Assembly: GCF_007004645.1 (NCBI RefSeq)
Contig: NZ_ML660025.1
Location: forward strand, 1 to 64,000
From: Aliiroseovarius halocynthiae
GTDB lineage: Bacteria > Pseudomonadota > Alphaproteobacteria > Rhodobacterales > Rhodobacteraceae
Direction: 5' to 3'
Length of the DNA: 64,000 bases
Shown: in pieces, positions 1-64,000 of the stretch
Layout of the letters: each line of letters opens with the position of its first letter
Position numbering within the stretch: the stretch's first letter is position 1
The notes under the pieces: model-generated
What the model was told of the DNA's origin: nothing
Seen by the model: the letters and a program-made list of their open reading frames with translations, nothing else
The model's database searches: none
Program-made: the position numbers and the translations under genes

Positions 1-280
1 ATGAACGACATGAACCTGATCGCAGCCGGGTGCCTGCAGCGCGAAGTCCAGCGTGTCCGTCACGTCTTGAGCCCGCATATTGGCGCATAGCTTCTAGGAG
101 ACGATGTAGCGGCTGTAATCGTTGAGGACCGTGCTGAGATAGAACCAGCCCCAGCCCAATACCTTGATGTAGGTGAAGTCTGTCTGCCAGAGCTGGTTGA
201 TGGCCGTCGTCTTGTGCTGGAACTCATTGGCATCCTTCAGGACGCGATACACTGTGGATTCTGAGACAAAATAGCGTTCT
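1..280 (-). pseudogene. IS3-family transposase OrfB fragment (broken)
   Basis: Read on the minus strand, this stretch encodes the middle of an IS3-family OrfB transposase, including the rve/DDE core signature around [19 protein letters not shown] and the following NDYSRYI. The fragment is clearly dead. An in-frame stop (TAG) sits where the family has Trp in the segment IVSWKLC (near position 100), the region between VYRVLK and NEFQHKTT is shortened compared with full-length relatives, and neither end of the gene is present in the window. It abuts the zinc-ribbon part of a serine recombinase at about 285, so it probably inserted into that gene. A C-terminal fragment of a similar transposase lies at 19360-19545. 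Confidence 0.8.
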
Positions 281-285
281 TGATC

Positions 286-959
286 CGTAAAGACTTCCCA
301 CTTCGCGGTTTTGCCACCTGCGGAGACTGCGGAAGCAATCTGCGGTCTTCATGGTCAAAGGGGAAGACCAAATACTATCCGTATTATCTGTGCCAATCCA
401 AAGGCTGCGATAGCTATGGGAAGTCGATCCCACGCGACAAAATTGAAGGCGCGTTTGCTGATGTCGTCAAAACGCTGGAACCAAGTCCAAATACTTGGTG
501 CGGGCTAAAACCATGTTCAGACGTGCATGGGATGCGCGATTGGCTCAAGCCAAAGATACTGCGCGTTTAACCAAGCGCCAAATCGCGGATGCCGAGTCGC
601 AGATCGAAGCATTGCTCTCGCGTATTATGCAAGCCAGCAACGATGCCGTCATCGGAGCCTATGAAAACAAGATCACTGAACTGGAGAAATCGAAGGTGCT
701 CATGACTGAAAACCTTGCAGAAAAGGCTTCAAAACCCAAGAGGTATGAGGATTATCTAGAACTCTCCCTCAGGTTCCTATCAAGCCCTTGGAAAATATGG
801 GAAAGCGGCGATGCAAGCCTGCGCAGAATCGTCCTGAGATTGGGATTTTCTGGCGGATTTTCGTACCATCGAATTGACGGACCTAGAACACCCCAAATAG
901 CGTTGCCTTTCAAGGCTTTAGGTATGCTTTCAGGAGTGCAAAATTTAATGGTGCTGTGA
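286..959 (+). pseudogene. Large serine recombinase, C-terminal fragment with a frameshift
   Basis: Two + frames together encode the C-terminal part of a large serine recombinase (phage or island integrase). The first frame, about 286-490, has the recombinase zinc ribbon (CGDCG, then CQSKGC after the YYPYYL segment). The second, about 485-959, has the coiled-coil and tail region (RAKTMFRRAWDARL to GVQNLMVL). A single-base shift near 485-492 separates them, and the N-terminal catalytic resolvase domain is missing because the IS fragment replaces it. The stop codon at 957-959 lies inside the 3' end of the tRNA-Thr gene, as expected if the element integrated at this tRNA. The gene cannot give an active integrase. 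Confidence 0.8.
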
Positions 960-1023
960 GGGAGGATTGAACTCCCGACCTCACCCTTACCAAGGGTGCG
1001 CTCTACCACTGAGCTACCACAGC
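949..1023 (-). tRNA. tRNA-Thr(GGT)
   Basis: A 75-nt cloverleaf on the minus strand. The acceptor stem GCTGTGG pairs with TCACAGC (one G-U), the anticodon stem CACCC/GGGTG carries the loop TTGGTAA with anticodon GGT, the T arm is GGGAG-TTCAATC-CTCCC, and the CCA end is encoded (949-951). Its 3' end overlaps the last codons of the serine recombinase remnant, so it was probably the attachment site of that element. Confidence 0.95.
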
Positions 1024-1113
1024 ATCCTATCGTGAGCGGCTGACTAAACGTATTCGCTGACAGGTGCAAGGGTATTCTGGACCCTTTTTTCATTCCACGT
1101 TACAGAAGGGCTT

Positions 1114-1278
1114 ATGGAGCGGAAAAGCACACCTCAAAAGCCCACGAAAAATGGGGCGGAACGCGAAGCGCGTCTGAAGGCTGCGCTGAAAGCAAATATG
1201 GGTCGGCGCAAGGCGCAGGCCAAAGCACGGGCTGCGTCAGAGGACGAAGCGACTGAAAACAAACAGGATAATAGGTAA
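1114..1278 (+). CDS. Small basic protein upstream of murA, unknown function
   Basis: A 54-aa ORF starting at ATG 1114 and ending 9 nt before murA. The product is very rich in Lys, Arg, Ala and Glu (for example KANMGRRKAQAKARA), has no membrane segment and probably forms one charged helix. The close spacing and shared strand suggest it is transcribed with murA. I believe similar short proteins precede murA in other Rhodobacterales, but I assign no function. Confidence 0.6.
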   Translation: MERKSTPQKPTKNGAEREARLKAALKANMGRRKAQAKARAASEDEATENKQDNR

Positions 1279-1287
1279 GGCAGGCAT

Positions 1288-2553
1288 ATGGATTCAATTG
1301 TAGTAACTGGCGGCCGCGAACTTAGCGGCGAAATTCCGATTGCGGGGGCTAAGAACGCCTGCCTGACCCTGATGCCTGCAACGATTCTGTCGGAAGAACC
1401 TCTGACCCTGACCAACGCACCGCGCCTGTCGGACATCAAAACGATGACACAGCTGCTGGAAAGCCTTGGCGCTGAAGCCGCATCGATGCAGGAAGGTCAA
1501 GTTCTGACCCTGTCCAGCCACAATCTGGATAACCACATCGCCGACTATGATATCGTGCGTAAGATGCGGGCATCCAACTTGGTATTGGGGCCGATGTTGG
1601 CACGTTTGGGACATGCGGTCGTGTCCCTGCCCGGCGGCTGCGCCATTGGTGCGCGCCCGATGGATCTGCATATCTTCGGCCTAGAAAAGCTGGGCGCCGA
1701 GATCGAATTGAAAGACGGCTATCTGCACGCCAAGGCCCCGCGCGGACTTAAAGGTGCTGAAATCGAGCTAGCTTTCGCATCCGTCGGCGCGACTGAGAAT
1801 ATCCTGATGGCTTCGACACTGGCCAAAGGCACCACTGTTATTCGCAACGCGGCCCGCGAACCAGAGATCGTCGATCTGGCAGACTGCCTGCGCAAAATGG
1901 GCGCCCAGATCGAAGGCGACGGCACATCCGAGATCGTCATTCAGGGCGTGGATCGCCTGCACGGCGCGACCCACCCTGTTGTCACCGACCGGATTGAACT
2001 TGGCACCTATATGCTGGCCCCGGCCATCGCAGGTGGCGAAGTGGAATGTCTGGGTGGGAAGATCTCGCTGGTCGAAAGCTTCTGCCAGAAACTGGATGCG
2101 GCTGGCATCCACGTCGAAGAGACCGCGAAAGGCCTGAAGGTTGCGCGCCGCAATGGGCGGGTATCGGCGGTGGACGTCACAACCGAACCCTTCCCCGGTT
2201 TCCCGACGGATTTGCAGGCCCAGATGATGGCGATGCTGTGCACGGCCGAGGGCACTTCGACCCTGCACGAAACCATCTTCGAGAACCGCTTTATGCACGC
2301 CCCAGAACTGACCCGCATGGGGGCAAATATCGAAGTGCATGGCGGCACCGCCACTGTACATGGTGTTGAGAAGCTGAAAGGCGCGCCCGTGATGGCGACC
2401 GATCTGCGTGCGTCAGTCTCGCTAATTTTGGCTGGATTGGCGGCCGAGGGAGAAACCATCGTCAGCCGGGTCTATCACCTTGATCGCGGGTATGAAAAAG
2501 TTGTGCGCAAACTGACCTCGGTCGGGGCCAAAGTCGAGCGTGTGAGGGAGTAA
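1288..2553 (+). CDS. murA: UDP-N-acetylglucosamine 1-carboxyvinyltransferase
   Basis: Catalyses the first committed step of peptidoglycan precursor synthesis in the cytoplasm, transferring enolpyruvate from PEP to UDP-GlcNAc. The 421-aa length is typical. The N-terminus has the conserved GAKNACL segment (residues about 20-26), and the active-site loop [10 protein letters not shown] places the PEP-reactive, fosfomycin-sensitive cysteine at residue 118. RxR-type substrate contacts and the C-terminal [13 protein letters not shown] block are present. The start is ATG 1288, with a purine-rich stretch (aaggcagg) upstream. The DUF2948 gene begins 5 nt after the stop. Confidence 0.97.
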
Positions 2554-2558
2554 CCGAC

Positions 2559-3041
2559 ATGCAAGATGCACGGTTCGAAGATGCTGGCGAGAGCGCCCTG
2601 AAACTGGTGGCGCTGGATGCTGCGGATCTCGAGATTGTTTCTGCACTAGTTCAGGACGCAGTTTTTCCCGCGTCCGAGATCGCGTGGTCGCACGCCCGTC
2701 GGCGCTTTGATTTGCTGCTCAATCGCTTCCGCTGGGAAGACAAAAAGGCCGCTGAAGCACGCAACCGTCCGGTCGAGCGTGTACAAACCGTATTGTCTGT
2801 GTCTGATGTTCTAAAAGTACAAAGTCAGGGCGTCAAAAAGGGCGATAGGGACATGATCCTATCGCTTTTGTCCCTCTCCTTTGTGCCCGGTGACGATGGT
2901 ATGGGCCGGTTGGAGCTGATTCTGGCTGGTGATGGTGCCATTGCGCTCGAGGTCGAAACGCTGGACGTGACCCTTCAGGACGTCACGCGCCCCTATATTG
3001 CGCCCTCGAAACATACGCCGGAGCATGACCTGTCCGAATAA
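2559..3041 (+). CDS. DUF2948 family protein
   Basis: A 160-aa protein matching the DUF2948 family, a single-domain family of alphaproteobacteria often found between murA and hisD. No catalytic motif is evident. The sequence contains the family-typical start of LKLVALDAADLEIVSALVQD, the WSHARRRFDLLLNRFRWE segment and a C-terminal beta-rich part ending near VTRPYIAPSKHTPEHDLSE. It lies 5 nt after murA and 66 nt before hisD on the same strand, so it is probably in one operon with them. The function is unknown. Confidence 0.85.
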   Translation: MQDARFEDAGESALKLVALDAADLEIVSALVQDAVFPASEIAWSHARRRFDLLLNRFRWEDKKAAEARNRPVERVQTVLSVSDVLKVQSQGVKKGDRDMILSLLSLSFVPGDDGMGRLELILAGDGAIALEVETLDVTLQDVTRPYIAPSKHTPEHDLSE

Positions 3042-3107
3042 TCCGCGACCCCATGGCGCTTGAAGCCCAGTTACGTCGCCGCTAAGACCCGCTCAAAGGA
3101 GAGCGCC

Positions 3108-4409
3108 ATGCCCCAATTTCTGAACAGCACCGACAGCGATTTCGAGGCGCGTTTCACCGCGCTTTTGTCGATGAAACGCGAAGACAGCCCGGATGTGGAT
3201 GCCACTGTGGCTGGCATTATTGCCGACGTGCGCACGCGCGGGGATGCTGCCGTGATCGAGCTGACCTCGAAATTCGACCGGCTGGACCTGACGCCAGAAA
3301 CACTGCGCTTTTCCGAAGCAGAGATCGAAGCGGAATGTGCGAAGGTTTCGAATAAAGACCGCGCCGCGCTGGAACTGGCCGCGGACCGCATTCGCGCATA
3401 TCACAGTCGTCAGATGCCAGAAGATCAGCGCTGGACAGATGAAAGCGGTGCTGATCTGGGCTGGCGATGGTCGGCTGTGTCCGCTGCGGGGCTTTATGTT
3501 CCCGGCGGGTTGGCCAGTTATCCGTCATCCGTTCTGATGAATGCCATCCCAGCCAAAGTCGCGGGTGTCGAGCGCCTCGCAATCACCGTGCCCACGCCAG
3601 ACGGGGTCACGAACCCTCTGGTATTGTTGGCCGCAAAGATTGCTGGCGTGGACGAGGTCTATCGCATCGGTGGCGCACAAGCTGTCGCCGCCCTTGCCTA
3701 TGGCACGGACACAATTGCACCCGTGGACAAGATCACTGGTCCGGGCAACGCATTTGTGGCCGCCGCCAAGCGCCGTGTCTTCGGCAAGGTCGGGATCGAC
3801 ATGATCGCGGGCCCGTCGGAAATTCTGGTCATCGCAGACGCGGAAAATGACCCCGATTGGCTGGCCTTGGATCTGATGAGCCAAGCCGAGCATGACGAAA
3901 GTGCGCAGTCCATCTTGATCACAACCGACGAAGCCTTCGGCCAGAAGGTTGCCGATGCTGTTGCCGCGCGCCTGGAAACGCTGGAGCGGCGCGATATCGC
4001 AGGTGCCAGCTGGCGCGACTTTGGTGCTGTGATCACCGTGCGTGATCTGGACGAAGCGGCACGCTTGTCCAACCGCATCGCACCCGAACACCTAGAGCTG
4101 TGCGTCGCAGATCCCGAAGCCCTGTCGAACAAATGCGTGCATGCCGGCGCCATCTTCCTTGGCCAGTTCACGCCCGAAGCCATCGGCGATTATGTCGGCG
4201 GTCCCAATCACGTGCTGCCAACTGCACGATCGGCGCGCTTTAGCTCGGGCTTGTCGGTGATGGATTTCCTGAAACGCACCACGCTTGCCCGCATGACGCC
4301 CGGCGCGCTGGCCGCCATCGGACCCGCCGCCGAAACCCTTGCCATTTCCGAAAGCCTTGAAGCTCACGGCCTGTCCGTGCGCGCAAGGCTTGACGCCCTT
4401 AACGATTGA
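3108..4409 (+). CDS. hisD: Histidinol dehydrogenase
   Basis: Catalyses the last two steps of histidine synthesis, oxidising L-histidinol to L-histidine with 2 NAD+ at a zinc site. The 433-aa protein has the expected blocks GLYVPGG, RIGGAQAVAALAYGT, the KITGPGNAFVAAAKR signature region, IAGPSEILVIAD, LMSQAEHD and APEHLEL. I chose ATG 3108 because it follows a good ribosome-binding site (aaaggaga) and begins the family-typical MPQFLNSTDSDFEARF. The frame is open about 16 codons further upstream but has no site there. UPF0262 follows 16 nt downstream. Confidence 0.96.
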   Translation: MPQFLNSTDSDFEARFTALLSMKREDSPDVDATVAGIIADVRTRGDAAVIELTSKFDRLDLTPETLRFSEAEIEAECAKVSNKDRAALELAADRIRAYHSRQMPEDQRWTDESGADLGWRWSAVSAAGLYVPGGLASYPSSVLMNAIPAKVAGVERLAITVPTPDGVTNPLVLLAAKIAGVDEVYRIGGAQAVAALAYGTDTIAPVDKITGPGNAFVAAAKRRVFGKVGIDMIAGPSEILVIADAENDPDWLALDLMSQAEHDESAQSILITTDEAFGQKVADAVAARLETLERRDIAGASWRDFGAVITVRDLDEAARLSNRIAPEHLELCVADPEALSNKCVHAGAIFLGQFTPEAIGDYVGGPNHVLPTARSARFSSGLSVMDFLKRTTLARMTPGALAAIGPAAETLAISESLEAHGLSVRARLDALND

Positions 4410-4425
4410 CCCTCAGATAGTGCCA

Positions 4426-4908
4426 ATGACCACGAACCGCATCACCCATATCGAGATTGATGACACCGGCCTTGCCGCCCCCACGCCCGAGATCGAGCAA
4501 GAGCGCAAGGTCGCGATTTTTGATCTGCTGGAAGACAACAGCTTTGATCTGGCACCGCGCGGCGATCAGCCAGCACCGGACGGGCCGTATCATCTTGGGC
4601 TCGCCATCCGCGAAAAACGGTTGGTGGTCGAGGCCAACACCGAAGCTGGGGATCCCGCGGGTGAGTTTCACCTGTCGCTTGGGCCATTTCGTCAGGTGGT
4701 GAAAGACTATTTTGCGATTTGCGAAAGCTATTTCGATGCAGTGAAAAAACTGCCGCCCAGCCAGATTGAAGCCATCGATATGGCCCGACGCGGCATTCAC
4801 AACGAAGGCGCACGCGTCTTGCAAGAACGCCTTGAAGGCAAAGCCGACATCGATATCGACACCGCGCGCCGCCTTTTCACCCTTATTTGCGTGCTGCACT
4901 GGGGGTAA
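4426..4908 (+). CDS. UPF0262 family protein
   Basis: A 160-aa soluble protein of the UPF0262 family, confined to alphaproteobacteria and typically encoded next to hisD. The chosen start, ATG 4426, gives the expected N-terminus MTTNRITHIEIDD and comes 16 nt after hisD. The conserved middle (LFDLLEDN-like, GPYHLGLAI, LSLGPFRQVVKDYF) and C-terminus (DMARRGIHNEGA, ARRLFTLICVLHWG) are intact. The biochemical function is unknown. The next gene begins about 2 nt after the stop. Confidence 0.9.
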   Translation: MTTNRITHIEIDDTGLAAPTPEIEQERKVAIFDLLEDNSFDLAPRGDQPAPDGPYHLGLAIREKRLVVEANTEAGDPAGEFHLSLGPFRQVVKDYFAICESYFDAVKKLPPSQIEAIDMARRGIHNEGARVLQERLEGKADIDIDTARRLFTLICVLHWG

Positions 4909-4910
4909 GC

Positions 4911-5372
4911 TTGGTCGCAGATCGTCCTCAATCCGTGCTGTTCTGCTGTGACCACAATTCTGTGCGCTCACCGATGGCCGAAGGGATGATGAAGGCGTTC
5001 TATGGGCACGAGATCTATGTCCAGTCTGCCGGTGTCCACAGCGAGCTTGAGATCGACGGGTTCTCTATCGCAGTCTGCGACGAATTGGGGGTCGAACTGT
5101 CCGGCCATCGCGTACGCAGCTTCGACCAGATGGAAGAATGGGGGGACGACCTGTCCAGCTTCGATCTGGTGATCGCCCTGTCCCCGGCAAGCCAACGCCG
5201 CGCATTGGAACTAACGCGGGTGTTCCATCTGGATGTGGAATACTGGCCCATTCTGGACCCAACCGGATTGGGGACACGGCGCGACGAAAAACTTGCGTCC
5301 TATCGACAAACCCGCGATCAAATCCGTGACCGGATCATCGACAGATTTGGCCCCCCGTCTCAAGACCTCTAA
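4911..5372 (+). CDS. Low-molecular-weight protein tyrosine phosphatase family
   Basis: A 153-aa protein with the LMW-phosphatase/arsenate-reductase P-loop C-X5-R near the N-terminus (CDHNSVRS; nucleophile Cys13, Arg19). The general-acid loop would be the DPTG segment near WPILDPTGLG. It probably removes phosphate from tyrosine or from small arsenate-like substrates in the cytoplasm; the true substrate is unknown. The start is taken as TTG 4911, two bases after the UPF0262 stop and behind the G-run of that gene's last codons. In-frame TTG 4887 would give 8 more residues and overlap UPF0262. This is probably the fourth gene of the hisD operon. Confidence 0.8.
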   Translation: MVADRPQSVLFCCDHNSVRSPMAEGMMKAFYGHEIYVQSAGVHSELEIDGFSIAVCDELGVELSGHRVRSFDQMEEWGDDLSSFDLVIALSPASQRRALELTRVFHLDVEYWPILDPTGLGTRRDEKLASYRQTRDQIRDRIIDRFGPPSQDL

Positions 5373-5381
5373 AGGCCCACC

Positions 5382-6368
5382 ATGGACCAAGATCCGCCAC
5401 AAGCACGTGCCCAGTCGCATCGTCGCATTGCGCTCAACTATTTGTTGATCATCGGGTACTGCTGCCTTGTCTATGGTGTGGGTTTTTTCGGCTATCCCCA
5501 ACTTTTGGGCGATCAAGTTGGCATCTACGTGACACTCTCGATCCCCTTTTCCATTGGCATACTGGGCCAGCTGCTTTTAGATCCGCATCGCACTAGACGG
5601 GTCCGAGACGTGCTGATCCCCTTGCTGTATGTCATGCTCGCGGTCGCATTGGCCCTGTTGCTGGTTCAAGTAGAAACGCTGATCTGCATTGCAATGGCAG
5701 TACCATTTTTTGCAGTTCTTACGCCTGCTGCTGTTTTGCTAACCCGTGTTGCGCAGGCCGCGCTGCATCGTCGATTTCGTGTATCAACCCTTTATTCGCT
5801 TACGATTCTAGTGCCGCTCGCACCTCTCTTCGCAACACCGCTTATCTCGTTACCAGCCGAGATCGTCAGTGTGCGCGAAGAAGTGTTAATCGCGGCACCA
5901 GCAGAAACCATTTGGCGACACACCGTGGAAATTCCGCGAATCTCAGATAAGGAACGGCTCTGGACCATCTCTCACAATCTCATGCGCGCACCAATGGCGT
6001 TTGACGCACGGGTCAAAGGGACAATGCGGCAGTTGCGTTGGACCAAAGGGGTCCGGTTCAAAGAAGAGATCACCGAACACTATCCAAACCAACGTCTTGC
6101 ATGGCGCTTTGTCTTTCACGACAAAGACAGCCTACGTGGATTCGATTTGCACGTTGATCCGGATAGCAACACCTTGAAACTTCTGGACGGATGGTATGAG
6201 TTGTCATCGGGACCGGACGGTACGACCCGGCTGGTGCTTGAAAGCCGCTATCGCCTGTCCACACCTGTAAATTGGGCGCTCAAACCATGGGGACAGCTCT
6301 TTTTAGGCGATTTCCAGCGTTCGGTTCTGCACGTAATCAAGGCCCGCGCTGAAGCCGGCGCCGGTTGA
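5382..6368 (+). CDS. Membrane protein with C-terminal SRPBCC-like domain
   Basis: A 328-aa protein of two parts. Residues about 18-155 contain four or five hydrophobic helices (for example YLLIIGYCCLVYGVGFFGY and LIPLLYVMLAVALALLLV). Residues about 165-325 resemble a soluble START/SRPBCC domain, beginning SVREEVLIAAPAETIWRHTVEIPRI, which is the usual N-terminal strand and helix of polyketide-cyclase-like folds. The function is unknown; such folds bind hydrophobic ligands. It starts 9 nt after the phosphatase gene and is probably co-transcribed with it. The infA gene follows about 115 nt later. Confidence 0.6.
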   Translation: MDQDPPQARAQSHRRIALNYLLIIGYCCLVYGVGFFGYPQLLGDQVGIYVTLSIPFSIGILGQLLLDPHRTRRVRDVLIPLLYVMLAVALALLLVQVETLICIAMAVPFFAVLTPAAVLLTRVAQAALHRRFRVSTLYSLTILVPLAPLFATPLISLPAEIVSVREEVLIAAPAETIWRHTVEIPRISDKERLWTISHNLMRAPMAFDARVKGTMRQLRWTKGVRFKEEITEHYPNQRLAWRFVFHDKDSLRGFDLHVDPDSNTLKLLDGWYELSSGPDGTTRLVLESRYRLSTPVNWALKPWGQLFLGDFQRSVLHVIKARAEAGAG

Positions 6369-6483
6369 TTTACACATTTTATGTCCGAACGCTGCTATGT
6401 CCCCCGAATCCCCTTGAAAACCGGGACGTTTCCCCCCATTTATAGCGCGCCCACGATGGGTGGGTAAAAACACAGGAGTGAAC

Positions 6484-6702
6484 ATGGCCAAGGAAGAACT
6501 GCTCGAATTTCCCGGTGTCGTCAAGGAACTCCTGCCGAATGCGACATTTCTGGTCGAGCTGGAAAACGGCCATAAGATCATCGCTCATACGGCAGGAAAG
6601 ATGCGCAAAAACCGCATCCGCGTTCTGGCCGGCGACAAGGTACAGGTCGAAATGACCCCTTATGATCTGACCAAAGGTCGGATCAACTATCGCTTTAAGT
6701 AA
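6484..6702 (+). CDS. infA: Translation initiation factor IF-1
   Basis: A 72-aa S1/OB-fold protein that binds the 30S A site during initiation. The sequence [20 protein letters not shown] through the end ([12 protein letters not shown]) is the standard IF-1 in both length and content. The start ATG 6484 follows the ribosome-binding site caggagtgaac; the frame extends 8 codons further upstream without a better site. A 115-nt gap upstream probably carries its own promoter. maf begins 12 nt downstream. Confidence 0.97.
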
Positions 6703-6714
6703 GCGCCGTCGCGC

Positions 6715-7302
6715 ATGACGCGTCCTAAGCTGATTCTGGGCTCTGGCAGCCCAAGACGGGCCGAGTTGCTAGGGCAGCTCGGCCTTGTTGCTGATGACAT
6801 CCGCCCACCGGATGTAGATGAAACGCCCAAAAAGGGCGAATTGCCGCTGAACTATTGCCGCCGGATTGCCGCATCGAAGGCTGCCGCGATGCACGTGGCC
6901 ACGGATGAGGTCGTGCTGTGCGCCGACACCACCGTCGCGTTGGGACGCCGCATCATGGGCAAACCCAAAGATACGGCCGAGGCGGCTGAGTTTCTGATGT
7001 CGCTTTCTGGTCGACGTCACCGGGTCATCACCTCGGTCGTGGTGCGCAATGCCGCGGGTGCGTGGGCACGCGATGTGGTGACCAATGTCAAAATGAAACG
7101 CCTGTCGAATGAAGAGCTGAACGGCTATCTGGCCACCGGAGACTGGCAGGGGAAAGCAGGTGGTTATGCCATCCAAGGTCCTGCAGGCGCATTCATTCCG
7201 TGGATTCAGGGCAGCTATACCGGCGTCGTCGGTCTGCCCATCGCCGAGACGGCTGGGCTTCTTCAAGCGGCCGGTTTCCCTTTATATGGAGAGCAGCCAT
7301 GA
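6715..7302 (+). CDS. maf: Maf-like nucleoside triphosphate pyrophosphatase
   Basis: A 195-aa Maf/Ham1-superfamily enzyme that hydrolyses non-canonical or excess NTPs (dTTP/UTP-type or modified nucleotides) to monophosphates. The signature [10 protein letters not shown] near the N-terminus, the CADTTVALG segment and the C-terminal [27 protein letters not shown] block are intact. It lies between infA and the RNase E/G gene and its stop overlaps the start of the latter (ATGA), which implies translational coupling. The exact substrate class cannot be decided from the sequence by eye. Confidence 0.92.
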
Positions 7303-8336
7303 AAGGCAGCACCATCGCGCTTGATACCTATAACGGTCGGAAGGCTGCCGCGCAGATCACCGACGGGCAGCTGACAGATCTTCTGATCGAACCGCCCGAG
7401 GGCGTGACCCTGCCGGGCGCCATTTTTCGCGCAATCTGTGATCGGCCCCTGAAGGGTCAAGGCGGCATGATGCTGCGCCTTCCAAACGGGCAATCAGGCT
7501 TTCTGCGTCAAGGCAAGGGCCTGAAACCGGGCGAGCGGTTGCTGGTTCAGGTTACGGGTTTTGGCGCGGATGGGAAAGCGGTCCCAGTGACACAGAAAGT
7601 CCTGTTCAAGAGCCGTTACGCCATCGTCACACCTGGTGCGCCCGGCATCAATGTCAGCCGCGCCATTCGCGATGACGAGGTGCGCGTGCGCCTTCTTGAG
7701 ATCGCACATGAGGTTATGGGCGATGCTGATGAAGGATTGATCATTCGGTCTGTGGCGGCGACTGGCGCGGAGGATGATATTGCAGATGATATCGCAGCAA
7801 TGATCGACCTCAGCCGCGCGGTTCTGGCCGATCAGGATGGCGATACCGAACTTCTGGTCGACGGCCCCGACCCGCATGAACTGGCTTGGCGCGACTGGGA
7901 TGACCCCGACCTTTTGGATGACCGCGAAAACGCGTTCGACCGTCATAATGTACACGAGATGATCGACGCGGCTCGTGGTGCGTATATGCGACTCTCTGGC
8001 GGTGCGTCGATGCATGTCGAACCCACCCGTGCATTGATCGCCATAGACGTCAACACAGGTGGCGATACCAGCCCGGCGGCAGGTCTGAAGGCAAACATTG
8101 CTGCGGCCCGCGCCTTGCCCGCCGCGCTGAGATGTCGGGGCCTGGGCGGCCAGATCGTCGTGGATTTCGCCCCCTGCCCCAAAAAGGACCGCCGGCAGCT
8201 AGAGCAAGTTCTGCGCGCAGCGCTAAAAGCCGAGGGCATCGAGACAGCTATGGTCGGTTGGACGCAGCTGGGCCTGTTCGAACTGCAACGCAAACGCGAG
8301 CGTCTGCCGCTTTCCCGCTGTCTAGAGGACCGCTGA
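7299..8336 (+). CDS. Ribonuclease E/G family protein (short form)
   Basis: A 345-aa endoribonuclease-like protein. It has an N-terminal part with an S1-like stretch (about residues 40-110), then the RNase E/G catalytic core with the two metal-binding aspartates in IAIDVNTGG and IVVDFAP. It lacks the long Arg-rich and scaffold C-terminus of RNase E and is shorter than typical RNase G (about 490 aa). I see no zinc-link CPxCxG motif. It starts at ATG 7299, overlapping the maf stop, behind ggagagcagcc, and its stop overlaps yacG. It probably processes rRNA or mRNA, but its role relative to a full-length RNase E elsewhere is unknown. Confidence 0.85.
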
Positions 8337-8530
8337 TGGCCTGCCCAATCTGCGAGAAGGAAACAGACATCAAATACCGCCCCTTCTGTTCAAAACGTTG
8401 CGCTGATGTGGATTTAGGCCGCTGGCTTAATGGCTCATACGCAGTGCCATCGGACGACCCCGAAGACCTGGAAGAGGCTGCCGAAGCCCTGACAATGGCT
8501 TCGAATTCAGAAATGTCCAAGCCGCACTGA
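8336..8530 (+). CDS. yacG: DNA gyrase inhibitor YacG (zinc-binding)
   Basis: A 64-aa protein with the YacG zinc site: CPIC near the N-terminus and FCSKRCADVDLGRW further on. In E. coli, YacG binds GyrB and inhibits gyrase. The C-terminal tail is acidic (SDDPEDLEEAAEAL). The start ATG 8336 overlaps the stop of the ribonuclease gene by one base. This is the last gene of the infA-maf-rng-yacG cluster before tRNA-Phe. Confidence 0.93.
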   Translation: MACPICEKETDIKYRPFCSKRCADVDLGRWLNGSYAVPSDDPEDLEEAAEALTMASNSEMSKPH

Positions 8531-8620
8531 AAAACCTTCAAAAAACATCCTTTTCCCTCTGGACACCGCTGACCCCCACGACTAAAACGCGCCCACCCGA
8601 ACGATAAAACGTTCACCCGT

Positions 8621-8695
8621 GCCCGGGTAGCTCAGGGGTAGAGCAGTGGATTGAAAATCCTCGTGTCGGTGGTTCGATTCCGCCCCCGGGCACCA
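8621..8695 (+). tRNA. tRNA-Phe(GAA)
   Basis: A 75-nt cloverleaf with acceptor stem GCCCGGG/CCCGGGC, D arm GCTC-AGGGGTA-GAGC, anticodon loop TTGAAAA (anticodon GAA), T arm GGTGG-TTCGATT-CCGCC and an encoded CCA at 8693-8695. The anticodon stem GTGGA/TCCTC has one T-T mismatch. The accessory island begins directly downstream, which fits a tRNA integration site, although I found no integrase gene and no obvious repeat of its 3' end. Confidence 0.96.
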
Positions 8696-8966
8696 TTTAA
8701 CTTACTGGAAATATTTAATACTTTTTGCTTTCAGCGTTCTGCGGACAAAGCACGTCTGTTGATTGGGTTCCGTATGGGTGTCCAATGCCAGTTAGGCTGT
8801 GTTTAGCATTGGCTTAAGGACATGATTGCTAGTTTGCTAGCGATTAGGTCGCCAACCTAGTGGACACTGTACAGCACGCACCTCATTCAACCTTGCGTTG
8901 CAGCGATGGCGTGGCCTACGCTGCAATTGTTCAGGCAATTGTATTTTGGGAATATTTTAATGACGG
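8696..8966. other. Gap between tRNA-Phe and the Gabija genes
   Basis: An AT-rich, non-coding stretch of about 270 nt that marks the left edge of the island. It must hold the promoter for the two-gene defence operon. I see a short direct repeat (ttgctagtttgctagc near 8827-8842) but no clear -35/-10 pair, no integrase remnant and no RNA gene. Confidence 0.4.
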
Positions 8967-10889
8967 ATGCTGCCCCCCCCCGAGCAAGAAGAACCGATCA
9001 AGCCACTTGTTGTTCGACGGTTGGAAATTACCAACTTTCGCGGGGTTAAGAAGGGAACGGTCGAATTTCACGGAGATACGCTTTTAGTCGGCGGCAATAA
9101 TGCGGGTAAGTCTACGATATGTGAGGCGTTAGAACTCGTCCTTGGCCCTGAGCGTGGATACCGCAGGCCGATTGTAAACGAGCATGACTTTCATGCTGGG
9201 CGATATTTGGATGATGAAGGAAATCCACAACCAATCTTGATTGATGTTGTGTTGCTGAATTTGCCAGACGAAATGGAAAAGAAGCTATTTTCCAAGACAC
9301 GACCTTGGAGCGACACTAAGGGTGGCTTTCTAGACATTGACGGCGCGGTCCCAGAGGACACTGACGTTGATGATGTCTGTCGCGCACTTCCTCTAAAGTT
9401 CGTGGGTTATTACGACAGACAGGAAGATGATTTCGTTGGGGCTACCTACTTTTCTCACCCTGTCGAGGAAGTTGCTGAGGACGACGAGAATTTCGACAAA
9501 CCCCAAACTGGACTGACATTCTTCAATCGGGAGTGGAAACTGCGGTGTGGTTTCATATATCTGCGAACTCTTCGTACTGGGCGGCGTGCACTTAGCCTTC
9601 AGCGTGGCTCTCTACTGGATACAATTCTTCGCTTAGGTGACACAGGGAAAGAGTCCATGTGGGAAAGCACCTTAAAGCAATTAAGCTCGCTAGACCCAGC
9701 AATCGGTGACATCCCTCAATTGGAGAGCATTCAGGATCAGGTTCGGGATAGGATGGGTCGTTTCGTCGGGTTGTCACACGACGATGATGCCACCGGTTTC
9801 TTTGCTTCTGATCTTACACGGGATAATCTGCGCGAGGTTGTCCAACTCTTTCTGAAATCCTCCGAAAGCAATCATCCAGTTCCGTTTGACAGACTCGGAA
9901 CAGGTTCAGTGAATGCGCTCGTTTTTGCGCTTCTGACTCACATTGCTGATCTACGCGGTAGCAACGCGATCATTTTTGCCATGGAAGAACCAGAGATCGC
10001 TCTTCCCCCTCACGCTCAACGCAGAATTGCCAAATACCTTCTCCGTAACATGGGACAGGCCATCATAACTTCCCACTCGCCATACGTGATTGAAGAGTTT
10101 GATTTAAAGGCAGTGACATCAATCACTCGGAAAGATGGTGAACTTTCATCCGACCGCATAGACGTCGACAAAGTGAAGGCTAGCGCGCTGAGAATGAACC
10201 GCAGGCAGCTAGCAGAAGCTGTCTTGGCGCGAGGGGTAGTGGTCGCAGAGGGGGATACCGAAGCGAAGATGTTGCTCGCGGCCAGCTACGTGTACGAGGC
10301 TGTGGATACGACGGGAAAGTACGTTCCCTTAGATTTAATAGGTGTGAGCGTTTTTGATGCTACTAGCCAATCAAGTGTCCCTAAGTGGGGTCCGTTTTTT
10401 GAGACGCTGAACAAAGTGACCTTCGCATTTCATGACAAACCGAAGAAGGCATGGACTGAAAGTCAGCAAGAGGCCTTGGGAACATATCAAATAAATTTTG
10501 AGAGCGACTATTCCGGTTCGGAAGAATTGTTGGTTGCTGAACTGCCGAACCATGTTTTGAAAAGGTTCCTTGAAGCAGCGGCTTCTCATGCTGAGTATCC
10601 AACCGACAAGGGCTACCTCAGCAATGAACCTAGTGAATCGGAGGTCTCAGAACTTGCTAGGAAGGTTTTGTTTCACAAAAAGGGGTCTGGGTTTGCCGCG
10701 CTGGCGATTGAGCAATGCCAAGCGCTCGACGAATTGCCAGTTACGATAAAGGAGTTTTTGGATCAGGTCGGGGCAACAATGGCCCTGCCCAGTCTGGATA
10801 CTGAACCAGAGAGTGACGACATAGAGGAAGGCGATGGCGAAGGAGATGACGACCCATTGGCTGACATCGACCTAGACGATATTCTATAG
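8967..10889 (+). CDS. gajA: GajA-like OLD-family ATP-dependent nuclease (Gabija)
   Basis: A 640-aa protein with an N-terminal ABC/SMC-type ATPase (Walker A GGNNAGKST at residues 42-50; Walker B region AMEEPEIALPP near 338-348; ITSHSPYVIEEF after it) and a C-terminal TOPRIM domain (VVAEGDTEAKMLL near 423-435). This is the OLD nuclease architecture. With the adjacent UvrD-like helicase it matches the Gabija anti-phage system, in which GajA nicks DNA when nucleotide levels fall. The tail is strongly acidic (residues about 610-640). Start: ATG 8967 follows no good ribosome site, while ATG 8960 follows a tggga stretch but is out of frame by one base across a C9 run (8973-8981). Confidence 0.85.
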   Translation: MLPPPEQEEPIKPLVVRRLEITNFRGVKKGTVEFHGDTLLVGGNNAGKSTICEALELVLGPERGYRRPIVNEHDFHAGRYLDDEGNPQPILIDVVLLNLPDEMEKKLFSKTRPWSDTKGGFLDIDGAVPEDTDVDDVCRALPLKFVGYYDRQEDDFVGATYFSHPVEEVAEDDENFDKPQTGLTFFNREWKLRCGFIYLRTLRTGRRALSLQRGSLLDTILRLGDTGKESMWESTLKQLSSLDPAIGDIPQLESIQDQVRDRMGRFVGLSHDDDATGFFASDLTRDNLREVVQLFLKSSESNHPVPFDRLGTGSVNALVFALLTHIADLRGSNAIIFAMEEPEIALPPHAQRRIAKYLLRNMGQAIITSHSPYVIEEFDLKAVTSITRKDGELSSDRIDVDKVKASALRMNRRQLAEAVLARGVVVAEGDTEAKMLLAASYVYEAVDTTGKYVPLDLIGVSVFDATSQSSVPKWGPFFETLNKVTFAFHDKPKKAWTESQQEALGTYQINFESDYSGSEELLVAELPNHVLKRFLEAAASHAEYPTDKGYLSNEPSESEVSELARKVLFHKKGSGFAALAIEQCQALDELPVTIKEFLDQVGATMALPSLDTEPESDDIEEGDGEGDDDPLADIDLDDIL

Positions 10890-10891
10890 CT

Positions 10892-12628
10892 ATGGCGTTC
10901 GAGATTTGCGAAAAACGCCAATCCGTTATTGATGCTAGGGAACACGCCTTGGTGGTCGGTGGGCCGGGGTCCGGCAAAACGACACTCGCCCTTTTGAAAT
11001 GCAAGGCATTGATCCCAGAACTAACGCCTGGACAAGGTATCATGTTTCTCAGCTTCTCAAGGGCGGCTGTCCAACAGATTCTGCGGCGCTGTAGGGAAAT
11101 TCTTTCAAAAGAAGAAATGAAGTGCATCGACGTCCGAACGTATCACTCATTTTGTTGGGATGTTCTTCACAGTCACGGCGGATTGCTAGGAGGCAAGCGA
11201 TTGCTGATGATGTCTCCTTCAGACGAAGGGGCATTACGTACGCAATTCGATGGGAACTGGACCGATGAAAGTCATCGCCTCCTCGAACAAGACGGCCGTG
11301 TGTGTTTTGATTTGTTTGCTTCGGCCGTGAAGGACCTGTTTGAGCGTAGTAATCATCTTCGCGACTGGATGGGGTGCCTCTTTCCCCTCGTTATTCTAGA
11401 CGAGTTTCAAGATTCAGACGACGAACAGTGGGGATTTGTGCGCCAGCTTTGCGATGTTACGCAGACCCTTTTCTTGGCTGACACTGAACAACGCATTTTT
11501 GAAGGTTCTTTCCGACCCGGCGTAAGGGCTGATCGCCTCGACATTCTCAAGTCCGATGTCGCAATTAAGGAGGTCGATTTAATCGATGATAATTATCGTA
11601 GCGCAGACAGCGAGATCCTTGCATATGCCAATGCAGTCTTGTCCGGGAACGGTCCGCTTCCAAAAACAAGCGACGTTAAAAGCCTCTTATATTCTTATGC
11701 TGGCGAAAATTTCAGATCATCGGTCCACTTCGCAGTTGCTGCGACGTTGGGAGAACTTCGAAAGCGAGGCAAAGAACAACCGACTGTAGCGGTTCTCGCC
11801 CGTGGCAACGAATTAATAGCGGAAATTTCTGACTCACTCCAAGTTTCCCACAATTTCAAGGGTCGAGAATGGAAACCTATTCCACATGATATCGTGTGGG
11901 ATCAGGTCCTATCTGCGACAGCGGGAGAGGCAATTGCATCGGCGCTTGAATTCAAATCGGAGCCGAACCAAGCGACTCGTCGCATGATGCACTTCAAAAT
12001 TAAGGCCTACTTCCTCGTTAAGAAAGACTTTTGCGAACGCTATGGAGGGCGGGGCGCTTCAACAGCAGGTGATCGTGTCAGTCGTTTTGAGCGTGCGATA
12101 GCTTGCTTGGATGAAGGAAAAGCTCTGCGCGCTGGCTCACCGAAAACTCTTGAGCAAGCGCTGTTTGATGCAGCTACCCTGATTGGTGACCCGGTGGCAG
12201 ATTGGAAACTCGTTCGGGCGGCGTTTAGCTCACACGCTGACCTAAGGGGCATTTTCCAAGATGCTAGAATGGTTCGATTGTATCGCGCATCCGACGCGCT
12301 ATCTTCTTCGTTGTCAAATCTTTGGGTGTCTCAAGCAAACTATGTTGGCTCTGCACGTGTTTTGAAAGTTGTGTTGGATCAAGAGCGCTTGATGGGAATG
12401 GATCGTGATCCAGAAGGCGTCACGCTCATGACCATTCACAAGTCGAAAGGAAAAGAATTTGATGGTGTCGTGCTAGTCGAAGGGTTGCATTCTAGTCCCT
12501 TCTTTATGGCACATGAAGCACCAGCTTATGCGGCTTCTAGGAGACTGCTTCGCGTAGGTATTTCACGCGCCCGAAGTTTTGTTGTGCTCGTTCGCCCGAA
12601 GAAGGCTCGCGCACTTGTGGACGAGTAA
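10892..12628 (+). CDS. gajB: GajB-like UvrD/Rep-family helicase (Gabija)
   Basis: A 578-aa superfamily 1 helicase. Motif I GGPGSGKTT is at residues 23-31, Walker B LDEFQDSDDEQW near 167-178, an NYRSADSEIL motif follows, then motif V TIHKSKGKEFDGVVLVEG and motif VI LLRVGISRARSFVVLV near the C-terminus. It starts 2 nt after the gajA stop, so the two are co-transcribed. In Gabija, GajB senses or processes DNA ends and activates GajA. It is somewhat longer than the best-known GajB (about 490 aa). Base composition matches gajA and is lower in GC than the core genes to the left. Confidence 0.85.
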   Translation: MAFEICEKRQSVIDAREHALVVGGPGSGKTTLALLKCKALIPELTPGQGIMFLSFSRAAVQQILRRCREILSKEEMKCIDVRTYHSFCWDVLHSHGGLLGGKRLLMMSPSDEGALRTQFDGNWTDESHRLLEQDGRVCFDLFASAVKDLFERSNHLRDWMGCLFPLVILDEFQDSDDEQWGFVRQLCDVTQTLFLADTEQRIFEGSFRPGVRADRLDILKSDVAIKEVDLIDDNYRSADSEILAYANAVLSGNGPLPKTSDVKSLLYSYAGENFRSSVHFAVAATLGELRKRGKEQPTVAVLARGNELIAEISDSLQVSHNFKGREWKPIPHDIVWDQVLSATAGEAIASALEFKSEPNQATRRMMHFKIKAYFLVKKDFCERYGGRGASTAGDRVSRFERAIACLDEGKALRAGSPKTLEQALFDAATLIGDPVADWKLVRAAFSSHADLRGIFQDARMVRLYRASDALSSSLSNLWVSQANYVGSARVLKVVLDQERLMGMDRDPEGVTLMTIHKSKGKEFDGVVLVEGLHSSPFFMAHEAPAYAASRRLLRVGISRARSFVVLVRPKKARALVDE

Positions 12629-12641
12629 TGCTGCGCTGCCG

Positions 12642-13154
12642 TTATCGACTGGACTGTTTCATGTACTCAATAGCATCAAAACAGCCTTCTTTGGCTTCTC
12701 GTAGCGTCTTGTATGTTTTCTTGCCCCAAGTCAGGTCGGCTGACCAAGGAGCGGTGATCCCGACTGTAAAACCGGACCTGCGATTTGAGACAATGCAGTG
12801 ATACCCTTCCACTTTGATATGGGGATTGCCTTTGGCTGAAACTTTCCAGCCCTTTCGATCTGGGAATTTCTGCCGCCGTGCGGCCCTTCTTTTCATACTG
12901 GAGTCGCGCTCTTGTGCCCGCTTCTTGTTTCCTTCCATGTAACCGGCACAGTCGCACCCACAGTCTAATTCTTTATGGTAGTCTGGGTGCCTCATCGTAT
13001 GAACAAAACGAATGGTCTGTGCCTCACACATCTCACACGTCACGTATTCTTCTTCTTCGCGAAGGTCGCGTGTAGAAATGCACAACCACCCCTTGTGGGG
13101 CACCCCAGATTGGGACCATTTCCCACGGCGTATTTGCGGCACCTTTTCATCCAT
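12642..13154 (-). CDS. Hypothetical protein with putative zinc-binding cysteines
   Basis: A 170-aa protein convergent with gajB (13 nt between stops). It has an N-terminal CEMCEAQTIRFVHTMRHP segment and a CGCDCAGYMEGN segment, together a likely zinc site, followed by a basic linker (KRRAARRQKFPDRKGW) and a C-terminal part with WSADLTWGKKTYKTLREAKEGCFDAIEYM, which reads like a small single-domain repeat. Proteins of this layout occur in accessory regions of proteobacteria; I know no function. Its place beside Gabija is suggestive, but its opposite orientation argues against being a third component. Confidence 0.65.
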   Translation of the reverse strand: MDEKVPQIRRGKWSQSGVPHKGWLCISTRDLREEEEYVTCEMCEAQTIRFVHTMRHPDYHKELDCGCDCAGYMEGNKKRAQERDSSMKRRAARRQKFPDRKGWKVSAKGNPHIKVEGYHCIVSNRRSGFTVGITAPWSADLTWGKKTYKTLREAKEGCFDAIEYMKQSSR

Positions 13155-13251
13155 AAGTTGAGTCTACGTTTTGCACCGAATTGGAGCAAGGACTGCATGT
13201 GCAAAAGGAAAAAGCTACACAGCGTTCACACCTTACACTTGATGTAATTGC

Positions 13252-13452
13252 CTAATTGGACAAGGCACGCCTAGCTTCCTTCTCAGCGCTCGAACCTTTC
13301 ACCCATTGCCACGGGGTGCGGGGTTTGCGTGCCTTCGCCAATTCCGGGTTCGCCTTGGCGTCGCCGACGGCAGCGCGCAGGCGTTCGCGGGCCTCGCATG
13401 GGTCGATCTTGAGTTCTTCGCACAGGGATTTCAGCGTGATGATGTCGGACAT
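13252..13452 (-). CDS. Small hypothetical protein, HTH-like
   Basis: A 66-aa protein starting at ATG 13452 behind a strong ribosome-binding site (aggagagcaac on the minus strand). The N-terminal half, ITLKSLCEELKIDPCEARERLRAA, reads like a helix-turn-helix or SAP-like helical hairpin. The C-terminus is basic with the segment KPRTPWQWVKGSSAEKEARRAL. Similar short proteins are known in alphaproteobacteria; no function is assigned. It appears to be a single gene. Confidence 0.65.
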   Translation of the reverse strand: MSDIITLKSLCEELKIDPCEARERLRAAVGDAKANPELAKARKPRTPWQWVKGSSAEKEARRALSN

Positions 13453-13746
13453 GTTGCTCTCCTAGGTTTCTGATGCAGATCGATAAGACGATGGCTGCAA
13501 GCATGTCAGGGACAAACCCACAACAAATCCCTAGAGCATAGGGCGTTAAGCGCGCGTGGCCGCGTTACATTGAGCCAGAAGGCCATGTGGCCGTCACGAA
13601 CGACGTGTTGCGACGAAAGCGCCGTTGACGCCAGTGCTGGCCCCTGTGGGCTGCGCAGACGCTCATTGATCTAGGAATTACCCTGACGCCCACAACTGCA
13701 CGATCTTATTGCGCTGTTGCAACCGCAACCAGCAAAGGAGACCACA

Positions 13747-13977
13747 ATGGTCATTCGGGCAACATGGAAATTCAATGGGCAGGAGAAAGTCATACTCGGA
13801 AACTGGCACCGATTGTGGTGTCTGCTATTCGGGCCGCTGTATTATTTGTTCAAGGGGATGTGGTTGTGGGCCATCTTGTCGCTGATTACGGCCAACGGCC
13901 TGTGGATCGGCTTTCCCCTGTACAACCGCGCCATTGTAATGCGCCACTTCTATCGCAAAGGTTGGGAGCAAAACTGA
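13747..13977 (+). CDS. Small membrane protein (DUF2628-like)
   Basis: A 76-aa protein with a long hydrophobic middle (HRLWCLLFGPLYYLFKGMWLWAILSLITANGLWIGFP) forming one or two membrane helices, and a conserved end in which a tyrosine and arginine-rich segment (YNRAIVMRHFYRKGW) faces the cytoplasm. This layout fits the DUF2628 family. The start is ATG 13747 behind caaaggagaccaca; the frame opens 10 codons earlier without a better site. It stands alone between non-coding stretches. Confidence 0.6.
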   Translation: MVIRATWKFNGQEKVILGNWHRLWCLLFGPLYYLFKGMWLWAILSLITANGLWIGFPLYNRAIVMRHFYRKGWEQN

Positions 13978-14522
13978 TGCCGCAAGCGCGCAACAAGGCG
14001 ACATCCGTTCACCCAAGCGGCACCCAAAACCTTGATGGTGATCTAACGTCAATAAGTGCCAACGCCGCTTGGCCCATCCATGTGAACGGACCGATGCGAA
14101 AACGGTACAATGGACACTCTAGCCGACGAGTGAACCCACCCACACGGCACCCAAATCAGTATTTGTAGATCGCCATGAATGCGGACCAATTGAAAAGACT
14201 CAAATATTTGGGTCCGTCTCGCCTCCAACAGCCTGATCAATAGTCCGCGTGTCGGTCTCGGACATGACTGCACGAACCTGAAGATACGAAGGCAACATGT
14301 GACCACAGGGGGATGGGGGGAGGCGTTTTTTAACGGCGCACGCCTTATGGGCAAACAAGCGGTCATGCATACTTCCGAGATTTTCGGCTCCTAGCCGTTT
14401 CCACGAACGTCAAGATCGCCAAGGGCGTCATGCGTCATCGTGGCGAACTTGAGGGGTGAAATGCGCCAAAATCATCGATGGCGATGTTGGCGTTCTTGGC
14501 GCACTTCAAATCCTACCTGTGG
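13978..14522. other. Gene-poor stretch with degraded sequence
   Basis: About 545 nt without a convincing gene. On the minus strand a 32-codon frame (14298 to 14200) reads MLPSYLQVRAVMSETD and then 16 more residues; it looks protein-like but is too short to assign. The rest shows no open frame with coding character, and the neighbouring remnants suggest decayed mobile DNA. Confidence 0.4.
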
Positions 14523-14694
14523 TCATTCTTCGTCTGGCAAGGACAGGTACCAGCCTTTCCCTTTCTTCTTAGACTTGACGTCCAGAGCGCGCCTTGCACG
14601 TTCCAAGGTCTTGGGGGCGATGTCGCGAGCAGCAACCTCTTTCTCCACCTTAGTTGATGGTTCAGGCCCGTTCTTGAGAAACACGCGCAGCACC
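14523..14694 (-). pseudogene. C-terminal remnant of a mobile-element primase/AAA ATPase
   Basis: On the minus strand, the frame ending at the stop 14525-14523 encodes about 56 residues including GPEPSTKVEKEVAARDIAPK and TLERARRALDVKSKKKG, ending WYLSLPDEE. This is the winged-helix tail typical of primase/helicase (RepA- or AAA-type) proteins of phages and integrative elements. No upstream part remains, so this is a fossil. Confidence 0.6.
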
Positions 14695-14822
14695 TGAAAC
14701 CATCATCCCGATGGATCAGAGGCCCATAATGCACTAACAATCAACTTGGACCAGTCAGATGAGGCTGCTCAATAGAAGGCCTATTCGGAGACACCAACAC
14801 CAGAAAACGCTATATTAGCCGC

Positions 14823-15209
14823 TTGGTTCATCACTTCATCACGGCTGTTGAGTATGACGAACACAACCAATTTGATGAACCTCTTTTAAGGTTCCGTGCA
14901 AAACTGGCCTCACCCCAAGCTCAGTTTTTGAAGTCTTTGAAAAAGCTGGTCTTTGCTGAGGTTATCAAAAGCCCAAGCGTCCAGCATCTGGAATTCAAGG
15001 GGCAAAGTATGGTCGTTTCCGTTTTTGAAGCCCTGCAATCAGACCCCAAGCGGTTGTTACCGACAGATACTTTCCAAAGGTATGAAGCGGAAAGCGACGG
15101 TTTGAGGGTAATATGCGATTTCGTCGCGGGCATGACCGACGCCTACTTGTTGAAGACCTACGAACGCCTGTTTGCTCCTCGCTTGGGATCGGTGTTTGAT
15201 AAACTCTGA
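14823..15209 (+). pseudogene. C-terminal fragment of a dGTPase-like HD enzyme
   Basis: An open frame of up to 128 codons with no proper start (TTG 14823, no ribosome site). The sequence near LLPTDTFQRYEAESD and VICDFVAGMTDAYLLKTYERL matches the C-terminus of deoxyguanosinetriphosphate triphosphohydrolases. The HD metal-binding half is absent, so the enzyme cannot be active. Full-length dGTPases deplete dNTPs and some defend against phages, so this may be the fossil of another defence gene in the island. Confidence 0.65.
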
Positions 15210-15619
15210 GGAACCAATTCAGATTCAAGAGGTTTTTGCGGGCTTCGAATGGCTGAGATGGCGTAATTTGAATCCTCTGATCTCGGCGCCGCGCATAAAA
15301 AATGAAAGAGCCACCGCTCAATAGGAGCGGTGGCAAGGTTTTGGTGGTTAGAACTGCAATTTAGGCTGGTGAAATTGCAAACTGTTGTTGGTTTTCACAC
15401 GTGACAGTGTTGTGGCGCTCCAATTGACATTACCTATCATCACGAGAAAAAGCTCTTGTATTTGAACCAATCGAGCCATTGAAGCGAAGTAAGTTAGTCA
15501 AAGATTTCAAATCCATTTACCTAAGGTGACTTGTCCACTTGAGATCCCAATAACACTCTTAGTCGCCTGAATTCCGGAAAATCACTAGGTAAATAAGCCC
15601 TATGGAATAGTTGCATAGT
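15210..15619. other. Non-coding gap between dGTPase remnant and the two-gene operon
   Basis: About 410 nt with no supported gene. It contains a strong hairpin (15310-15334, listed separately) and otherwise AT-rich sequence. It lies downstream of the 902-aa gene and of the dGTPase remnant, so it is a convergent 3' region. Confidence 0.45.
15310..15334. terminator. Hairpin, possible bidirectional terminator
   Basis: A perfect 10-bp stem, GCCACCGCTC pairing with GAGCGGTGGC around the loop AATAG. It is preceded by an A-rich stretch (aaaaaatgaaaga) and followed by aaggttttgg. In the minus direction the A-rich flank gives a T-rich tail, which suits termination of the minus-strand operon that ends at 15620. 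The T-run in the plus direction is weak. Confidence 0.5.
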
Positions 15620-18328
15620 CTAAGACTTATCTGCGAAACGACCGAACGGATTAGTGGAAAAATCAGCCCTAAAGCGTTCTGCCATATTCATCAGAAATTC
15701 CAGAGCTTGGCCTTCCGTTCGTACGCCTTGCGCGCCATATAGCTTTAGAGTTTCGTTTAAAAGCAAGCGTCTAGTGGGGAAATCAATTTCTAGTTCCAGC
15801 TCAGATTGAGAAGGGTGTTGAAAATCGCCAGTTAGCTCTTCAAAAGGTAAGTCTTGGGCGGCTTTTGCGAAGCTTGGAGAGGGATCTACGCAATAGATCG
15901 ATGCTGGCAAGCCCTCTATTCGAAACCCATCAGGCCAAGGGAACGCATCAAGAATACTTTGAGCAACAGGTCGCCTTCCCCAACCTGAACCTCTTGACGA
16001 GTGACTCTTCATCCAAGTTTCCAGAATCCCGGAGGCGACGATCGCCGCGGAGAATGTGTCGCCATCAAAGGCGATCCAACCTTTTGGCACGGTGAGCCAC
16101 TCAGGAAGTTTGCGCGGCACGATCGGAAATCTTCCGTCACGAAAGACCCAGCGCGAGATGTCAGCATTAAGATCGTTTTGTAGGACGGGTTCAATTATTA
16201 CATCAGTAGAGCCATGGCTCCGTTGAGGCACAAAGAGCGTTGACAATTCTTCTAGGCCTCGATCATCAGTCCGTGCAACACGCTCTAGTTCTCTTTCCGA
16301 AATCGCAACTAGAGTTGGTACGTTATTAGCGTTTCTAGTACCGGTAGGTAAGACGAACTTTCCAACTCTTCTCATAGGGTGATCCGGATAGCGATCAAGC
16401 CAGCTCCTCCATGCTTCCGCAAGTAGAAATTGTGCATCCCAGTTACTCGCTCTACGAAAAACAGGAGGATGGTCTACAACTGGAAAGCGTTGGGAACATT
16501 GGAAGTCTTCTGGTATTTCGAAGTCCCACAACTGCTCTCTACTGGTATCGCTAAATCTTCTTAAGCTATGCTTATCAGTGTAGCGCATAGCTTGCCGACC
16601 GGTTTCCTCTGCATAACGGATAAGCTCTAGGTTTGGAGTTTCCGCAGTAATAATAAAACGCCGCTTTCTCGGCTCACTAAACAGTAGAAGATCCGCCTTA
16701 CTGTATGGGATGTATTGCTTACTTCTAGGAAAATTTGTTTCGTTTTCAATTGAATTGACTTCGAAGCCTGGAGCAAAATGCTTTGATGCCATTGTCCACG
16801 ACTGCTCGGCTAGAGCCTCAAAGTTGCTTGGTTTCATTGGACGTAAAGCGACATCATAATTCCCACTTTCCCTCGCAAGTTTGGAACTGAGTGAGTGTCT
16901 ATGTTCTAGAAATGCTCTAGCTATGCGCTTCTCGGAAAGGGTCGAAAATGCGACGGCTTCGGATAGATAATCAAATTCAGACTTTACATGCTTGCTTAGC
17001 TTGCTTGGATAGACACAAAGAATACCATCTGTCTGTCGGTTCTTTCGGTTAGACACGCGATCTAAAACTTCGGGCTCCGACAACAATAGTAGGCAAGCTT
17101 TTTCGATGTGATCCGAGAGTCTTCGGGTTAGGGACTTTGTATGATCGCCAACCCAGCCCGGAGATCGCACAAAAGAGGTGTCCAATAAAGTTTGGCCCAA
17201 AGAACCATCAAAGAGAGAAGCTTGGCGATCAAGAGATAGATGGCGGGATGGTCGACTTGGAGGCAAGATTGGGGCCACAATCAATTCCGGAGCATCATTG
17301 TGTTGCAGCATTTCTTCCAAGGCAGCAAGGCTAGGGTTTATCCTTAGTTCCTCACTTCTCTCGCTAACAACAGCTACAACTATGCTATAGCCTTTGAGTT
17401 CTTTGGTGCTAAGGTGATCGACCGCATCATCCCGCCAAACGTCAAACATCTGCCCAGGCCAACTGCGGTCCACTACGAAACCTTGATCTTGGCGTGTTTT
17501 TTGAAAGTGTTGCGCGAGCTTTTCCGCTTCCGGGCCATAGGGAACAATCAACACTGGTTTGGGAACGTAGTGCTTTGGCACTGTAGGTTTGCCAAAGTTT
17601 ACGACCAGGCTAGGTTTATTTCGGCCCAACGGTAACTCGTTCAACAGCTCCGTCACCGCCCGATTAGTTGTCAGTGCTTTAATTACAGCGAGCTCCTCGG
17701 ATGCCATTCCATCCGGGAGGTGCAGTAGATTTATTGCGATTAGGTTGCTCTCGGTATCAAGAGTTAAATGAAGTTGTCTTAGCGCCTCCAATGTTGAGAG
17801 CGATGCGTTTACTACACTTAAGTCTTGGCGCAAATTAACTAGAATCTGACCTCTCAAGTAGGTTTCAACCAGCCACCTCTTTGCGGTTTTGTGTCCTATT
17901 TTCTCGTTTAAAAACTCATAAGCAGTACTGAGAGCTTCCTTTCTTTTACCTCCTGCTTGGCTCGATAAGAGATCCAGAGCAGTCAAAGGAAAGCCAGAAC
18001 CTAGGCCACCTTCACTATCGATCGCTGCCAAAAGTTCATTAGTTGTTCCAAAACAGAACTTTCCTCTTATTAAAAATGCATCCCTCCAAGGTTCTCCGAT
18101 TGAAACTTCCCTACACTCTTCGCTCATTAAATAGTGGATGTCTTGTTCCGGCACCACCTCTTCAAAAAAAGCAATCGAACTCGTTCGATCGCCTTCGATT
18201 TCAGGTGATGCTAAAAAAACTTGGTTGCTTAGTGGGTGTGCTGCATAGAGCGCCGTGCAAATTCCCGTTTCTAGGTCAGCAGGTGCCTCGAAGCCTATTA
18301 GGCGAAAGGTCTCAGAATGTTTCACCAT
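15620..18328 (-). CDS. Unrecognised 902-aa protein of a two-gene operon
   Basis: A large soluble protein that I do not recognise as a whole. The C-terminal part (about residues 720-830) has a module that resembles the target-recognition domains of type IIG/TaqI-like restriction-modification proteins: WIAFDGDTFSAAIVASGILE, then SRGSGWGRRP and a DAFPWPDGF motif. However, no methyltransferase motifs (NPPY, DPACGSG) occur anywhere in it. A central segment (about 270-360) beginning KPVLIVPYGPEAEKLAQHF reads like a Rossmann-type fold. It starts at ATG 18328, only 5 nt after the 279-aa gene, so the two are co-expressed. AT-rich composition, and Gabija and Avs-like systems elsewhere in the island, suggest a defence role by inference only. 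Confidence 0.6.
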   Translation of the reverse strand: MVKHSETFRLIGFEAPADLETGICTALYAAHPLSNQVFLASPEIEGDRTSSIAFFEEVVPEQDIHYLMSEECREVSIGEPWRDAFLIRGKFCFGTTNELLAAIDSEGGLGSGFPLTALDLLSSQAGGKRKEALSTAYEFLNEKIGHKTAKRWLVETYLRGQILVNLRQDLSVVNASLSTLEALRQLHLTLDTESNLIAINLLHLPDGMASEELAVIKALTTNRAVTELLNELPLGRNKPSLVVNFGKPTVPKHYVPKPVLIVPYGPEAEKLAQHFQKTRQDQGFVVDRSWPGQMFDVWRDDAVDHLSTKELKGYSIVVAVVSERSEELRINPSLAALEEMLQHNDAPELIVAPILPPSRPSRHLSLDRQASLFDGSLGQTLLDTSFVRSPGWVGDHTKSLTRRLSDHIEKACLLLLSEPEVLDRVSNRKNRQTDGILCVYPSKLSKHVKSEFDYLSEAVAFSTLSEKRIARAFLEHRHSLSSKLARESGNYDVALRPMKPSNFEALAEQSWTMASKHFAPGFEVNSIENETNFPRSKQYIPYSKADLLLFSEPRKRRFIITAETPNLELIRYAEETGRQAMRYTDKHSLRRFSDTSREQLWDFEIPEDFQCSQRFPVVDHPPVFRRASNWDAQFLLAEAWRSWLDRYPDHPMRRVGKFVLPTGTRNANNVPTLVAISERELERVARTDDRGLEELSTLFVPQRSHGSTDVIIEPVLQNDLNADISRWVFRDGRFPIVPRKLPEWLTVPKGWIAFDGDTFSAAIVASGILETWMKSHSSRGSGWGRRPVAQSILDAFPWPDGFRIEGLPASIYCVDPSPSFAKAAQDLPFEELTGDFQHPSQSELELEIDFPTRRLLLNETLKLYGAQGVRTEGQALEFLMNMAERFRADFSTNPFGRFADKS

Positions 18329-18333
18329 TTTCG

Positions 18334-19173
18334 CTATTCCTGACTAAAGGCACGACGCTGAACATGAGCTTGCACTTTTTGATTCAGCTCAGCACGAAAG
18401 TCCGCCGGGCTTCTAGTACTTTGCCAATCATAAACCTCTACTTCGATTTCAAGTTTTTCCAGCTCGGAGATAAACTCTGCATTCTTACTCCCTTCTGAAC
18501 CCTCTAAGAACTGTTTCGGCAGGATCGCCAGTTCAACCGCTCCCTTCAGATTAAGATGTCTATCCGTAGCGACTTCAATCGCAGACGCTCTATCATCATA
18601 GCTGTTAGGATCATTCACACCTCTGTTCGCTTGGTTTGCGATCATTTCGTAGCTGCGCGTTGCTTGATGAAATTCAGGGATGTTGTCTGTCAGTCCCGGT
18701 TTTAAACGCCCATCGAAATAGTCTTCGACACTCTCAAACGCAAAAGCCATTTGCTTCCGTGCGCCTTCGATTGTTCCTTCCAGAACGTAGTCGTTGATTC
18801 CCAGAAACGGGTCTGCGTTTTCGTAGTGCCCGGCAAAAGCCGCACCGGTATCGAAAGGGTACACTTGAGTGGGATCTACGCGTGATGGATCAACAACAAA
18901 AACACACGGATAGCGCGACAGCTGACGGGAAGAAGCTTCTTCATTTCTTAAACGATACGCTGGTCGGCCGAGGAAGAAGTAGAGAAGATCGCGTTTGAAG
19001 ACTTGGCAGTGTGAAGCCTTCAGCTGACCTGAAAGTATGATGTTTCGCCCAAAGCCCATTGCAGTAACATGAACCAGTGGTAGCTCCGGGCCTGGGGCGA
19101 ATTCAGCAACGTTGTCCTTCAAGTCTGTATGTGGATGGCCGGGGCTATTGACTGGTAAACGATAGTTTGCCAC
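18334..19173 (-). CDS. Unrecognised 279-aa protein, first gene of the two-gene operon
   Basis: No known domain is evident. The N-terminus has GHPHTDLKDNVAEFAPGP and then a conspicuous RDLLYFFLGRPAYRLRNEEA segment, followed by PCVFVVDPSRVDPTQVYPFD. The C-terminal third is charged and includes LNLKGAVELAILPKQFL. The start is taken as GTG 19173, which has an aaggaa stretch about 11 nt upstream; an in-frame TTG at 19221 would add 16 residues without a better site. It precedes the 902-aa gene by 5 nt. The pairing of a mid-sized and a large unknown protein resembles many two-gene defence systems. Confidence 0.6.
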   Translation of the reverse strand: MANYRLPVNSPGHPHTDLKDNVAEFAPGPELPLVHVTAMGFGRNIILSGQLKASHCQVFKRDLLYFFLGRPAYRLRNEEASSRQLSRYPCVFVVDPSRVDPTQVYPFDTGAAFAGHYENADPFLGINDYVLEGTIEGARKQMAFAFESVEDYFDGRLKPGLTDNIPEFHQATRSYEMIANQANRGVNDPNSYDDRASAIEVATDRHLNLKGAVELAILPKQFLEGSEGSKNAEFISELEKLEIEVEVYDWQSTRSPADFRAELNQKVQAHVQRRAFSQE

Positions 19174-19359
19174 GGGAGAGATATTCCTTCGAACTACTTT
19201 AAACAAAAATACTTGCAACAACTATAAGGTGCTGAACCTCAGCCTTTCAACAACCAAAGATCCAACTAACGTTGTGATGTTAGCAGCACTGTTCGTCATG
19301 CACATCCCAGGTGCCCGCGAGAAGCCAAAATCGCCCAAGCAAACAGCTTTGGGCTGAAT

Positions 19360-19545
19360 TGCAGACACCAACGCTATCACGAGAGCCTGCACAACGTCAC
19401 ACCAGCCGATGTCTATTTCGGTCGTGACAAAGCCATTCGGGAACAACGAAAAAGGATCAAACAAAAGACGCTCGAAATGCGACGTTTGCATCACGCCAGC
19501 GCACCGCATAATCAAACCGAACAGATGAGCCAAACTCTCTCTTAG
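19360..19545 (+). pseudogene. IS3-family OrfB transposase, C-terminal fragment
   Basis: The + frame ending at the stop 19543-19545 encodes RYHESLHNVTPADVYFGRDK followed by AIREQRKRIKQKTLEMRR and a short tail, which is the standard C-terminus of IS3-family OrfB. Everything upstream of about 19360 is lost. It belongs to the same type of element as the fragment at 1-280. A long antisense frame over it (19222-19533, minus) is a shadow. Confidence 0.8.
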
Positions 19546-20013
19546 GTTAAGCCCCCATTGGTTCCAAAAACTCTGACGACAGACACAGTTCGTACGTGCG
19601 GCACGCTTGGGGCTACAGTGCGGAGCAATTCGCCATTCCGGTCATTCCTTGACGTCCACCTCGCCTGATCTGAGAACACACTTTCGCTGCCGTGTGTACG
19701 GACCAGCGCGACGCGTATAGGACAAAAACTCGCGACGTCTGCGCCACGGTTCGCGCGCAAGGAATCTAGTCGGGCACTAACGATTGTTTTCGCCGGTGTC
19801 ACAAGTGCATGAGATTTGTCAGACTAGAGGTCATTTAGCTCCTCAACATGGACTGCACCACATCTGGACACGGAATAGTCAAGTGGCGGCGCTCGCGAGT
19901 AAAACTTCCTACAACTTCGAGTTGGTGCTAAGCTCGGACACAGGAAACCAAGGCGCTACAGCGTCAAGCTGGGTTTTCAATTCTTAAATGCAATTTTTGG
20001 CAAGGAGAGAATT
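19546..20013. other. Non-coding gap after the IS fragment
   Basis: About 470 nt with no convincing gene. Two short overlapping frames (19542-19802 minus and 19784-19987 plus) lack ribosome sites and coding character. The right end must hold the promoter of the 493-aa gene that starts at 20014. Confidence 0.4.
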
Positions 20014-21495
20014 ATGAGACCACAAGATGCACACATTTTCTTGGAAAATTTTTGCAAAGACGATGCGGGAATCGGAATATCAATCGACATCATTGAGCGT
20101 ATACTTCGAGAGCAAGTCAGTAGCTCCAGTACGGCCTTTCAAAATATGCCTTCGAATGAGACGTTCAAAGGTTATGATGTCGCCTTCGACGCGAACGTAG
20201 ACCTTGCCTCAGTAAAGCTAAAATTTGACCAGGTTAATGGAAGGGCGGCGTTAAAGATAAGTAACTTTCAGATCGCGTTTACGATGAAAGTGGATAAACA
20301 CGCCGTCGCAAACGTTCAAATTTCTTATTCCGAAGTCCTCGGATTATTCGACTTTTTAGATCGAAGAATCACCATAACACCTCTTTCTGACAAGCACACA
20401 TCAGGCGCTCCCGATTATATTTGGGAGGCCGACTCAAACCTGAAGGATATGCTCGAAGCACCACCGTATTCCTTTGAAGAAAGTGACTGGGACGATCTAA
20501 AATTATTTATTAGAGCAGCGATCTTAAATGCTGCATCTCCCATGGCCCGCTCTGTTGTCGAGGCTCTGGAACTGCCTGACTTCCTTGAAATTTTTGTTGG
20601 CATTATCTTTGGAAATGACTCTAGATTTGAGGTCGAGTCAGGTCTTCTAATGTTCTCCGCTTCCTCGACCCTAAATTTTGACAACTGCCCATCATACAAG
20701 CCTTCGGGCGGTGGTGGCGCGCGAGCTCGGTCTGCATTTGATGGCAATGAAATTACAAGTTTGTCCACGGATCAAGCTGAGAGATTGGGTGAGGATCCTG
20801 GCGCATTAAGAGTAGACGGATCGATCGGCGATGAACACCCAGACTACAACTGGCCAGTTCCTCTCCCAGATGCGCCGATGGAGCTTGGACATGTTTTCTT
20901 GTTCACGCCGGTAAACTTACTTCGAGTGAACTTCGATGGCGCACTTAAACCTGCCGTGAATACCAATGATAGACGACGACATGGTCCATTCTTCACGCAT
21001 TACTCCTTAACGGCTGCTCTGGATGGGCCTTTGACGCTCGATCTTGTGCGCCTGTGGCCGATTGTATTTCAACTGCGGACCTCGTTGTTCACTGCGGGCC
21101 AAGCTGGAGCAGGAATAAAGATTGGTAGTATTTGGTACGAAGCCATTGGCGCTCGGTTTACGGGTCGAGTAAACCTCGGTGTCGAATTCTCTATTTCGTA
21201 CGATCCACGTAGAAAAGACATAGTGTTTGTTTCCCGCGTCAACGAAGCAAATGCCTATGACTTTTTCTTTGCGAACAGCCTACCGTGGCCTCTGTCCTCT
21301 GTCGCGAACTGGATCCTCGAACGAGTAGTCGAGAAGTTGTTGCCTACCTTGGCCCGCAGAGCGGTTTCGGTTTCTAGAATTCCGATTGCTGAACTGGGGT
21401 TGCTGGCCGAGGTTGCTGATCTTCTTCCAGGACTTGCTGGTCACTCTGACACGAGCACAGGGAACGCAACATTTGGTGTTGCGCTTGATCTCTAG
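20014..21495 (+). CDS. Hypothetical protein, 493 aa, TULIP-like features uncertain
   Basis: An orphan gene with a good start (ATG 20014 behind caaggagagaatt). The N-terminal 170 residues alternate strands and amphipathic pieces (DVAFDANVDLASVKLKFDQV, ALKISNFQIAFTMKVDKH), a pattern that resembles lipid-binding TULIP/BPI-like folds, and the second half repeats such a pattern (RVNFDGALKP, ARFTGRVNLGVEFSISYDP). A flexible glycine-rich linker (PSGGGGARARS) lies near residues 230-240. There is no signal peptide or membrane helix. The function is unknown. Composition is AT-rich, unlike the GC-richer YcaO operon that follows 310 nt later on the same strand. Confidence 0.6.
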   Translation: MRPQDAHIFLENFCKDDAGIGISIDIIERILREQVSSSSTAFQNMPSNETFKGYDVAFDANVDLASVKLKFDQVNGRAALKISNFQIAFTMKVDKHAVANVQISYSEVLGLFDFLDRRITITPLSDKHTSGAPDYIWEADSNLKDMLEAPPYSFEESDWDDLKLFIRAAILNAASPMARSVVEALELPDFLEIFVGIIFGNDSRFEVESGLLMFSASSTLNFDNCPSYKPSGGGGARARSAFDGNEITSLSTDQAERLGEDPGALRVDGSIGDEHPDYNWPVPLPDAPMELGHVFLFTPVNLLRVNFDGALKPAVNTNDRRRHGPFFTHYSLTAALDGPLTLDLVRLWPIVFQLRTSLFTAGQAGAGIKIGSIWYEAIGARFTGRVNLGVEFSISYDPRRKDIVFVSRVNEANAYDFFFANSLPWPLSSVANWILERVVEKLLPTLARRAVSVSRIPIAELGLLAEVADLLPGLAGHSDTSTGNATFGVALDL

Positions 21496-21805
21496 AAGTT
21501 GAAGCCACGGTAACTCGCAATTACGAAGCGAGTGCTCTGGGGGGACGAATTGAAATTCGTCTTCCCGTATCTTTTGTCCTCCGGATCGTTTCCGGGCGAT
21601 TGCCAAGGCCAATCGGGTGAGGTCTCAGACCTCTTTTGTTCTAGGTTTCTTGATCATGATCGCCACTTCAATCTGGGTCGAAACACCACCCAAGGTTGCT
21701 GAAATCAAGAAAGCTTGGTACCGTTTGTATTTATTATTGGCTCTTTAGGCTTAACCGGTCATCTCGAGCGACCGAACGCCATTTTTGAACGTTTGGAGTG
21801 TACTC
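21496..21805. other. Gap before the YcaO operon
   Basis: About 310 nt with no gene. It presumably holds the promoter of the YcaO operon. A short dyad flanks 21540-21560 (gacgaattgaaattcgtc), and GC content rises sharply after about 21880. I see no convincing -35/-10 pair. Confidence 0.4.
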
Positions 21806-23128
21806 TTGTTGATTGACAGCGCAGACTGCAGAACAACCTCCCAATATTGGCAGCTAAAGCCGACACCAAAATATTCGACCAAAGCGGTCGCACGATGCGT
21901 GCCACCTTCCGCAACCGTACGGCGCGCAAAGCGACTGATCGAGCGTGTCGGTGTAACCCAGGTCGCCGAGGTTACGGGCCTCGATTCCGTTGGCATTCCT
22001 AACTTTATGACGGTGCGACCCCGCGACCTGGGGCCTGGCATTTCCTATTATAACGGCAAGGGAACCACGCGGCAGGATGCACTGGCCGGGGCCCTGATGG
22101 AAGCGGTGGAGCGGCAGGCAGGGGAGCACTGCGACTATGCGGTCACCTACGCCTCAGAGGCGGAACTGGCCGGGACAACGCCGCTCACTAAGCTGGCCGA
22201 AATCGTCGTGCCCAATGCCTGTGCTTTCGACGATCAAACGCCTGTCGAGTGGGTGCACGGCTACGACCTGATCGGCCAACGCGCCACGGCGGTACCTTTG
22301 AACGCGGTGGTCTGCCCCTACACGCCGACAGATGTCCCTGCGTTGTTTTATGCTAGTACCAACGGACTGGCCTCGGGCAACACGCTGACGGAAGCGCTGT
22401 GCCACGCGCTGTGCGAAGTGATTGAACGCGATGCCCTGGCAATCTCGCTTGCGCGGTCACAGGTGACACCAGCCATTGGGGGTCTGCTGGAAAGCATAGG
22501 TATCAGCAGCTCGCCATCGGCACATCAAAACGCCGATCACGCCCAAATCCGGCTGGAGGGACTGCCGCGACGGGCGGCTTTGCTGGTCGGTCGACTGAAA
22601 CGCGCGGGCTTGAACATCTATGTGCGCAACCTGACCTCGACCGCCGGGTTGGCAACAATTGATTGCACGATCGTGGAACCGACGGCCTCCGGTATTCCCA
22701 ATGCCCATGGCGGCTGTGGCACCCACCCCGACGCTAGGATTGCCCTCAACCGGGCCATCACCGAAGCCGCACAAAGCCGCATCGCATGTATTCAAGGCGG
22801 GCGCGAGGACCTGCCCGAGATCATCAAACCGCGCGCGCCATACGACGCAGACGAACTATATGGTGGCACGGAATTCATCGACTTTGACGACGTACCTTCG
22901 GTGCAGAACGCGTCCATCGATGACGATATCCGACTGATCCTGGACAGAATGCCTGATTATGGGCTGGATCAAGCCGTGGCCTTTGACCTGACCCGCCCAG
23001 AGGTCGGCATGCCGGTTGTGCGCGTGGTTGTGCCCAAGGCCGAGGCCTGGTCCGTCTTTCACCTTCACACCGGTCGAGGCGTCTTTGGCGAACGCGTCTC
23101 GCAAGTTCTGCAAGGAGCGATGCAATGA
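21806..23128 (+). CDS. YcaO-domain ATP-dependent cyclodehydratase/thioamidation protein
   Basis: A 440-aa YcaO-family protein. YcaO enzymes use ATP to phosphorylate backbone amides of a peptide or protein, giving azolines, thioamides or amidines. The signature ATP-binding stretch ASTNGLASGN is near residue 181 and is followed by the EALCHALCEVIERDALAISL helix; GAGISYYNGKG-like and GCGTHPD blocks are also present. The partner tfuA gene favours thioamidation over azoline formation. I set the start at TTG 21806, 7 nt after a ggag site; TTG 21785 and 21809 are alternatives. Its stop overlaps the radical SAM gene (ATGA). Confidence 0.85.
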   Translation: MLIDSADCRTTSQYWQLKPTPKYSTKAVARCVPPSATVRRAKRLIERVGVTQVAEVTGLDSVGIPNFMTVRPRDLGPGISYYNGKGTTRQDALAGALMEAVERQAGEHCDYAVTYASEAELAGTTPLTKLAEIVVPNACAFDDQTPVEWVHGYDLIGQRATAVPLNAVVCPYTPTDVPALFYASTNGLASGNTLTEALCHALCEVIERDALAISLARSQVTPAIGGLLESIGISSSPSAHQNADHAQIRLEGLPRRAALLVGRLKRAGLNIYVRNLTSTAGLATIDCTIVEPTASGIPNAHGGCGTHPDARIALNRAITEAAQSRIACIQGGREDLPEIIKPRAPYDADELYGGTEFIDFDDVPSVQNASIDDDIRLILDRMPDYGLDQAVAFDLTRPEVGMPVVRVVVPKAEAWSVFHLHTGRGVFGERVSQVLQGAMQ

Positions 23129-24714
23129 CCAAAGTCACGCTCTTTAGCGCCACCTTGGGCGAAGACGGCAAGATCGAGCCACCGCTAGGTCCACTCTACA
23201 TCGCAGCCGCCCTTGAACAGATCGGGCATGAGGTCGATTTTCGCGACTACCAACTGCACGAGGGGGCAGACTGCTATTCCGCCGACACGTTCGTTCAGGC
23301 GTTGGAGGGGCACCAGGAGTACGTTCTGATCTCATGCTTTGTAGACATGCTGCCGGTGGTCCTGGCCGCCTGCAAAAAGCTCAAGGTCGCCGATCCCGGT
23401 TGCAAGATCATCCTGGGCGGTCCTGGTGTTTCAGGAAATGCCCGCGAATTGATGGAGGCCTTTGCCTGGGTTGACGGCATCGTGCGCGGCGAGGGCGAAA
23501 AGACCATTCAGGCGTTCTTTGGCATCGACGAACTGGACACCCTGGTCGGCGACCCTGTCGCGGGACTGGTATGGCGCGATGGTGACACTCTCGTCGACGG
23601 GCCAGAACGCCCCCGGATTACGGATGCAGACAACTTACCTTGGCCTGCATATCACCTGCTGGACTGGTCACGCTACAGCTCCGCTCGCGTGATCACGACC
23701 CGCGGTTGCCCGTACAAATGTTCGTTCTGCGATGTGGCCCCGCTTTGGGGCCGACGCGCCGTATATCGTGATATCAAACGCGCTATCGACGAGATCGTCA
23801 TGCTGCGGGATCGGTTCGGCATCGACAAAATCGCCATCGTCGACGACACGTTTGTGCTGAACCGCGACCGGGTGCGCGCGTTCTGCCAGAACATCCTAGA
23901 TCGCGGTGTCAAGGTCGAATGGGGCTGCTTTGGTCGTATCAACCTGATGAGCGAAGATCTGGTGTCGTTGATGGCACAGGCAGGCTGCCGCGCTATTTTC
24001 TATGGCATCGATTCCGGTGCGCAAAAGGTACTGAACCGGACGTTCAAGGAACTCAAGGCCGAAACGATCCTGCCCGCGCTTGAGATGTCGCAGCGCTATT
24101 TTGATCGAGTCGAGGCCTCGTTTATCTGGGGCTACCCTTTTGAAACGCTTGAGGATTTTGAAGAAACACTGGCACTTGCCAGTGCCGCCTCGCAGTTTGC
24201 GCCCAAGGTAAACGTGCAGTTGCACATGCTCAGCCCACTGCCCAGTTCGCCGATCTACCTCGACTTTGAGGGTACTTTGCAGCGCCCCGCGCCGGAAGAC
24301 AGCAACTGGTTGCTTTTGCCCGCCGTTCTGCTGGACGAACGTGCGGCGCAAGTTGCCGAGGTCATCGACATGGCACCGCATCTCTTCCCCGGCTTTTTCA
24401 ACTTGCCCACTGAGAGCCGGGACGAGAAACGCGCCTATCTGGAAAAATCGATGCGCGCGCTCGACTTCACGATCGGCTCCAGTCTTTTTGATAAAGAAGT
24501 GCTGACGCTGATGGAAGCCTGCAACCGCCCCACCGAAGAACGGCTGTTGCAGACCGCTGAAGACGATGCAGACCGAATCGGCATCGGGCTAGCCCTGGGC
24601 CTGTTCCGGCGCACCCGGCGGCGCAATCGCAAGGCAGCCTCGACCGTTGACAGCGCCGCGCGCGGCCCGTCGATGGTGCGCCAGCGCAACGATTTACAAA
24701 AGGCAACGTCATGA
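23125..24714 (+). CDS. B12-binding-type radical SAM protein
   Basis: A 529-aa enzyme with an N-terminal cobalamin-binding-like Rossmann domain (about residues 15-130: PLGPLYIAAALEQIGHEVDF, ILGGPGVSG, VDGIVRGEGEKT) and a radical SAM core with the Fe-S motif CPYKCSFC (Cys195, Cys199, Cys202). This architecture is that of the BchE-like and RiPP C-methyltransferase radical SAM enzymes, so methylation or another radical step on a peptide is likely. A basic, Ser/Ala-rich tail (residues about 500-529) is unusual. It overlaps YcaO upstream and tfuA downstream by four bases each. Confidence 0.85.
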   Translation: MTKVTLFSATLGEDGKIEPPLGPLYIAAALEQIGHEVDFRDYQLHEGADCYSADTFVQALEGHQEYVLISCFVDMLPVVLAACKKLKVADPGCKIILGGPGVSGNARELMEAFAWVDGIVRGEGEKTIQAFFGIDELDTLVGDPVAGLVWRDGDTLVDGPERPRITDADNLPWPAYHLLDWSRYSSARVITTRGCPYKCSFCDVAPLWGRRAVYRDIKRAIDEIVMLRDRFGIDKIAIVDDTFVLNRDRVRAFCQNILDRGVKVEWGCFGRINLMSEDLVSLMAQAGCRAIFYGIDSGAQKVLNRTFKELKAETILPALEMSQRYFDRVEASFIWGYPFETLEDFEETLALASAASQFAPKVNVQLHMLSPLPSSPIYLDFEGTLQRPAPEDSNWLLLPAVLLDERAAQVAEVIDMAPHLFPGFFNLPTESRDEKRAYLEKSMRALDFTIGSSLFDKEVLTLMEACNRPTEERLLQTAEDDADRIGIGLALGLFRRTRRRNRKAASTVDSAARGPSMVRQRNDLQKATS

Positions 24715-25370
24715 AGACGGCGGTTTTTCTTGGCCCATCTCTGCACCAGCGAGATGCCCGCCAATTGCTTGAAGCGAGCTATTTCCCCCCCATCAAGCGC
24801 GATGATCTGGCGGGCATGACCGACTGGGACGTCATCGTGATTATCGACGGTCAGTTTGGCCAGTCGCTGGCTGTGACGCCGAAAGAGATCCTCAATCTTC
24901 TGGATCAGGGCGTGCGCGTTGTTGGTGCCTCAAGCATGGGGGCGTTGCGCGCCGCCGAACTTGATAGTTTCGGGATGGAAGGTATCGGCTGGGTCTTTAA
25001 CCGGTTCAAGCAAACCTGGATCCGGCAAGAGGATGAGGTCGCACTGTCCTATGCCCCCCACGATCTGAGCGCCTTAACCGTGCCCCTGGTGGACATTGCA
25101 CATTGGATGGAAACCCTGCGCCATGCCGATCTGGTGACCAAAGCCGAGGCTGCGGCGATCTTTCGTGCGCTCAAGCGGGTCTTTTTCGCCGAACGCACGC
25201 CATCAAAGGTCTACGACGCAGTTGCAAAGGCCGTGGGTGATGACAGGGCAGCAGCCATCCGTTCCGAGGCCGACATTCCCGACATCAAGGGCGCTGATGC
25301 CCGTGCAGCCCTTAACCATGTGGCCTGCATGAAGTCCACTGAACACAACGATATTGAAATGACCGTTTAA
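24711..25370 (+). CDS. TfuA-like protein, YcaO partner
   Basis: A 219-aa TfuA-family protein. TfuA proteins accompany YcaO enzymes in trifolitoxin and thioamide RiPP clusters and in methanogen McrA thioamidation, where they are thought to deliver sulfur. The conserved core is clear: FLGPSLHQRDARQLL at the N-terminus, DGQFGQSLAVTPKEIL, and VVGASSMGALRAAELDSFGMEGIG. ATG 24711 overlaps the radical SAM stop (ATGA). The precursor-like gene begins 12 nt after its stop. Confidence 0.9.
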   Translation: MKTAVFLGPSLHQRDARQLLEASYFPPIKRDDLAGMTDWDVIVIIDGQFGQSLAVTPKEILNLLDQGVRVVGASSMGALRAAELDSFGMEGIGWVFNRFKQTWIRQEDEVALSYAPHDLSALTVPLVDIAHWMETLRHADLVTKAEAAAIFRALKRVFFAERTPSKVYDAVAKAVGDDRAAAIRSEADIPDIKGADARAALNHVACMKSTEHNDIEMTV

Positions 25371-25382
25371 GAGGAGAGAGTT

Positions 25383-25631
25383 ATGGTTAAGGAAACTGGC
25401 GACAACCCGCAGAAGGGTCTGGTCGAACTGCTTGGCCGGGCGCTGACCGACAAGGACTTGCGCGCGGAATTGCAGAACAACCCTGACGAATTGGCCAAAC
25501 GATTTGACCTTACGGAAAAGGACGTTGAGGCTATCAGCAAGCTCGACTCCGAAACGCTCGAAGAGGCGGCGGAAAAACTCGCAGGCCGCGCCGAATGGAC
25601 GATTAAGGTCGTCATCTCGAAGAGCTTTTGA
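25383..25631 (+). CDS. Putative RiPP precursor, Franean1_4349/Os_ECF-like leader
   Basis: An 82-aa protein behind a strong site (aagaggagagagtt). Residues about 13-55 (LVELLGRALTDKDLRAELQN then NPDELAKRFDLTEKDVEAIS) match the leader style of Franean1_4349-type RiPP precursors: a short helical segment, LTDxDLRAEL, NPDE and DLTEKDVEA. The C-terminus (about 69-82) is short and hydrophobic, reading AEWTIKVVISKSF, and is the likely core. It has Thr and Ser but no Cys, and Trp72 stands out. It follows tfuA in one operon. It could instead be a small regulatory protein, but the family-like leader and the context favour a precursor. Confidence 0.65.
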   Translation: MVKETGDNPQKGLVELLGRALTDKDLRAELQNNPDELAKRFDLTEKDVEAISKLDSETLEEAAEKLAGRAEWTIKVVISKSF

Positions 25632-26094
25632 GCTAGGCCAGTCGGCGGTTGTTTTCGGGTGTAAGTTCTGTCGCATACGCCTACAAAAGTACTTGCATGT
25701 ATTCGGCAATCCCAATGTCGAGGCCGTCAGCATAACGGGACCAACTAAGGTCAACACAAAGACACATGTGTGCCTAAGCTACCTTCAATCTGTATTGACC
25801 GCTGCGCTGATCACGAATGACCCGTTCTCCAGCTGCGTTGCAGCATCAGACACCGAGCATTCGCCGTGATTCTTTCGCTGCGAGCGCACGCAGCACAAAA
25901 CCGACAGGTCCGATGTGGGCTCCGCCCCGTCATTCGCCGCATTTTTCCCAAACGGGGGCTTTTGATGTCTAGATGTTTTTCTGCGCCCGTCTCTATTGGA
26001 AGTAGCGAAACCAACACTAGCATGATGACGCCAACGCGCTTTGCTGACCAAAAACACAGTGCATCACCCTTTTTTGCGGCAGCGGACCGTCATT
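25632..26094. other. Gap after the RiPP-like operon
   Basis: About 460 nt with no supported gene. A minus frame at 25785-26057 ends with the phrase SVSDAATQLENGSFVISAAV, which I think recurs in intergenic regions of this group, but it has no ribosome site. Composition becomes AT-rich again. Confidence 0.4.
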
Positions 26095-26481
26095 TTAGCC
26101 ACCAATGATCCGCCCTACGCCATCTACGTCGGCGCTATCTGCGCCTGTCCGCCCGCATCCGCAGAATACCAGACCTCTTTTCTCGCCTTTCGGCACATCA
26201 ACACAGAGTGTGTGCCAACTAACCACGACCTCCGAACAATGAGGGCAAGTCGCTTTGAATGGAGACGAAGGAAGTGGATGACGGCGGTGTCGCGATGCAA
26301 GGAGTGCCTTTGCAAACTCATACTCTTCCTGATCCATTGCGGCCCAATCATCATCAGTCGCCGCGACCTCGTACAGCAGAATGACATTATGAGAGTCGAG
26401 GGTACGATCAGGAGTCGTACGAGCAGATATTTTTTTGAGCACGGGCCATTCTGAAAGGGTGTATACTTTGTCTGATTGCAT
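26095..26481 (-). CDS. Hypothetical protein with C-terminal zinc-ribbon-like motif
   Basis: A 128-aa protein starting at ATG 26481 behind taggagcc on the minus strand. The frame is open further upstream, but that part has no coding character. The C-terminal region contains CPHCSEVVVSWHTLC and FCGCGRTGA, which together could bind zinc. The N-terminal half is unfamiliar. It lies about 100 nt downstream of kptA on the same strand and may be the last gene of that transcript. Function unknown. Confidence 0.6.
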   Translation of the reverse strand: MQSDKVYTLSEWPVLKKISARTTPDRTLDSHNVILLYEVAATDDDWAAMDQEEYEFAKALLASRHRRHPLPSSPFKATCPHCSEVVVSWHTLCVDVPKGEKRGLVFCGCGRTGADSADVDGVGRIIGG

Positions 26482-26581
26482 TTTGTATTGGCTCCTAACT
26501 TGAATTGATAAGGGCTTTGGCACGCTAGCGCTTGGCCTTTTTGCCTGCGAATAAACGCAAACCAATCGGCCACGTGATCTG

Positions 26582-27127
26582 TTACGGCTCCGCGAACCTA
26601 CCGAAACCCAAGTAGGTTGCGGGCACCTTGTCAGTGAGCCAAACACCGTTGTCGGCGCGGAAAAACTCAAACCCGTCCTTGAACATGCGCTGTGTTTCAA
26701 CTCGTAAAACAACCGGCTTTCCGTGTCGTTGCCCGACGCGTTCAGCTGTATCGGGGTCAAGCGAAAGATGAACTTGCTTACGGCGTCCGGGGTTCAACCC
26801 CTCTGAAAATATCGCATCCAAATTTGCGCTGGCCGTGCCGTGATACAGCTCATCCGGCGGGCGTTGAGGTTCCAGCCCCAGATCCACATCAATTGAGTGT
26901 CCTTGGGCTGCCCTAATGCGCAGACCATCATCAGACAGGGTGAAGCGTTTCTTATCGTTGCTCTCGACAAGCTGAGTGAGTTCGTCGCGGCTTAGCTTGA
27001 GATTGGCTTTCTTCAGCTTCCGCAGCAAATCATCAACACGAACCCACCCGTGTTTATCAAGCTGAAGACCGATCTCTTCAGGTTTGTGCCGAAGCACCAG
27101 ACTCAGGAATTTGCTTTCTCTACTCAT
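26582..27127 (-). CDS. kptA: RNA 2'-phosphotransferase (Tpt1/KptA)
   Basis: A 181-aa Tpt1/KptA enzyme. It transfers an RNA 2'-phosphate to NAD+, giving ADP-ribose 1'',2''-cyclic phosphate. Family blocks are intact: ESKFLSLVLRHKPEEIGLQL, HGWVRVDDLL, YHGTASANLDAIFSEGL, HLSLD and FFRADNGVWLTDKVPATYL. The start is ATG 27127, giving the usual MSRESKFLSL; the frame is open 13 codons upstream. The gene begins only 10 nt after tniQ and so is probably read with the transposition operon. The bacterial role of KptA is unclear because most bacteria make no 2'-phosphate tRNA splice junctions. Confidence 0.9.
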   Translation of the reverse strand: MSRESKFLSLVLRHKPEEIGLQLDKHGWVRVDDLLRKLKKANLKLSRDELTQLVESNDKKRFTLSDDGLRIRAAQGHSIDVDLGLEPQRPPDELYHGTASANLDAIFSEGLNPGRRKQVHLSLDPDTAERVGQRHGKPVVLRVETQRMFKDGFEFFRADNGVWLTDKVPATYLGFGRFAEP

Positions 27128-27137
27128 CTCAAAACCT

Positions 27138-29003
27138 TCACAACTCCGGCCAGGCAATTTCATCATGCGAGAGCGGGAGGCGATTGGCCAGTTCTTCCAC
27201 TCCGGAGGTCACCTCACTCCGCCTGAATATGCGTCCACCACACTCTTCCGGCATTCGGATAAACGGAACCCGCTCCTTTATGAGCTGGTCGCTGACTTTC
27301 CGGGTGCTGCCCCCCAGAAATTCCGCATAGTGTTTTCCGGGAATGAAGCGCTCCAGAAACCGGTCAACAGAGCTATACGGCACCACCTGCACCGACTTCC
27401 GGGACACCGGATGACGCGCCCGAACCAGTTTCAGATGGCGCTTGTCCACGAGATGGCGGAGGGTGGCTGCGTTGACACCTAGGAATCCCGCCAGCGTCGA
27501 TCGCAAATATCCGTTCGGTCTGATCAGGCGCAATGCTTCAGCAACCTCCGCCGGGTCCAGGAGCACCGACAGATAGCCATCTTGTTCGGCATCCCTGACC
27601 ACAGTCTTCAGATCGCCATTCTGGATCAGTCGCACCACATCGACTGCACCAGCAACAGCTTTGCGGCAGACGGACTGAATACCGACTAGCCCATCCGCTT
27701 TTGCCACCTTTGTGCGCGGCACGATACTGGCGAGAAACGCATCTAGTTGCCCTTCATCGTAATATGGTCGTCCTACAGGGGAACCCGCGATGGGTCTGAT
27801 GATCCCACCTGCAACAAGAGCGCCAAACTGTGCCCTCGGCGTATTGATCTTTTTCTGAGCCGCAACCTGACAGATCGCCCCTGCGAAGTTTTTGACCAAT
27901 GGCGCCAATGCCTGTGCATCGAGCAGAACACCTTTCGCAGAGTTATCTGCCTGAGGGTCCGAACTTAGAAACCCGTTTGCTCCAAGCAGTTCAATTGTCT
28001 GACGACGCCCCAGCCCAAGATCCCGCCGCAAGGTTTCAACACTATGAACGCGACGGGTTGTACAGGTTTTCCCAAGCACCCGATCGCCTTCGCCGATGGG
28101 ATAGGTCTCGGTGAAGAATTTCCTGACCGTATCCCGCAAGGGCTCGTATTGCTCCGCATGGGATTGTTCCAGCCAGTTGAACAGGCAGCCGTAGTTTCTG
28201 CGCGAAAGTGATATGGGAGAACCGGCCTCACGATGCAGTCGCCTCAGCAGGCGAAACAGCCCTTCCTCGCCTTCGGACAGGAGCTCAAAACCCCTCGCAC
28301 CTGCACGACGCTTCTCATTATCGGATAAGTGCTTCAGCTTTGCATCGACGCCAAACAGATCGACAATTCCGAAGATCTCGGCACCAAGCGCAACCGCACC
28401 GAACCCGATATTGTCGAGCCATGTGCCCTGTTTTTCACCCGCTAACCGGCGGGTTAGATATTCTTCCAGACCTGATGGGACCTGCCATGCACCAAGCTCT
28501 CTCAACTGATCTGCCCCCAGATTGAGATCGCGGATACGCCCGGCAAAGTCGTGGGGACCACGGCTGTGTGAATAGCTGACGTCGTCATACAACCTGACCT
28601 GGTGGTGGCTGCATGTCCGGATCGAAGGCACATGCCAGGCGCATCGCTGTGCGGCACCACCGGCAGTGTCTGTCATAATGTCATCCGCGACACATTCCGG
28701 ACAGAACCGCAGACGCCTGCGCGTGATCCAGCGTTTCTCGATAAGTTGCCCGGCCAGCCGGTACTGCCCGGTCGACACTTTGCGAACAACACCACGCATC
28801 AGTTGAGCAAGTTCCACTCTGCCGAGCTGGGCGAGGATCGAAAGGGCCCGTTCATCGCCGTCAGCGATGGCCTGAAGCGTAAAGCCCTGATCGGTGCAAA
28901 ACTCCGAGGCAAAGGAAAGACCATTCGCCCAGGCAAGCCGGGATGCGAATGATGCCGGGGTTTCCCCCGGCATCAAGGGAACAAGGATCGGCAACAACGG
29001 CAT
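27138..29003 (-). CDS. tniQ: TniQ/TnsD-family target-selection protein
   Basis: A 621-aa TniQ-domain protein. The N-terminus (PLMPGETPASFASRLAWANG) and the zinc-binding array (FCPECVADD followed by a downstream H-x-C-x2-HH, near residues 100-135) are typical. The long C-terminal part (about 330-620) with HTH-like segments makes it closer in size to TnsD than to short TniQ proteins, so it probably recognises a specific DNA target site and recruits the TnsC ATPase. Its ATG overlaps the last base of the tnsC stop. kptA follows 10 nt after its stop. Confidence 0.88.
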   Translation of the reverse strand: MPLLPILVPLMPGETPASFASRLAWANGLSFASEFCTDQGFTLQAIADGDERALSILAQLGRVELAQLMRGVVRKVSTGQYRLAGQLIEKRWITRRRLRFCPECVADDIMTDTAGGAAQRCAWHVPSIRTCSHHQVRLYDDVSYSHSRGPHDFAGRIRDLNLGADQLRELGAWQVPSGLEEYLTRRLAGEKQGTWLDNIGFGAVALGAEIFGIVDLFGVDAKLKHLSDNEKRRAGARGFELLSEGEEGLFRLLRRLHREAGSPISLSRRNYGCLFNWLEQSHAEQYEPLRDTVRKFFTETYPIGEGDRVLGKTCTTRRVHSVETLRRDLGLGRRQTIELLGANGFLSSDPQADNSAKGVLLDAQALAPLVKNFAGAICQVAAQKKINTPRAQFGALVAGGIIRPIAGSPVGRPYYDEGQLDAFLASIVPRTKVAKADGLVGIQSVCRKAVAGAVDVVRLIQNGDLKTVVRDAEQDGYLSVLLDPAEVAEALRLIRPNGYLRSTLAGFLGVNAATLRHLVDKRHLKLVRARHPVSRKSVQVVPYSSVDRFLERFIPGKHYAEFLGGSTRKVSDQLIKERVPFIRMPEECGGRIFRRSEVTSGVEELANRLPLSHDEIAWPEL

Positions 29004-29980
29004 TATGCAGCCCCCCTCTTGATTGCTGGCGCTATCTCCAGCTCCGCTCCGCTGAGAAGCTGACCAGTCTTAATGGAGCGAAAATTCTCCGCAATGAATG
29101 GATTCAATGCATCAACACAGCGCTTCTGTTTCCGATAGGCACCTGCGAAGTGACTTTGTTCAAGGGTTTGGGTCTCATCGCGCAATGCCAATTTGATAGC
29201 CGATATGATTAGCCCAATTTTCGACCCGAACTCGTAGCGGGCCGCGTGTAGCAACCGTCGTACGAATGTCGAGGTCTCAAGCGTTTTGCCGCGCGACAGT
29301 TTTGCCGCATCGAGATAGGCATCCAGTACGCCCATCACCTCATGCCCATGGGCGGCATAGCTCATGGGCGCAAGATGCACGGGTTCAAACCGCCGGCTGA
29401 GCTGTTCATCCCGGTTGATCAGATCCAGTAGTTCGCAGGTGCCACTGAGGATCAGGCTGACCGGCCACTCAGCGTATTCCAGGCACGATTTCCAGACCAG
29501 CATCACCTGATCAAATTCAGACTTCGATTTGGTCCGAAGGATATGCTGCGCTTCGTCAAAGTGCAGAAAAAGCGTCTTATGGGAGCGCGCCTGACGCATC
29601 ACCTGCCGCCAGATCGAATGTCCCGTCCGGGCACCTTTGCTCTCATAGCCATAAGCCTCAAGGGTATCGAGACCGACACCCTTGATTGTGGCCTCTGACG
29701 CCAGACGCACAGTCAACGCCTGATTATATGGTTTTCCATAAGCCAAATGCGGATGCTTCTGCAGAAGATGTTCAATGCCAAAACTCTTGCCGGCACCGGC
29801 ATTGCCAATGACAACAATGCCGCGTTGCGCTGTCGTGCGGCCAGCAGCCGTGTGCGCATTGCGCCGATAGAGAATATCATCAACCTGATCCCGGAGCTCC
29901 AGGTAAGTGTCATGTGCGATAAAGCGGTGTTCAAGGTCAGCCACGATGTGGCTGACCTCCTCACGGGAAATATGTGTCAT
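29003..29980 (-). CDS. tniB: TnsC/TniB-like AAA ATPase of the transposon
   Basis: A 325-aa AAA+ regulator. Walker A GNAGAGKSFGIEHLL is near residues 57-71, Walker B LFLHFDEAQHILRTK near 138-152, sensor region LILSGTCELLDL after that and a C-terminal helical part. In Tn7-like and Tn5053-like elements this ATPase bridges the target selector and the transposase. The size is TniB-like rather than that of the 555-aa Tn7 TnsC. It overlaps tnsB by four bases (ATGA) and tniQ by one. Confidence 0.9.
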   Translation of the reverse strand: MTHISREEVSHIVADLEHRFIAHDTYLELRDQVDDILYRRNAHTAAGRTTAQRGIVVIGNAGAGKSFGIEHLLQKHPHLAYGKPYNQALTVRLASEATIKGVGLDTLEAYGYESKGARTGHSIWRQVMRQARSHKTLFLHFDEAQHILRTKSKSEFDQVMLVWKSCLEYAEWPVSLILSGTCELLDLINRDEQLSRRFEPVHLAPMSYAAHGHEVMGVLDAYLDAAKLSRGKTLETSTFVRRLLHAARYEFGSKIGLIISAIKLALRDETQTLEQSHFAGAYRKQKRCVDALNPFIAENFRSIKTGQLLSGAELEIAPAIKRGAA

Positions 29981-32130
29981 TGTCCGTCCTCCATACGCCA
30001 GCGCGGGCGTGAGATCGGCATGGTTTTCTCCGCGTCATCCTCCTTAGGAGTGATCTCCGGCAGCTGTGGTGGCGCCACCTCTGCTCTGGCGATCACACCA
30101 TCAAGGAGACCGCGTTTTTTCCTGGAAACCGTGGGAGCTGTGCCCGCCACGACATCCAGTCCAAGCCAGAGATGCTCCCGATTGCGCTCAACATCTGCCT
30201 TGGTCGGGGCAAGCGCTGAGAGCCCAAGCCGTTGAGAGGCAGCGCGATCCTCCTCTGAGAAGTCTGCGAATGCCTGATCAATGATATCCTGCGTCAGTTC
30301 TGCCTCCGCCTCAAAACGGCGGCGCAGATTGCTGCAGGCCTCGGTCCACAGATCCAGCGACAGACCATCAAACCCTTTTGCCAGGGGGCGGGCAACAACC
30401 CAGACACCATTGAGATTGACCTCAATCATACCAAGGTCCTGATGATCCACCCGGATCTCAACCTCGAGATCGGGATTGGCCAGGAAATGGTGCCGAACCC
30501 TCTCACAGGTGTAGAAGATGCCCGCAAACCGAACCCCGCGTCCGGAAATACTCCGGGTGTATTTCCGACCGAAGGCCCCGAGGCGCTCAATTCGGCTGGG
30601 AGGGCGCGGCTTGCCAACGGTCGAGCACAATTCCCGCCAGCAGTTCAGCGGGGTCTGTCCACCGATGCCCCCATGGGGCTTATTGTTATATACATCCACA
30701 ACAAAGCGAACCAGGATCCGGGTCAACTCGTCATCAGCAAGTGCAGCATAGTCTTCAGGTATGAAGTCACCTTTTTCTACGATGTTCGAATAGGTGCGCG
30801 CACTCAGACACTCCATCAGCTCCACCCCGAAGGTCCTGAAGCAGCGCTCAATATGTCCGCGAAGCTTGGGCACACCCGCAGGCGGGAACATGACCGTTCC
30901 GCGAAGATCCGTCACAGCGCCTCGGAAATCAAAGTTCGCAAAGGCCGCCCCCTGATCCGAGGCAACAGTTTCAAAACCAGTGCCCGGCCAGTCTGGAAGC
31001 GCGCAGCCAAAAAGGCGGGCAAGGTCCGCTTTATCCCGGGTTGCCAGGTCCAGCGCTGCGATCGCATCTTCGGTGTTCGGGGTTGCGCAAACCTTCACCG
31101 AGAGGATCAGTCGCGTTCGCACATCGATCACGACATAGATCCAGCGTCGCCCTTTCGGCAGTGCTTTGATCTGCTCCTCTGTCAGATGACCGAAGACACC
31201 GGCCTCGGCAAAGAAGGTAATCAGGTCGACCTTCCATTCATCGATTTCCAAACGCTCCCCTGGCCGCAGGACATTCAGCCCTTCGCCGATGATTGCAAAA
31301 TGCCGGTTGGCCGCTTCGAGGCCCTGGCGCTGGCACATCACATGGTAAGGCTCAAGACGGCTTATCTCTCTGTAGATCGTGCTTTCTGCGGGAACGGCCA
31401 AAGGCGGCAAGCCGCGATCGATCCGATACGCATTCGCCAGCCGGAAAGCCCGTTTTGTCTGGCGAATAACGCTCTTCTTCGACGGGCGCTTGAAGCTCGC
31501 ATACCGATCCGCGCATTTGCGAAGCAGGGCGGCGCTCTCGGGACCAAATTTTACCTTCGTCCGTCCCGCAAGATAGCGTTTGTCTATGAGCGCTAGAACG
31601 CACCGACCACTAGCCTCATAAGCGCGGACCCAACGCAGCAAGGCCGAAGAGCCTGGCGGGTCAATCTCGTTGCTTGACCGCTTCTTTCCTCCATATTTGC
31701 GCTTTCCGGTATCCTTATCAGGCTGCGGAATCTGCACCGTGATTTCCTGCGCCACACTCCGGATCCAGATCTCCACATCTTTCCAGTAGCGGCCAATCTC
31801 TCCGCGTGCTTCAGCATCCAGAAAGAGATCGCACCAGGCCTGACGGAAGAAGACCGTTGAGCGCTGTTTTGCAGGCAGATGGGTGACAATCTGATCGGCA
31901 AACTGCACGCGCTGTCGGACGGCCTCTTCACTGTGATAGCCATCACGTATGGTGATGTGACCGGTCTTCAGACCTTCGTTGATCTCATCATAGGTGAGCT
32001 CGTCAAAGACAATTTCTCCTTCACTCCAGCGACTGATGATGACACCTAGCGGCCCTTGTTCCACGAGAAGACCAGGGACGTCACCTTGCTGAATCTGCGA
32101 ATAGGGCTCGAGACGAATGATATCAGTCAT
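29977..32130 (-). CDS. tnsB: TnsB-like Mu/Tn7-family DDE transposase
   Basis: A 717-aa transposase that cuts and joins the 3' ends. It has N-terminal DNA-binding domains, then a retroviral-integrase-like core with the triad Asp297 (RLEIDEWKVDL), Asp392 (VASDQGAAFANF) and Glu428 (LRGHIERCF). The D-to-E spacing is exactly 35 residues. A C-terminal Mu-type beta-barrel region follows (YTRSISGRGVRFAGIFY). The length matches Tn7 TnsB (about 700 aa). It overlaps tnsA by four bases (ATGA), so tnsA-tnsB-tnsC-tniQ is a coupled operon. Confidence 0.93.
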   Translation of the reverse strand: MTDIIRLEPYSQIQQGDVPGLLVEQGPLGVIISRWSEGEIVFDELTYDEINEGLKTGHITIRDGYHSEEAVRQRVQFADQIVTHLPAKQRSTVFFRQAWCDLFLDAEARGEIGRYWKDVEIWIRSVAQEITVQIPQPDKDTGKRKYGGKKRSSNEIDPPGSSALLRWVRAYEASGRCVLALIDKRYLAGRTKVKFGPESAALLRKCADRYASFKRPSKKSVIRQTKRAFRLANAYRIDRGLPPLAVPAESTIYREISRLEPYHVMCQRQGLEAANRHFAIIGEGLNVLRPGERLEIDEWKVDLITFFAEAGVFGHLTEEQIKALPKGRRWIYVVIDVRTRLILSVKVCATPNTEDAIAALDLATRDKADLARLFGCALPDWPGTGFETVASDQGAAFANFDFRGAVTDLRGTVMFPPAGVPKLRGHIERCFRTFGVELMECLSARTYSNIVEKGDFIPEDYAALADDELTRILVRFVVDVYNNKPHGGIGGQTPLNCWRELCSTVGKPRPPSRIERLGAFGRKYTRSISGRGVRFAGIFYTCERVRHHFLANPDLEVEIRVDHQDLGMIEVNLNGVWVVARPLAKGFDGLSLDLWTEACSNLRRRFEAEAELTQDIIDQAFADFSEEDRAASQRLGLSALAPTKADVERNREHLWLGLDVVAGTAPTVSRKKRGLLDGVIARAEVAPPQLPEITPKEDDAEKTMPISRPRWRMEDGQ

Positions 32131-32804
32131 TGCAAGCCTCCCTCGACCAGCATGTCGAGATCAATAACCCCGTCCTGGATCGGGCGCAGAATACCGGCAT
32201 AGATCGCTTTGAATATTTCCGGCCAAGCCCTGCCGCCAATAGCGCCTCTCGCAACCAACTCGCGGATCGTGACCGGCAGATCGATCTCAGCCGCAAGCTC
32301 TGCGATTATCGCCGCCGCCTCAGGGTCATCCTCACGCCGGTAGGCAAACAGGCGCCGTGCATTCAGCGCCTCCCACTGGTCGTAGTTTTCCTCAGTGATC
32401 AGCACAAGATTATCCGCGAAGTCATCGGGCATCGCTGCCGCAACATAACCCAGCTGCACCTCAAGGTTCTGCGCTCTGGCGCGTTCTGCCGGTTTGATCT
32501 CGGCAGCATACTTGCTCCCATCAGCGAAGGTATAAAGTTGATCCACTCTTTTGCTACGCTTACGACCATCGGCATCAATGTATTCAATGGCAGGCGGCTG
32601 CTCGACCATGTCAGCCACAGGATACAGCGCTGATGTCGTGGTGAAGGCATCAAACTCACCAAGGCTGTCGAAGACGACTTTCTGACTTTCGCCCCCGTGG
32701 GGTCGAAATGCGCCTGTCTCGACGAAAGTACGCCCTCGCGAGCGCTCAGACAGATTGCACGTTGAACGGCTGTCCAGCGGGGCTTTGAAGATTTCTTTTT
32801 CCAT
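32127..32804 (-). CDS. tnsA: TnsA-like 5'-end endonuclease
   Basis: A 225-aa TnsA-family endonuclease, which in Tn7 cuts the 5' ends and so allows cut-and-paste movement. The catalytic region shows Glu50 (DSLGEFDAF), Asp88 (KRVDQLYTFADG) and the E-x-K pair Glu102/Lys104 (AEIKP), spaced as in restriction-enzyme-like nucleases of this family. The C-terminal half is helical (RELVARGAIGGRAWPEIFKA). No clear ribosome site precedes ATG 32804. Two matching dyads lie 30 and 96 nt upstream and may control it. Confidence 0.85.
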   Translation of the reverse strand: MEKEIFKAPLDSRSTCNLSERSRGRTFVETGAFRPHGGESQKVVFDSLGEFDAFTTTSALYPVADMVEQPPAIEYIDADGRKRSKRVDQLYTFADGSKYAAEIKPAERARAQNLEVQLGYVAAAMPDDFADNLVLITEENYDQWEALNARRLFAYRREDDPEAAAIIAELAAEIDLPVTIRELVARGAIGGRAWPEIFKAIYAGILRPIQDGVIDLDMLVEGGLQ

Positions 32805-32834
32805 GTGTTCTGATGTTGTGCGAGATCATTCCCT

Positions 32835-32847
32835 GACCAATAGGGTC
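32835..32847. promoter_or_regulatory. Dyad GACC-N5-GGTC, copy 1, upstream of tnsA
   Basis: The sequence GACCAATAGGGTC is an inverted repeat (GACC, five bases, GGTC) about 30 nt upstream of the tnsA start. An almost identical copy lies 65 bp further at 32900, about six helical turns away, so a dimeric regulator such as the nearby HTH protein could bind both from the same face. Binding is inferred, not shown. Confidence 0.5.
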
Positions 32848-32899
32848 AAGGTGAACCACACACATTCCTCTTGTCGAATGGTGGAAGGCGGCCGTGCAC

Positions 32900-32912
32900 G
32901 ACCAATCGGGTC
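32900..32912. promoter_or_regulatory. Dyad GACC-N5-GGTC, copy 2, inside a hairpin region
   Basis: GACCAATCGGGTC repeats copy 1 with one difference. It partly overlaps a perfect hairpin (CGGGTC at 32907-32912, loop AAAA, GACCCG at 32917-32922) that is itself enclosed by GGCGGC at 32887-32892 pairing with GCCGCC at 32923-32928. The site could be an operator, a structured leader of the tnsA transcript, or part of the transposon end. Confidence 0.5.
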
Positions 32913-32990
32913 AAAAGACCCGGCCGCCAGACTTGACTTTTGAGGGGATTCGAGAGACCTTCAGAGTGTCAGCTACCAAATGACGTGAAG

Positions 32991-33021
32991 GCCCCTGGGA
33001 GTCCGCTCTCGGGGCTTTTCT
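32991..33021 (+). terminator. Rho-independent terminator on the plus strand
   Basis: A long hairpin (GCCCC-T-GGGAG, loop TCCG, CTCTC-GGGGC) followed by TTTTCTATTT. The T-rich tail is only on the plus strand. No protein gene lies upstream on that strand between 32805 and 32990, so it either ends an unannotated short RNA or blocks antisense transcription coming out of the region. Confidence 0.6.
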
Positions 33022-33033
33022 ATTTCTAGATCA

Positions 33034-33267
33034 TCACTTCACCTCCTCCATCGTTCTGGAGGCCGCCACCGGCCAAAGGTCTTCGACACGAAACCCTGTG
33101 CGCGCAGCGATAGCCGCCTCGATCTCCGCCGATCGCCTGCGTCCGGCAATCACGTTCGACACGGCGGGCCGACTGAAGCCGATACTCTCCGCAAACTCCT
33201 TGATCGTTGTATTCGACATCCCGAGATGCAGCTTCACGATCTGCTGGCGCATTTTGTTAGCATCCAT
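33034..33267 (-). CDS. Small HTH regulator (Ner/XRE-like)
   Basis: A 77-aa protein with one helix-turn-helix: TIKEFAESIGFSRPAVSNVI is the HTH itself, followed by AAIAARTGFRVEDLWPV, an ending typical of Ner-like/Nlp repressors of Mu-like phages and of small XRE regulators. The start ATG 33267 is chosen because MDANKMRQQIVKLHLG begins the domain; the frame is open 39 codons upstream. It lies upstream of tnsA on the same strand, so it probably represses the transposition operon, by analogy with Ner. Confidence 0.75.
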   Translation of the reverse strand: MDANKMRQQIVKLHLGMSNTTIKEFAESIGFSRPAVSNVIAGRRRSAEIEAAIAARTGFRVEDLWPVAASRTMEEVK

Positions 33268-33912
33268 GGCTCGTGGCCTCCATCCGGGACTGGCGTTTAC
33301 GCTGGTGCTGAAACGAACGTTCCACCCCCCCGATTCTAGGTGCATCTCCGTCGGACAATCAAGCGTCAATCCGGCCCCAAACACCTCGTAACCGCATGAT
33401 TTTCAAGGTTAGTTTTGATAATTAACTTACGTTAGGAGTGACAAAAGTTAATGCTCAATTCTGCTATTGACTTAAGGGAGAAACAGACGTTTCCGGGAGA
33501 GGGAAATGCCTTGCGGCAGTTACGCCCTCAAAGCGTTGTGTGCGACGGCTTGAGGTAAATTTGACCACCTCGCTACGCAGTTTCTGAACTCGCCAGGCAG
33601 GCAACAATATCTTCGATCAGGGAGCTGTGAATCATGGGAGCGTAAGCCATTAAGCCTGCGCAAGCATCGGCCCAGAGCGAGCTTTGGGCGCGACGCTCAG
33701 TTTCGGCGACTACAACTCACTCTTCGGGCATTCGCCGCAGCCCCGAAACCCGAATTTGATCGTGCTAACGGATCGAAGTTGCAGCAGCCTTTAAAAATCG
33801 AGGAAAATGACAAACCATAGCTGTTTTCTCAACGGTCCCGAGTACTTACATCTTGTTTTACAGAGCACTCCAAGAGAACCGCTCGCACCAAATTTTGAAA
33901 TGGAAAGAACTG
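33268..33912. other. Regulatory and possible transposon-end region
   Basis: About 645 nt upstream of the HTH gene. It holds a cluster of AT-rich inverted motifs: GTTAGTTTTG (33408-33417), TAAC-N4-GTTA (33423-33434) and CAAAAGTTAA (33442-33451), candidates for HTH or TnsB binding. A 35-codon plus ORF (33451-33558, MLNSAIDLREKQTFPG and on) follows an aggag site but has no known relative to me. I could not fix the transposon end; a TGT/ACA-bounded inverted repeat would be expected. Confidence 0.4.
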
Positions 33913-34416
33913 ATGATCTATTCTGTTGCCCCTCTGGGTGGTCAAACCATCGGCAAAGCCGCAAGTCGCGAAGATGCCTGGTGGCTTTGTTGCCGCTATG
34001 GTCTAAAGCCATTTCCTTTGGATGATGCCTCGGCGGTGGGACTAGAGGACGCTGAAAATGGAGCGAAGGTATGGACTGTCCCCTGTGAACATACCCAATA
34101 CCCATATAACCGTGCTGCCTTCGAAAATCGGCGTCGTGATGGTTTGGCCACATTAGAGAACGGCCTTCCTGCATGGCCTATTGCTGAAGAGAATGGAGTA
34201 GCATTCCAGACCTTCAAACAGCGGATCAAACGAGGCTGGTCGGGTGAAAGAGCCGCAACTGAAGGGGTATGGGAAATAGCGCATAACCCAGATGACGAAT
34301 GGGAAGTAATCGCGTTGGAAAACGGACTATCTGTCCGCGCATATCGCAGTCGTGTTCAGGCTGGTTGTCCGGAAAACATCGCCGCGACTATGGGGTTGGG
34401 GTGGCGGAAGTGGTAG
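33913..34416 (+). CDS. Hypothetical protein with two repeated basic motifs
   Basis: A 167-aa protein starting at ATG 33913 behind tggaaagaactg (the frame is open 20 codons upstream). The C-terminal half has two copies of a motif: GVAFQTFKQRIKRGWSGERA and, about 50 residues later, GLSVRAYRSRVQAGCPENIA, each followed by AT-G. This is the style of short repeated helix-turn-helix modules found in phage and mobile-element DNA-binding proteins. It probably binds DNA, but no function is known. It is divergent from the HTH and tns genes and just right of the presumed transposon end region. Confidence 0.6.
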   Translation: MIYSVAPLGGQTIGKAASREDAWWLCCRYGLKPFPLDDASAVGLEDAENGAKVWTVPCEHTQYPYNRAAFENRRRDGLATLENGLPAWPIAEENGVAFQTFKQRIKRGWSGERAATEGVWEIAHNPDDEWEVIALENGLSVRAYRSRVQAGCPENIAATMGLGWRKW

Positions 34417-34589
34417 GATGCCGCATTAGACGGGCACAACGGTCGTAAGCGGTCATTGAATAAGCTGAAAGTGCTGCGATACGGCTTCGCCATGGACAAG
34501 ACCATCGCGGCTCCCTAGATTTCGGACAGCCAGCCACTCATTCTCAGCATCGGTAGCTGAGGTGTCCGTCAGGTCAAGTCCGAAGTTTG

Positions 34590-37500
34590 TCAGGTAAGAA
34601 AAACCGGAGCTGGCCTGTCGCTACCGTAGAGCTTCTTTTCCCTGTGACGTTTCCATTTTTTGATGCGGTCTTTGCGCTCTCTGGTGAACATGCTCGCGAA
34701 TTTACCCCACTTGTTCGCGCACTGGTAAATTCCTGCATCATAGTCCAATCGGGCGTCCATGATCTTTGCCGCAAGGACTAGTTTGATCCAGAACTGCTCT
34801 GGGGTCTGTGCCGCCCACATTTGATCAACCCAATGTTGCGCCCAAAGTGCTTTCTCATGTGCAATCCTGGCAGCTTTTGATGCTGCCCCGATGAAACCCG
34901 CGGTTGGTTCGATTTCGTTTAGTAACGGCTGGAAGTGTTTATACTGCATCGAGAACCCGGCGATCGTGATGGCGAGGGCTTTGTCTATGGGCCGTTCGGA
35001 AGAGGTGAGTTCCGATGCGTAGTCGCGGACGAACTCTTTCGCGCCAAATCGTTCTGCGGCCAAAACTTCAAGCGCAAGCATATCATCGGTAACACACCCT
35101 TCGAACCGCTTTTTCCACAGAACTTCCGAAACAGCGGTACGGGGGCAAGCCCAAATAGCTTTATGTTCTAGAGAAAGCGCATCGGGGTACATGCGGCGAA
35201 CAAAGGCCTCGCTAGCGATTGCCGTTTCAAGCAGGCTCATAGCCTTGGCTTCATCGGACTTCATCATATTTGCCGCAACTACCAGGGCGAAATCTTTGAA
35301 CCAGCGCAATTGGCCACTGGGCAAGCCGAGAAGTAGATCGAGCCATTCGCCCCCCAGATTTGTGTTGCTCTTTAGGATGCCTTGAAAGGCCTCAAAGTCG
35401 ATTTGCTGCGCAATGACCAAGATATCCTTGTCCGCCATCGCTTCTTCCAGTTCACCAAAGAGACGGTGGTTGCGTTGCTGGCGTGACTGGAAGTCCTCAT
35501 CGCTTTCAACATCGCCAAACAAGGACTGGCTGTTCGCTTCGACCTGGAGCGGCCTGTCTTCAATCGAACGGAAGTTGTGCAAGACGTGGTCATGCGGTGC
35601 CATTGTGACTGCGATCTCCGGTGAATCAAGCTGCGATGACAGGGCGGTTGCCTTTCTCAGCCTCTGATCGAGTAGCTCGACGATTGCACCTGTGACCTCA
35701 CCACCGATCCTGCGCTGCGCCAACGCCCAGCTCTCATAGGAGATGCGCGGTAAGATGGATTCAAATTCGCATGCGCGCGAGACAACAGCGTCGATCAACA
35801 ATGCCGAACCGTATGTGTTCTCATAGCTTGCATTTGTAAGAGCTTCAGAGGCTTTCCAATCCCCTGCCAGGTGAGCAGTCCTCAGGCGCTCATTGTCGGT
35901 AGCAAGAGCTATTTCAAAGACTGCGCTTCGTACTAGCGAGAGGTCATTATCCATGAAGCCCGCAACGGTGTTTTCCAGTGCGGGGCTGAGGGCTTCATAT
36001 GTGTGAGCGACAAGTGACAACGCACTAAAAGCAGCTTCGTTTAGCCCACTACGCGCACATTGTTCCAAGCAGTCCAAAACCGCTTCTTCGTTTGGCTTCT
36101 TGAGACTGGGAATCGCGTCGAGCGAGTAATTTCCCGCCAGAGCCTCGCAAGTCAGCAACTCAAGCTGCTCTTCGCCAGTCAGGAATGGCAGAGCAAAGTT
36201 CGTCATGTAGCATTTGATGATTTTGAGCTCGTTTTCAGGGAGCGTTTTCAGGTCCTTATTCGATTGAAGGCGTTTCGATAGATGAAGCGCAGCTTCTCTC
36301 CCGAGAAGTGGGGTGAGTGTTGTTCCGCAGAGAGCAAACTGTCTGAGGGGTAGGCCTTCGCGGGTTAGGATCTCACGGCAGAGTTCTGACGCTTTGGTGA
36401 TGGCCGTTTTGGGGCCAAATCGACAAACTGCGCACAACCGCTCTCCATAGTTCAGATCTTCCGAGGTCCTACCCATGGTCGTCATGATTGGGCTGACATC
36501 CAGAGTGGCGAAGTCCTCTATCGTGTCCCCGACATTGCTAGGGAGAGTAGAATAGGGGTCACATGGATCGTTGGCACAGAGCTGCTCAAGCCGTGAGAAA
36601 GAGAGTTCTGGCACATTTTGCGTTTCGCGCAGCTTCTTCCCTATTTTTAATGCGCCTTTTGCGTCTTTTTCGCGCCCTGAAGCATAGAGGAGTTTAACCA
36701 GACACCACTTTCCGGCCCTCGATACATCTGGGTCACTTAACGGCATTGCTTGGCCTGCATACGCTTCTGCCGCCTGGATTGGATCAACGCGATTTAACTG
36801 GGTGAGCTGGAAAAACGCTTTGGAAGCTTGGTGGATGCTGTGATCGAGATGAACGCCAAGCCCAAAGGCTGCAAAGCTTGATGCCCAGGGCGCAAGCGGC
36901 TCGCCTGCAAGTAGCTCGAACGATTGGGTCAGGAGCGAGTCTGTATCTCCTGTCGTGACATGGCATTGTGCGAAAAGCTGCCGCTCGTAATCTGAAAATG
37001 CTGCGATTGCTTCATCAATCTCAGCTTGACGCCTCTCAGCTCGTTCCTGATCCTTATCGTCGAGGCGACCATACTTTGATTGCTGGTCAAAAGCATCAGT
37101 GTTGACGTGCCTTAGCCAGCTCTCGATTGCGTCCTGCACAGAAGGTTTGGTGTGCGTGTGTTCCATCATTTGCTTCACAGATGCGACCAACCATTTTTCG
37201 TTGATTGGGCTTCGCCATTCGAGGAGTTTCTCCTTAGCGGCGTTCAGTGTCGCTTCCGGGTTTCTGCGCACAACATCAAAGAACTGCGGATACGCCCTTT
37301 CCTCGAGATTTTGCAGTTCACAGAAGATGCTGACGAGAACTTTGAAGAGTTCTGGGGCTTCCCTTTCGGGATCACAGGCGCAAACATGCATCGCGGCGAG
37401 AACGACGCGGCTTGTCTGATCGAGTGCCGATATGGGTTCGATCAGTTCCCGCGCTCTAGGATCAAATTGCGTGCTATCGCCGGAAGACCCAAGAATACGG

Positions 37501-39101
37501 TCTACTACCGCGAAGCCTAGGGCAAGAGAGAGGCCTTCCTGCTTGATGACGTATCCGCCGCTTGGTCTCTGTCTCGACTGGAAGAAACGCGTCTCTTTTA
37601 CAGCCAATAGGCTGTCCTCAAACACCAGCTCTGAAGATAGTGTTTCACCGACTCTCAACGCGTCGAGGACGTTTCCAGCACGATCACTCAACGCCTTGAT
37701 AAGTTCGTTTGGAGACTGGTCTTCAAAGCCGTCACTTTGCATTCTGTTGATATGCTCGAACAGAAGGCTTTCAGTCGTAAGGCCTGACCAGGCAAGCGGC
37801 TCATCTATCGGGAGTACCTCAATCGCAATCCCCAGAAGCCGCGGATTGAGTAGACTATTCAGGGTCGTTTGATCGAGTACGTTTGAAACAATCCCAGCTA
37901 ACCCGAGGATTTCATCTCTCTCACTAGACTTCCAGTCTGCAACGATCACTCTCTGCTTGCGATTGAAACCTCTAAGGACATTACGCTGGTAATACTGCGG
38001 ACGGCTTGTGATGAGCAGCCTACCGCCGCGCATCTCGATCAGGGCTTCAAGCGCGTTGAGAATTTTATCCCATGCAAGATCTGGCCTTTGGTTGATGCCA
38101 TCTACCACGACCATGAAGCCCTCACTTGGAGGCACCGTTTCCCAAGCAAGAAACCTGCGTCGCCACCGTTCTGCGCTACCCGGAGCGTTTTCTGTTTGTT
38201 GGGCAAAAGCCTCAACGAGAAGGTTTTCAAAGCCTGCAGGATTGACGCCTTCTAGTGCTTCGGCGCTTAGCGCAACCGTAAGCCCCGGAAACTGAACTGC
38301 AGCTTCTGCAGCAACCCAGCTTTTTCCAACTCCCTCCGCACCAAGAACGAGACAGGTCGTTTCCTTGCAATGTCCTTCTACGATCGCTTGTAAATGAGCC
38401 TCACGCCTTAAGTTCGGTGTGTCAGGATTTAGAGGCGCAGTTGGTTGCCCAAGGCGATAGCGAGCTTTCGCCGCGGATGAGAGAGTTGCCCGCAACCATT
38501 TCTTGTTGGCCTCAATTGCCTGCCTGCCGGAGATCTCTTTGGCGCTAAACTCGGATTGCAGAGATTTCCAGCGAAGTTTCGCAACTTCACTATTCTTTAG
38601 GGAAATTAGCGCACCTTCAATTTCCGTTTCGGTCACCGAGGCTTGTGTTCTACTGGCGATCCACGCCGCGATGTCGTCTCCGGCGTTGGCCAAGACAATG
38701 CCAAGCGCGGGCAGTTCCTGATCATTCCAGTCCAAGACTAACGTTGCAATGCCCTGGTTTTCACCATCAGTGGACAGATCTTGCGCAAGCTGGTTTGGCA
38801 CCGCCACTGTTGCTCCAAGAACCCAGAGGATTTCGGCTTCGGATTTGCGACGGCCGAGATCAGCTATCTTAGTGAGCACCGCCTCGCGAGTAAGCTTCGA
38901 CGAGTATCTTTTTGCTTCAAAGCAAACAGGATTAGCAGGGTTTTCACCTTGCCCATCAACCCCAAACTGAAAGCCGCTTGCTGCTAGACGCATCGGGTTC
39001 CCTGATACTCGGGCAAGCACGAGAGCAAGGAGCCCCTCAAAGCCGTCTCGTCCCGTTGCGGGCAGATCATTGAGGGCAGATTTAAGAGAGGTGGCGCTCA
39101 T
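34590..39101 (-). CDS. Avs-like STAND NTPase with PD-(D/E)xK nuclease domain
   Basis: A 1503-aa three-part protein. The N-terminal domain (about 1-110) looks like an Mrr/Cap4-type nuclease: Glu22, Asp49 (FQFGVDGQG) and the pair Glu62/Lys64 (CFEAKRY). A STAND NTPase follows, with Walker A LGAEGVGKSW (254-262), Walker B FMVVVDGINQRP (about 320-332) and a sensor-like RLLITSRPQYYQRNVL. The remaining 900 or so residues are helical and repeat-rich, as in TPR-type sensor domains. This is the layout of AVAST (Avs) proteins, which recognise conserved phage proteins and then degrade DNA. A 207-nt gap upstream should hold its own promoter. The exact Avs type is undecided. Confidence 0.75.
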   Translation of the reverse strand: MSATSLKSALNDLPATGRDGFEGLLALVLARVSGNPMRLAASGFQFGVDGQGENPANPVCFEAKRYSSKLTREAVLTKIADLGRRKSEAEILWVLGATVAVPNQLAQDLSTDGENQGIATLVLDWNDQELPALGIVLANAGDDIAAWIASRTQASVTETEIEGALISLKNSEVAKLRWKSLQSEFSAKEISGRQAIEANKKWLRATLSSAAKARYRLGQPTAPLNPDTPNLRREAHLQAIVEGHCKETTCLVLGAEGVGKSWVAAEAAVQFPGLTVALSAEALEGVNPAGFENLLVEAFAQQTENAPGSAERWRRRFLAWETVPPSEGFMVVVDGINQRPDLAWDKILNALEALIEMRGGRLLITSRPQYYQRNVLRGFNRKQRVIVADWKSSERDEILGLAGIVSNVLDQTTLNSLLNPRLLGIAIEVLPIDEPLAWSGLTTESLLFEHINRMQSDGFEDQSPNELIKALSDRAGNVLDALRVGETLSSELVFEDSLLAVKETRFFQSRQRPSGGYVIKQEGLSLALGFAVVDRILGSSGDSTQFDPRARELIEPISALDQTSRVVLAAMHVCACDPEREAPELFKVLVSIFCELQNLEERAYPQFFDVVRRNPEATLNAAKEKLLEWRSPINEKWLVASVKQMMEHTHTKPSVQDAIESWLRHVNTDAFDQQSKYGRLDDKDQERAERRQAEIDEAIAAFSDYERQLFAQCHVTTGDTDSLLTQSFELLAGEPLAPWASSFAAFGLGVHLDHSIHQASKAFFQLTQLNRVDPIQAAEAYAGQAMPLSDPDVSRAGKWCLVKLLYASGREKDAKGALKIGKKLRETQNVPELSFSRLEQLCANDPCDPYSTLPSNVGDTIEDFATLDVSPIMTTMGRTSEDLNYGERLCAVCRFGPKTAITKASELCREILTREGLPLRQFALCGTTLTPLLGREAALHLSKRLQSNKDLKTLPENELKIIKCYMTNFALPFLTGEEQLELLTCEALAGNYSLDAIPSLKKPNEEAVLDCLEQCARSGLNEAAFSALSLVAHTYEALSPALENTVAGFMDNDLSLVRSAVFEIALATDNERLRTAHLAGDWKASEALTNASYENTYGSALLIDAVVSRACEFESILPRISYESWALAQRRIGGEVTGAIVELLDQRLRKATALSSQLDSPEIAVTMAPHDHVLHNFRSIEDRPLQVEANSQSLFGDVESDEDFQSRQQRNHRLFGELEEAMADKDILVIAQQIDFEAFQGILKSNTNLGGEWLDLLLGLPSGQLRWFKDFALVVAANMMKSDEAKAMSLLETAIASEAFVRRMYPDALSLEHKAIWACPRTAVSEVLWKKRFEGCVTDDMLALEVLAAERFGAKEFVRDYASELTSSERPIDKALAITIAGFSMQYKHFQPLLNEIEPTAGFIGAASKAARIAHEKALWAQHWVDQMWAAQTPEQFWIKLVLAAKIMDARLDYDAGIYQCANKWGKFASMFTRERKDRIKKWKRHREKKLYGSDRPAPVFLT

Positions 39102-39308
39102 ACGCGTTCAAGCCTGTAAGTAGCAAATATAAATTCTAGCCCGCTTCGCCAGAGTGACACAGCATGTTGACTTAGTTCGACAAAATGAGGCTAGACAACT
39201 TAACTTGCGAAGGCAGCTGCAGCCCATAAGCGGACATTGGCTTTCCGGGCGTCGGATGGAATCCGGCCATTCGGTTTAGGTGTTAGTCAAAACAATTTCA
39301 GATTTTGT

Positions 39309-41060
39309 TTACCTCGCGCTTTGGCGTCTCCAAGACAATACAGCCCCCGAAATATCAGATTCTGGTACTTCGCCTGCCCAACGATCCCAGAAATCGATCG
39401 TCGCACTGTTTGGTTTGTATCTCGGCGCTCCAACGCGGACTCTAGTGGGTAAAAGGCTCGCATCACCAACCACCAAAGCTTCCCCAACATCTAGAACCGG
39501 TAAGAGGTCGCCAAATCCTCCGAGGCTATCGGGTAGAAGCCTTCTGATCACACTCTGATCATCCCCATTCGCCAAACGCATAGCGATCACGTTATTGCAT
39601 TGACTCAACACCGTCCTGTTCACCTCCGATGGACGTTGACTAATGACAACAAGCCCAACTCCGTACTTCCGGCCTTCTTTGGCAAGGCGTTCAAAGATTC
39701 CTACAGAGATATCGTCAACACCGTCGCGTCCTGCCCGCTCCGGAATGTACAAGTGCGCTTCATCGCAGAACAGCGCCACGGGATGGCGCTTTTCTACGGG
39801 TGTCCATTGAGTAATGTTGAAAACCAATCGTGCAAGAAGGCTTACCATCAACGGCAGGATGTCAGACGGAACTTCCGAAAAATCAATAATCTTGATGCCG
39901 CCACGCTTGTCAGCCTGCGACCCTCGGCTTGCGGTTAATAAGTGCGCCAATTTCGGCAGCCAATCCATATCCATGCATTCTGCGTGAGGTTGAAAGAGAA
40001 AACCAAGCCGGCGATCTAAGTGTTTTGCTTCAAAACGGGCAATTAAGCGGCTCAATTTACCATTAAAATCACCAGCTTTTGTTGTGTTCGCCTTAGCGCC
40101 TTCCACCCGTTCGGTATCAAGGAACTTTAGGCGGTCAAGAACTTCGCCTAGCGGAAACGGAACGGGGCTATCTACTGTAAAATTGGCTAAAACATCTCTC
40201 TGACCTCCATCGGAGAGGTATTTACGTTTTGAGTCCGTAATGCTGTTGGCCATCACCATTGCTTGGTTGGGTGCATTCTGATCGGAGCGATCGACAAAGA
40301 GAGAAACCATGGCTTCATACCCGAGAAGCCAATAGGGTAGATAGAGAACACCGTCATCGAGCCCTTGATCCTGCTCAAGGTCTCCCGGCCCGGCAACACG
40401 CAAGTGTCGAAACTCTTCGCCATCCAACGTGCTGTATTCGCCATGAATGTCGAATAAAATGGCATTGGCCTGATTTAGCGCCGCCACCTGGTCCAGCATG
40501 CGGGCCGTGGTGTACGATTTGCCAGAGCCGGTACTGCCAACAATAACGGCATGACGTTGAAATAGACGGTTTCCGTTGAGAAACGCAGTCGCTCCCTCGT
40601 CCAGGGTATATTTCCCAAGCTCAAGCTGCGGTCCGTCACCCGTTACATTGGAAATGACCTGCATAAAATCTGTTAGGCGCTTGCCTTCTAACGCAAAACA
40701 GTTCGCATCAATTTCAGGCACAGTTTCAAGTGTTCTTCGGAAGACATTTTCCAGCAATCCTTGCTTATCGATCAAGGTGCCAATCAGCGAAACTCGTACC
40801 AAGTTGTTCTCAGGTAAGTCGATGATTTCGTCTGCGTTGTCCTTTGAATCCTCTGGCGAGGCTTCGGGCGCTTTACGTGTGATCCTTGACACCACGCCAA
40901 CCAAGTGTTGACCTGCTTTGCTACTTTGAAGCGCAACCAATCGATTGACCTGCACTCGCTTAAGGCGCTCAAGCTCATCAACTCTAACTACGACTACCGC
41001 GGTATCAACAGCGATAATCTTCCCTAAAGCTTCACCATCATCGTAATCAAAAATTGCCAT
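39309..41060 (-). CDS. HerA-family ATPase of a SIR2-HerA defence pair
   Basis: A 583-aa HerA/FtsK-like hexameric ATPase. After an N-terminal barrel-like domain (about 1-140), Walker A VGSTGSGKS is at 174-182 with a preceding FQRHAVI, Walker B ALFCDEAHLYIPERA is near 430-444, followed by GLVVISQRPSEVNRTVLSQCN. A C-terminal arginine-rich hook ends the protein (SWRRQSAR). It starts 7 nt after the SIR2-like gene. In SIR2-HerA (Nezha) systems the two proteins form one large complex that removes NAD+ and/or cuts DNA on phage infection. Confidence 0.88.
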   Translation of the reverse strand: MAIFDYDDGEALGKIIAVDTAVVVVRVDELERLKRVQVNRLVALQSSKAGQHLVGVVSRITRKAPEASPEDSKDNADEIIDLPENNLVRVSLIGTLIDKQGLLENVFRRTLETVPEIDANCFALEGKRLTDFMQVISNVTGDGPQLELGKYTLDEGATAFLNGNRLFQRHAVIVGSTGSGKSYTTARMLDQVAALNQANAILFDIHGEYSTLDGEEFRHLRVAGPGDLEQDQGLDDGVLYLPYWLLGYEAMVSLFVDRSDQNAPNQAMVMANSITDSKRKYLSDGGQRDVLANFTVDSPVPFPLGEVLDRLKFLDTERVEGAKANTTKAGDFNGKLSRLIARFEAKHLDRRLGFLFQPHAECMDMDWLPKLAHLLTASRGSQADKRGGIKIIDFSEVPSDILPLMVSLLARLVFNITQWTPVEKRHPVALFCDEAHLYIPERAGRDGVDDISVGIFERLAKEGRKYGVGLVVISQRPSEVNRTVLSQCNNVIAMRLANGDDQSVIRRLLPDSLGGFGDLLPVLDVGEALVVGDASLLPTRVRVGAPRYKPNSATIDFWDRWAGEVPESDISGAVLSWRRQSAR

Positions 41061-41067
41061 CTAAAAT

Positions 41068-42135
41068 TCACAAAGCCATCTTATTAAAATTATCAAACGA
41101 CCAGAGGTCAGGTTGCGCGATGCTCACCCCTTCGGGATAATCCGGTAAAAAAACACGTGTTCCTTCGCCATCCCTTTCTAGCGCCATATATGCTTGCCCT
41201 GCGCTTTCAGCGAGAAACCTTTTCGCTTCCTCCGTGAGTGTGCGTGCCAAAATCACAATAGGAACATTACGCTGCCTGCACTTTTCGACGATTTTCGGCT
41301 GAATATGCTGGTCACGAAAACCGTAACCAACACAGAGAAAGGATGCCGCTTGAGCTAATGCTCTATCTGCTCCCTGGATAGCAGACCGAAAAGGTTCATC
41401 GTGCGTTCGCTCATATTTGCTGACGCCGGGCGTTACGATTAGTGGCTCTAAGTCTTCTGGTAGCCGTTCCGAAATTGGTAAAGAGACTACACGACCCGAA
41501 TTGTCTGCAAACCAATCAAGCGAACCATGGACCTTCCAAATTCGGACCGTTCTTGCAGCGTAAGCCCCACGACGAATTGATACAGGGTCGCCGCCCTCGC
41601 GGTTTCGAATGATGCCCGGTTCAAAACCTGCAGCGTGAAAGTATCCCGCTATGTCACAAGCATACTCCACCACACGGTCATAGTTTGGAGTAACAATATT
41701 TGTGACCATGTGAGTACTTTTAAACATTCCCTGAAGTAGATCAGACAGGCTAAAATGTTCCCGACCACGCGCTGCTCGCGCCATCAAAGCAAGGTCATCC
41801 TCCGCAATGGCACGCCAAGTAAGGGCGACAATCTTCTCAACGAGGCTTGCCGGTGCAGCAGTTTTCAACAAAGCTTCTTCGAGGCCATCACCTCCCGCCA
41901 ACGCAGTTCTAATTAGCAGCCAAGAATCTGTTTCCTCACCCTCGTCAAGTTGGATGTGATCTTGGAGATACTGGGCCAAATCACCCATACTTCTCAAACC
42001 ATGCACAATTGACGCTCCGCTGCCTAGAACGACAACAGGGTGGTGCTGAATACACGTTTGAGCGGTAGCCGCTATTCGTTCAATTAGTTGGATTTCTTCG
42101 TTCAATTGAAAGTCCTCGTAAATACCCACAACCAT
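41068..42135 (-). CDS. SIR2-like NADase/effector of a SIR2-HerA pair
   Basis: A 355-aa SIR2-fold protein. With the start at ATG 42135 the NAD-binding motif is VLGSGASIVHGL (37-48), the catalytic-region motif TPNYDRVVEY has Asn151 and Asp153, and KVHGSLDW has His203. Further motifs are VTPGVSKYERTHDEPF and CVGYGFRDQHI. This is the form found in defence NADases rather than deacetylases. ATG 42135 has a ggag site about 13 nt upstream; ATG 42159 (8 more residues) has no site. herA follows 7 nt downstream. Confidence 0.87.
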   Translation of the reverse strand: MVVGIYEDFQLNEEIQLIERIAATAQTCIQHHPVVVLGSGASIVHGLRSMGDLAQYLQDHIQLDEGEETDSWLLIRTALAGGDGLEEALLKTAAPASLVEKIVALTWRAIAEDDLALMARAARGREHFSLSDLLQGMFKSTHMVTNIVTPNYDRVVEYACDIAGYFHAAGFEPGIIRNREGGDPVSIRRGAYAARTVRIWKVHGSLDWFADNSGRVVSLPISERLPEDLEPLIVTPGVSKYERTHDEPFRSAIQGADRALAQAASFLCVGYGFRDQHIQPKIVEKCRQRNVPIVILARTLTEEAKRFLAESAGQAYMALERDGEGTRVFLPDYPEGVSIAQPDLWSFDNFNKMAL

Positions 42136-42738
42136 AGAGATAGTGTCGCTCCGGCGCATCTAAAAAATGATTGAAAGGCATCCATAAATTGCCCTTGGTT
42201 ACTTTTGGTGATTGGTGCTTCGTGTTTCATCTCTTTGATGCCGGGCTGGTGGAAGGAATCCACTGTCCAGGCAGCATTGCGAAGTCCGCTATCTGCAGAT
42301 GATGTTGAAAAACTCCAATTTAGCCGAAAGTCGACGAGAACTTCGCTCATAGAAGGCCAGTTGCAGAATTGGCCAAGAGGTCAGCCAAAACACGGATGTG
42401 ACCGTGTGGGGGGGGCTTCTGATATGTTGAGGCAACCATGACCAGTCTTTCTGATGCGCTCCAGTTAGCGGAAATTCGGGGGCACAGAATTTTTGAATCT
42501 CTCAACAACATCTGCAAGTAGCTGCCATTTGATCAAGGCATAGTGAATAACCGCTCCCCCCCCGGTTGAGCTCGTATGACCTTCAGTCCAGCACAATTTA
42601 AGTTTGCTAGCTACAGCCCGAAATCAAACGGCCTCGGATTGGATCCGAGGCCGTTTTCTACATTTGAGGGACAAAATGACCTTTTGAAACGTTTAGGTCA
42701 TGTCGCGTGAAACGCCACAAGTGTACCGTGCTAGACGG
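42136..42738. other. Right edge of the island, non-coding
   Basis: About 600 nt without a supported gene. It contains the promoter region for SIR2-HerA, G- and C-runs (gtggggggggc near 42406, ctcccccccc near 42556), and a strong terminator at 42628-42656 serving nrdJ. No repeat of the tRNA-Phe 3' end was seen here. The change of composition back to GC-rich coding marks the island boundary. Confidence 0.45.
42628..42656. terminator. Terminator downstream of nrdJ
   Basis: A perfect 13-bp stem (AACGGCCTCGGAT pairing with ATCCGAGGCCGTT, loop TGG). On the minus strand it is followed by TTGATTT and lies about 80 nt after the nrdJ stop. On the plus strand it is followed by TTCTACATTT. It can act in both directions and insulates nrdJ from the island. 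Confidence 0.8.
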
Positions 42739-44994
42739 TCACCCGCATTTCGAATAGCCACAAGAACCGCACGTCATACAGCCCTCGACCATACGCATGT
42801 CGTATTGGCCGCAACTCGGGCAAGCTTTGCCGCGTGGCGCTTCGCCAAGGTTTACCACCTCAGCTTGCGGGTCCGACTTCAGGCCCATGCCTTCACCTTC
42901 AATGAAGCCGGTTACAATCATGTGGCGTTCGATCACTGATCCGATCGCCGCCAGAATAGAGGGTATGTACTTCCCGTCCATCCACGCCCCACCACGCGGG
43001 TCGAACACGGCTTTCAGCTCTTCCACGACAAAGCTAACATCGCCTCCACGGCGGAACACGGCCGAGATCATGCGCGTCAGGGCCACTGTCCAGGCAAAGT
43101 GCTCCATATTCTTCGAGTTGATAAACACTTCGAACGGGCGGCGGTTACCGTTGATGATCAAATCATTCACGGTGATATAGATCGCATGCTCGCTGTCAGG
43201 CCATTTAACCTTATAGGTATGCCCTTCCAAAGACTGCGGACGATCCAGCGGCTCCGAGATATAGACGACATCCGCGCCAGTGTCGGCTTCGGGCGTCTTT
43301 TCGCTGCTTTCGGAAACCGACAGAACCGATCCGGTCACATCGTTCGGGCGATAGGTGGTGCAGCCTTTACAGCCAGTTTCCCACGCTTCCATATACACGT
43401 CCTTGAAGTCGTCAAAGCTGATGTCTTCGGGGCAGTTGATGGTCTTCGAAATCGAGCTGTCGATCCATTTCTGCGCTGCGGCCTGCATCTTGACGTGATC
43501 CATCGGGGCCAACGTCTGAGCATTGACGAAATAGTCCGGCAGCTCTTTGTCGCCGAACTTATCGCGCCACAGCTGCACGGCGTAATCCACGACCTCTTCT
43601 TCGGTGCGGGTGCCATCGGGCTGAAGCACCTTACGGGTATAGGCATAGGCGAAGACCGGCTCGATCCCCGAGGATACGTTACCGGCATAAAGACTGATCG
43701 TGCCGGTCGGTGCGATCGAGGTCAGAAGCGCGTTGCGAATGCCATGCTCGCGGATCGCGTCCCGCACATCGTCATCCATATGCTGCAACGACCCCGAGGC
43801 CAGATACTTGTCCGCGTCAAACAGCGGGAACGGCCCTTTTTCCTTAGCAAGCTCGACTGACGCCAGATAGGACGCACGGGCGATTTGCTTCATCCACGCT
43901 TCGGTCTGGGCCGCGGCCTCGTCCGAGCCATAGCGCAGACCCAGCATCAACAATGCATCCGCCAGACCGGTCACACCAAGCCCGATACGGCGCTTGGCTT
44001 GCGCTTCTTGCGCCTGCGCTTCCAGCGGAAAACGGCTTTCGTCCACCACGTTGTCCATCATGCGGACAGCTGTGGTAACCAGTTCGGACAGTGCATCGCC
44101 ATCAAGTTCTGCATTGGCCTCGAACGGGTCCTTGACCAGTTTTGCAAGGTTGATCGACCCCAGCAGGCACGCGCCATAAGGCGGCAAAGGTTGCTCGCCA
44201 CAGGGATTGGTGGCAGCGATCGTCTCGCAATAGTTCAGGTTGTTCATTTGGTTGATGCGGTCGATGAAGATCACGCCCGGTTCGGCATAGCCATAGGTCG
44301 CATTCATGATCTTGTTCCAAAGATCACGGGCCTCGACCGTGTGATAGATCTTGCCGTCGAATTTCAGATCCCAGCTGCCATCTTCCTTTACGGCTTCCAT
44401 GAACGCGTCCGTGACCAGAACCGACATGTTGAACATGCGCAGACGGGCGGCGTCCGATTTGGCGGTGATGAAATCTTGAATATCCGGGTGATCACAACGC
44501 ATCGTGGCCATCATCGCGCCACGGCGCGACCCTGCCGACATTATGGTACGGCACATGGAATCCCACACATCCATAAACGACAAAGGCCCCGAAGCATCTG
44601 CCGCGACACCGGTCACATCCGCCCCTTTGGGACGAATGGTCGAGAAGTCATACCCGATCCCCCCGCCCTGCTGCATCGTCAGCGCTGCTTCTTTCAACAT
44701 ATCAAAAATGCCTGACATGCTGTCAGGGATCGTACCCATGACGAAGCAGTTGAAAAGCGTAACCGCCCGACCGGTTCCCGCACCTGCAGTGATTCGCCCC
44801 GCAGGCAAGAATTTGAAGTCTTCCAATGCGCCGTAGAACCGCTCTTCCTGCGTCGGCTCTGAGACGGACAGCGCACGGGCGACCCGCCTCCATGTGTCGT
44901 CAACCGTCTGATCGATTGGCGTTCCGTTAGCGGATTTAAGGCGATATTTCATATCCCAAATCTGTTCGGCGATAGGGGCGGCGAAACGGCTCAT
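42739..44994 (-). CDS. nrdJ: Adenosylcobalamin-dependent ribonucleotide reductase
   Basis: A 751-aa class II RNR that reduces ribonucleotides to deoxyribonucleotides using B12 instead of oxygen-dependent radicals. It has the 10-stranded barrel motifs with NPCGEQPLPPYGACLLGSIN, an LFNCFVMG segment, the SGIEPVFAYAYTRKV block and a Cys-rich tail (CPSCGQYDMRMVEGCMTCGSCGYSKCG as separate CxxC pairs) that passes electrons. I place the start at ATG 44994, giving MSRFAAPIAEQIWDMKYRLK behind aggatttaccgt. The frame stays open 61 codons further upstream, but that part does not look like the family. It is the first core gene right of the island. Confidence 0.93.
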   Translation of the reverse strand: MSRFAAPIAEQIWDMKYRLKSANGTPIDQTVDDTWRRVARALSVSEPTQEERFYGALEDFKFLPAGRITAGAGTGRAVTLFNCFVMGTIPDSMSGIFDMLKEAALTMQQGGGIGYDFSTIRPKGADVTGVAADASGPLSFMDVWDSMCRTIMSAGSRRGAMMATMRCDHPDIQDFITAKSDAARLRMFNMSVLVTDAFMEAVKEDGSWDLKFDGKIYHTVEARDLWNKIMNATYGYAEPGVIFIDRINQMNNLNYCETIAATNPCGEQPLPPYGACLLGSINLAKLVKDPFEANAELDGDALSELVTTAVRMMDNVVDESRFPLEAQAQEAQAKRRIGLGVTGLADALLMLGLRYGSDEAAAQTEAWMKQIARASYLASVELAKEKGPFPLFDADKYLASGSLQHMDDDVRDAIREHGIRNALLTSIAPTGTISLYAGNVSSGIEPVFAYAYTRKVLQPDGTRTEEEVVDYAVQLWRDKFGDKELPDYFVNAQTLAPMDHVKMQAAAQKWIDSSISKTINCPEDISFDDFKDVYMEAWETGCKGCTTYRPNDVTGSVLSVSESSEKTPEADTGADVVYISEPLDRPQSLEGHTYKVKWPDSEHAIYITVNDLIINGNRRPFEVFINSKNMEHFAWTVALTRMISAVFRRGGDVSFVVEELKAVFDPRGGAWMDGKYIPSILAAIGSVIERHMIVTGFIEGEGMGLKSDPQAEVVNLGEAPRGKACPSCGQYDMRMVEGCMTCGSCGYSKCG

Positions 44995-45159
44995 ACGGTA
45001 AATCCTGTCTGTCTTTGGGGGGCTTTGAGCATACGAAAACAGCCCGATTGGGTCAATGCCGTGCTTAAGATCTTCGAACGTTGTAAACCGCGATAGTGTC
45101 ATTTGCGAATCCTGAATGCCAGGCGTAAGATTAGCACTCTGACACTCAAGATCTGGACG

Positions 45160-45600
45160 GTGAGATTGGGAAACCACGTAAATCTGGTAAAGCTATGCGT
45201 CGGAGCCGAGAAGGTCGAGGACCTTACTGCCTGGCAGAATATGCGGCGCGGACTAACCGGACTGCCCAATCCGCGCCACGTCACCCGCATGTGGCCCAAA
45301 CGCGAAGCCGAGTTGTTGGATGGCGGCTCGCTGTATTGGGTATTCAAAGGGCTGATCCTTGCACGGCAGCGCATTCTACATCTGGACGAAGTGATTGGTC
45401 AGGATGGTATTCGTCGTTGCGCGCTTGTCCTTGATCCGCAGGTGGTTCGCACCGAAAGCCAGCCACGCCGGGCCTTTCAGGGGTGGCGTTACCTCTCCCC
45501 CGAAGACGCGCCGCGGGACTTGAAAGAAGGCACCGACCCCAACCAAGACCCGCTTCCAGCCAAGCTCGCCTCGGCCCTGGCTGACATCGGCATCCGCTGA
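45160..45600 (+). CDS. DUF1489 family protein
   Basis: A 146-aa protein of the alphaproteobacterial DUF1489 family, divergent from nrdJ. Conserved segments are NLVKLCVGAEKVEDLTAWQ, RHVTRMWPKREAELLDGGSLYWVFKGLI and RCALVLDPQVVRTE. The function is unknown. No strong ribosome site is visible; I chose GTG 45160, six codons before the conserved NLVKL, and TTG 45166 or the upstream frame start at 45103 are alternatives. The stop codon lies inside a 12-bp tandem repeat. Confidence 0.8.
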   Translation: MRLGNHVNLVKLCVGAEKVEDLTAWQNMRRGLTGLPNPRHVTRMWPKREAELLDGGSLYWVFKGLILARQRILHLDEVIGQDGIRRCALVLDPQVVRTESQPRRAFQGWRYLSPEDAPRDLKEGTDPNQDPLPAKLASALADIGIR

Positions 45601-45624
45601 GGCATCCGCTGAGGCATCCGCTGG
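45589..45624. repeat. Three tandem copies of a 12-bp unit over the DUF1489 stop
   Basis: The unit GGCATCCGCTGA occurs at 45589-45600, 45601-45612 and, with a final G in place of A, at 45613-45624. The first copy contains the stop codon, so gain or loss of copies would not alter the protein. It probably arose by recent slippage. Confidence 0.85.
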
Positions 45625-45749
45625 ACTGTCACAAAAGTTTTGTGTTCACACCGCACAATACACCCGTGCCCGATTCCAAACGCCGGATGCCCGCCCGGCA
45701 AATTCTTGGGCACCTTGCGTGCCCGTCTGGTCCTGTCGCACGCATTTTA

Positions 45750-45785
45750 CGCTCTGACGGCATCCCCCTGCCGTCAGAGCGTTTT
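45750..45785 (+). terminator. Terminator between DUF1489 and ilvE
   Basis: A 13-bp stem, CGCTCTGACGGCA (45750-45762) with TGCCGTCAGAGCG (45769-45781), followed by TTTTCGCCTTTGTT. It ends the DUF1489 transcript and separates it from ilvE. Confidence 0.8.
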
Positions 45786-45852
45786 CGCCTTTGTTGCTCT
45801 TGGAACGATCTGAATTCACTGATAGCCTTCGCGAAAATCGCAGGAGGTCATG

Positions 45853-46719
45853 ATGGCGATCGGCACCAATATCCGCACATATTTCAATGGAACATGGCAC
45901 AACGAAGATCTGGCTGTGATGAAGGCCGCGGACCATGGATCGTGGCTGGGGACAAACGTGTTCGATGGCGCGCGGTTCTTTGAAGGCGTCCACCCGGATC
46001 TTGAAGCGCATTGCGCCCGTACCAATCGGTCCGCCGAAGCGCTGATGATCACCCCCACCGTGACCACGGCACAAATGATCGAGATCGTCCAAGAAGGTCT
46101 GGCACTGTTTCCGCATGACGCAGCCGTTTATATTCGCCCGATGTATTGGGCTTTGGACGGCGGTCACATGGGGGTTGCGCCAAAAGAAAACAGCACGGGC
46201 TTTGCCATCTCGCTTGAACAAATTCCGATGGCTCCGGCACAGGTATCATCCCGCCTGACCGCAACCCGCTTTCGCCGCCCTACGCTGGACAGTGCCATCG
46301 TGAACGCGAAGGCAGGGTGCCTCTATCCAAACAACGCCCGGATGCTGCTGGAAGCCCGCGCGAAAGGGTTTGACAATGCGTTGTCTTTGGACGCGCTTGG
46401 CAATGTGGCCGAGACCGCAACCGCGAATGTCTTCATGGTTAAGGACGGCGAGATTTTCACCCCAATCGCCAATGGCTGTTTTCTGGCTGGAATCACCCGT
46501 GCACGCCACATCAAAAACCTGCGTGCGGATGGATATACTGTGCATGAAACCGTTTTAGGCTATGATGATTTCCACAATGCGGACGAGGTGTTCACCTCGG
46601 GCAACATGTCCAAAGTCACCCCGGTCAGCGCCTTTGACGACACGAACTATAACATAGGCCCCGTGACCCAACGTGTCCGCGAACTCTATTGGGATTGGGC
46701 CCTGTCCAGCGACGCTTAA
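45853..46719 (+). CDS. ilvE: Branched-chain amino acid aminotransferase
   Basis: A 288-aa fold-type IV, PLP-dependent transaminase that makes Val, Leu and Ile from their keto acids. The cofactor lysine is Lys153 (VNAKAGCLYPNN); the usual FDGARFFEG, VYIRPMYW, NVAETATANVFMV and FLAGITRARHI blocks are present. Two ATGs are adjacent (45850 and 45853). The second is better spaced, 5 nt from aggagg. A D-amino-acid-type specificity cannot be excluded from sequence alone, but the length and motifs fit IlvE. Confidence 0.9.
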   Translation: MAIGTNIRTYFNGTWHNEDLAVMKAADHGSWLGTNVFDGARFFEGVHPDLEAHCARTNRSAEALMITPTVTTAQMIEIVQEGLALFPHDAAVYIRPMYWALDGGHMGVAPKENSTGFAISLEQIPMAPAQVSSRLTATRFRRPTLDSAIVNAKAGCLYPNNARMLLEARAKGFDNALSLDALGNVAETATANVFMVKDGEIFTPIANGCFLAGITRARHIKNLRADGYTVHETVLGYDDFHNADEVFTSGNMSKVTPVSAFDDTNYNIGPVTQRVRELYWDWALSSDA

Positions 46720-46792
46720 CGCGGCGGGACGTGAAAAACGATAGACACTCCCCGGTCGCTCGGGCACAGTGACCCCGTTTCGGAGGACATCT

Positions 46793-47248
46793 ATGCGCAA
46801 GTTTCTCGTTATTCTGGATGACAGCCGCGAATGCCTGAACGCGATGCGGTTCGCAGCCATGCGTGCGGCCCATACGGGTGGGGGCGTCACAGTTCTGTCG
46901 ATCATCCCACCAGATGAATTCAATCACTGGATCGGTGTGGGCGAGCTGATGCGCGAGGAAGAGCGTGAACGCATTACCGTCCATTACGAAGTCTTTGCCA
47001 AATGGATGCGTGACCGACAGGATGTTGAACCCGAATTGGTCATCCGTGAAGGTGAAGCCGTACCGGAAATTTTGGCGCATGTACGCGAAAATCCCGATGT
47101 GGGCGTGCTGGTTCTGGGGGCCGGCGAAGGCAAAAAAGGGCCCGGCCCCTTGGTGACCCAGATGACCCGCGCCGCCGCCGATTTGCCAATCCCGATCACC
47201 ATTGTGCCCGGCACGATGACCAAAGAACGTCTTGAAGCGATCACCTGA
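46793..47248 (+). CDS. Universal stress protein family
   Basis: A 151-aa UspA-domain protein. It starts MRKFLVILDDSRECLNAMRF at ATG 46793, behind ggaggacatct; the frame is open 8 codons earlier. The C-terminal nucleotide-binding signature VLVLGAGEGKKGPGPLVTQM is a variant of G-x2-G-x9-G(S/T), so ATP binding is possible. The role is presumably a stress response. It stands alone between ilvE and nfuA, with short gaps. Confidence 0.88.
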   Translation: MRKFLVILDDSRECLNAMRFAAMRAAHTGGGVTVLSIIPPDEFNHWIGVGELMREEERERITVHYEVFAKWMRDRQDVEPELVIREGEAVPEILAHVRENPDVGVLVLGAGEGKKGPGPLVTQMTRAAADLPIPITIVPGTMTKERLEAIT

Positions 47249-47263
47249 CGCAACCCGATCTGC

Positions 47264-47292
47264 TTGACAGGGCGCGGGCCGAGGCCCATATC
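47264..47292 (+). promoter_or_regulatory. Possible sigma-70 promoter of nfuA
   Basis: TTGACA at 47264-47269, a 17-nt spacer and CATATC at 47287-47292. The -35 is perfect and the -10 is weak. The position, about 25 nt before the nfuA start at 47318, leaves a short leader. No other promoter candidate is seen in this gap. Confidence 0.45.
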
Positions 47293-47317
47293 AAACCTGA
47301 CAAATAAGGTGTTCCCC

Positions 47318-47878
47318 ATGTTCATTCAGACCGAATCCACTCCGAACCCCGCAACGCTGAAGTTCCTGCCCGGACAGGATGTTCTTGGCGCCGGAACCGC
47401 TGACTTCCCAACAGCTGACGCAGCCGAGGCATCGCCTTTGGCGTCGCGTATCTTCAAGGTCAGCGGCGTAACCGGCGTGTTCTTCGGCGCAGACTTCGTG
47501 ACGGTAACCAAGGATGATGCGGTCGAATGGGACCACGTGAAACCCGCCATTCTTGGCGCGATCATGGAGCATTTCCAGTCAGGCCAGCAGGTTATGGCGG
47601 GCGAAGCCGCGGCGTCAGGGCATGCAGAACATACAGGCGAAGACGGCGAGATCGTTGAGCAAATCAAAGAGCTCCTGGACACACGTGTGCGCCCAGCCGT
47701 GGCACAGGATGGTGGCGACATCACCTTCCACGGATTTGACCGCGGCATCGTCTATCTGCACATGCAAGGCGCCTGCGCGGGCTGCCCGTCCTCGACCCTG
47801 ACATTGAAGATGGGGATCGAGAACCTGTTGAAACACTATATCCCCGAAGTGATCGAGGTACGCCCTGTTGCAGCCTGA
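47318..47878 (+). CDS. nfuA: NfuA/NifU-type Fe-S cluster carrier
   Basis: A 186-aa protein with an N-terminal Nfu domain (MFIQTESTPNPATLKFLPGQ) and a C-terminal NifU-like domain whose CxxC motif (Cys153, Cys156 in GACAGCPSST) binds an iron-sulfur cluster for delivery to apoproteins. The length and layout match alphaproteobacterial and mitochondrial NFU proteins. The start is ATG 47318; the frame is open 18 codons upstream. tsaB starts inside its last codons (11-nt overlap). Confidence 0.93.
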   Translation: MFIQTESTPNPATLKFLPGQDVLGAGTADFPTADAAEASPLASRIFKVSGVTGVFFGADFVTVTKDDAVEWDHVKPAILGAIMEHFQSGQQVMAGEAAASGHAEHTGEDGEIVEQIKELLDTRVRPAVAQDGGDITFHGFDRGIVYLHMQGACAGCPSSTLTLKMGIENLLKHYIPEVIEVRPVAA

Positions 47879-48476
47879 TCCAGTGATCTTGGCATTTGAC
47901 ACATCGGCCGCGCATTGCGCGGCCGCTTTGCTGTGCGGGGATCAGATTGTCGCCGAGCGACATGAACACATGGCAAAGGGGCAAGCCGAACGGTTGTTTC
48001 CGTTGCTGGAAGAGGTCCAGGCAGAGGCCAACATGGCTTGGGCTGACCTTGCAGCACTTGGCGTCGGAATTGGTCCCGGGAATTTTACCGGCATCCGCAT
48101 CGCGGTTTCGGCGGCGCGCGGGCTGGCGCTGTCACTGGGCATCCCAGCGATTGGTGTGTCATCTCTTGAAGCGCAGGTTGTTGACGCGCCCCGCCCGGTT
48201 TGGTCCTTGATCGACGCGCGGCGCGACCACCTCTATGCGCAAAGTTTCAGCGCGGAAGGCAATGGCGCACCCGATTTAATCTCGGCTGACGAGATCGACG
48301 CCTTGTCCGGTGCGCGTATTGGCCCGAACTTGGACCACAGCCCTGCCCCCGCCATTGCAAGGATCGCGGCCGAACGCATGCAGTCAGGCGATACGCTTGA
48401 TCGCCCAGCACCGCTGTATATCCGCACAGCAGACGCTGCCCCGCCGCGCGATCCGGCACCGGTTATCCTGCCCTAA
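47868..48476 (+). CDS. tsaB: tRNA threonylcarbamoyladenosine protein TsaB
   Basis: A 202-aa ASKHA-fold protein that pairs with TsaD in making t6A at position 37 of ANN-decoding tRNAs. The N-terminus ILAFDTSAAHCAAALL, GIGPGNFTGIRIAVSAARGLA and the later VWSLIDARRDHLYAQSF are typical. The start is TTG 47868, 9 nt after a gagg, overlapping nfuA; GTG 47883 is an alternative. rimI follows 7 nt downstream. Confidence 0.9.
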   Translation: MQPDPVILAFDTSAAHCAAALLCGDQIVAERHEHMAKGQAERLFPLLEEVQAEANMAWADLAALGVGIGPGNFTGIRIAVSAARGLALSLGIPAIGVSSLEAQVVDAPRPVWSLIDARRDHLYAQSFSAEGNGAPDLISADEIDALSGARIGPNLDHSPAPAIARIAAERMQSGDTLDRPAPLYIRTADAAPPRDPAPVILP

Positions 48477-48483
48477 AACGACA

Positions 48484-48906
48484 ATGACGCACCCTGACCC
48501 TCAGACCCTTTCCGATATCCACATGGCCGCGTTCAGCACCGCGCGTGGATGGAGCGCCAAGGAAATTGCAGGGCTCTTAACCTCGCCACATGTTTTCACC
48601 GCCACCATTCCGGATGGCTTCGTTATGGGGCGTGTCATCGTGGACGAGGCCGAGTTGCTGACCATTGCCGTTTCACCTGCCGCACAAGGACAGGGATTCG
48701 GAGCAACCCTTTTGGCCGATTTCGAACGCATCGCATTCCAGCGCGGGGCCACGCGGGCGCTCCTTGAAGTCGCAACTGACAATTTCTCGGCCCTTGCGCT
48801 GTATCGTCGCGCGGGCTGGATCGCGTGCGGGTCCCGGCATGCGTATTATACCCGTCCAGATGGTACGACCTGCGATGCAGTCTTGATGGAAAGGCACCTT
48901 ACCTAA
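48484..48906 (+). CDS. rimI: Ribosomal-protein-alanine N-acetyltransferase RimI-like
   Basis: A 140-aa GNAT acetyltransferase. The acetyl-CoA loop is in VSPAAQGQGFGATLLADFER (Q-x2-G-x-G/A pattern) and the C-terminal LYRRAGWIACGSRHAYY fits RimI, which acetylates the N-terminal Ala of ribosomal protein S18. The start ATG 48484 is 7 nt after tsaB, the common tsaB-rimI order. The frame remains open in tsaB but is a shadow there. Confidence 0.85.
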   Translation: MTHPDPQTLSDIHMAAFSTARGWSAKEIAGLLTSPHVFTATIPDGFVMGRVIVDEAELLTIAVSPAAQGQGFGATLLADFERIAFQRGATRALLEVATDNFSALALYRRAGWIACGSRHAYYTRPDGTTCDAVLMERHLT

Positions 48907-49085
48907 GGTGAACCACCTGATTTCCCCTAGGTTTCGCGGCATTGCGGCGAACAATTTTCAGCATCCCCTCTTGCTCTCGGATGAAAATACCGGATGATCC
49001 TGTGCAGCGATCTGCTCGCAGACTATTGGGGAATCGGCGGACATTCGGTCTGTGCAGCCCCACAACAACAACCGGGAGATACACA

Positions 49086-50081
49086 ATGACCCTGATGAAA
49101 AGCTTTCTGGGCGCCGCCGCGTCGCTGGCCCTGACTGCAGGTGCCGCACTGGCCGAACCCGCAATCATTTTTGACTTGGGCGGTAAATTTGACAAATCCT
49201 TCAACGAAGCTGGCTTCAATGGCGCCGAAAAATGGGCCAAGGAAACCGGTGGTTCGTATCTTGAGGTCGAACTGCAGTCGGAAGCACAGCGTGAACAAGC
49301 CCTGCGCCGTTTTGCTGAAACCGGCGCCAACCCCGTGATCACCATGGGCTTCGCCATGTCGACCCCGATCTCGGAAGTGGCTCCCGATTACCCGGACACA
49401 ACCTTCGTCACCATCGACGGCTGGTCGGATGCACCGAACGTTCTGAACGTTGCATTCTCGGAGCATGAAGGTTCGTATCTGGTCGGCATGATGGCTGCGA
49501 CCGCCTCGAAATCGGGGACTGTTGGCTTCATTGGCGGCATGGACATCCCGCTGATCCGTAAATTCGCCTGTGGTTACGCAGAAGGCGTGAAGGCCGTAAA
49601 CCCAGATGCAACCGTGATTGCCAACATGACCGGCACCACGCCTGCAGCTTGGAATGACCCGGTAAAAGGTGGCGAGCTGACCAAAGCACAAATCAGCCAA
49701 GGCGCTGACATCGTATATGCTGCTGCTGGCGGCACCGGTCTGGGCGTTCTGCAAACTGCGGCTGATGAAGGTATCCTGTCGATCGGCGTGGACTCGAACC
49801 AGAACCACCTCCAGTCGGGCAAAGTCCTGACCTCGATGCTGAAACGCGTGGACGTGGCTGTCTATGAAGCCATGAAAATGGGCGCAGACATCAAGCCTGG
49901 CGTACAGGTCATGAACCTGGCTGCCGAAGGTGTTGGCTATGCGCTGGACGAACACAACGCGGCTTTGGTTTCGGATGAAATGAAAGCAACTGTGGACGCA
50001 GCTGCTGCCAAGATCATCTCGGGCGAACTGGTCGTACACGACTATATGTCCGACGATAGCTGCCCGGTTCTGGACTTCTGA
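49086..50081 (+). CDS. BMP-family ABC transporter substrate-binding protein
   Basis: A 331-aa periplasmic binding protein, PnrA/BMP family, with a clear signal peptide (MTLMKSFLGAAASLALTAGA, cleavage after ALA near residue 23). The mature start has FDLGGKFDKSFNEAGFNGAE, a hallmark of purine nucleoside binders, and the ligand region includes GVDSNQNHL. The following ABC genes and the nucleoside phosphorylase support nucleoside import. The start ATG 49086 follows gggagatacaca. Confidence 0.92.
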   Translation: MTLMKSFLGAAASLALTAGAALAEPAIIFDLGGKFDKSFNEAGFNGAEKWAKETGGSYLEVELQSEAQREQALRRFAETGANPVITMGFAMSTPISEVAPDYPDTTFVTIDGWSDAPNVLNVAFSEHEGSYLVGMMAATASKSGTVGFIGGMDIPLIRKFACGYAEGVKAVNPDATVIANMTGTTPAAWNDPVKGGELTKAQISQGADIVYAAAGGTGLGVLQTAADEGILSIGVDSNQNHLQSGKVLTSMLKRVDVAVYEAMKMGADIKPGVQVMNLAAEGVGYALDEHNAALVSDEMKATVDAAAAKIISGELVVHDYMSDDSCPVLDF

Positions 50082-50088
50082 TCCGACC

Positions 50089-51657
50089 ATGGTAGGTGCA
50101 AAAACCGAGGGGCAACAGGCGACTGTTGCCCCCGCAATCGAGCTTCGCGGCATCTCGAAGGCTTTTGGCCCGGTGCAGGCGAACAAGGACATCTCGATTT
50201 CCGTACAGCCGGGGACGATCCACGGGATCATCGGCGAAAACGGTGCGGGAAAATCCACGCTGATGTCCATTCTGTATGGGTTCTATAAAGCGGATGAGGG
50301 CCAGATCTTCATTCACGGAAAGGAAACCCAAATCCCGGACAGTCAGGCCGCCATTCGCGCTGGCATCGGGATGGTGTTCCAGCACTTCAAACTGGTCGAA
50401 AACTTCTCGGTGCTTGAGAATGTAATCCTTGGAGTCGAAGACGGCGCGATGCTGCGTCCGTCGCTGGCCAAGGCGCGAAAATCTCTGAAAGCACTGGCGG
50501 ATGAGTACGAACTCCACGTTGATCCCGAGGCCCTGATTGAAAATCTGGGTGTGGGCAGTCAACAACGTGTCGAGATCCTCAAGGCGCTGTATCGCGAAGC
50601 CGATATTCTGATTTTGGACGAACCGACCGGTGTGCTGACACCGGCCGAAGCCGATCACCTGTTCCGCATTCTGAACGGGCTGCGCGATCAGGGAAAAACC
50701 ATCATCCTGATCACGCACAAGCTGCGCGAGATCATGGAGATCACAAACACGGTGTCCGTGATGCGTCGCGGCGAAATGACCGCGACCGTCAAAACCAAAG
50801 ACACCAATCCAGAAGAACTGGCCGAGCTGATGGTCGGGCGAAAAGTGCTGCTTCGCGTCGACAAAGTGCCCGCCCAACCGGGCGAAAAGGTGCTGGATAT
50901 CAAAGACCTGCATATGGTCGATGACCATGGAGTCGAGCGCCTGAAAGGCATCAATCTGAATGTTCGCGCGGGCGAAATCCTGGGGATTGCAGGCGTGTCC
51001 GGCAATGGCCAGTCCGAGCTGATGGAAGTTCTGGGCGGCTATGCCTCTGCGACCGGTGAAATCCGCGTGAATGGCGACCCGATTGACCTGACCGGCAAGT
51101 ATTCGGATGGACGCTCGCGCCGTGAACGTGGGATCGCCCACGTGCCCGAAGATCGGCAGGAACACGGGTTGATCATGAATTTCCCGGCTTGGCAGAACGT
51201 GGCCTTCGGCTATCACCATTCAGAAGAGTATCAGAAGAATGCCCTTTTGATGGACAACAAGAAGATGGTCGAAATCGCGCAGGACAAGATGGACCGTTTC
51301 GACGTCCGCCCGCCCCTGCCGGGCCTTGCCGCCAAGAACTTCTCGGGCGGGAACCAGCAAAAAATTGTTGTCGCACGTGAAATCGAACGCAATCCCGATC
51401 TGCTTTTGGTCGGCCAGCCAACACGCGGCGTCGACATCGGCGCGATCGAGTTTATTCACAAACAGATCATCGGATTGCGTGATCAAGGCAAGGCCGTGCT
51501 TCTGGTCTCGGTCGAGCTGGAAGAGATCCTGTCGCTTTCCGACCGGATTGCTGTGATGTTTGACGGACATATCATGGGCGAACACCTGCCCGACCAGACC
51601 GATGAACGAGAGCTTGGCCTTCTGATGGCCGGTGTCACCGGCGAAGGAGACCGCTAA
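50089..51657 (+). CDS. Nucleoside ABC transporter, double ATP-binding protein
   Basis: A 522-aa protein with two ABC ATPase domains. The first has Walker A GENGAGKST near 60-68, signature LGVGSQQRVEILKALYR and Walker B ILILDEPTGVLTP. The second has a degenerate Walker A (GVSGNGQSELME), signature FSGGNQQKIVVAREIE and LLLVGQPTRGVD in place of a full Walker B. This is typical of YufO/NupA-type sugar- or nucleoside-import ATPases. It starts 7 nt after the binding-protein gene; the next gene begins at its stop (TAATG). Confidence 0.93.
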   Translation: MVGAKTEGQQATVAPAIELRGISKAFGPVQANKDISISVQPGTIHGIIGENGAGKSTLMSILYGFYKADEGQIFIHGKETQIPDSQAAIRAGIGMVFQHFKLVENFSVLENVILGVEDGAMLRPSLAKARKSLKALADEYELHVDPEALIENLGVGSQQRVEILKALYREADILILDEPTGVLTPAEADHLFRILNGLRDQGKTIILITHKLREIMEITNTVSVMRRGEMTATVKTKDTNPEELAELMVGRKVLLRVDKVPAQPGEKVLDIKDLHMVDDHGVERLKGINLNVRAGEILGIAGVSGNGQSELMEVLGGYASATGEIRVNGDPIDLTGKYSDGRSRRERGIAHVPEDRQEHGLIMNFPAWQNVAFGYHHSEEYQKNALLMDNKKMVEIAQDKMDRFDVRPPLPGLAAKNFSGGNQQKIVVAREIERNPDLLLVGQPTRGVDIGAIEFIHKQIIGLRDQGKAVLLVSVELEEILSLSDRIAVMFDGHIMGEHLPDQTDERELGLLMAGVTGEGDR

Positions 51658-52763
51658 TGGATAAGATGCCGAAATGGGCAGATATCGCCCTGATTCCCTT
51701 CCTGAATCTGTTGATCGCCTTTGTTTTGTCCGGCTTGGTGATCTTCGCCATTGGCGAAAACCCGTTCAAAGCGCTCATGACCATGATCGACGGCGCGTTC
51801 GGATCGACCTATGGCTGGGGCTATACGCTCTATTATACCACCAACTTCATCTTCACCGGGCTGGCCGTGTCCATCGCCTTTAAAGCCGCGATGTTTAACA
51901 TCGGTGGCGAAGGTCAGGCGATGATTGGCGGCTTGGGCGTGGGCATTGCCTGCTTGTTCATCCCGGCTGTTCTGATGCCACATTGGACCATCGCTTTGGT
52001 ATTCGCGATGATTGCAGGTGCCATTTTCGGCGCAGGCTGGGCGCTGATCCCGGCCTATCTGCAAGCCAAGCGCGGCAGCCACGTCGTGATCACCACGATC
52101 ATGTTCAACTTCATCGCAACAGCGTTGATGGGCTATCTTCTGATCGGGCCTCTGAAGCTGAAAAGCGCGCAGGAAAGCGCCTCGGCCTCGTTCCCGGATG
52201 TAACGAACCTGCCCACCTTGCACGAGGTTCTGGCCCCGCTAGGCATCAGCTTTTCGAAATCGGCACCCGCAAACGTATCGCTGTTTATCGCGCTTGCCAT
52301 GTGCGTCGTGGTCTATCTGTTGATGAACCGTTCGCGTCTGGGGTACGAAATCCGGGCCTTTGGCGAAAGCCCCACGGCGTCGGTCTATGCGGGTATCTCG
52401 CCCACCAAAATCATCATCATCGCGATGATGCTGTCGGGTGCGATTTCTGGTCTGATGGCAATCAACGCCACGATGGGGCAGCACGAACGGCTGATCCTGA
52501 ATGCTGTTGAGGGCGCTGGTTTTATCGGCATCGCCGTCGCTCTGATGGGCCGCAACCACCCGTTCGGAGTGCTGCTGGCGGCACTTTTGTTCGGGTTCCT
52601 GTATCAAGGTGGCAGCGAATTGTCGCTTTGGTCAAAAATCCCGCGCGAACTGATCGTGGTTATCCAAGGGTTGGTGATCCTGTTCACGGGCGCTTTGGAC
52701 AATATGGTGCGCATGCCTGTTGAACGCATGTTCATTGCCGCCGCCAAACGAAAGGACGCCTAA
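51657..52763 (+). CDS. Nucleoside ABC transporter permease 1
   Basis: A 368-aa BPD_transp_2 family permease with about ten hydrophobic helices. The GTLYYTTNFIFTGLAVSIAFKAAMFNIGGEGQ-type core region (here split by Y and T changes) and YEIRAFGESPTASVYAGIS match the YufP/BmpC family. It overlaps the ATPase gene stop by one base and is followed after 1 nt by the second permease. Together they form the membrane channel of a purine nucleoside importer. Confidence 0.92.
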   Translation: MDKMPKWADIALIPFLNLLIAFVLSGLVIFAIGENPFKALMTMIDGAFGSTYGWGYTLYYTTNFIFTGLAVSIAFKAAMFNIGGEGQAMIGGLGVGIACLFIPAVLMPHWTIALVFAMIAGAIFGAGWALIPAYLQAKRGSHVVITTIMFNFIATALMGYLLIGPLKLKSAQESASASFPDVTNLPTLHEVLAPLGISFSKSAPANVSLFIALAMCVVVYLLMNRSRLGYEIRAFGESPTASVYAGISPTKIIIIAMMLSGAISGLMAINATMGQHERLILNAVEGAGFIGIAVALMGRNHPFGVLLAALLFGFLYQGGSELSLWSKIPRELIVVIQGLVILFTGALDNMVRMPVERMFIAAAKRKDA

Positions 52764-52764
52764 G

Positions 52765-53772
52765 ATGGATTTCCTGACGATCATCCAAATTGCCGATTCG
52801 GCTCTGCGCCTTGCTACGCCCCTTTTATTCGCTTGCCTGGCTGGCCTGTTCTCGGAACGCGCCGGGATCTTTGACATCGGGCTTGAAGGCAAGATCCTTG
52901 CATCCGCCTTCATGTCAGCGGCGATTGCTTTTGTCACAGGCTCGGTCTGGCTGGGTCTATTGTGTGGTGTCTTCGCGTCGATAAGTTTCTCAGCAGTTCA
53001 CGGCATGGCTTCGATCACCTTCCGAGGCAACCAGTTGATTTCTGGCGTTGCGCTGAACTTCCTTGCCTCGGGCATCACCGTTCTGGCAGCGCAGGCGTGG
53101 TTTGGCCAAGGTGGTCGTACCCCGCCCTTGATGGGCGGCGGTCGCTTTCTGCCAATCGAACTGCCTTTCGCACTTGGCAAATCAGATGCCGAGGCTGCAG
53201 GCGTTCCCCTGCGCATCCTGATCGAGCAAGCCAATCCGATCCAGCAAGTCTATTCCGAGTTCATCTCGGGTCACACGGTCCTGGTCTATGTGGCGCTTTT
53301 GATGGTGCCGCTGTCATGGTTCGTGCTGTTCCGCACCCGTTTTGGCCTGCGCCTGCGAGCCGTGGGCGAAAACCCGGCCGCTGTCGATACAGCGGGCGTG
53401 TCGGTGATCAAGCTGCGTTATGCGGCAATGCTGATTGCAGGGATTCTCTGCGGCCTGTCAGGCGTCTATCTGGCCACCGGCCTTGGCGCTGGATTCATCA
53501 AGGAGATGTCAGCAGGGCGTGGCTATATCGCCCTGGCGGCGCTGATCTTTGCAAAGTGGCGACCGGTTACCGCGCTAGGGGCAACCTTCCTGTTTGGCCT
53601 TCTTGAGGCCATCGCCAACCGCTATCAGAACATCGACCTTGGCGGCATCGTCATCCCGGTTCAGTTCATGCAGGCCCTGCCCTACATCCTGACCGTGGTG
53701 ATCCTTGCAGGTTTTGTCGGTTCGTCGGTCGCTCCGAAAGCCGGGGGACAGCCCTATGTCAAAGAACGCTAA
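52765..53772 (+). CDS. Nucleoside ABC transporter permease 2
   Basis: A 335-aa permease of the same family (YufQ type) with the signature FSERAGIFDIGLEGKILASA near the N-terminus and RLRAVGENPAAVDTAGVSV further on. The start ATG 52765 is two bases after the stop of permease 1. Its last 17 bases overlap the purine nucleoside phosphorylase gene, which couples uptake to breakdown. Confidence 0.93.
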   Translation: MDFLTIIQIADSALRLATPLLFACLAGLFSERAGIFDIGLEGKILASAFMSAAIAFVTGSVWLGLLCGVFASISFSAVHGMASITFRGNQLISGVALNFLASGITVLAAQAWFGQGGRTPPLMGGGRFLPIELPFALGKSDAEAAGVPLRILIEQANPIQQVYSEFISGHTVLVYVALLMVPLSWFVLFRTRFGLRLRAVGENPAAVDTAGVSVIKLRYAAMLIAGILCGLSGVYLATGLGAGFIKEMSAGRGYIALAALIFAKWRPVTALGATFLFGLLEAIANRYQNIDLGGIVIPVQFMQALPYILTVVILAGFVGSSVAPKAGGQPYVKER

Positions 53773-54559
53773 GGCACTCGCAGATCAGATCCGTGCATTG
53801 GCCGGGTCTGATCCGGTTTCTGTCGGGCTTGTCCTGGGATCCGGCCTTGGCCATCTGGCCGAGGCCGTGGATGGCGTTTCCATCCCCTATGACCAGTTGG
53901 ATGGCTTTCCGCATGCGGGTGTCTCGGGCCACAACCCGAACCTCGCGATTGGCACCTTGGGCACCACCCGTGTAGCCGTCTTCGGCGGACGCGAGCATTA
54001 CTATGAAAACGGCCGCTCGGACGCGATGCGCCTGCCGCTGGAAGTTTTGCGTGAACTTGGTGCGGACCGCCTGATCCTAACCAACGCGGCAGGGTCCATG
54101 CGCGCGGACATCCCGCCGGGCGATCTGATGCAGATCACCGATCACATCAACTTCTCGGGTCTGAACCCGCTGATCGGCGAGAAAACCGACGCGCGTTTCG
54201 TGCCCATGGGCGGGGCCTATGACGCCGAAATGACAGCCCAATTCCAAAGCATCGGGCAGGCCGAGGGCATCGCCCTGCAACAAGGCACATACGCTTGGTA
54301 TTCAGGGCCATCCTTCGAAACACCTGCTGAAATCCGAGCCATCCATACGCTGGGCGCGGACGCCGTTGGCATGTCGACGGTGCCCGAAGTGATTCTGGCA
54401 CGCTTCCTTGGATTGCGCGTTGCGGGCTTCTCGACCATCACCAACATGGCCCAAGGACTGTCCGACGAGGTGATCAGCCACGAGCACACTAAAAAAATGG
54501 CACCACTTGGCGCCGAAAAGCTGGAAAAACTGGTTCGTAGCTACTTAACGCGTGACTAA
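53756..54559 (+). CDS. punA: Purine nucleoside phosphorylase
   Basis: A 267-aa trimeric-type PNP that splits purine nucleosides with phosphate into free base and ribose-1-phosphate. Motifs: VLGSGLGHLAE (phosphate loop), GREHYYENGR, LTNAAGSMRADIPPGDLMQI, and YSGPSFETPAEIRAI with GADAVGMSTVPEVILAR. The start is ATG 53756, inside the last 17 bases of the permease gene. It completes a five-gene nucleoside uptake and salvage operon. Confidence 0.92.
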   Translation: MSKNAKALADQIRALAGSDPVSVGLVLGSGLGHLAEAVDGVSIPYDQLDGFPHAGVSGHNPNLAIGTLGTTRVAVFGGREHYYENGRSDAMRLPLEVLRELGADRLILTNAAGSMRADIPPGDLMQITDHINFSGLNPLIGEKTDARFVPMGGAYDAEMTAQFQSIGQAEGIALQQGTYAWYSGPSFETPAEIRAIHTLGADAVGMSTVPEVILARFLGLRVAGFSTITNMAQGLSDEVISHEHTKKMAPLGAEKLEKLVRSYLTRD

Positions 54560-54621
54560 GCGGCGCAATTCGCGCAATTAATGTGCCAACAGTCAAACCC
54601 TAAGATCAGAGTAGCCTCCAC

Positions 54622-55539
54622 ATGCAGATTTACCTGCCGATTGCCGAAGTGTCCGTGAATGCGTTCCTTCTGCTAGGGCTTGGGGGTATTGTCGGCATTT
54701 TGTCGGGCATGTTTGGCGTTGGGGGCGGCTTTTTGATGACGCCCCTGCTGTTCTTCATCGGCATTCCGCCCGCCGTCGCTGTGGCGACCGAAGCAAACCA
54801 GATTGTTGCAAGCTCTTTCTCGGGCGTTTTGGCGCACCTCAAGCGAAAGACGGTGGACCTTCGAATGGGGGGCGTTTTGCTGGTGGGCGGCCTAATTGGT
54901 GCCGCACTGGGTGTGCAGCTGTTCAACGCACTGAAAGCCATTGGTCAGGTCGACCTGCTGGTGAAGCTTTCATATGTTCTGTTTTTGGGCATCATCGGGT
55001 CATTGATGTTCGTCGAAAGCTTGCGTGCATTGATGAAATCACGCGGTGGCAACAGCGTGCCAAAGCGGCGCAAGCACACATGGGTGCACAACCTGCCCTT
55101 CAAGATGAAGTTCCGCACGTCGGGTCTGTATATCTCGGTCATTCCGCCAATCCTGGTCGGGGTTCTGGTCGGTATTCTGGCCGCGATCATGGGTGTGGGC
55201 GGAGGTTTCATCATGGTGCCGGCCATGATCTATCTGCTTGGAATGCCGACGAAAGTCGTCGTTGGAACGTCGCTGTTCCAGATCATCTTCGTCACGGCAT
55301 TCACCACACTTCTACACGCCACCACGAACTTCACCGTGGATATGGGGCTGGCGGTTTTGCTACTGATCGGGGGCGTGATCGGCGCTCAGATCGGCGCGCG
55401 CATCGGCGTGCGATTGAAGGCCGAACAGCTGCGCGTCCTACTTGCACTTATGGTTCTGGTGGTCTGCGGCAAACTGGGGCTGGATTTATTGATCCAACCA
55501 GCCGAACTGTTTGAAATTGGCGCGGCGGGGGGCCACTGA
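54622..55539 (+). CDS. TauE/SafE family sulfite exporter-like permease
   Basis: A 305-aa inner-membrane protein with about eight helices and the two family repeats: GILSGMFGVGGGFLMTPLLF near the N-terminus and GILAAIMGVGGGFIMVPAMI near the middle. It probably exports sulfite or organosulfonates, but the substrate is unknown. A cytoplasmic loop (SRGGNSVPKRRKH) separates the halves. Its last base is the first of the following gene (TGATG), so the two are coupled. Confidence 0.87.
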   Translation: MQIYLPIAEVSVNAFLLLGLGGIVGILSGMFGVGGGFLMTPLLFFIGIPPAVAVATEANQIVASSFSGVLAHLKRKTVDLRMGGVLLVGGLIGAALGVQLFNALKAIGQVDLLVKLSYVLFLGIIGSLMFVESLRALMKSRGGNSVPKRRKHTWVHNLPFKMKFRTSGLYISVIPPILVGVLVGILAAIMGVGGGFIMVPAMIYLLGMPTKVVVGTSLFQIIFVTAFTTLLHATTNFTVDMGLAVLLLIGGVIGAQIGARIGVRLKAEQLRVLLALMVLVVCGKLGLDLLIQPAELFEIGAAGGH

Positions 55540-56306
55540 TGCTGCGTTTCCTAACCATCCTGACAGTGATCCTGCTGACCTCCCTGCCCGCTCGTGCGGA
55601 AGAAATCGTGGCAGGCCTAAGCCAAAACCGTGTTTCCATCACCGCAACCTTCGTTGGGTCCGAGATCCTGATCTTCGGCGCTGTGAAACGCGACAGCCCG
55701 CCGCCCCTAGATTTGCCGCTTGAGGTCGTCGTTGTCGTAGAAGGCCCCAGTGCACCTATAACCGTGCGAAAAAAAGACAAACGCTTTGGAATCTGGGTAA
55801 ACACCGACGCAATGGAATTGGCTGCCGCGCCCAGCTTTTATGCCGTCGCATCATCGGCCTCGCTGGATCAGAGCATTTCCACGCTCGAAGACTTTCGGCA
55901 CCTGATCTCAGTTGAGCGCTCAATCCAGATTTCGGATAACCCGTTCAACATCGACGACCCCCGAGAATTCACGGATGCCTTGATCCGAATTCGCGAGAAA
56001 TCTGGCCTCTACAAACGCTTGGAAAAGACCGTCAAGCTGACTGAAGACACGCTGTTTGAAACCCGTGTGGCCCTGCCAGCGAACCTGACGGAAGGCGACT
56101 ATCGCACCCGTATCCTGTTGACGCGCGGGGGTGACGTTACATCCGAATATGAAACGGTGATTAATGTCCAAAAGGTCGGCTTGGAACGCTGGATCTTCAA
56201 TTTGGCGCATGAGAAACCGCTGATCTATGGCCTTCTGTCTTTGGTCATCGCGATTGCTGCGGGCTGGGGTGCATCTGCTGCCTTCCGCATGATCCTACGT
56301 ACCTGA
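55539..56306 (+). CDS. TIGR02186 family secreted/anchored protein
   Basis: A 255-aa protein with a signal peptide (MLRFLTILTVILLTSLPARA), a periplasmic middle and a C-terminal helix (PLIYGLLSLVIAIAAGWGAS) that anchors it. The family TIGR02186 is found next to TauE/SafE-like exporters in alphaproteobacteria, as here. Function unknown; it may assist the exporter. It overlaps that gene by one base. Confidence 0.82.
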   Translation: MLRFLTILTVILLTSLPARAEEIVAGLSQNRVSITATFVGSEILIFGAVKRDSPPPLDLPLEVVVVVEGPSAPITVRKKDKRFGIWVNTDAMELAAAPSFYAVASSASLDQSISTLEDFRHLISVERSIQISDNPFNIDDPREFTDALIRIREKSGLYKRLEKTVKLTEDTLFETRVALPANLTEGDYRTRILLTRGGDVTSEYETVINVQKVGLERWIFNLAHEKPLIYGLLSLVIAIAAGWGASAAFRMILRT

Positions 56307-56460
56307 TAATTTCGCACCACTCCCGCGCCCTTACGTCCATTGGCCGACGGGCTTGGGTATGGCCGCGCGATGCGCGGCGGATATCATGCCTCCAGCGGAG
56401 ATATGTCCAAAAAGTAAAATCGCCATTCGCATTTTCTTGTTCTAAATATCTTGGGGTGAA

Positions 56461-56510
56461 TGCGCAAAGCGCAGAGGGGCGAAGCCCCTTTTAGGCTCAC
56501 GAAGTGAGCC
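56461..56510. terminator. Cluster of short A-rich-loop hairpins (convergent terminator)
   Basis: Three small stem-loops follow each other: TGCGC-AAA-GCGCA (56461-56473), GGGGC-GAA-GCCCC (56476-56488, followed by TTTT) and GGCTCAC-GAA-GTGAGCC (56494-56510). They lie between two genes that converge (ending at 56306 and 56527), so they probably end transcription both ways. I believe similar hairpin strings recur in intergenic regions of Rhodobacterales. Confidence 0.65.
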
Positions 56511-56526
56511 ACCGAACGCCCTTACT

Positions 56527-57255
56527 CTAACCGCGCCCAATATAGGGCATTTTGGTCGCCATTACCGTCATGAACTGTACATTCGCCTCGGGTGGTAACG
56601 TGGCCATGTGCCAGACCGAGCGCGCGACCTCATCCACATCCATCGACGGGGGTGGCGCATGTCCGCTGTCGACAGCGGCGTCAATGATCCCTTGCAGCAG
56701 ATCTGTACGGGCATTTCCAACATCAATCTGCCCACAGGCGATGTCGAATGGGCGCCCATCAAGGCTAAGCTGTCGTGTCAGCCCCGTAATCCCATGTTTC
56801 GTCACCGTATAGGTCACAGCCCCCTCTCGCGGGACATGAGCGCTGATAGAACCGTTATTGATGATACGTCCCCCTTGCGGGGATTGTGCCCGCATCTGGG
56901 CAAAGGCAGCGCGTGCGCTCAGGAACATGCCGGACAGATTGACGGACACAGCATGTGCCCAATCCTCGACCGACACGTTGTCTATCGTGGCCGCAGGCGT
57001 AAACAGTCCTGCATTATTGAACAGCACGTCCAAGCGGCCAACCACCTCAACGAACTGGGCGAATGCAGCTTCTATCTGTTCTGGGTCGGAAACATCGGCC
57101 ACCAGAACATGGGCATTTCCCCTCCCGGCGGCAACGTCCTCTAGAACCTTTTTGCGCCGGGCCAACAGACCGACGGTCCACCCCTTCGCCAGAAACAACT
57201 CGGCCACGGCACGACCAATGCCAGCGCTGGCCCCGGTGATCAGGATGCTAGGCAT
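56527..57255 (-). CDS. Short-chain dehydrogenase/reductase
   Basis: A 242-aa NAD(P)-dependent SDR. It has the cofactor motif TGASAGIG (residues 7-14), NNAG, a Ser in NNGSISAH and the catalytic Y-x3-K in YTVTKHG. Substrate unknown; the classical type acts on alcohols or ketones. The start is ATG 57255 behind aaggaggcgctg, which gives MPSILITGAS; the frame is open 7 codons earlier. It overlaps the 3' end of the helicase gene by 8 nt. Confidence 0.9.
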   Translation of the reverse strand: MPSILITGASAGIGRAVAELFLAKGWTVGLLARRKKVLEDVAAGRGNAHVLVADVSDPEQIEAAFAQFVEVVGRLDVLFNNAGLFTPAATIDNVSVEDWAHAVSVNLSGMFLSARAAFAQMRAQSPQGGRIINNGSISAHVPREGAVTYTVTKHGITGLTRQLSLDGRPFDIACGQIDVGNARTDLLQGIIDAAVDSGHAPPPSMDVDEVARSVWHMATLPPEANVQFMTVMATKMPYIGRG

Positions 57256-58786
57256 CAGCGCCTCCTTGCGCTTCAAGCGTTAGGGCCGCGGGCTTGGCTG
57301 GCAGGTCTGCTGTTGACAAGCCCCCTTGCGGGCGCGCCATGGCATAGCGCGTCACCCAATGAAGCCGCGTTTCTGCCCGGGTGATCGCCACATAGGCCAG
57401 TCGCTTCCACAGCGGCAAACCGGCCTCTGAACGCCCTGCCCACGCAGCGGCGGCGATGTCAGGGGCGAACACCTGTACTTCGGGCCATTGCGAGCCCTGC
57501 GCCTTGTGAATTGTCACTGCCGCCCCATGCAGGAAGGCTGCCCCCATTCGGGCCGCGAAAGGGATGAACGGCTCTTCCTCGTCCGGTTTTTCGATCTTTA
57601 CAATGGATGCCGCTGACACTTGGGGATCTTCTGCCCCAAGCACATGCAAACGCGAGAATCCGGGCCGCTTCCCCGGCCCCAGATAAACGCATTGTGCACC
57701 CTTGATCAGGCCGCGCGCCTCAAGATCAATACGCTTTTTTCGGTGCTTCAAAGGCAGCTCAATCCCGTCACAGATCAGGGGTTCGCCCGGCAGAAGCTCG
57801 ATCTCGGGCGCGTGGAAGGCGGATCGGAACGCCTGAATCAGCCGCACCCGTGTTTTGTTGCGCCACACCAATACCGGCGAGCGTGCCATGAGATCCGCAT
57901 TGGCACGCGGCGAGACGACGACGCGATCATCTTGCGCAGCTGCCTGATGGATCATCCGTTCGAAGCCATCGAAATCAAGGCTGTCATCCGCCAAAGCATG
58001 TGCCAAATCCAAAATGGGGTTATCGTCTTCCTGCCGGTGAATGCGATGCAGGACCTGTTTACGTGGCCCCTTGATGCCCTCAAACACCATCTTCCCGGAC
58101 TGTCCAACCGGGGCAAGCTGAGCGGGGTCTCCGAACAGGACCAGCGTCGGGAAAATCTCGCACAGGTCATTGAACTGCTTTTCATCCAGCATCGAGCTTT
58201 CGTCGACGAAACCGATGTCCAGCGGATCATCGCGCCGTTTCCACCCAGTTATGAAGTCAGATCCTCGCAGCCCAGCCGCTGCCAAGGCACCGGGAATGGA
58301 CTTCTGTGTTTGATAAAACGTATAGGCCCGTTCCAAAGCCTCGTCTGTCAGGCCTTCTATCTCGGGCCGGTCGCCATTTCCGGCCAGCCACTCTGCAATC
58401 TTTTCGTATTCGGGATCATAGACAGGCGTATAGAGGATACGGTGAATGGTCGTCGCGGGCACGCCGCGATTACGCAACACGCTGGCTGCTTTGTTGGTCG
58501 GCGCCAGAATGGCAAGCGTCCGGCGTTCCTTGCGCCGTTTGCCTTCATAATCGCCCGAAATCACGTCGACGCCCGCATCTTCCAATGCGCGATATAACTC
58601 GGCCAGCAGAAGGGTTTTGCCCGATCCCGCCTTGCCGATCACCGCCATCACCTGCGACTTGCCATCAGCAACAGGGGTCAACAGCGAATCATCAAGGTTC
58701 ACACCGGACAGGCGCAGCATCTCGGCCACGCGGTCGTGGGCTTCGGCCTGATCGTCCGAAAATGTAACAGGGGAACGGTTGGTCAT
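57248..58786 (-). CDS. RecD-like superfamily 1 helicase (AAA_30/UvrD_C_2)
   Basis: A 512-aa DNA helicase-like ATPase. Walker A GKAGSGKT is at 51-58, motif Ia LAPTNKAASVLR, Walker B DIGFVDESSML, motif III LFGDPAQLAPV, and near the C-terminus TIHKAQGSQW and AYVAITRAETRL. It resembles the C-terminal half of RecD2 without the N-terminal HhH region. It probably acts in repair or replication restart. It is followed with an 8-nt overlap by the SDR gene. Confidence 0.88.
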   Translation of the reverse strand: MTNRSPVTFSDDQAEAHDRVAEMLRLSGVNLDDSLLTPVADGKSQVMAVIGKAGSGKTLLLAELYRALEDAGVDVISGDYEGKRRKERRTLAILAPTNKAASVLRNRGVPATTIHRILYTPVYDPEYEKIAEWLAGNGDRPEIEGLTDEALERAYTFYQTQKSIPGALAAAGLRGSDFITGWKRRDDPLDIGFVDESSMLDEKQFNDLCEIFPTLVLFGDPAQLAPVGQSGKMVFEGIKGPRKQVLHRIHRQEDDNPILDLAHALADDSLDFDGFERMIHQAAAQDDRVVVSPRANADLMARSPVLVWRNKTRVRLIQAFRSAFHAPEIELLPGEPLICDGIELPLKHRKKRIDLEARGLIKGAQCVYLGPGKRPGFSRLHVLGAEDPQVSAASIVKIEKPDEEEPFIPFAARMGAAFLHGAAVTIHKAQGSQWPEVQVFAPDIAAAAWAGRSEAGLPLWKRLAYVAITRAETRLHWVTRYAMARPQGGLSTADLPAKPAALTLEAQGGADA

Positions 58787-58862
58787 GGCGCGACCCTATC
58801 GCGCCACCAAGGGCAGCACCAGCGCCCGAAGACGCTGGTCGCCGATTTTTCTCAGGATTTGA

Positions 58863-59513
58863 TCAGGCGGTACGCGGCAACTTTTGCGGCGCCGGCATGC
58901 GGTCTACTGTCGACAACGAATAACGCAGCCATCCCTGACTGGTTTCACGCGTCACGCCGACCTTTTTCAGGGTCGGTTCAAACGCACTGGCATCCATCGA
59001 CCACAGACCAACACCGATCCGGTCGCGCCCTTCACCTGCCATACCGATCACGTCCGGCTCCAGCCCCATCAGACGGTAGATACGCTCCATCCGCGGGTCG
59101 AAGACACCGACATAGTGTTCCAGCTTGAATGTATCCATGATTTCGCCCGCGCCAAGCGCCAGCGCAGCCGATGCACGACGATCTGCACTTGGGGAAAGGC
59201 AGAAGCGGGTACATTCCCAAATCAGGGGGCTTTCAATGTGAACGCCATCGGTCAGATGACTGAAGTGGTCATTCACCATCGTCTGCCCAACGGTAGGTAG
59301 AAACCGCATGGATCCGCCGTGACGGCCATCGGCCTGTTCCCAGATGACATAAAGCGGGTTCATGTCGTCGTATTCGTCACGTTCCAACCCGTTCTCATCG
59401 ACCGAAACAGACCAGCCAAGACGGCGCGAGAATTGTTCCGCCCGATCTTGAAACATGGTTTCAGCCAGCAGAGGGAATTTCGAAAGATCGTTGCCATAGA
59501 GATAACGCAGCAT
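58863..59513 (-). CDS. luxI: Acyl-homoserine lactone synthase (LuxI family)
   Basis: A 216-aa autoinducer synthase that joins an acyl-ACP acyl group to S-adenosylmethionine. Conserved residues are seen: FSRRLGWSV (Trp), ERDEYDDMNPLYVI (Asp), GSMRFLPT (Arg), and IWECTRFCL (Glu, Arg). The chain length of the signal cannot be told from sequence. The start ATG 59513 follows aaaggagctccactc. It lies 89 nt downstream of luxR on the same strand; I saw no convincing lux box in that gap. Confidence 0.93.
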   Translation of the reverse strand: MLRYLYGNDLSKFPLLAETMFQDRAEQFSRRLGWSVSVDENGLERDEYDDMNPLYVIWEQADGRHGGSMRFLPTVGQTMVNDHFSHLTDGVHIESPLIWECTRFCLSPSADRRASAALALGAGEIMDTFKLEHYVGVFDPRMERIYRLMGLEPDVIGMAGEGRDRIGVGLWSMDASAFEPTLKKVGVTRETSQGWLRYSLSTVDRMPAPQKLPRTA

Positions 59514-59602
59514 GAGTGGAGCTCCTTTGTCCGTGTGATTAACGGGACAATGCTCGCTTCTTAGTTAACGTATGGCAAATACATCGTGAGGTAGAATGGG
59601 CA

Positions 59603-60316
59603 CTAAATGATAATAAGGCCTGATGACAGCGCCCGAGCAACTGCATGAGTTGTGTTCATTGCACCCAGTTTGTGGCGTGCACTTTCAATGTAAACGCGCA
59701 AAGTATGTTCCGAGATATTTAGCTCAGCTGCCGCCTGCGCGCGGCTCATTCCCTTTGCAAGGCAGCTCATCGAGGCCAACTCACGAGGCGAAAGTGAAGG
59801 CACGCTTCCTTCGTCTCCCCCCTGTTCAAACTCTAACGCCTTTTTGTTGAACTCATGTCCAAGGATCATCAGGTCACGGGAGTTGTCGCCAATGAACTGA
59901 GCCCATTCTTTGTCACCAAGCGACGCGTTCAATGTAAACAGCGCAAACTGCCCATTAGGGCCACGTATAGGAATCGTGTAGCCCTGATTGCCCAAACCAT
60001 GGTCCAAAGCGTCCTGCCACATTTCGCGCGCAGGCTTCGAGGACCAATCGAGTTCGGTCCAGGAAACAGGCGTAAATCTTTGAAAGCAGCCGAAAATAAC
60101 GGGGTCCAGCCGAAGATAGTCTTTCTCAAGATACCGGTCCACCCATTCGGCCGAATAGGTGCCAGCGCCATAGCGCTCGCCGACGGAGTTCACCCAATGA
60201 TAAACTGTATGCTCGACTTTATAGTGGTCCCGCAGGCCCTCAAGAACAGCCTGCAGGTCTTCAAGCGTGGCCGCCGCTTGCAAGGTAGAGAGAAGGTCTT
60301 CGAGCCGATTCGTCAT
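59603..60316 (-). CDS. luxR: LuxR-family quorum-sensing regulator
   Basis: A 237-aa transcription factor. The N-terminal autoinducer-binding domain has the hallmark residues in VYHWVNSV, YGAGTYSAEWVDRY and DYLRLDPVIFGCFQ, and the C-terminal GerE-type HTH is LSPRELASMSCLAKGMSRAQ followed by AAAELNISEHTLRVYIESAR. It probably binds the signal made by the neighbouring luxI. Its 5' end overlaps the 71-aa gene upstream by 56 nt. Confidence 0.93.
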   Translation of the reverse strand: MTNRLEDLLSTLQAAATLEDLQAVLEGLRDHYKVEHTVYHWVNSVGERYGAGTYSAEWVDRYLEKDYLRLDPVIFGCFQRFTPVSWTELDWSSKPAREMWQDALDHGLGNQGYTIPIRGPNGQFALFTLNASLGDKEWAQFIGDNSRDLMILGHEFNKKALEFEQGGDEGSVPSLSPRELASMSCLAKGMSRAQAAAELNISEHTLRVYIESARHKLGAMNTTHAVARALSSGLIII

Positions 60317-60476
60317 AGGTGCGCGCGTTCTCCCTCTTCTCGCGAGACAGGTTTGAAATCTCGGTCAAAGCGATGAGCCGCGCATCATCCAGTTGTTCCG
60401 CCGTAACACTTAGACCATTCTGTTCAGCATAGGCCATGAGGTCCGTAAGTACATCCACAATCCATTTATCTGGCAC
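60261..60476 (-). CDS. Small conserved protein overlapping luxR
   Basis: A 71-aa ORF, ATG 60476, upstream of luxR and overlapping it by 56 nt in another frame. The first 45 residues (MPDKWIVDVLTDLMAYAEQN then GLSVTAEQLDDARLIALTEI) look like a real helical protein with coding character; the tail over luxR is less convincing. I believe similar small proteins precede luxR-luxI in other Rhodobacterales. A role in controlling luxR translation by coupling is possible but unproven. Confidence 0.6.
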   Translation of the reverse strand: MPDKWIVDVLTDLMAYAEQNGLSVTAEQLDDARLIALTEISNLSREKRENARTYDESARRPSLYLASGGHA

Positions 60477-60650
60477 AACAAAACCCCTTTAAAGTGAAGC
60501 TAGTGACAACTTTAGCAGGTATAATTGTGCCGTCTAACTCGCAGAATGAAACTCCCCATATATAGCGAGGTTGCGAGTTGTGATAAAATTACCTTACCTA
60601 GGGGAAATTCGATATTTTCGAACAAAGGCGACTCACAAAAACGAATCAAA

Positions 60651-60677
60651 AACCGCCACCTGAGAAAGGCGGCGGTT
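60651..60677 (-). terminator. Terminator of ccrA
   Basis: On the minus strand, AACCGCCGCC pairs with GGTGGCGGTT around the loop TTTCTCA (one G-U), and TTTGATT follows the stem. It lies about 24 nt after the ccrA stop. Confidence 0.8.
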
Positions 60678-60700
60678 AAATTTGAAGGTAGCTACAGCGT

Positions 60701-61990
60701 CTATTTTGGGCCGGCTTCCAATGCGTCTTCGAAAGTGCGCAGACCGGTTTTCGGCGCTTGAACCAAGACCGACATGTTGCCGGGCTTATGTTCGTTCCGA
60801 TACATCTTCATGTGTGCATCAGGAATCTCGGCCCACGGGAACACTTCCGACATATAGGGGTCGATACGACGCTCGATCATCAGTTTGTTCGCTGCAGCTG
60901 CTTGCTTCAGGTGCGCAAAGTGCGAGCCCTGCAAACGCTTCTGATGCATCCAAGTATAGCGGACATCGAAGGTACAGTTGAAACCGGTCGTCCCGGCGCA
61001 GATCACAACCATACCACCTTTTTTACAGACTAGGTTCGACACAGGGAACGTTGATTCACCGGGGTGTTCAAACACGATGTCCACGTTGTTGCCCTTGCCG
61101 GTGATGTCCCAGATGGCCTTACCGAAGCGGCGGGCTTCTTTAAACCATACGTCGTATTCTGGCGTGTTCACGGTGGGCAATTGCCCCCAGCAGCTGAAGT
61201 CCTTGCGGTTGATCACGCCCTTGGCGCCCAGCCCCATCACGAAGTCACGCTTGCTTTCGTCCGAGATCACACCAATGGCGTTGCCACCTGCGGCGTTGAT
61301 CAGCTGAATGGCGTACGATCCCAGACCGCCCGACGCACCCCAGACCAGAACGTTCTGACCGGGCTTCAGCTCGTGCGGATGGTGACCGAACAACATGCGA
61401 TATGCGGTGGCCAGCGTCAGCGTGTAGCAAGCGCTTTCTTCCCAGGTCAGGTGCTTGGGGCGGTGCAGCAGCTGCTGCGCCTGAACGCGGGTGAACTGAG
61501 CGAAAGACCCATCAGGGGTCTCGTATCCCCAGATCCGCTGGCTGGGCGAGAACATGGGATCGCCACCGTTACATTCTTCGTCATCACCGTCATCTTGGTT
61601 ACAGTGGATGACAACTTCATCACCCACTTTCCAGCTTTTCACCTTGTCACCAACAGCCCAAACGATACCCGACGCATCCGAGCCAGCGATGTGGTAATCC
61701 TGCTTGTGCACATCAAACATGCTGACCGGAACACCCAGACCGGCCCAGATGCCATTGTAGTTCACACCAGCTGCCATCACCAGAACCAGCACTTCATGGC
61801 TGTCCAGCTTGGGGGTCTCGACGACCTCGACCTGCATGGCTTGATTGGGTTCACCCTGACGGTCGCGGCGGATTGCCCACGCATACATTTGTGCGGGGAC
61901 GTGACCGAGCGGGGGCATTTCACCAATCTCGTAAAGATCTTTCTTCGGGGCATCGTATTCGGCGATGCCGGTTTGCGTGTCCAAAGCCAT
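60701..61990 (-). CDS. ccrA: Crotonyl-CoA carboxylase/reductase
   Basis: A 429-aa medium-chain dehydrogenase family enzyme that reductively carboxylates crotonyl-CoA to ethylmalonyl-CoA with NADPH and CO2, the key step of the ethylmalonyl-CoA pathway for acetate assimilation. Typical segments are AGVNYNGIWAGLGVPVSMFD, HCNQDDGDDEECNGGDPMFS and VLVWGASGGLGSYAIQLINA (nucleotide site). The length and sequence fit CCR rather than general enoyl reductases. ecm lies 1.8 kb away, as part of the same pathway. Confidence 0.96.
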   Translation of the reverse strand: MALDTQTGIAEYDAPKKDLYEIGEMPPLGHVPAQMYAWAIRRDRQGEPNQAMQVEVVETPKLDSHEVLVLVMAAGVNYNGIWAGLGVPVSMFDVHKQDYHIAGSDASGIVWAVGDKVKSWKVGDEVVIHCNQDDGDDEECNGGDPMFSPSQRIWGYETPDGSFAQFTRVQAQQLLHRPKHLTWEESACYTLTLATAYRMLFGHHPHELKPGQNVLVWGASGGLGSYAIQLINAAGGNAIGVISDESKRDFVMGLGAKGVINRKDFSCWGQLPTVNTPEYDVWFKEARRFGKAIWDITGKGNNVDIVFEHPGESTFPVSNLVCKKGGMVVICAGTTGFNCTFDVRYTWMHQKRLQGSHFAHLKQAAAANKLMIERRIDPYMSEVFPWAEIPDAHMKMYRNEHKPGNMSVLVQAPKTGLRTFEDALEAGPK

Positions 61991-62132
61991 GGCGGCCTCC
62001 TGATCTTGCGCGTTTTGATTCTATCGCCGCAATGCAGAATTGCGGCTGCTAGTGCAGCATTACGGATCAGTAAGCAAGAATGCAACATCAATTAGTGCAT
62101 TTTTGTAATTTTATGTCGCGACGGATTTTCCG

Positions 62133-63578
62133 TCAGGGCAAGATCGCCGCATCTGCCACCTCGGCAGGCGTCAGATTCGAGATGTGAATTGGCTCGATAT
62201 CATCACTCAAATGCGCGATCGAGTTTGCGTAATAGGCAAGGATCAAACGGTCCGGTGCGTGCACGCTATAGGTTGCACGCTCCCCTTCGCCGGTCTTGAT
62301 AATCAACTTACGTAACAACAGTTCACGCAGCCCCACCTTTGCGGCATAGGCATTGTCACTGCGTGGCAGATGTACATGTGCTCCGCGCGCATCCATGGAC
62401 TGGATTAGATCCTGAAACTTCTGCGTGATCTGATCATCCGTAAGCCCGTCTTGTGCCAGCAATATGGCAGAAACCACTGGAACCGGCAGCACTGGGACGA
62501 CATCTCGTATCCGCCCCATCAGCGCTTCCCCCAATGGTTCCAATATATCTTCCGGCGCGTTGTCGCCCAGAAAATCGACCAAGGACACAGGATCGCCGAA
62601 CGACACCGATGCATAACCAAAGCGGTGGAACCGGCCCGTTACCCGTTGCCACAGATGCCGACCCACATGGCGCGCGACATATTTGAACCGCAGTCCAAAA
62701 CGGCGGCTTCCCTTGATGTCGGCAGACACCAACACCCGGTCTTCCAGCACGCGGTCATAGTTCATTGCAACCGGGATAAAGACCACATTGCGGCTTTCCC
62801 CCGGCACGAAATCCTGCACGATATAGCTGAGCAACCCAAGTTTCGGCGCACCAACTTCCCCGTTCAGGCTTAACCCGCCCTCGGGGAACATGGCTTGCGT
62901 CACCCCGCCATCGGTCGCCATACGCACGTAGCGTGACAGCACTTTACGATAGAGGTTGTTACGACTTTTGCGCCGGATGAAATATGCCCCCATCGAGCGA
63001 ATAAGCGTCCGCAGCGGCCAGACCCGTGCCCATTCCCCCACCGCATAAGACAGGTGGGAGCGCTCAGCTGCCAGCCAAGTCACCAGTACATAGTCCATGT
63101 TTGACCGGTGGTTCATGACGAAAACCACAGTGGCGTCCGGATCGATCTCGCTTAATCGTGCTGCGTCAAACGCCCCCAACCGCACACGATAGAAGGCGCG
63201 GCTTAGAAGTTTCGCCATCCGTATGCCGAACCCGAAATAGGCCGTAGCCGAGAAACGAGGCACAATCTCGCGTGCATAGCGCTGCGCCTTCTCGAACGCA
63301 ACTTGCTCGGGGATGCCTGCCTTGCGCGCATGTTCAACAATGGCCTTGGCCACTTCCGGATCATAGGACAGCCGCTGCACCATGTCATAGCGCCGTGCCA
63401 GTTTGAACGGCTCGATTGGCCGTTCCAGACGTTCGTTCAACCGCGCAACCGCCCGTTCAAGCCGTTTACGAAAGAACCAGCGCACCGAAGGAAACAAGAA
63501 ATGGGATGCGAAGGTCACCGTGGCGAAAGCCAAGATAAGAACCAGCAACCAAAGAGGAAGTTCCACCACACGCGTCAT
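62133..63578 (-). CDS. PlsB/PlsC-type glycerophosphate acyltransferase
   Basis: A 481-aa membrane-associated acyltransferase. It has an N-terminal hydrophobic helix (LWLLVLILAFATVTFASHFL), then the catalytic H-x4-D motif (His157-Asp162 in NHRSNMD) and MFPEGGLSLNG, the substrate-binding block. It probably acylates glycerol-3-phosphate or lyso-PA for phospholipid synthesis. The C-terminal 130 residues are an extra domain of unclear role. It is shorter than E. coli PlsB (about 800 aa). It sits between ccrA and the divergent ecm. Confidence 0.85.
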   Translation of the reverse strand: MTRVVELPLWLLVLILAFATVTFASHFLFPSVRWFFRKRLERAVARLNERLERPIEPFKLARRYDMVQRLSYDPEVAKAIVEHARKAGIPEQVAFEKAQRYAREIVPRFSATAYFGFGIRMAKLLSRAFYRVRLGAFDAARLSEIDPDATVVFVMNHRSNMDYVLVTWLAAERSHLSYAVGEWARVWPLRTLIRSMGAYFIRRKSRNNLYRKVLSRYVRMATDGGVTQAMFPEGGLSLNGEVGAPKLGLLSYIVQDFVPGESRNVVFIPVAMNYDRVLEDRVLVSADIKGSRRFGLRFKYVARHVGRHLWQRVTGRFHRFGYASVSFGDPVSLVDFLGDNAPEDILEPLGEALMGRIRDVVPVLPVPVVSAILLAQDGLTDDQITQKFQDLIQSMDARGAHVHLPRSDNAYAAKVGLRELLLRKLIIKTGEGERATYSVHAPDRLILAYYANSIAHLSDDIEPIHISNLTPAEVADAAILP

Positions 63579-63795
63579 GTAAAATCTGTCTCACCATTTT
63601 GCACAAAGGTAAAGCAACACCTGCCCCCCCAAGCGCAGCGAGGGCCACCCCCAACTGGTTTCAAGGCCCAAAGGGCCGACGCATTCCAGGCGGGAGCGCC
63701 ACGTCACGTAACTTTATTCCCTCCATTTTACCCCTTGCGTAATTTTCTTGCGCAACTAAAAATGCTGCAGCGCAACAAAACGGTGAGTCTCTGCC
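63579..63795. promoter_or_regulatory. Divergent promoter region with TTGCG-type dyad before ecm
   Basis: The 217-nt gap between the acyltransferase and ecm. Near 63736-63757 the sequence TTGCGTAATTTTCTTGCGCA holds two TTGCG half sites, followed by ATGCTGCAGCGCAAC. Comparable pieces (AATGCTGCA, TTGCATTCTTGC on the minus strand) occur upstream of ccrA (about 62030-62100). A shared regulator of the ethylmalonyl-CoA pathway, such as the ScfR/PccR type, may bind them; this is inference. Confidence 0.4.
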
Positions 63796-64000
63796 ATGTC
63801 GTCCAACACCATCCGCCCCTGGCTTTTCCGCACCTATGCCGGTCACTCGACCGCCAAGGCCTCGAACGAACTGTATCGCACCAATCTGGCCAAAGGTCAG
63901 ACCGGGCTGTCGGTCGCGTTCGACCTGCCGACCCAGACGGGATATGACAGCGATCACAAATTGTCGCGGGGTGAAGTGGGCAAGGTTGGCGTGCCGCTTA
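63796..64000 (+). CDS. ecm: Ethylmalonyl-CoA mutase, 5' part (runs off the window)
   Basis: The first 68 codons of a B12-dependent mutase that converts ethylmalonyl-CoA to methylsuccinyl-CoA (also called MeaA). The N-terminus reads [20 protein letters not shown] and then [20 protein letters not shown], characteristic of this methylmalonyl-CoA mutase subfamily; [11 protein letters not shown] follows at the window edge. The rest, including the B12-binding domain, lies outside. Its closeness to ccrA supports the pathway assignment. Confidence 0.9.

What the first reader, a model, noticed from the sequence alone, without database searches (positions are those of the whole stretch)
21806..25631. 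Compact YcaO / B12-radical-SAM / TfuA operon with a Franean1_4349-like precursor: probable new RiPP
Seen: four genes on one strand, the first three joined by ATGA overlaps and the fourth 12 nt later behind a strong ribosome site. The products are a YcaO protein (ASTNGLASGN), a cobalamin-type radical SAM enzyme (CPYKCSFC), a TfuA protein (GASSMGALRAAELDSFGMEG) and an 82-aa protein with a precursor-like leader. Known: YcaO-TfuA pairs install thioamides, and B12-type radical SAM enzymes in RiPP clusters C-methylate peptides. Inference: the short hydrophobic C-terminus with Trp, Thr and Ser but no Cys is thioamidated and/or methylated. The operon is GC-richer than its island neighbours and has no visible transporter or protease, which is unusual for a secreted product; an intracellular role is possible. 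I cannot match it to a named RiPP class.
Basis: partly seen in the sequence, partly recalled or inferred. Interest (0 to 1): 0.8.

Follow-up and report, generated by a model that had tools for sequence, protein, structure and literature searches.

The report
Transposon-borne thioamide/methyl peptide operon
A four-gene operon, carried inside a bacterial transposon, appears to make a small peptide whose tail end is probably given rare sulfur and methyl changes; the same set of four genes occurs in a few very distantly related bacteria.

Summary
Four genes (YcaO 21806-23128, cobalamin radical-SAM 23125-24714, TfuA 24711-25370, 82-aa peptide 25383-25631) form an operon. The peptide passes the curated cut-off of the Os1348 family of NHLP-type leader peptides and is modelled as a helical leader with a low-confidence 14-residue tail.

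The same four genes occur in four metagenome-assembled genomes of Acidobacteria and Planctomycetes (enzymes 45-58% identical to the window's). Against one (L003) the last 10 residues are identical, with 6 silent codon changes, while the rest is 39% identical: this favours the tail as the modified core. Other pairs show this weakly or not, and one precursor has a proline-rich tail.

Most likely YcaO-TfuA thioamidates and the radical-SAM enzyme C-methylates the tail. Gene families, operon and conservation are shown; chemistry, cleavage and function are inferred. TfuA-YcaO with B12 radical-SAM is in print with other leaders, so this is a new variant of a known kind.

The parts
21806..23128 (+). 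YcaO protein, probable ATP-dependent backbone thioamidase (likely start TTG 21806; frame open from TTG 21785)
   Evidence: Pfam PF02624 231 bits; best NCBIfam model is the McrA-glycine thioamidation YcaO, 252 bits, below its 365 cut-off; best solved relative MJ1094, 6pe3, E 1.6e-35
23125..24714 (+). Cobalamin-binding radical-SAM enzyme, probable C-methyltransferase
   Evidence: PF04055 and PF02310; best NCBIfam model ApyD 190 bits, cut-off 750; model pLDDT 88, closest solved fold MgmA 9ccb E 1.1e-21; cysteines C195, C199, C202 invariant in 18 aligned sequences
24711..25370 (+). TfuA protein, probable thioamidation partner of YcaO
   Evidence: PF07812 129 bits; NCBIfam McrA-glycine thioamidation TfuA 188 bits, cut-off 235; solved relative 6xp8 E 4.9e-29
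25383..25631 (+). 82-aa precursor: helical Os1348/NHLP-type leader (about residues 9-67) and tail (69-82)
   Evidence: NF038399 53 bits, cut-off 40; AlphaFold model pLDDT 65, helices 9-67, tail pLDDT below 50; best fold match Os1348 6lk7, E only 0.09
25599..25628 (+). Presumed core, last 10 residues TIKVVISKSF
   Evidence: 10 of 10 residues identical to L003 with 6 silent codon changes, against 27 of 69 in the rest; other pairs 1 to 5 of 10
15411..42719 (.). Tn7-like transposon that carries the operon; ends TGTGGCG..., 5-bp target duplication AGTGT
   Evidence: 18 of 24 end match with identical 5-bp flanks; empty site in sister genome G015/L204
27138..29003 (-). TniQ/TnsD-type target-selection protein of the transposon
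   Evidence: PF06527 75 bits
29003..29980 (-). TnsC/TniB-type AAA ATPase of the transposon
   Evidence: PF05621 56 bits
29977..32130 (-). TnsB-type transposase
   Evidence: Mu-transpos_C 22.2 bits (cut-off 21.7), rve 24.2 (below 32.6); plasmid relatives annotated Mu transposase C-terminal domain protein
32127..32804 (-). TnsA-like endonuclease
   Evidence: PF08722 E 6e-4, 20.7 bits, below cut-off 26.5
39309..42159 (-). SIR2-HerA anti-phage pair, co-cargo of the transposon
   Evidence: PADLOC HerA 784 bits, SIR2 420 bits

Best explanation
A compact RiPP-type operon. A small precursor with a folded helical Os1348/NHLP-type leader presents a flexible, hydrophobic C-terminal tail (TIKVVISKSF). YcaO with TfuA activates one or more backbone amides of the tail with ATP and replaces oxygen by sulfur (thioamide), and the B12 radical-SAM enzyme adds one or more methyl groups to unactivated carbons, perhaps on Val/Ile of the tail. 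The operon travels as cargo of a Tn7-like transposon beside a SIR2-HerA anti-phage pair, so the product more likely serves competition or defence than housekeeping. Shown: genes, operon, leader family, conservation over three phyla, constraint on the tail between two phyla, transposon. Inferred: thioamide, methylation, order, site, leader removal, function.
For: Domain matches. All four genes in the window and in each of the 4 genomes with a radical-SAM relative above 50% identity: L002, L003, L004, L005 (L005 split over two contigs). A profile of the five precursors finds, in 160 loci of radical-SAM relatives, only the four loci it was built from. No other gene is shared between the window's transposon and the relatives' loci in an all-against-all comparison of frames of 70 aa or more at E 1e-5; apart from frames that lie across the four genes, the one further shared pair joins two Planctomycete loci at 34%, one of them a kinase-domain protein (kinase match). 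Tail 10/10 identical with 6/10 silent codon changes against 27/69 elsewhere between window and L003. Helical leader, low-confidence tail. Solved relatives: 6pe3, 6xp8 and MgmA 9ccb, the glutamine methylase of methyl-coenzyme M reductase; that 6pe3 serves the same enzyme is recalled. No Ser, Thr or Cys column is shared by the five tails, which speaks against azolines. Transposon ends, duplication, empty site.
Against: No chemistry was seen. None of the three enzymes passes an equivalog cut-off. Outside the window-L003 pair the tail is only mildly better conserved than leader residues 11-71 (5/10 against 19-26 of 61 in four pairs), or not better (L004-L002 3/10 against 21/61), and L005 shares 1/10 with each other tail against 17-26 of 61. 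L005's genome has an in-frame TAG in its YcaO, so that copy may be decayed or misassembled. L002's precursor is below the family cut-off (35.1 against 40). No protease, exporter or immunity gene is shared. Four of the five members are metagenome assemblies.
Confidence: 0.7

Rival explanations
1. The product is not a released peptide but a retained, modified small protein: the tail stays on the helical domain and acts inside the cell, as thioglycine and methyl groups do in methyl-coenzyme M reductase.
For: Identical tail in two phyla; no protease or exporter gene shared by the loci; no GG site shared by the precursors; the radical-SAM model is nearest to MgmA among solved structures; Lys-rich N-terminal extensions in L003 and L004, weakly like histone H1 in L003.
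Against: L002 has an S8 protease and an MFS protein directly upstream; host proteases can cleave leaders; only two genomes share the exact tail.
Confidence: 0.2
2. YcaO makes azolines from Ser/Thr instead of thioamides.
For: Window tail has T73, S79, S81; the generic YcaO kinase-domain model passes its cut-off, 203 against 76.
Against: No Ser/Thr/Cys column is shared by all tails; SagD-type cyclodehydratase model below its cut-off, 129 against 219; a TfuA partner is present and the operon holds no further partner gene.
Confidence: 0.07
3. The operon is a decayed or passive hitch-hiker of the transposon without a working product.
For: Single copy, absent from the 20 other genomes of the genus that were searched.
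Against: Four intact frames with host-like GC3 (0.66-0.71 against 0.64-0.68 in five chromosomal genes) and silent-only changes in the tail against L003.
Confidence: 0.05

Closest known systems
Thioamidated RiPP clusters with YcaO-TfuA (thioviridamide, thiovarsolin; survey PMC8120280)
   Same: YcaO and TfuA with a short precursor; the survey reports TfuA clusters of Bradyrhizobium and Desulforegula with B12-binding radical-SAM proteins
   Different: There CCRG-2-like (Bradyrhizobium) and Nif11-like (Desulforegula) precursors; here an Os1348/NHLP-type one. Words beginning os1348, nhlp or planctomycet do not occur in that paper's text; its supplements were not searchable
Methyl-coenzyme M reductase modification enzymes (YcaO-TfuA thioglycine, MgmA methylglutamine)
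   Same: All three enzyme kinds; closest solved structures (the role of 6pe3 and 6xp8 partly recalled)
   Different: Equivalog cut-offs not reached; the presumed substrate is a dedicated small peptide in the same operon
Aminopyruvatide ApyD (PMC10635010, passages)
   Same: Best curated model for the radical-SAM enzyme, over residues 17-444; ApyD C-methylates a Tyr in a RiPP
   Different: 190 bits against cut-off 750; the operon has no MNIO or P450 gene and the precursor ends in Phe, not Asp; ApyD is called RRE-containing in the paper
Os1348-family and borosin SonA precursors
   Same: Leader family; weak fold matches to Os1348 6lk7 (E 0.09) and SonA (E 1.8)
   Different: No N-methyltransferase gene in the operon; different modifying enzymes

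Membership tests
Thioamidated RiPP (YcaO-TfuA) | ycaO and tfuA in one operon | tested here: met
   the radical-SAM gene lies between them in the window; directly adjacent in L002
Thioamidated RiPP (YcaO-TfuA) | dedicated precursor peptide conserved with the enzymes | tested here: met
   5 of 5 genomes
Thioamidated RiPP (YcaO-TfuA) | thioamide in the product | not testable with these tools
   needs mass spectrometry
Os1348 family NHLP clan (NF038399) | score above curated cut-off 40 | tested here: met
   53.0 bits; relatives L003 43.7, L004 50.7, L005 45.3 pass, L002 35.1 does not
Franean1_4349 peptide family (PF14407) | score above gathering cut-off 48 | tested here: not met
   25.8 bits; L003 31.6 and L004 39.0 also below
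Aminopyruvatide | ApyD equivalog score and C-terminal Asp | tested here: not met
   190 against 750; precursor ends in Phe
Aminopyruvatide | MNIO gene in the cluster | tested here: not met
   the operon's three enzymes are YcaO, radical-SAM and TfuA; the rest of the genome was not searched for MNIO
MCR modification enzymes | equivalog scores of methan_mark_1, ThioGly_TfuA_rel, B12_SAM_MJ_0865 | tested here: not met
   252/365, 188/235, 95/360
Azoline-forming TOMM | SagD-type cyclodehydratase score | tested here: not met
   129 against 219
B12 radical-SAM C-methyltransferase | B12-binding plus radical-SAM domains with CxxxCxxC | tested here: met
B12 radical-SAM C-methyltransferase | methyl transfer to a carbon of the tail | not testable with these tools
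   needs assay; some members of the fold do not methylate
Tn7-like transposon | TnsB, TnsC and TniQ genes, TGT/ACA ends, 5-bp duplication, empty site | tested here: met
   the TnsA match is sub-threshold

The most novel reading that the evidence does not exclude
A mobile genetic element carries a dedicated small protein whose fixed C-terminal beta-like tail is both backbone-thioamidated and C-methylated by a set of enzymes akin to those that dress the active site of methyl-coenzyme M reductase; the tail is not released but works in the cell, possibly as part of the transposon's anti-phage cargo.
Probability: 0.1. Interest if true: 0.85.

Novelty: new variant of a known kind. Interest (0 to 1): 0.55.

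Why it matters
It would be a minimal four-gene system for joining backbone thioamides and radical C-methylation on one peptide, small enough to reconstitute. It also places an apparently complete RiPP-type operon inside a Tn7-like transposon next to a phage-defence pair, a precise case of peptide biosynthesis moving as transposon cargo.

Tried and rejected
Franean1_4349 label: sub-threshold, replaced by the Os1348 family. More members, searched with YcaO: 61 relatives including the own genome (1 hit, own; E 1e-30); 289 of the class (own plus one 38% YcaO with TfuA; E 1e-50); 294 of L003's phylum (1, L003's own genome); 297 of L002's phylum (L002's own genome twice, plus two 35-39% YcaO with TfuA); 162, 45 and 154 genomes around L004, L005 and L003 (1 each, the centre itself); 398 of the own phylum (1, own). 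The samples overlap. In 19-kb stretches around the three distant YcaO-TfuA pairs no radical-SAM or precursor match appeared. The precursor in the four relatives' genomes also gave four further matches at E 0.3-0.9, taken as chance. Radical-SAM in plasmids: 36 records, the 20 listed at most 32% identical. Viral contigs: 87 relatives, 80 kept, at most 29% over long matches, none with a YcaO, TfuA or precursor match. L010 has a 24% YcaO near a 34% radical-SAM and no TfuA match: not counted. The 493-aa neighbour 20014-21495 has no Pfam, PADLOC or plasmid match; a 13-pair terminator-like stem follows it (7 such sites against 4.8 in shuffles): not part of the operon. None of ten transposon proteins of the window matched 20 fetched loci, 7 of them around the operon's relatives. 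I first took the gene at the insertion point for parC; Pfam shows a ribonucleotide reductase with a TSCPD domain, class II being my inference. A window stretch inside the element, 19366-19586, also matches the sister locus; several plasmid records annotate it as part of an IS3-family transposase, so it does not upset the element's limits. Papers: PMC8120280 abstract, outline, passages and sections 12, 13; PMC10635010, PMC12455567, PMC5589413, PMC12715929 passages only; all others only the listing. Searches for a prior description; most subscription papers and all supplements were out of reach.
Full report
Observation. ATGA overlaps join YcaO to radical-SAM (23125-23128) and radical-SAM to TfuA (24711-24714); the 82-aa frame follows 12 nt after TfuA behind GAGGAG. 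A 13-pair terminator-like stem at 21538-21567 separates the operon from the 493-aa gene upstream (7 such sites found against a mean of 4.8 in shuffles, so weak by itself).

Families. YcaO 231 bits, TfuA 129, Radical_SAM 69 with B12-binding 61 (Pfam). In NCBIfam the best models are the McrA-glycine thioamidation YcaO (252 bits, cut-off 365), the McrA-glycine thioamidation TfuA (188, 235) and, for the radical-SAM enzyme, ApyD (190, 750), BchE (141), PhpK (109), HpnJ (99) and the MCR glutamine C-methyltransferase (95). None passes an equivalog cut-off. Against solved structures by sequence: YcaO to MJ1094 6pe3 (1.6e-35), TfuA to 6xp8 (4.9e-29), radical-SAM to 9ccb (1.2e-18). A model of the radical-SAM enzyme (pLDDT 88, 18 sequences) matches MgmA 9ccb best (E 1.1e-21), then CysS, AprD4, OxsB, TsrM and TokK. 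So the nearest solved relatives of the three enzymes lie among, or close to, MCR-modifying enzymes; for 6pe3 and 6xp8 that is partly recalled, the calls give only 'MJ1094' and 'TfuA domain-containing protein'. The PDB is a thin sample, and by profile ApyD is closer than MgmA.

Precursor. It passes NF038399 (Os1348 family NHLP clan), 53.0 bits against 40. The AlphaFold model (5 sequences, pLDDT 65, pTM 0.46) gives helices from 9 to 67 and a tail 69-82 below pLDDT 50. No fold match reaches E 0.001; the best is Os1348 itself (6lk7, E 0.09, probability 1.00), then SonA of the borosins (E 1.8). These are weak but agree with the sequence family. For another NHLP leader, protein-protein contacts of a folded leader with a YcaO enzyme are in print (PMC12455567, passages); that YcaO has an RRE domain, and whether ours has one was not tested.

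Relatives. A scan of one genome per species (84,980 species) with the radical-SAM protein gave 332 relatives, 80 kept; 4 of the 80 reach 53-58% (L002, L004 Acidobacteria; L003, L005 Planctomycetes by record title), the rest are at 37% or less. The scan uses short peptide patterns and can miss members. Each of these four genomes has YcaO, radical-SAM, TfuA and an Os1348-type precursor. L002 has two YcaO genes (62% alike); the precursor gene lies between the radical-SAM gene and the second one. L005 is split: YcaO and the N-terminal part of the radical-SAM gene lie at the end of contig C300, the rest starts contig C238; its YcaO frame holds one TAG. Beyond the four genes no frame of 70 aa or more is shared between the window's element and the relatives' loci at E 1e-5, frames lying across the four genes left aside. 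A profile of the five precursors finds, in 160 loci of radical-SAM relatives, only the four it was built from, and in 260 genomes of the window's class the window plus one chance-like piece of a 618-aa frame. The window genome has a single copy. None of 20 further genomes of its genus, 16 of its family and 24 of its class holds the YcaO, which suggests acquisition.

Tail. Window against L003: the part before residue 73 is 27 of 69 identical, the last ten residues 10 of 10, with 6 of those 10 codons changed silently (Fisher p 2.4e-4, the boundary chosen after seeing the data). Leader residues 11-71 against tail for the other pairs: window-L004 19/61 and 5/10; window-L002 21/61 and 5/10; L003-L004 26/61 and 5/10; L003-L002 23/61 and 5/10; L004-L002 21/61 and 3/10; L005 with each other 17-26/61 and 1/10. 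Four tails share hydrophobic residues at positions 74, 76 and 78 and a final Phe; L005 instead runs into a proline-rich stretch. So a constant core is clear for one pair, a constant pattern for four, and neither for the fifth. No Ser, Thr or Cys column is common to the tails, nor a GG site.

Transposon. TnsA-like, TnsB, TnsC/TniB and TniQ genes lie between 32804 and 27138 on the minus strand. Of all pairs of 286 TGT sites (5-27 kb) and 164 ACA sites (32-45 kb), the best with an identical 5-bp flank matches 18 of 24 (8 of the first 9); the next best matches 12. It spans 15411-42719 with AGTGT on both sides. In sister genome G015 the stretches like window 14772-15398 (97%) and 42743-43704 (86%) lie 34 bases apart: the empty site, though the few bases at the joint are diverged. 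Of ten sister loci fetched (one of them, L203, cut short by its contig), only this one shows the left flank; in the others only the reductase side aligns. An IS3-like piece inside the element (19366-19586) also occurs near the site in G015. The right end lies 19 bases from the end of a ribonucleotide reductase gene. Cargo includes KptA, SIR2-HerA, a 1503-aa protein with a marginal AAA match and three proteins without a Pfam or PADLOC match. Gabija genes at 8967-12628 lie outside the element.

Mechanism. Inferred: the leader docks on the enzymes; YcaO activates a tail amide with ATP and a sulfide donor, helped by TfuA, gives the thioamide (as proposed for MCR, PMC5589413 passages); the B12 radical-SAM enzyme methylates carbon, as ApyD does (PMC10635010 passages). 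Which residues, and whether the tail is cut off, is open. Co-location of RiPP clusters with defence genes is in print for lanthipeptides (PMC12715929 passages), so the neighbourhood is suggestive, not special proof.

Novelty. TfuA clusters with B12-binding radical-SAM proteins are in print for Bradyrhizobium and Desulforegula, with CCRG-2-like and Nif11-like precursors (PMC8120280, sections 12 and 13). I found no description of this gene set with an Os1348 precursor, nor of such a set as Tn7-like cargo. The host's class was inferred as Alphaproteobacteria: a genome called same class (G087) has a contig of 579,288 bases, the length of the Azospirillum cavernae contig of L080.

Check of this report. 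On re-reading I corrected the statement on the YcaO start, added for the shared-neighbour claim and for the IS3 piece, and dropped a habitat claim.

Noticed in passing
window 15411-42719: 27.3-kb Tn7-like transposon inserted 19 bases past a ribonucleotide reductase gene, carrying SIR2-HerA, KptA, a 1503-aa protein and the operon.
   Followed up: yes
window 8967-12628: Gabija pair (GajA 705 bits, GajB 579 bits) near tRNA-Phe 8621-8695, outside the transposon.
   Followed up: partly
window 20014-21495, 15620-18328, 18334-19221: Three AT-richer cargo genes (493, 902, 295 aa) without Pfam or PADLOC match.
   Followed up: partly
window 19366-19586: IS3-family transposase fragment inside the transposon, shared with many plasmids and with sister genome G015.
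   Followed up: yes
L003 8257-8598 and L004 8251-8610: Precursors with Lys/Ala-rich N-terminal extensions absent from the window copy; weakly histone-H1-like in L003.
   Followed up: no
L002 1795-8906: Two YcaO genes flank the radical-SAM and precursor genes; subtilase and MFS genes upstream.
   Followed up: no
L098 8429-9957: Different YcaO-TfuA pair with an 87-aa upstream frame ending CVIAVIGPSC, no NCBIfam match: possible other thioamide precursor.
   Followed up: no
L212 (G328 C300): In-frame TAG in a conserved stretch of the YcaO of L005's genome: decay or assembly error.
   Followed up: no
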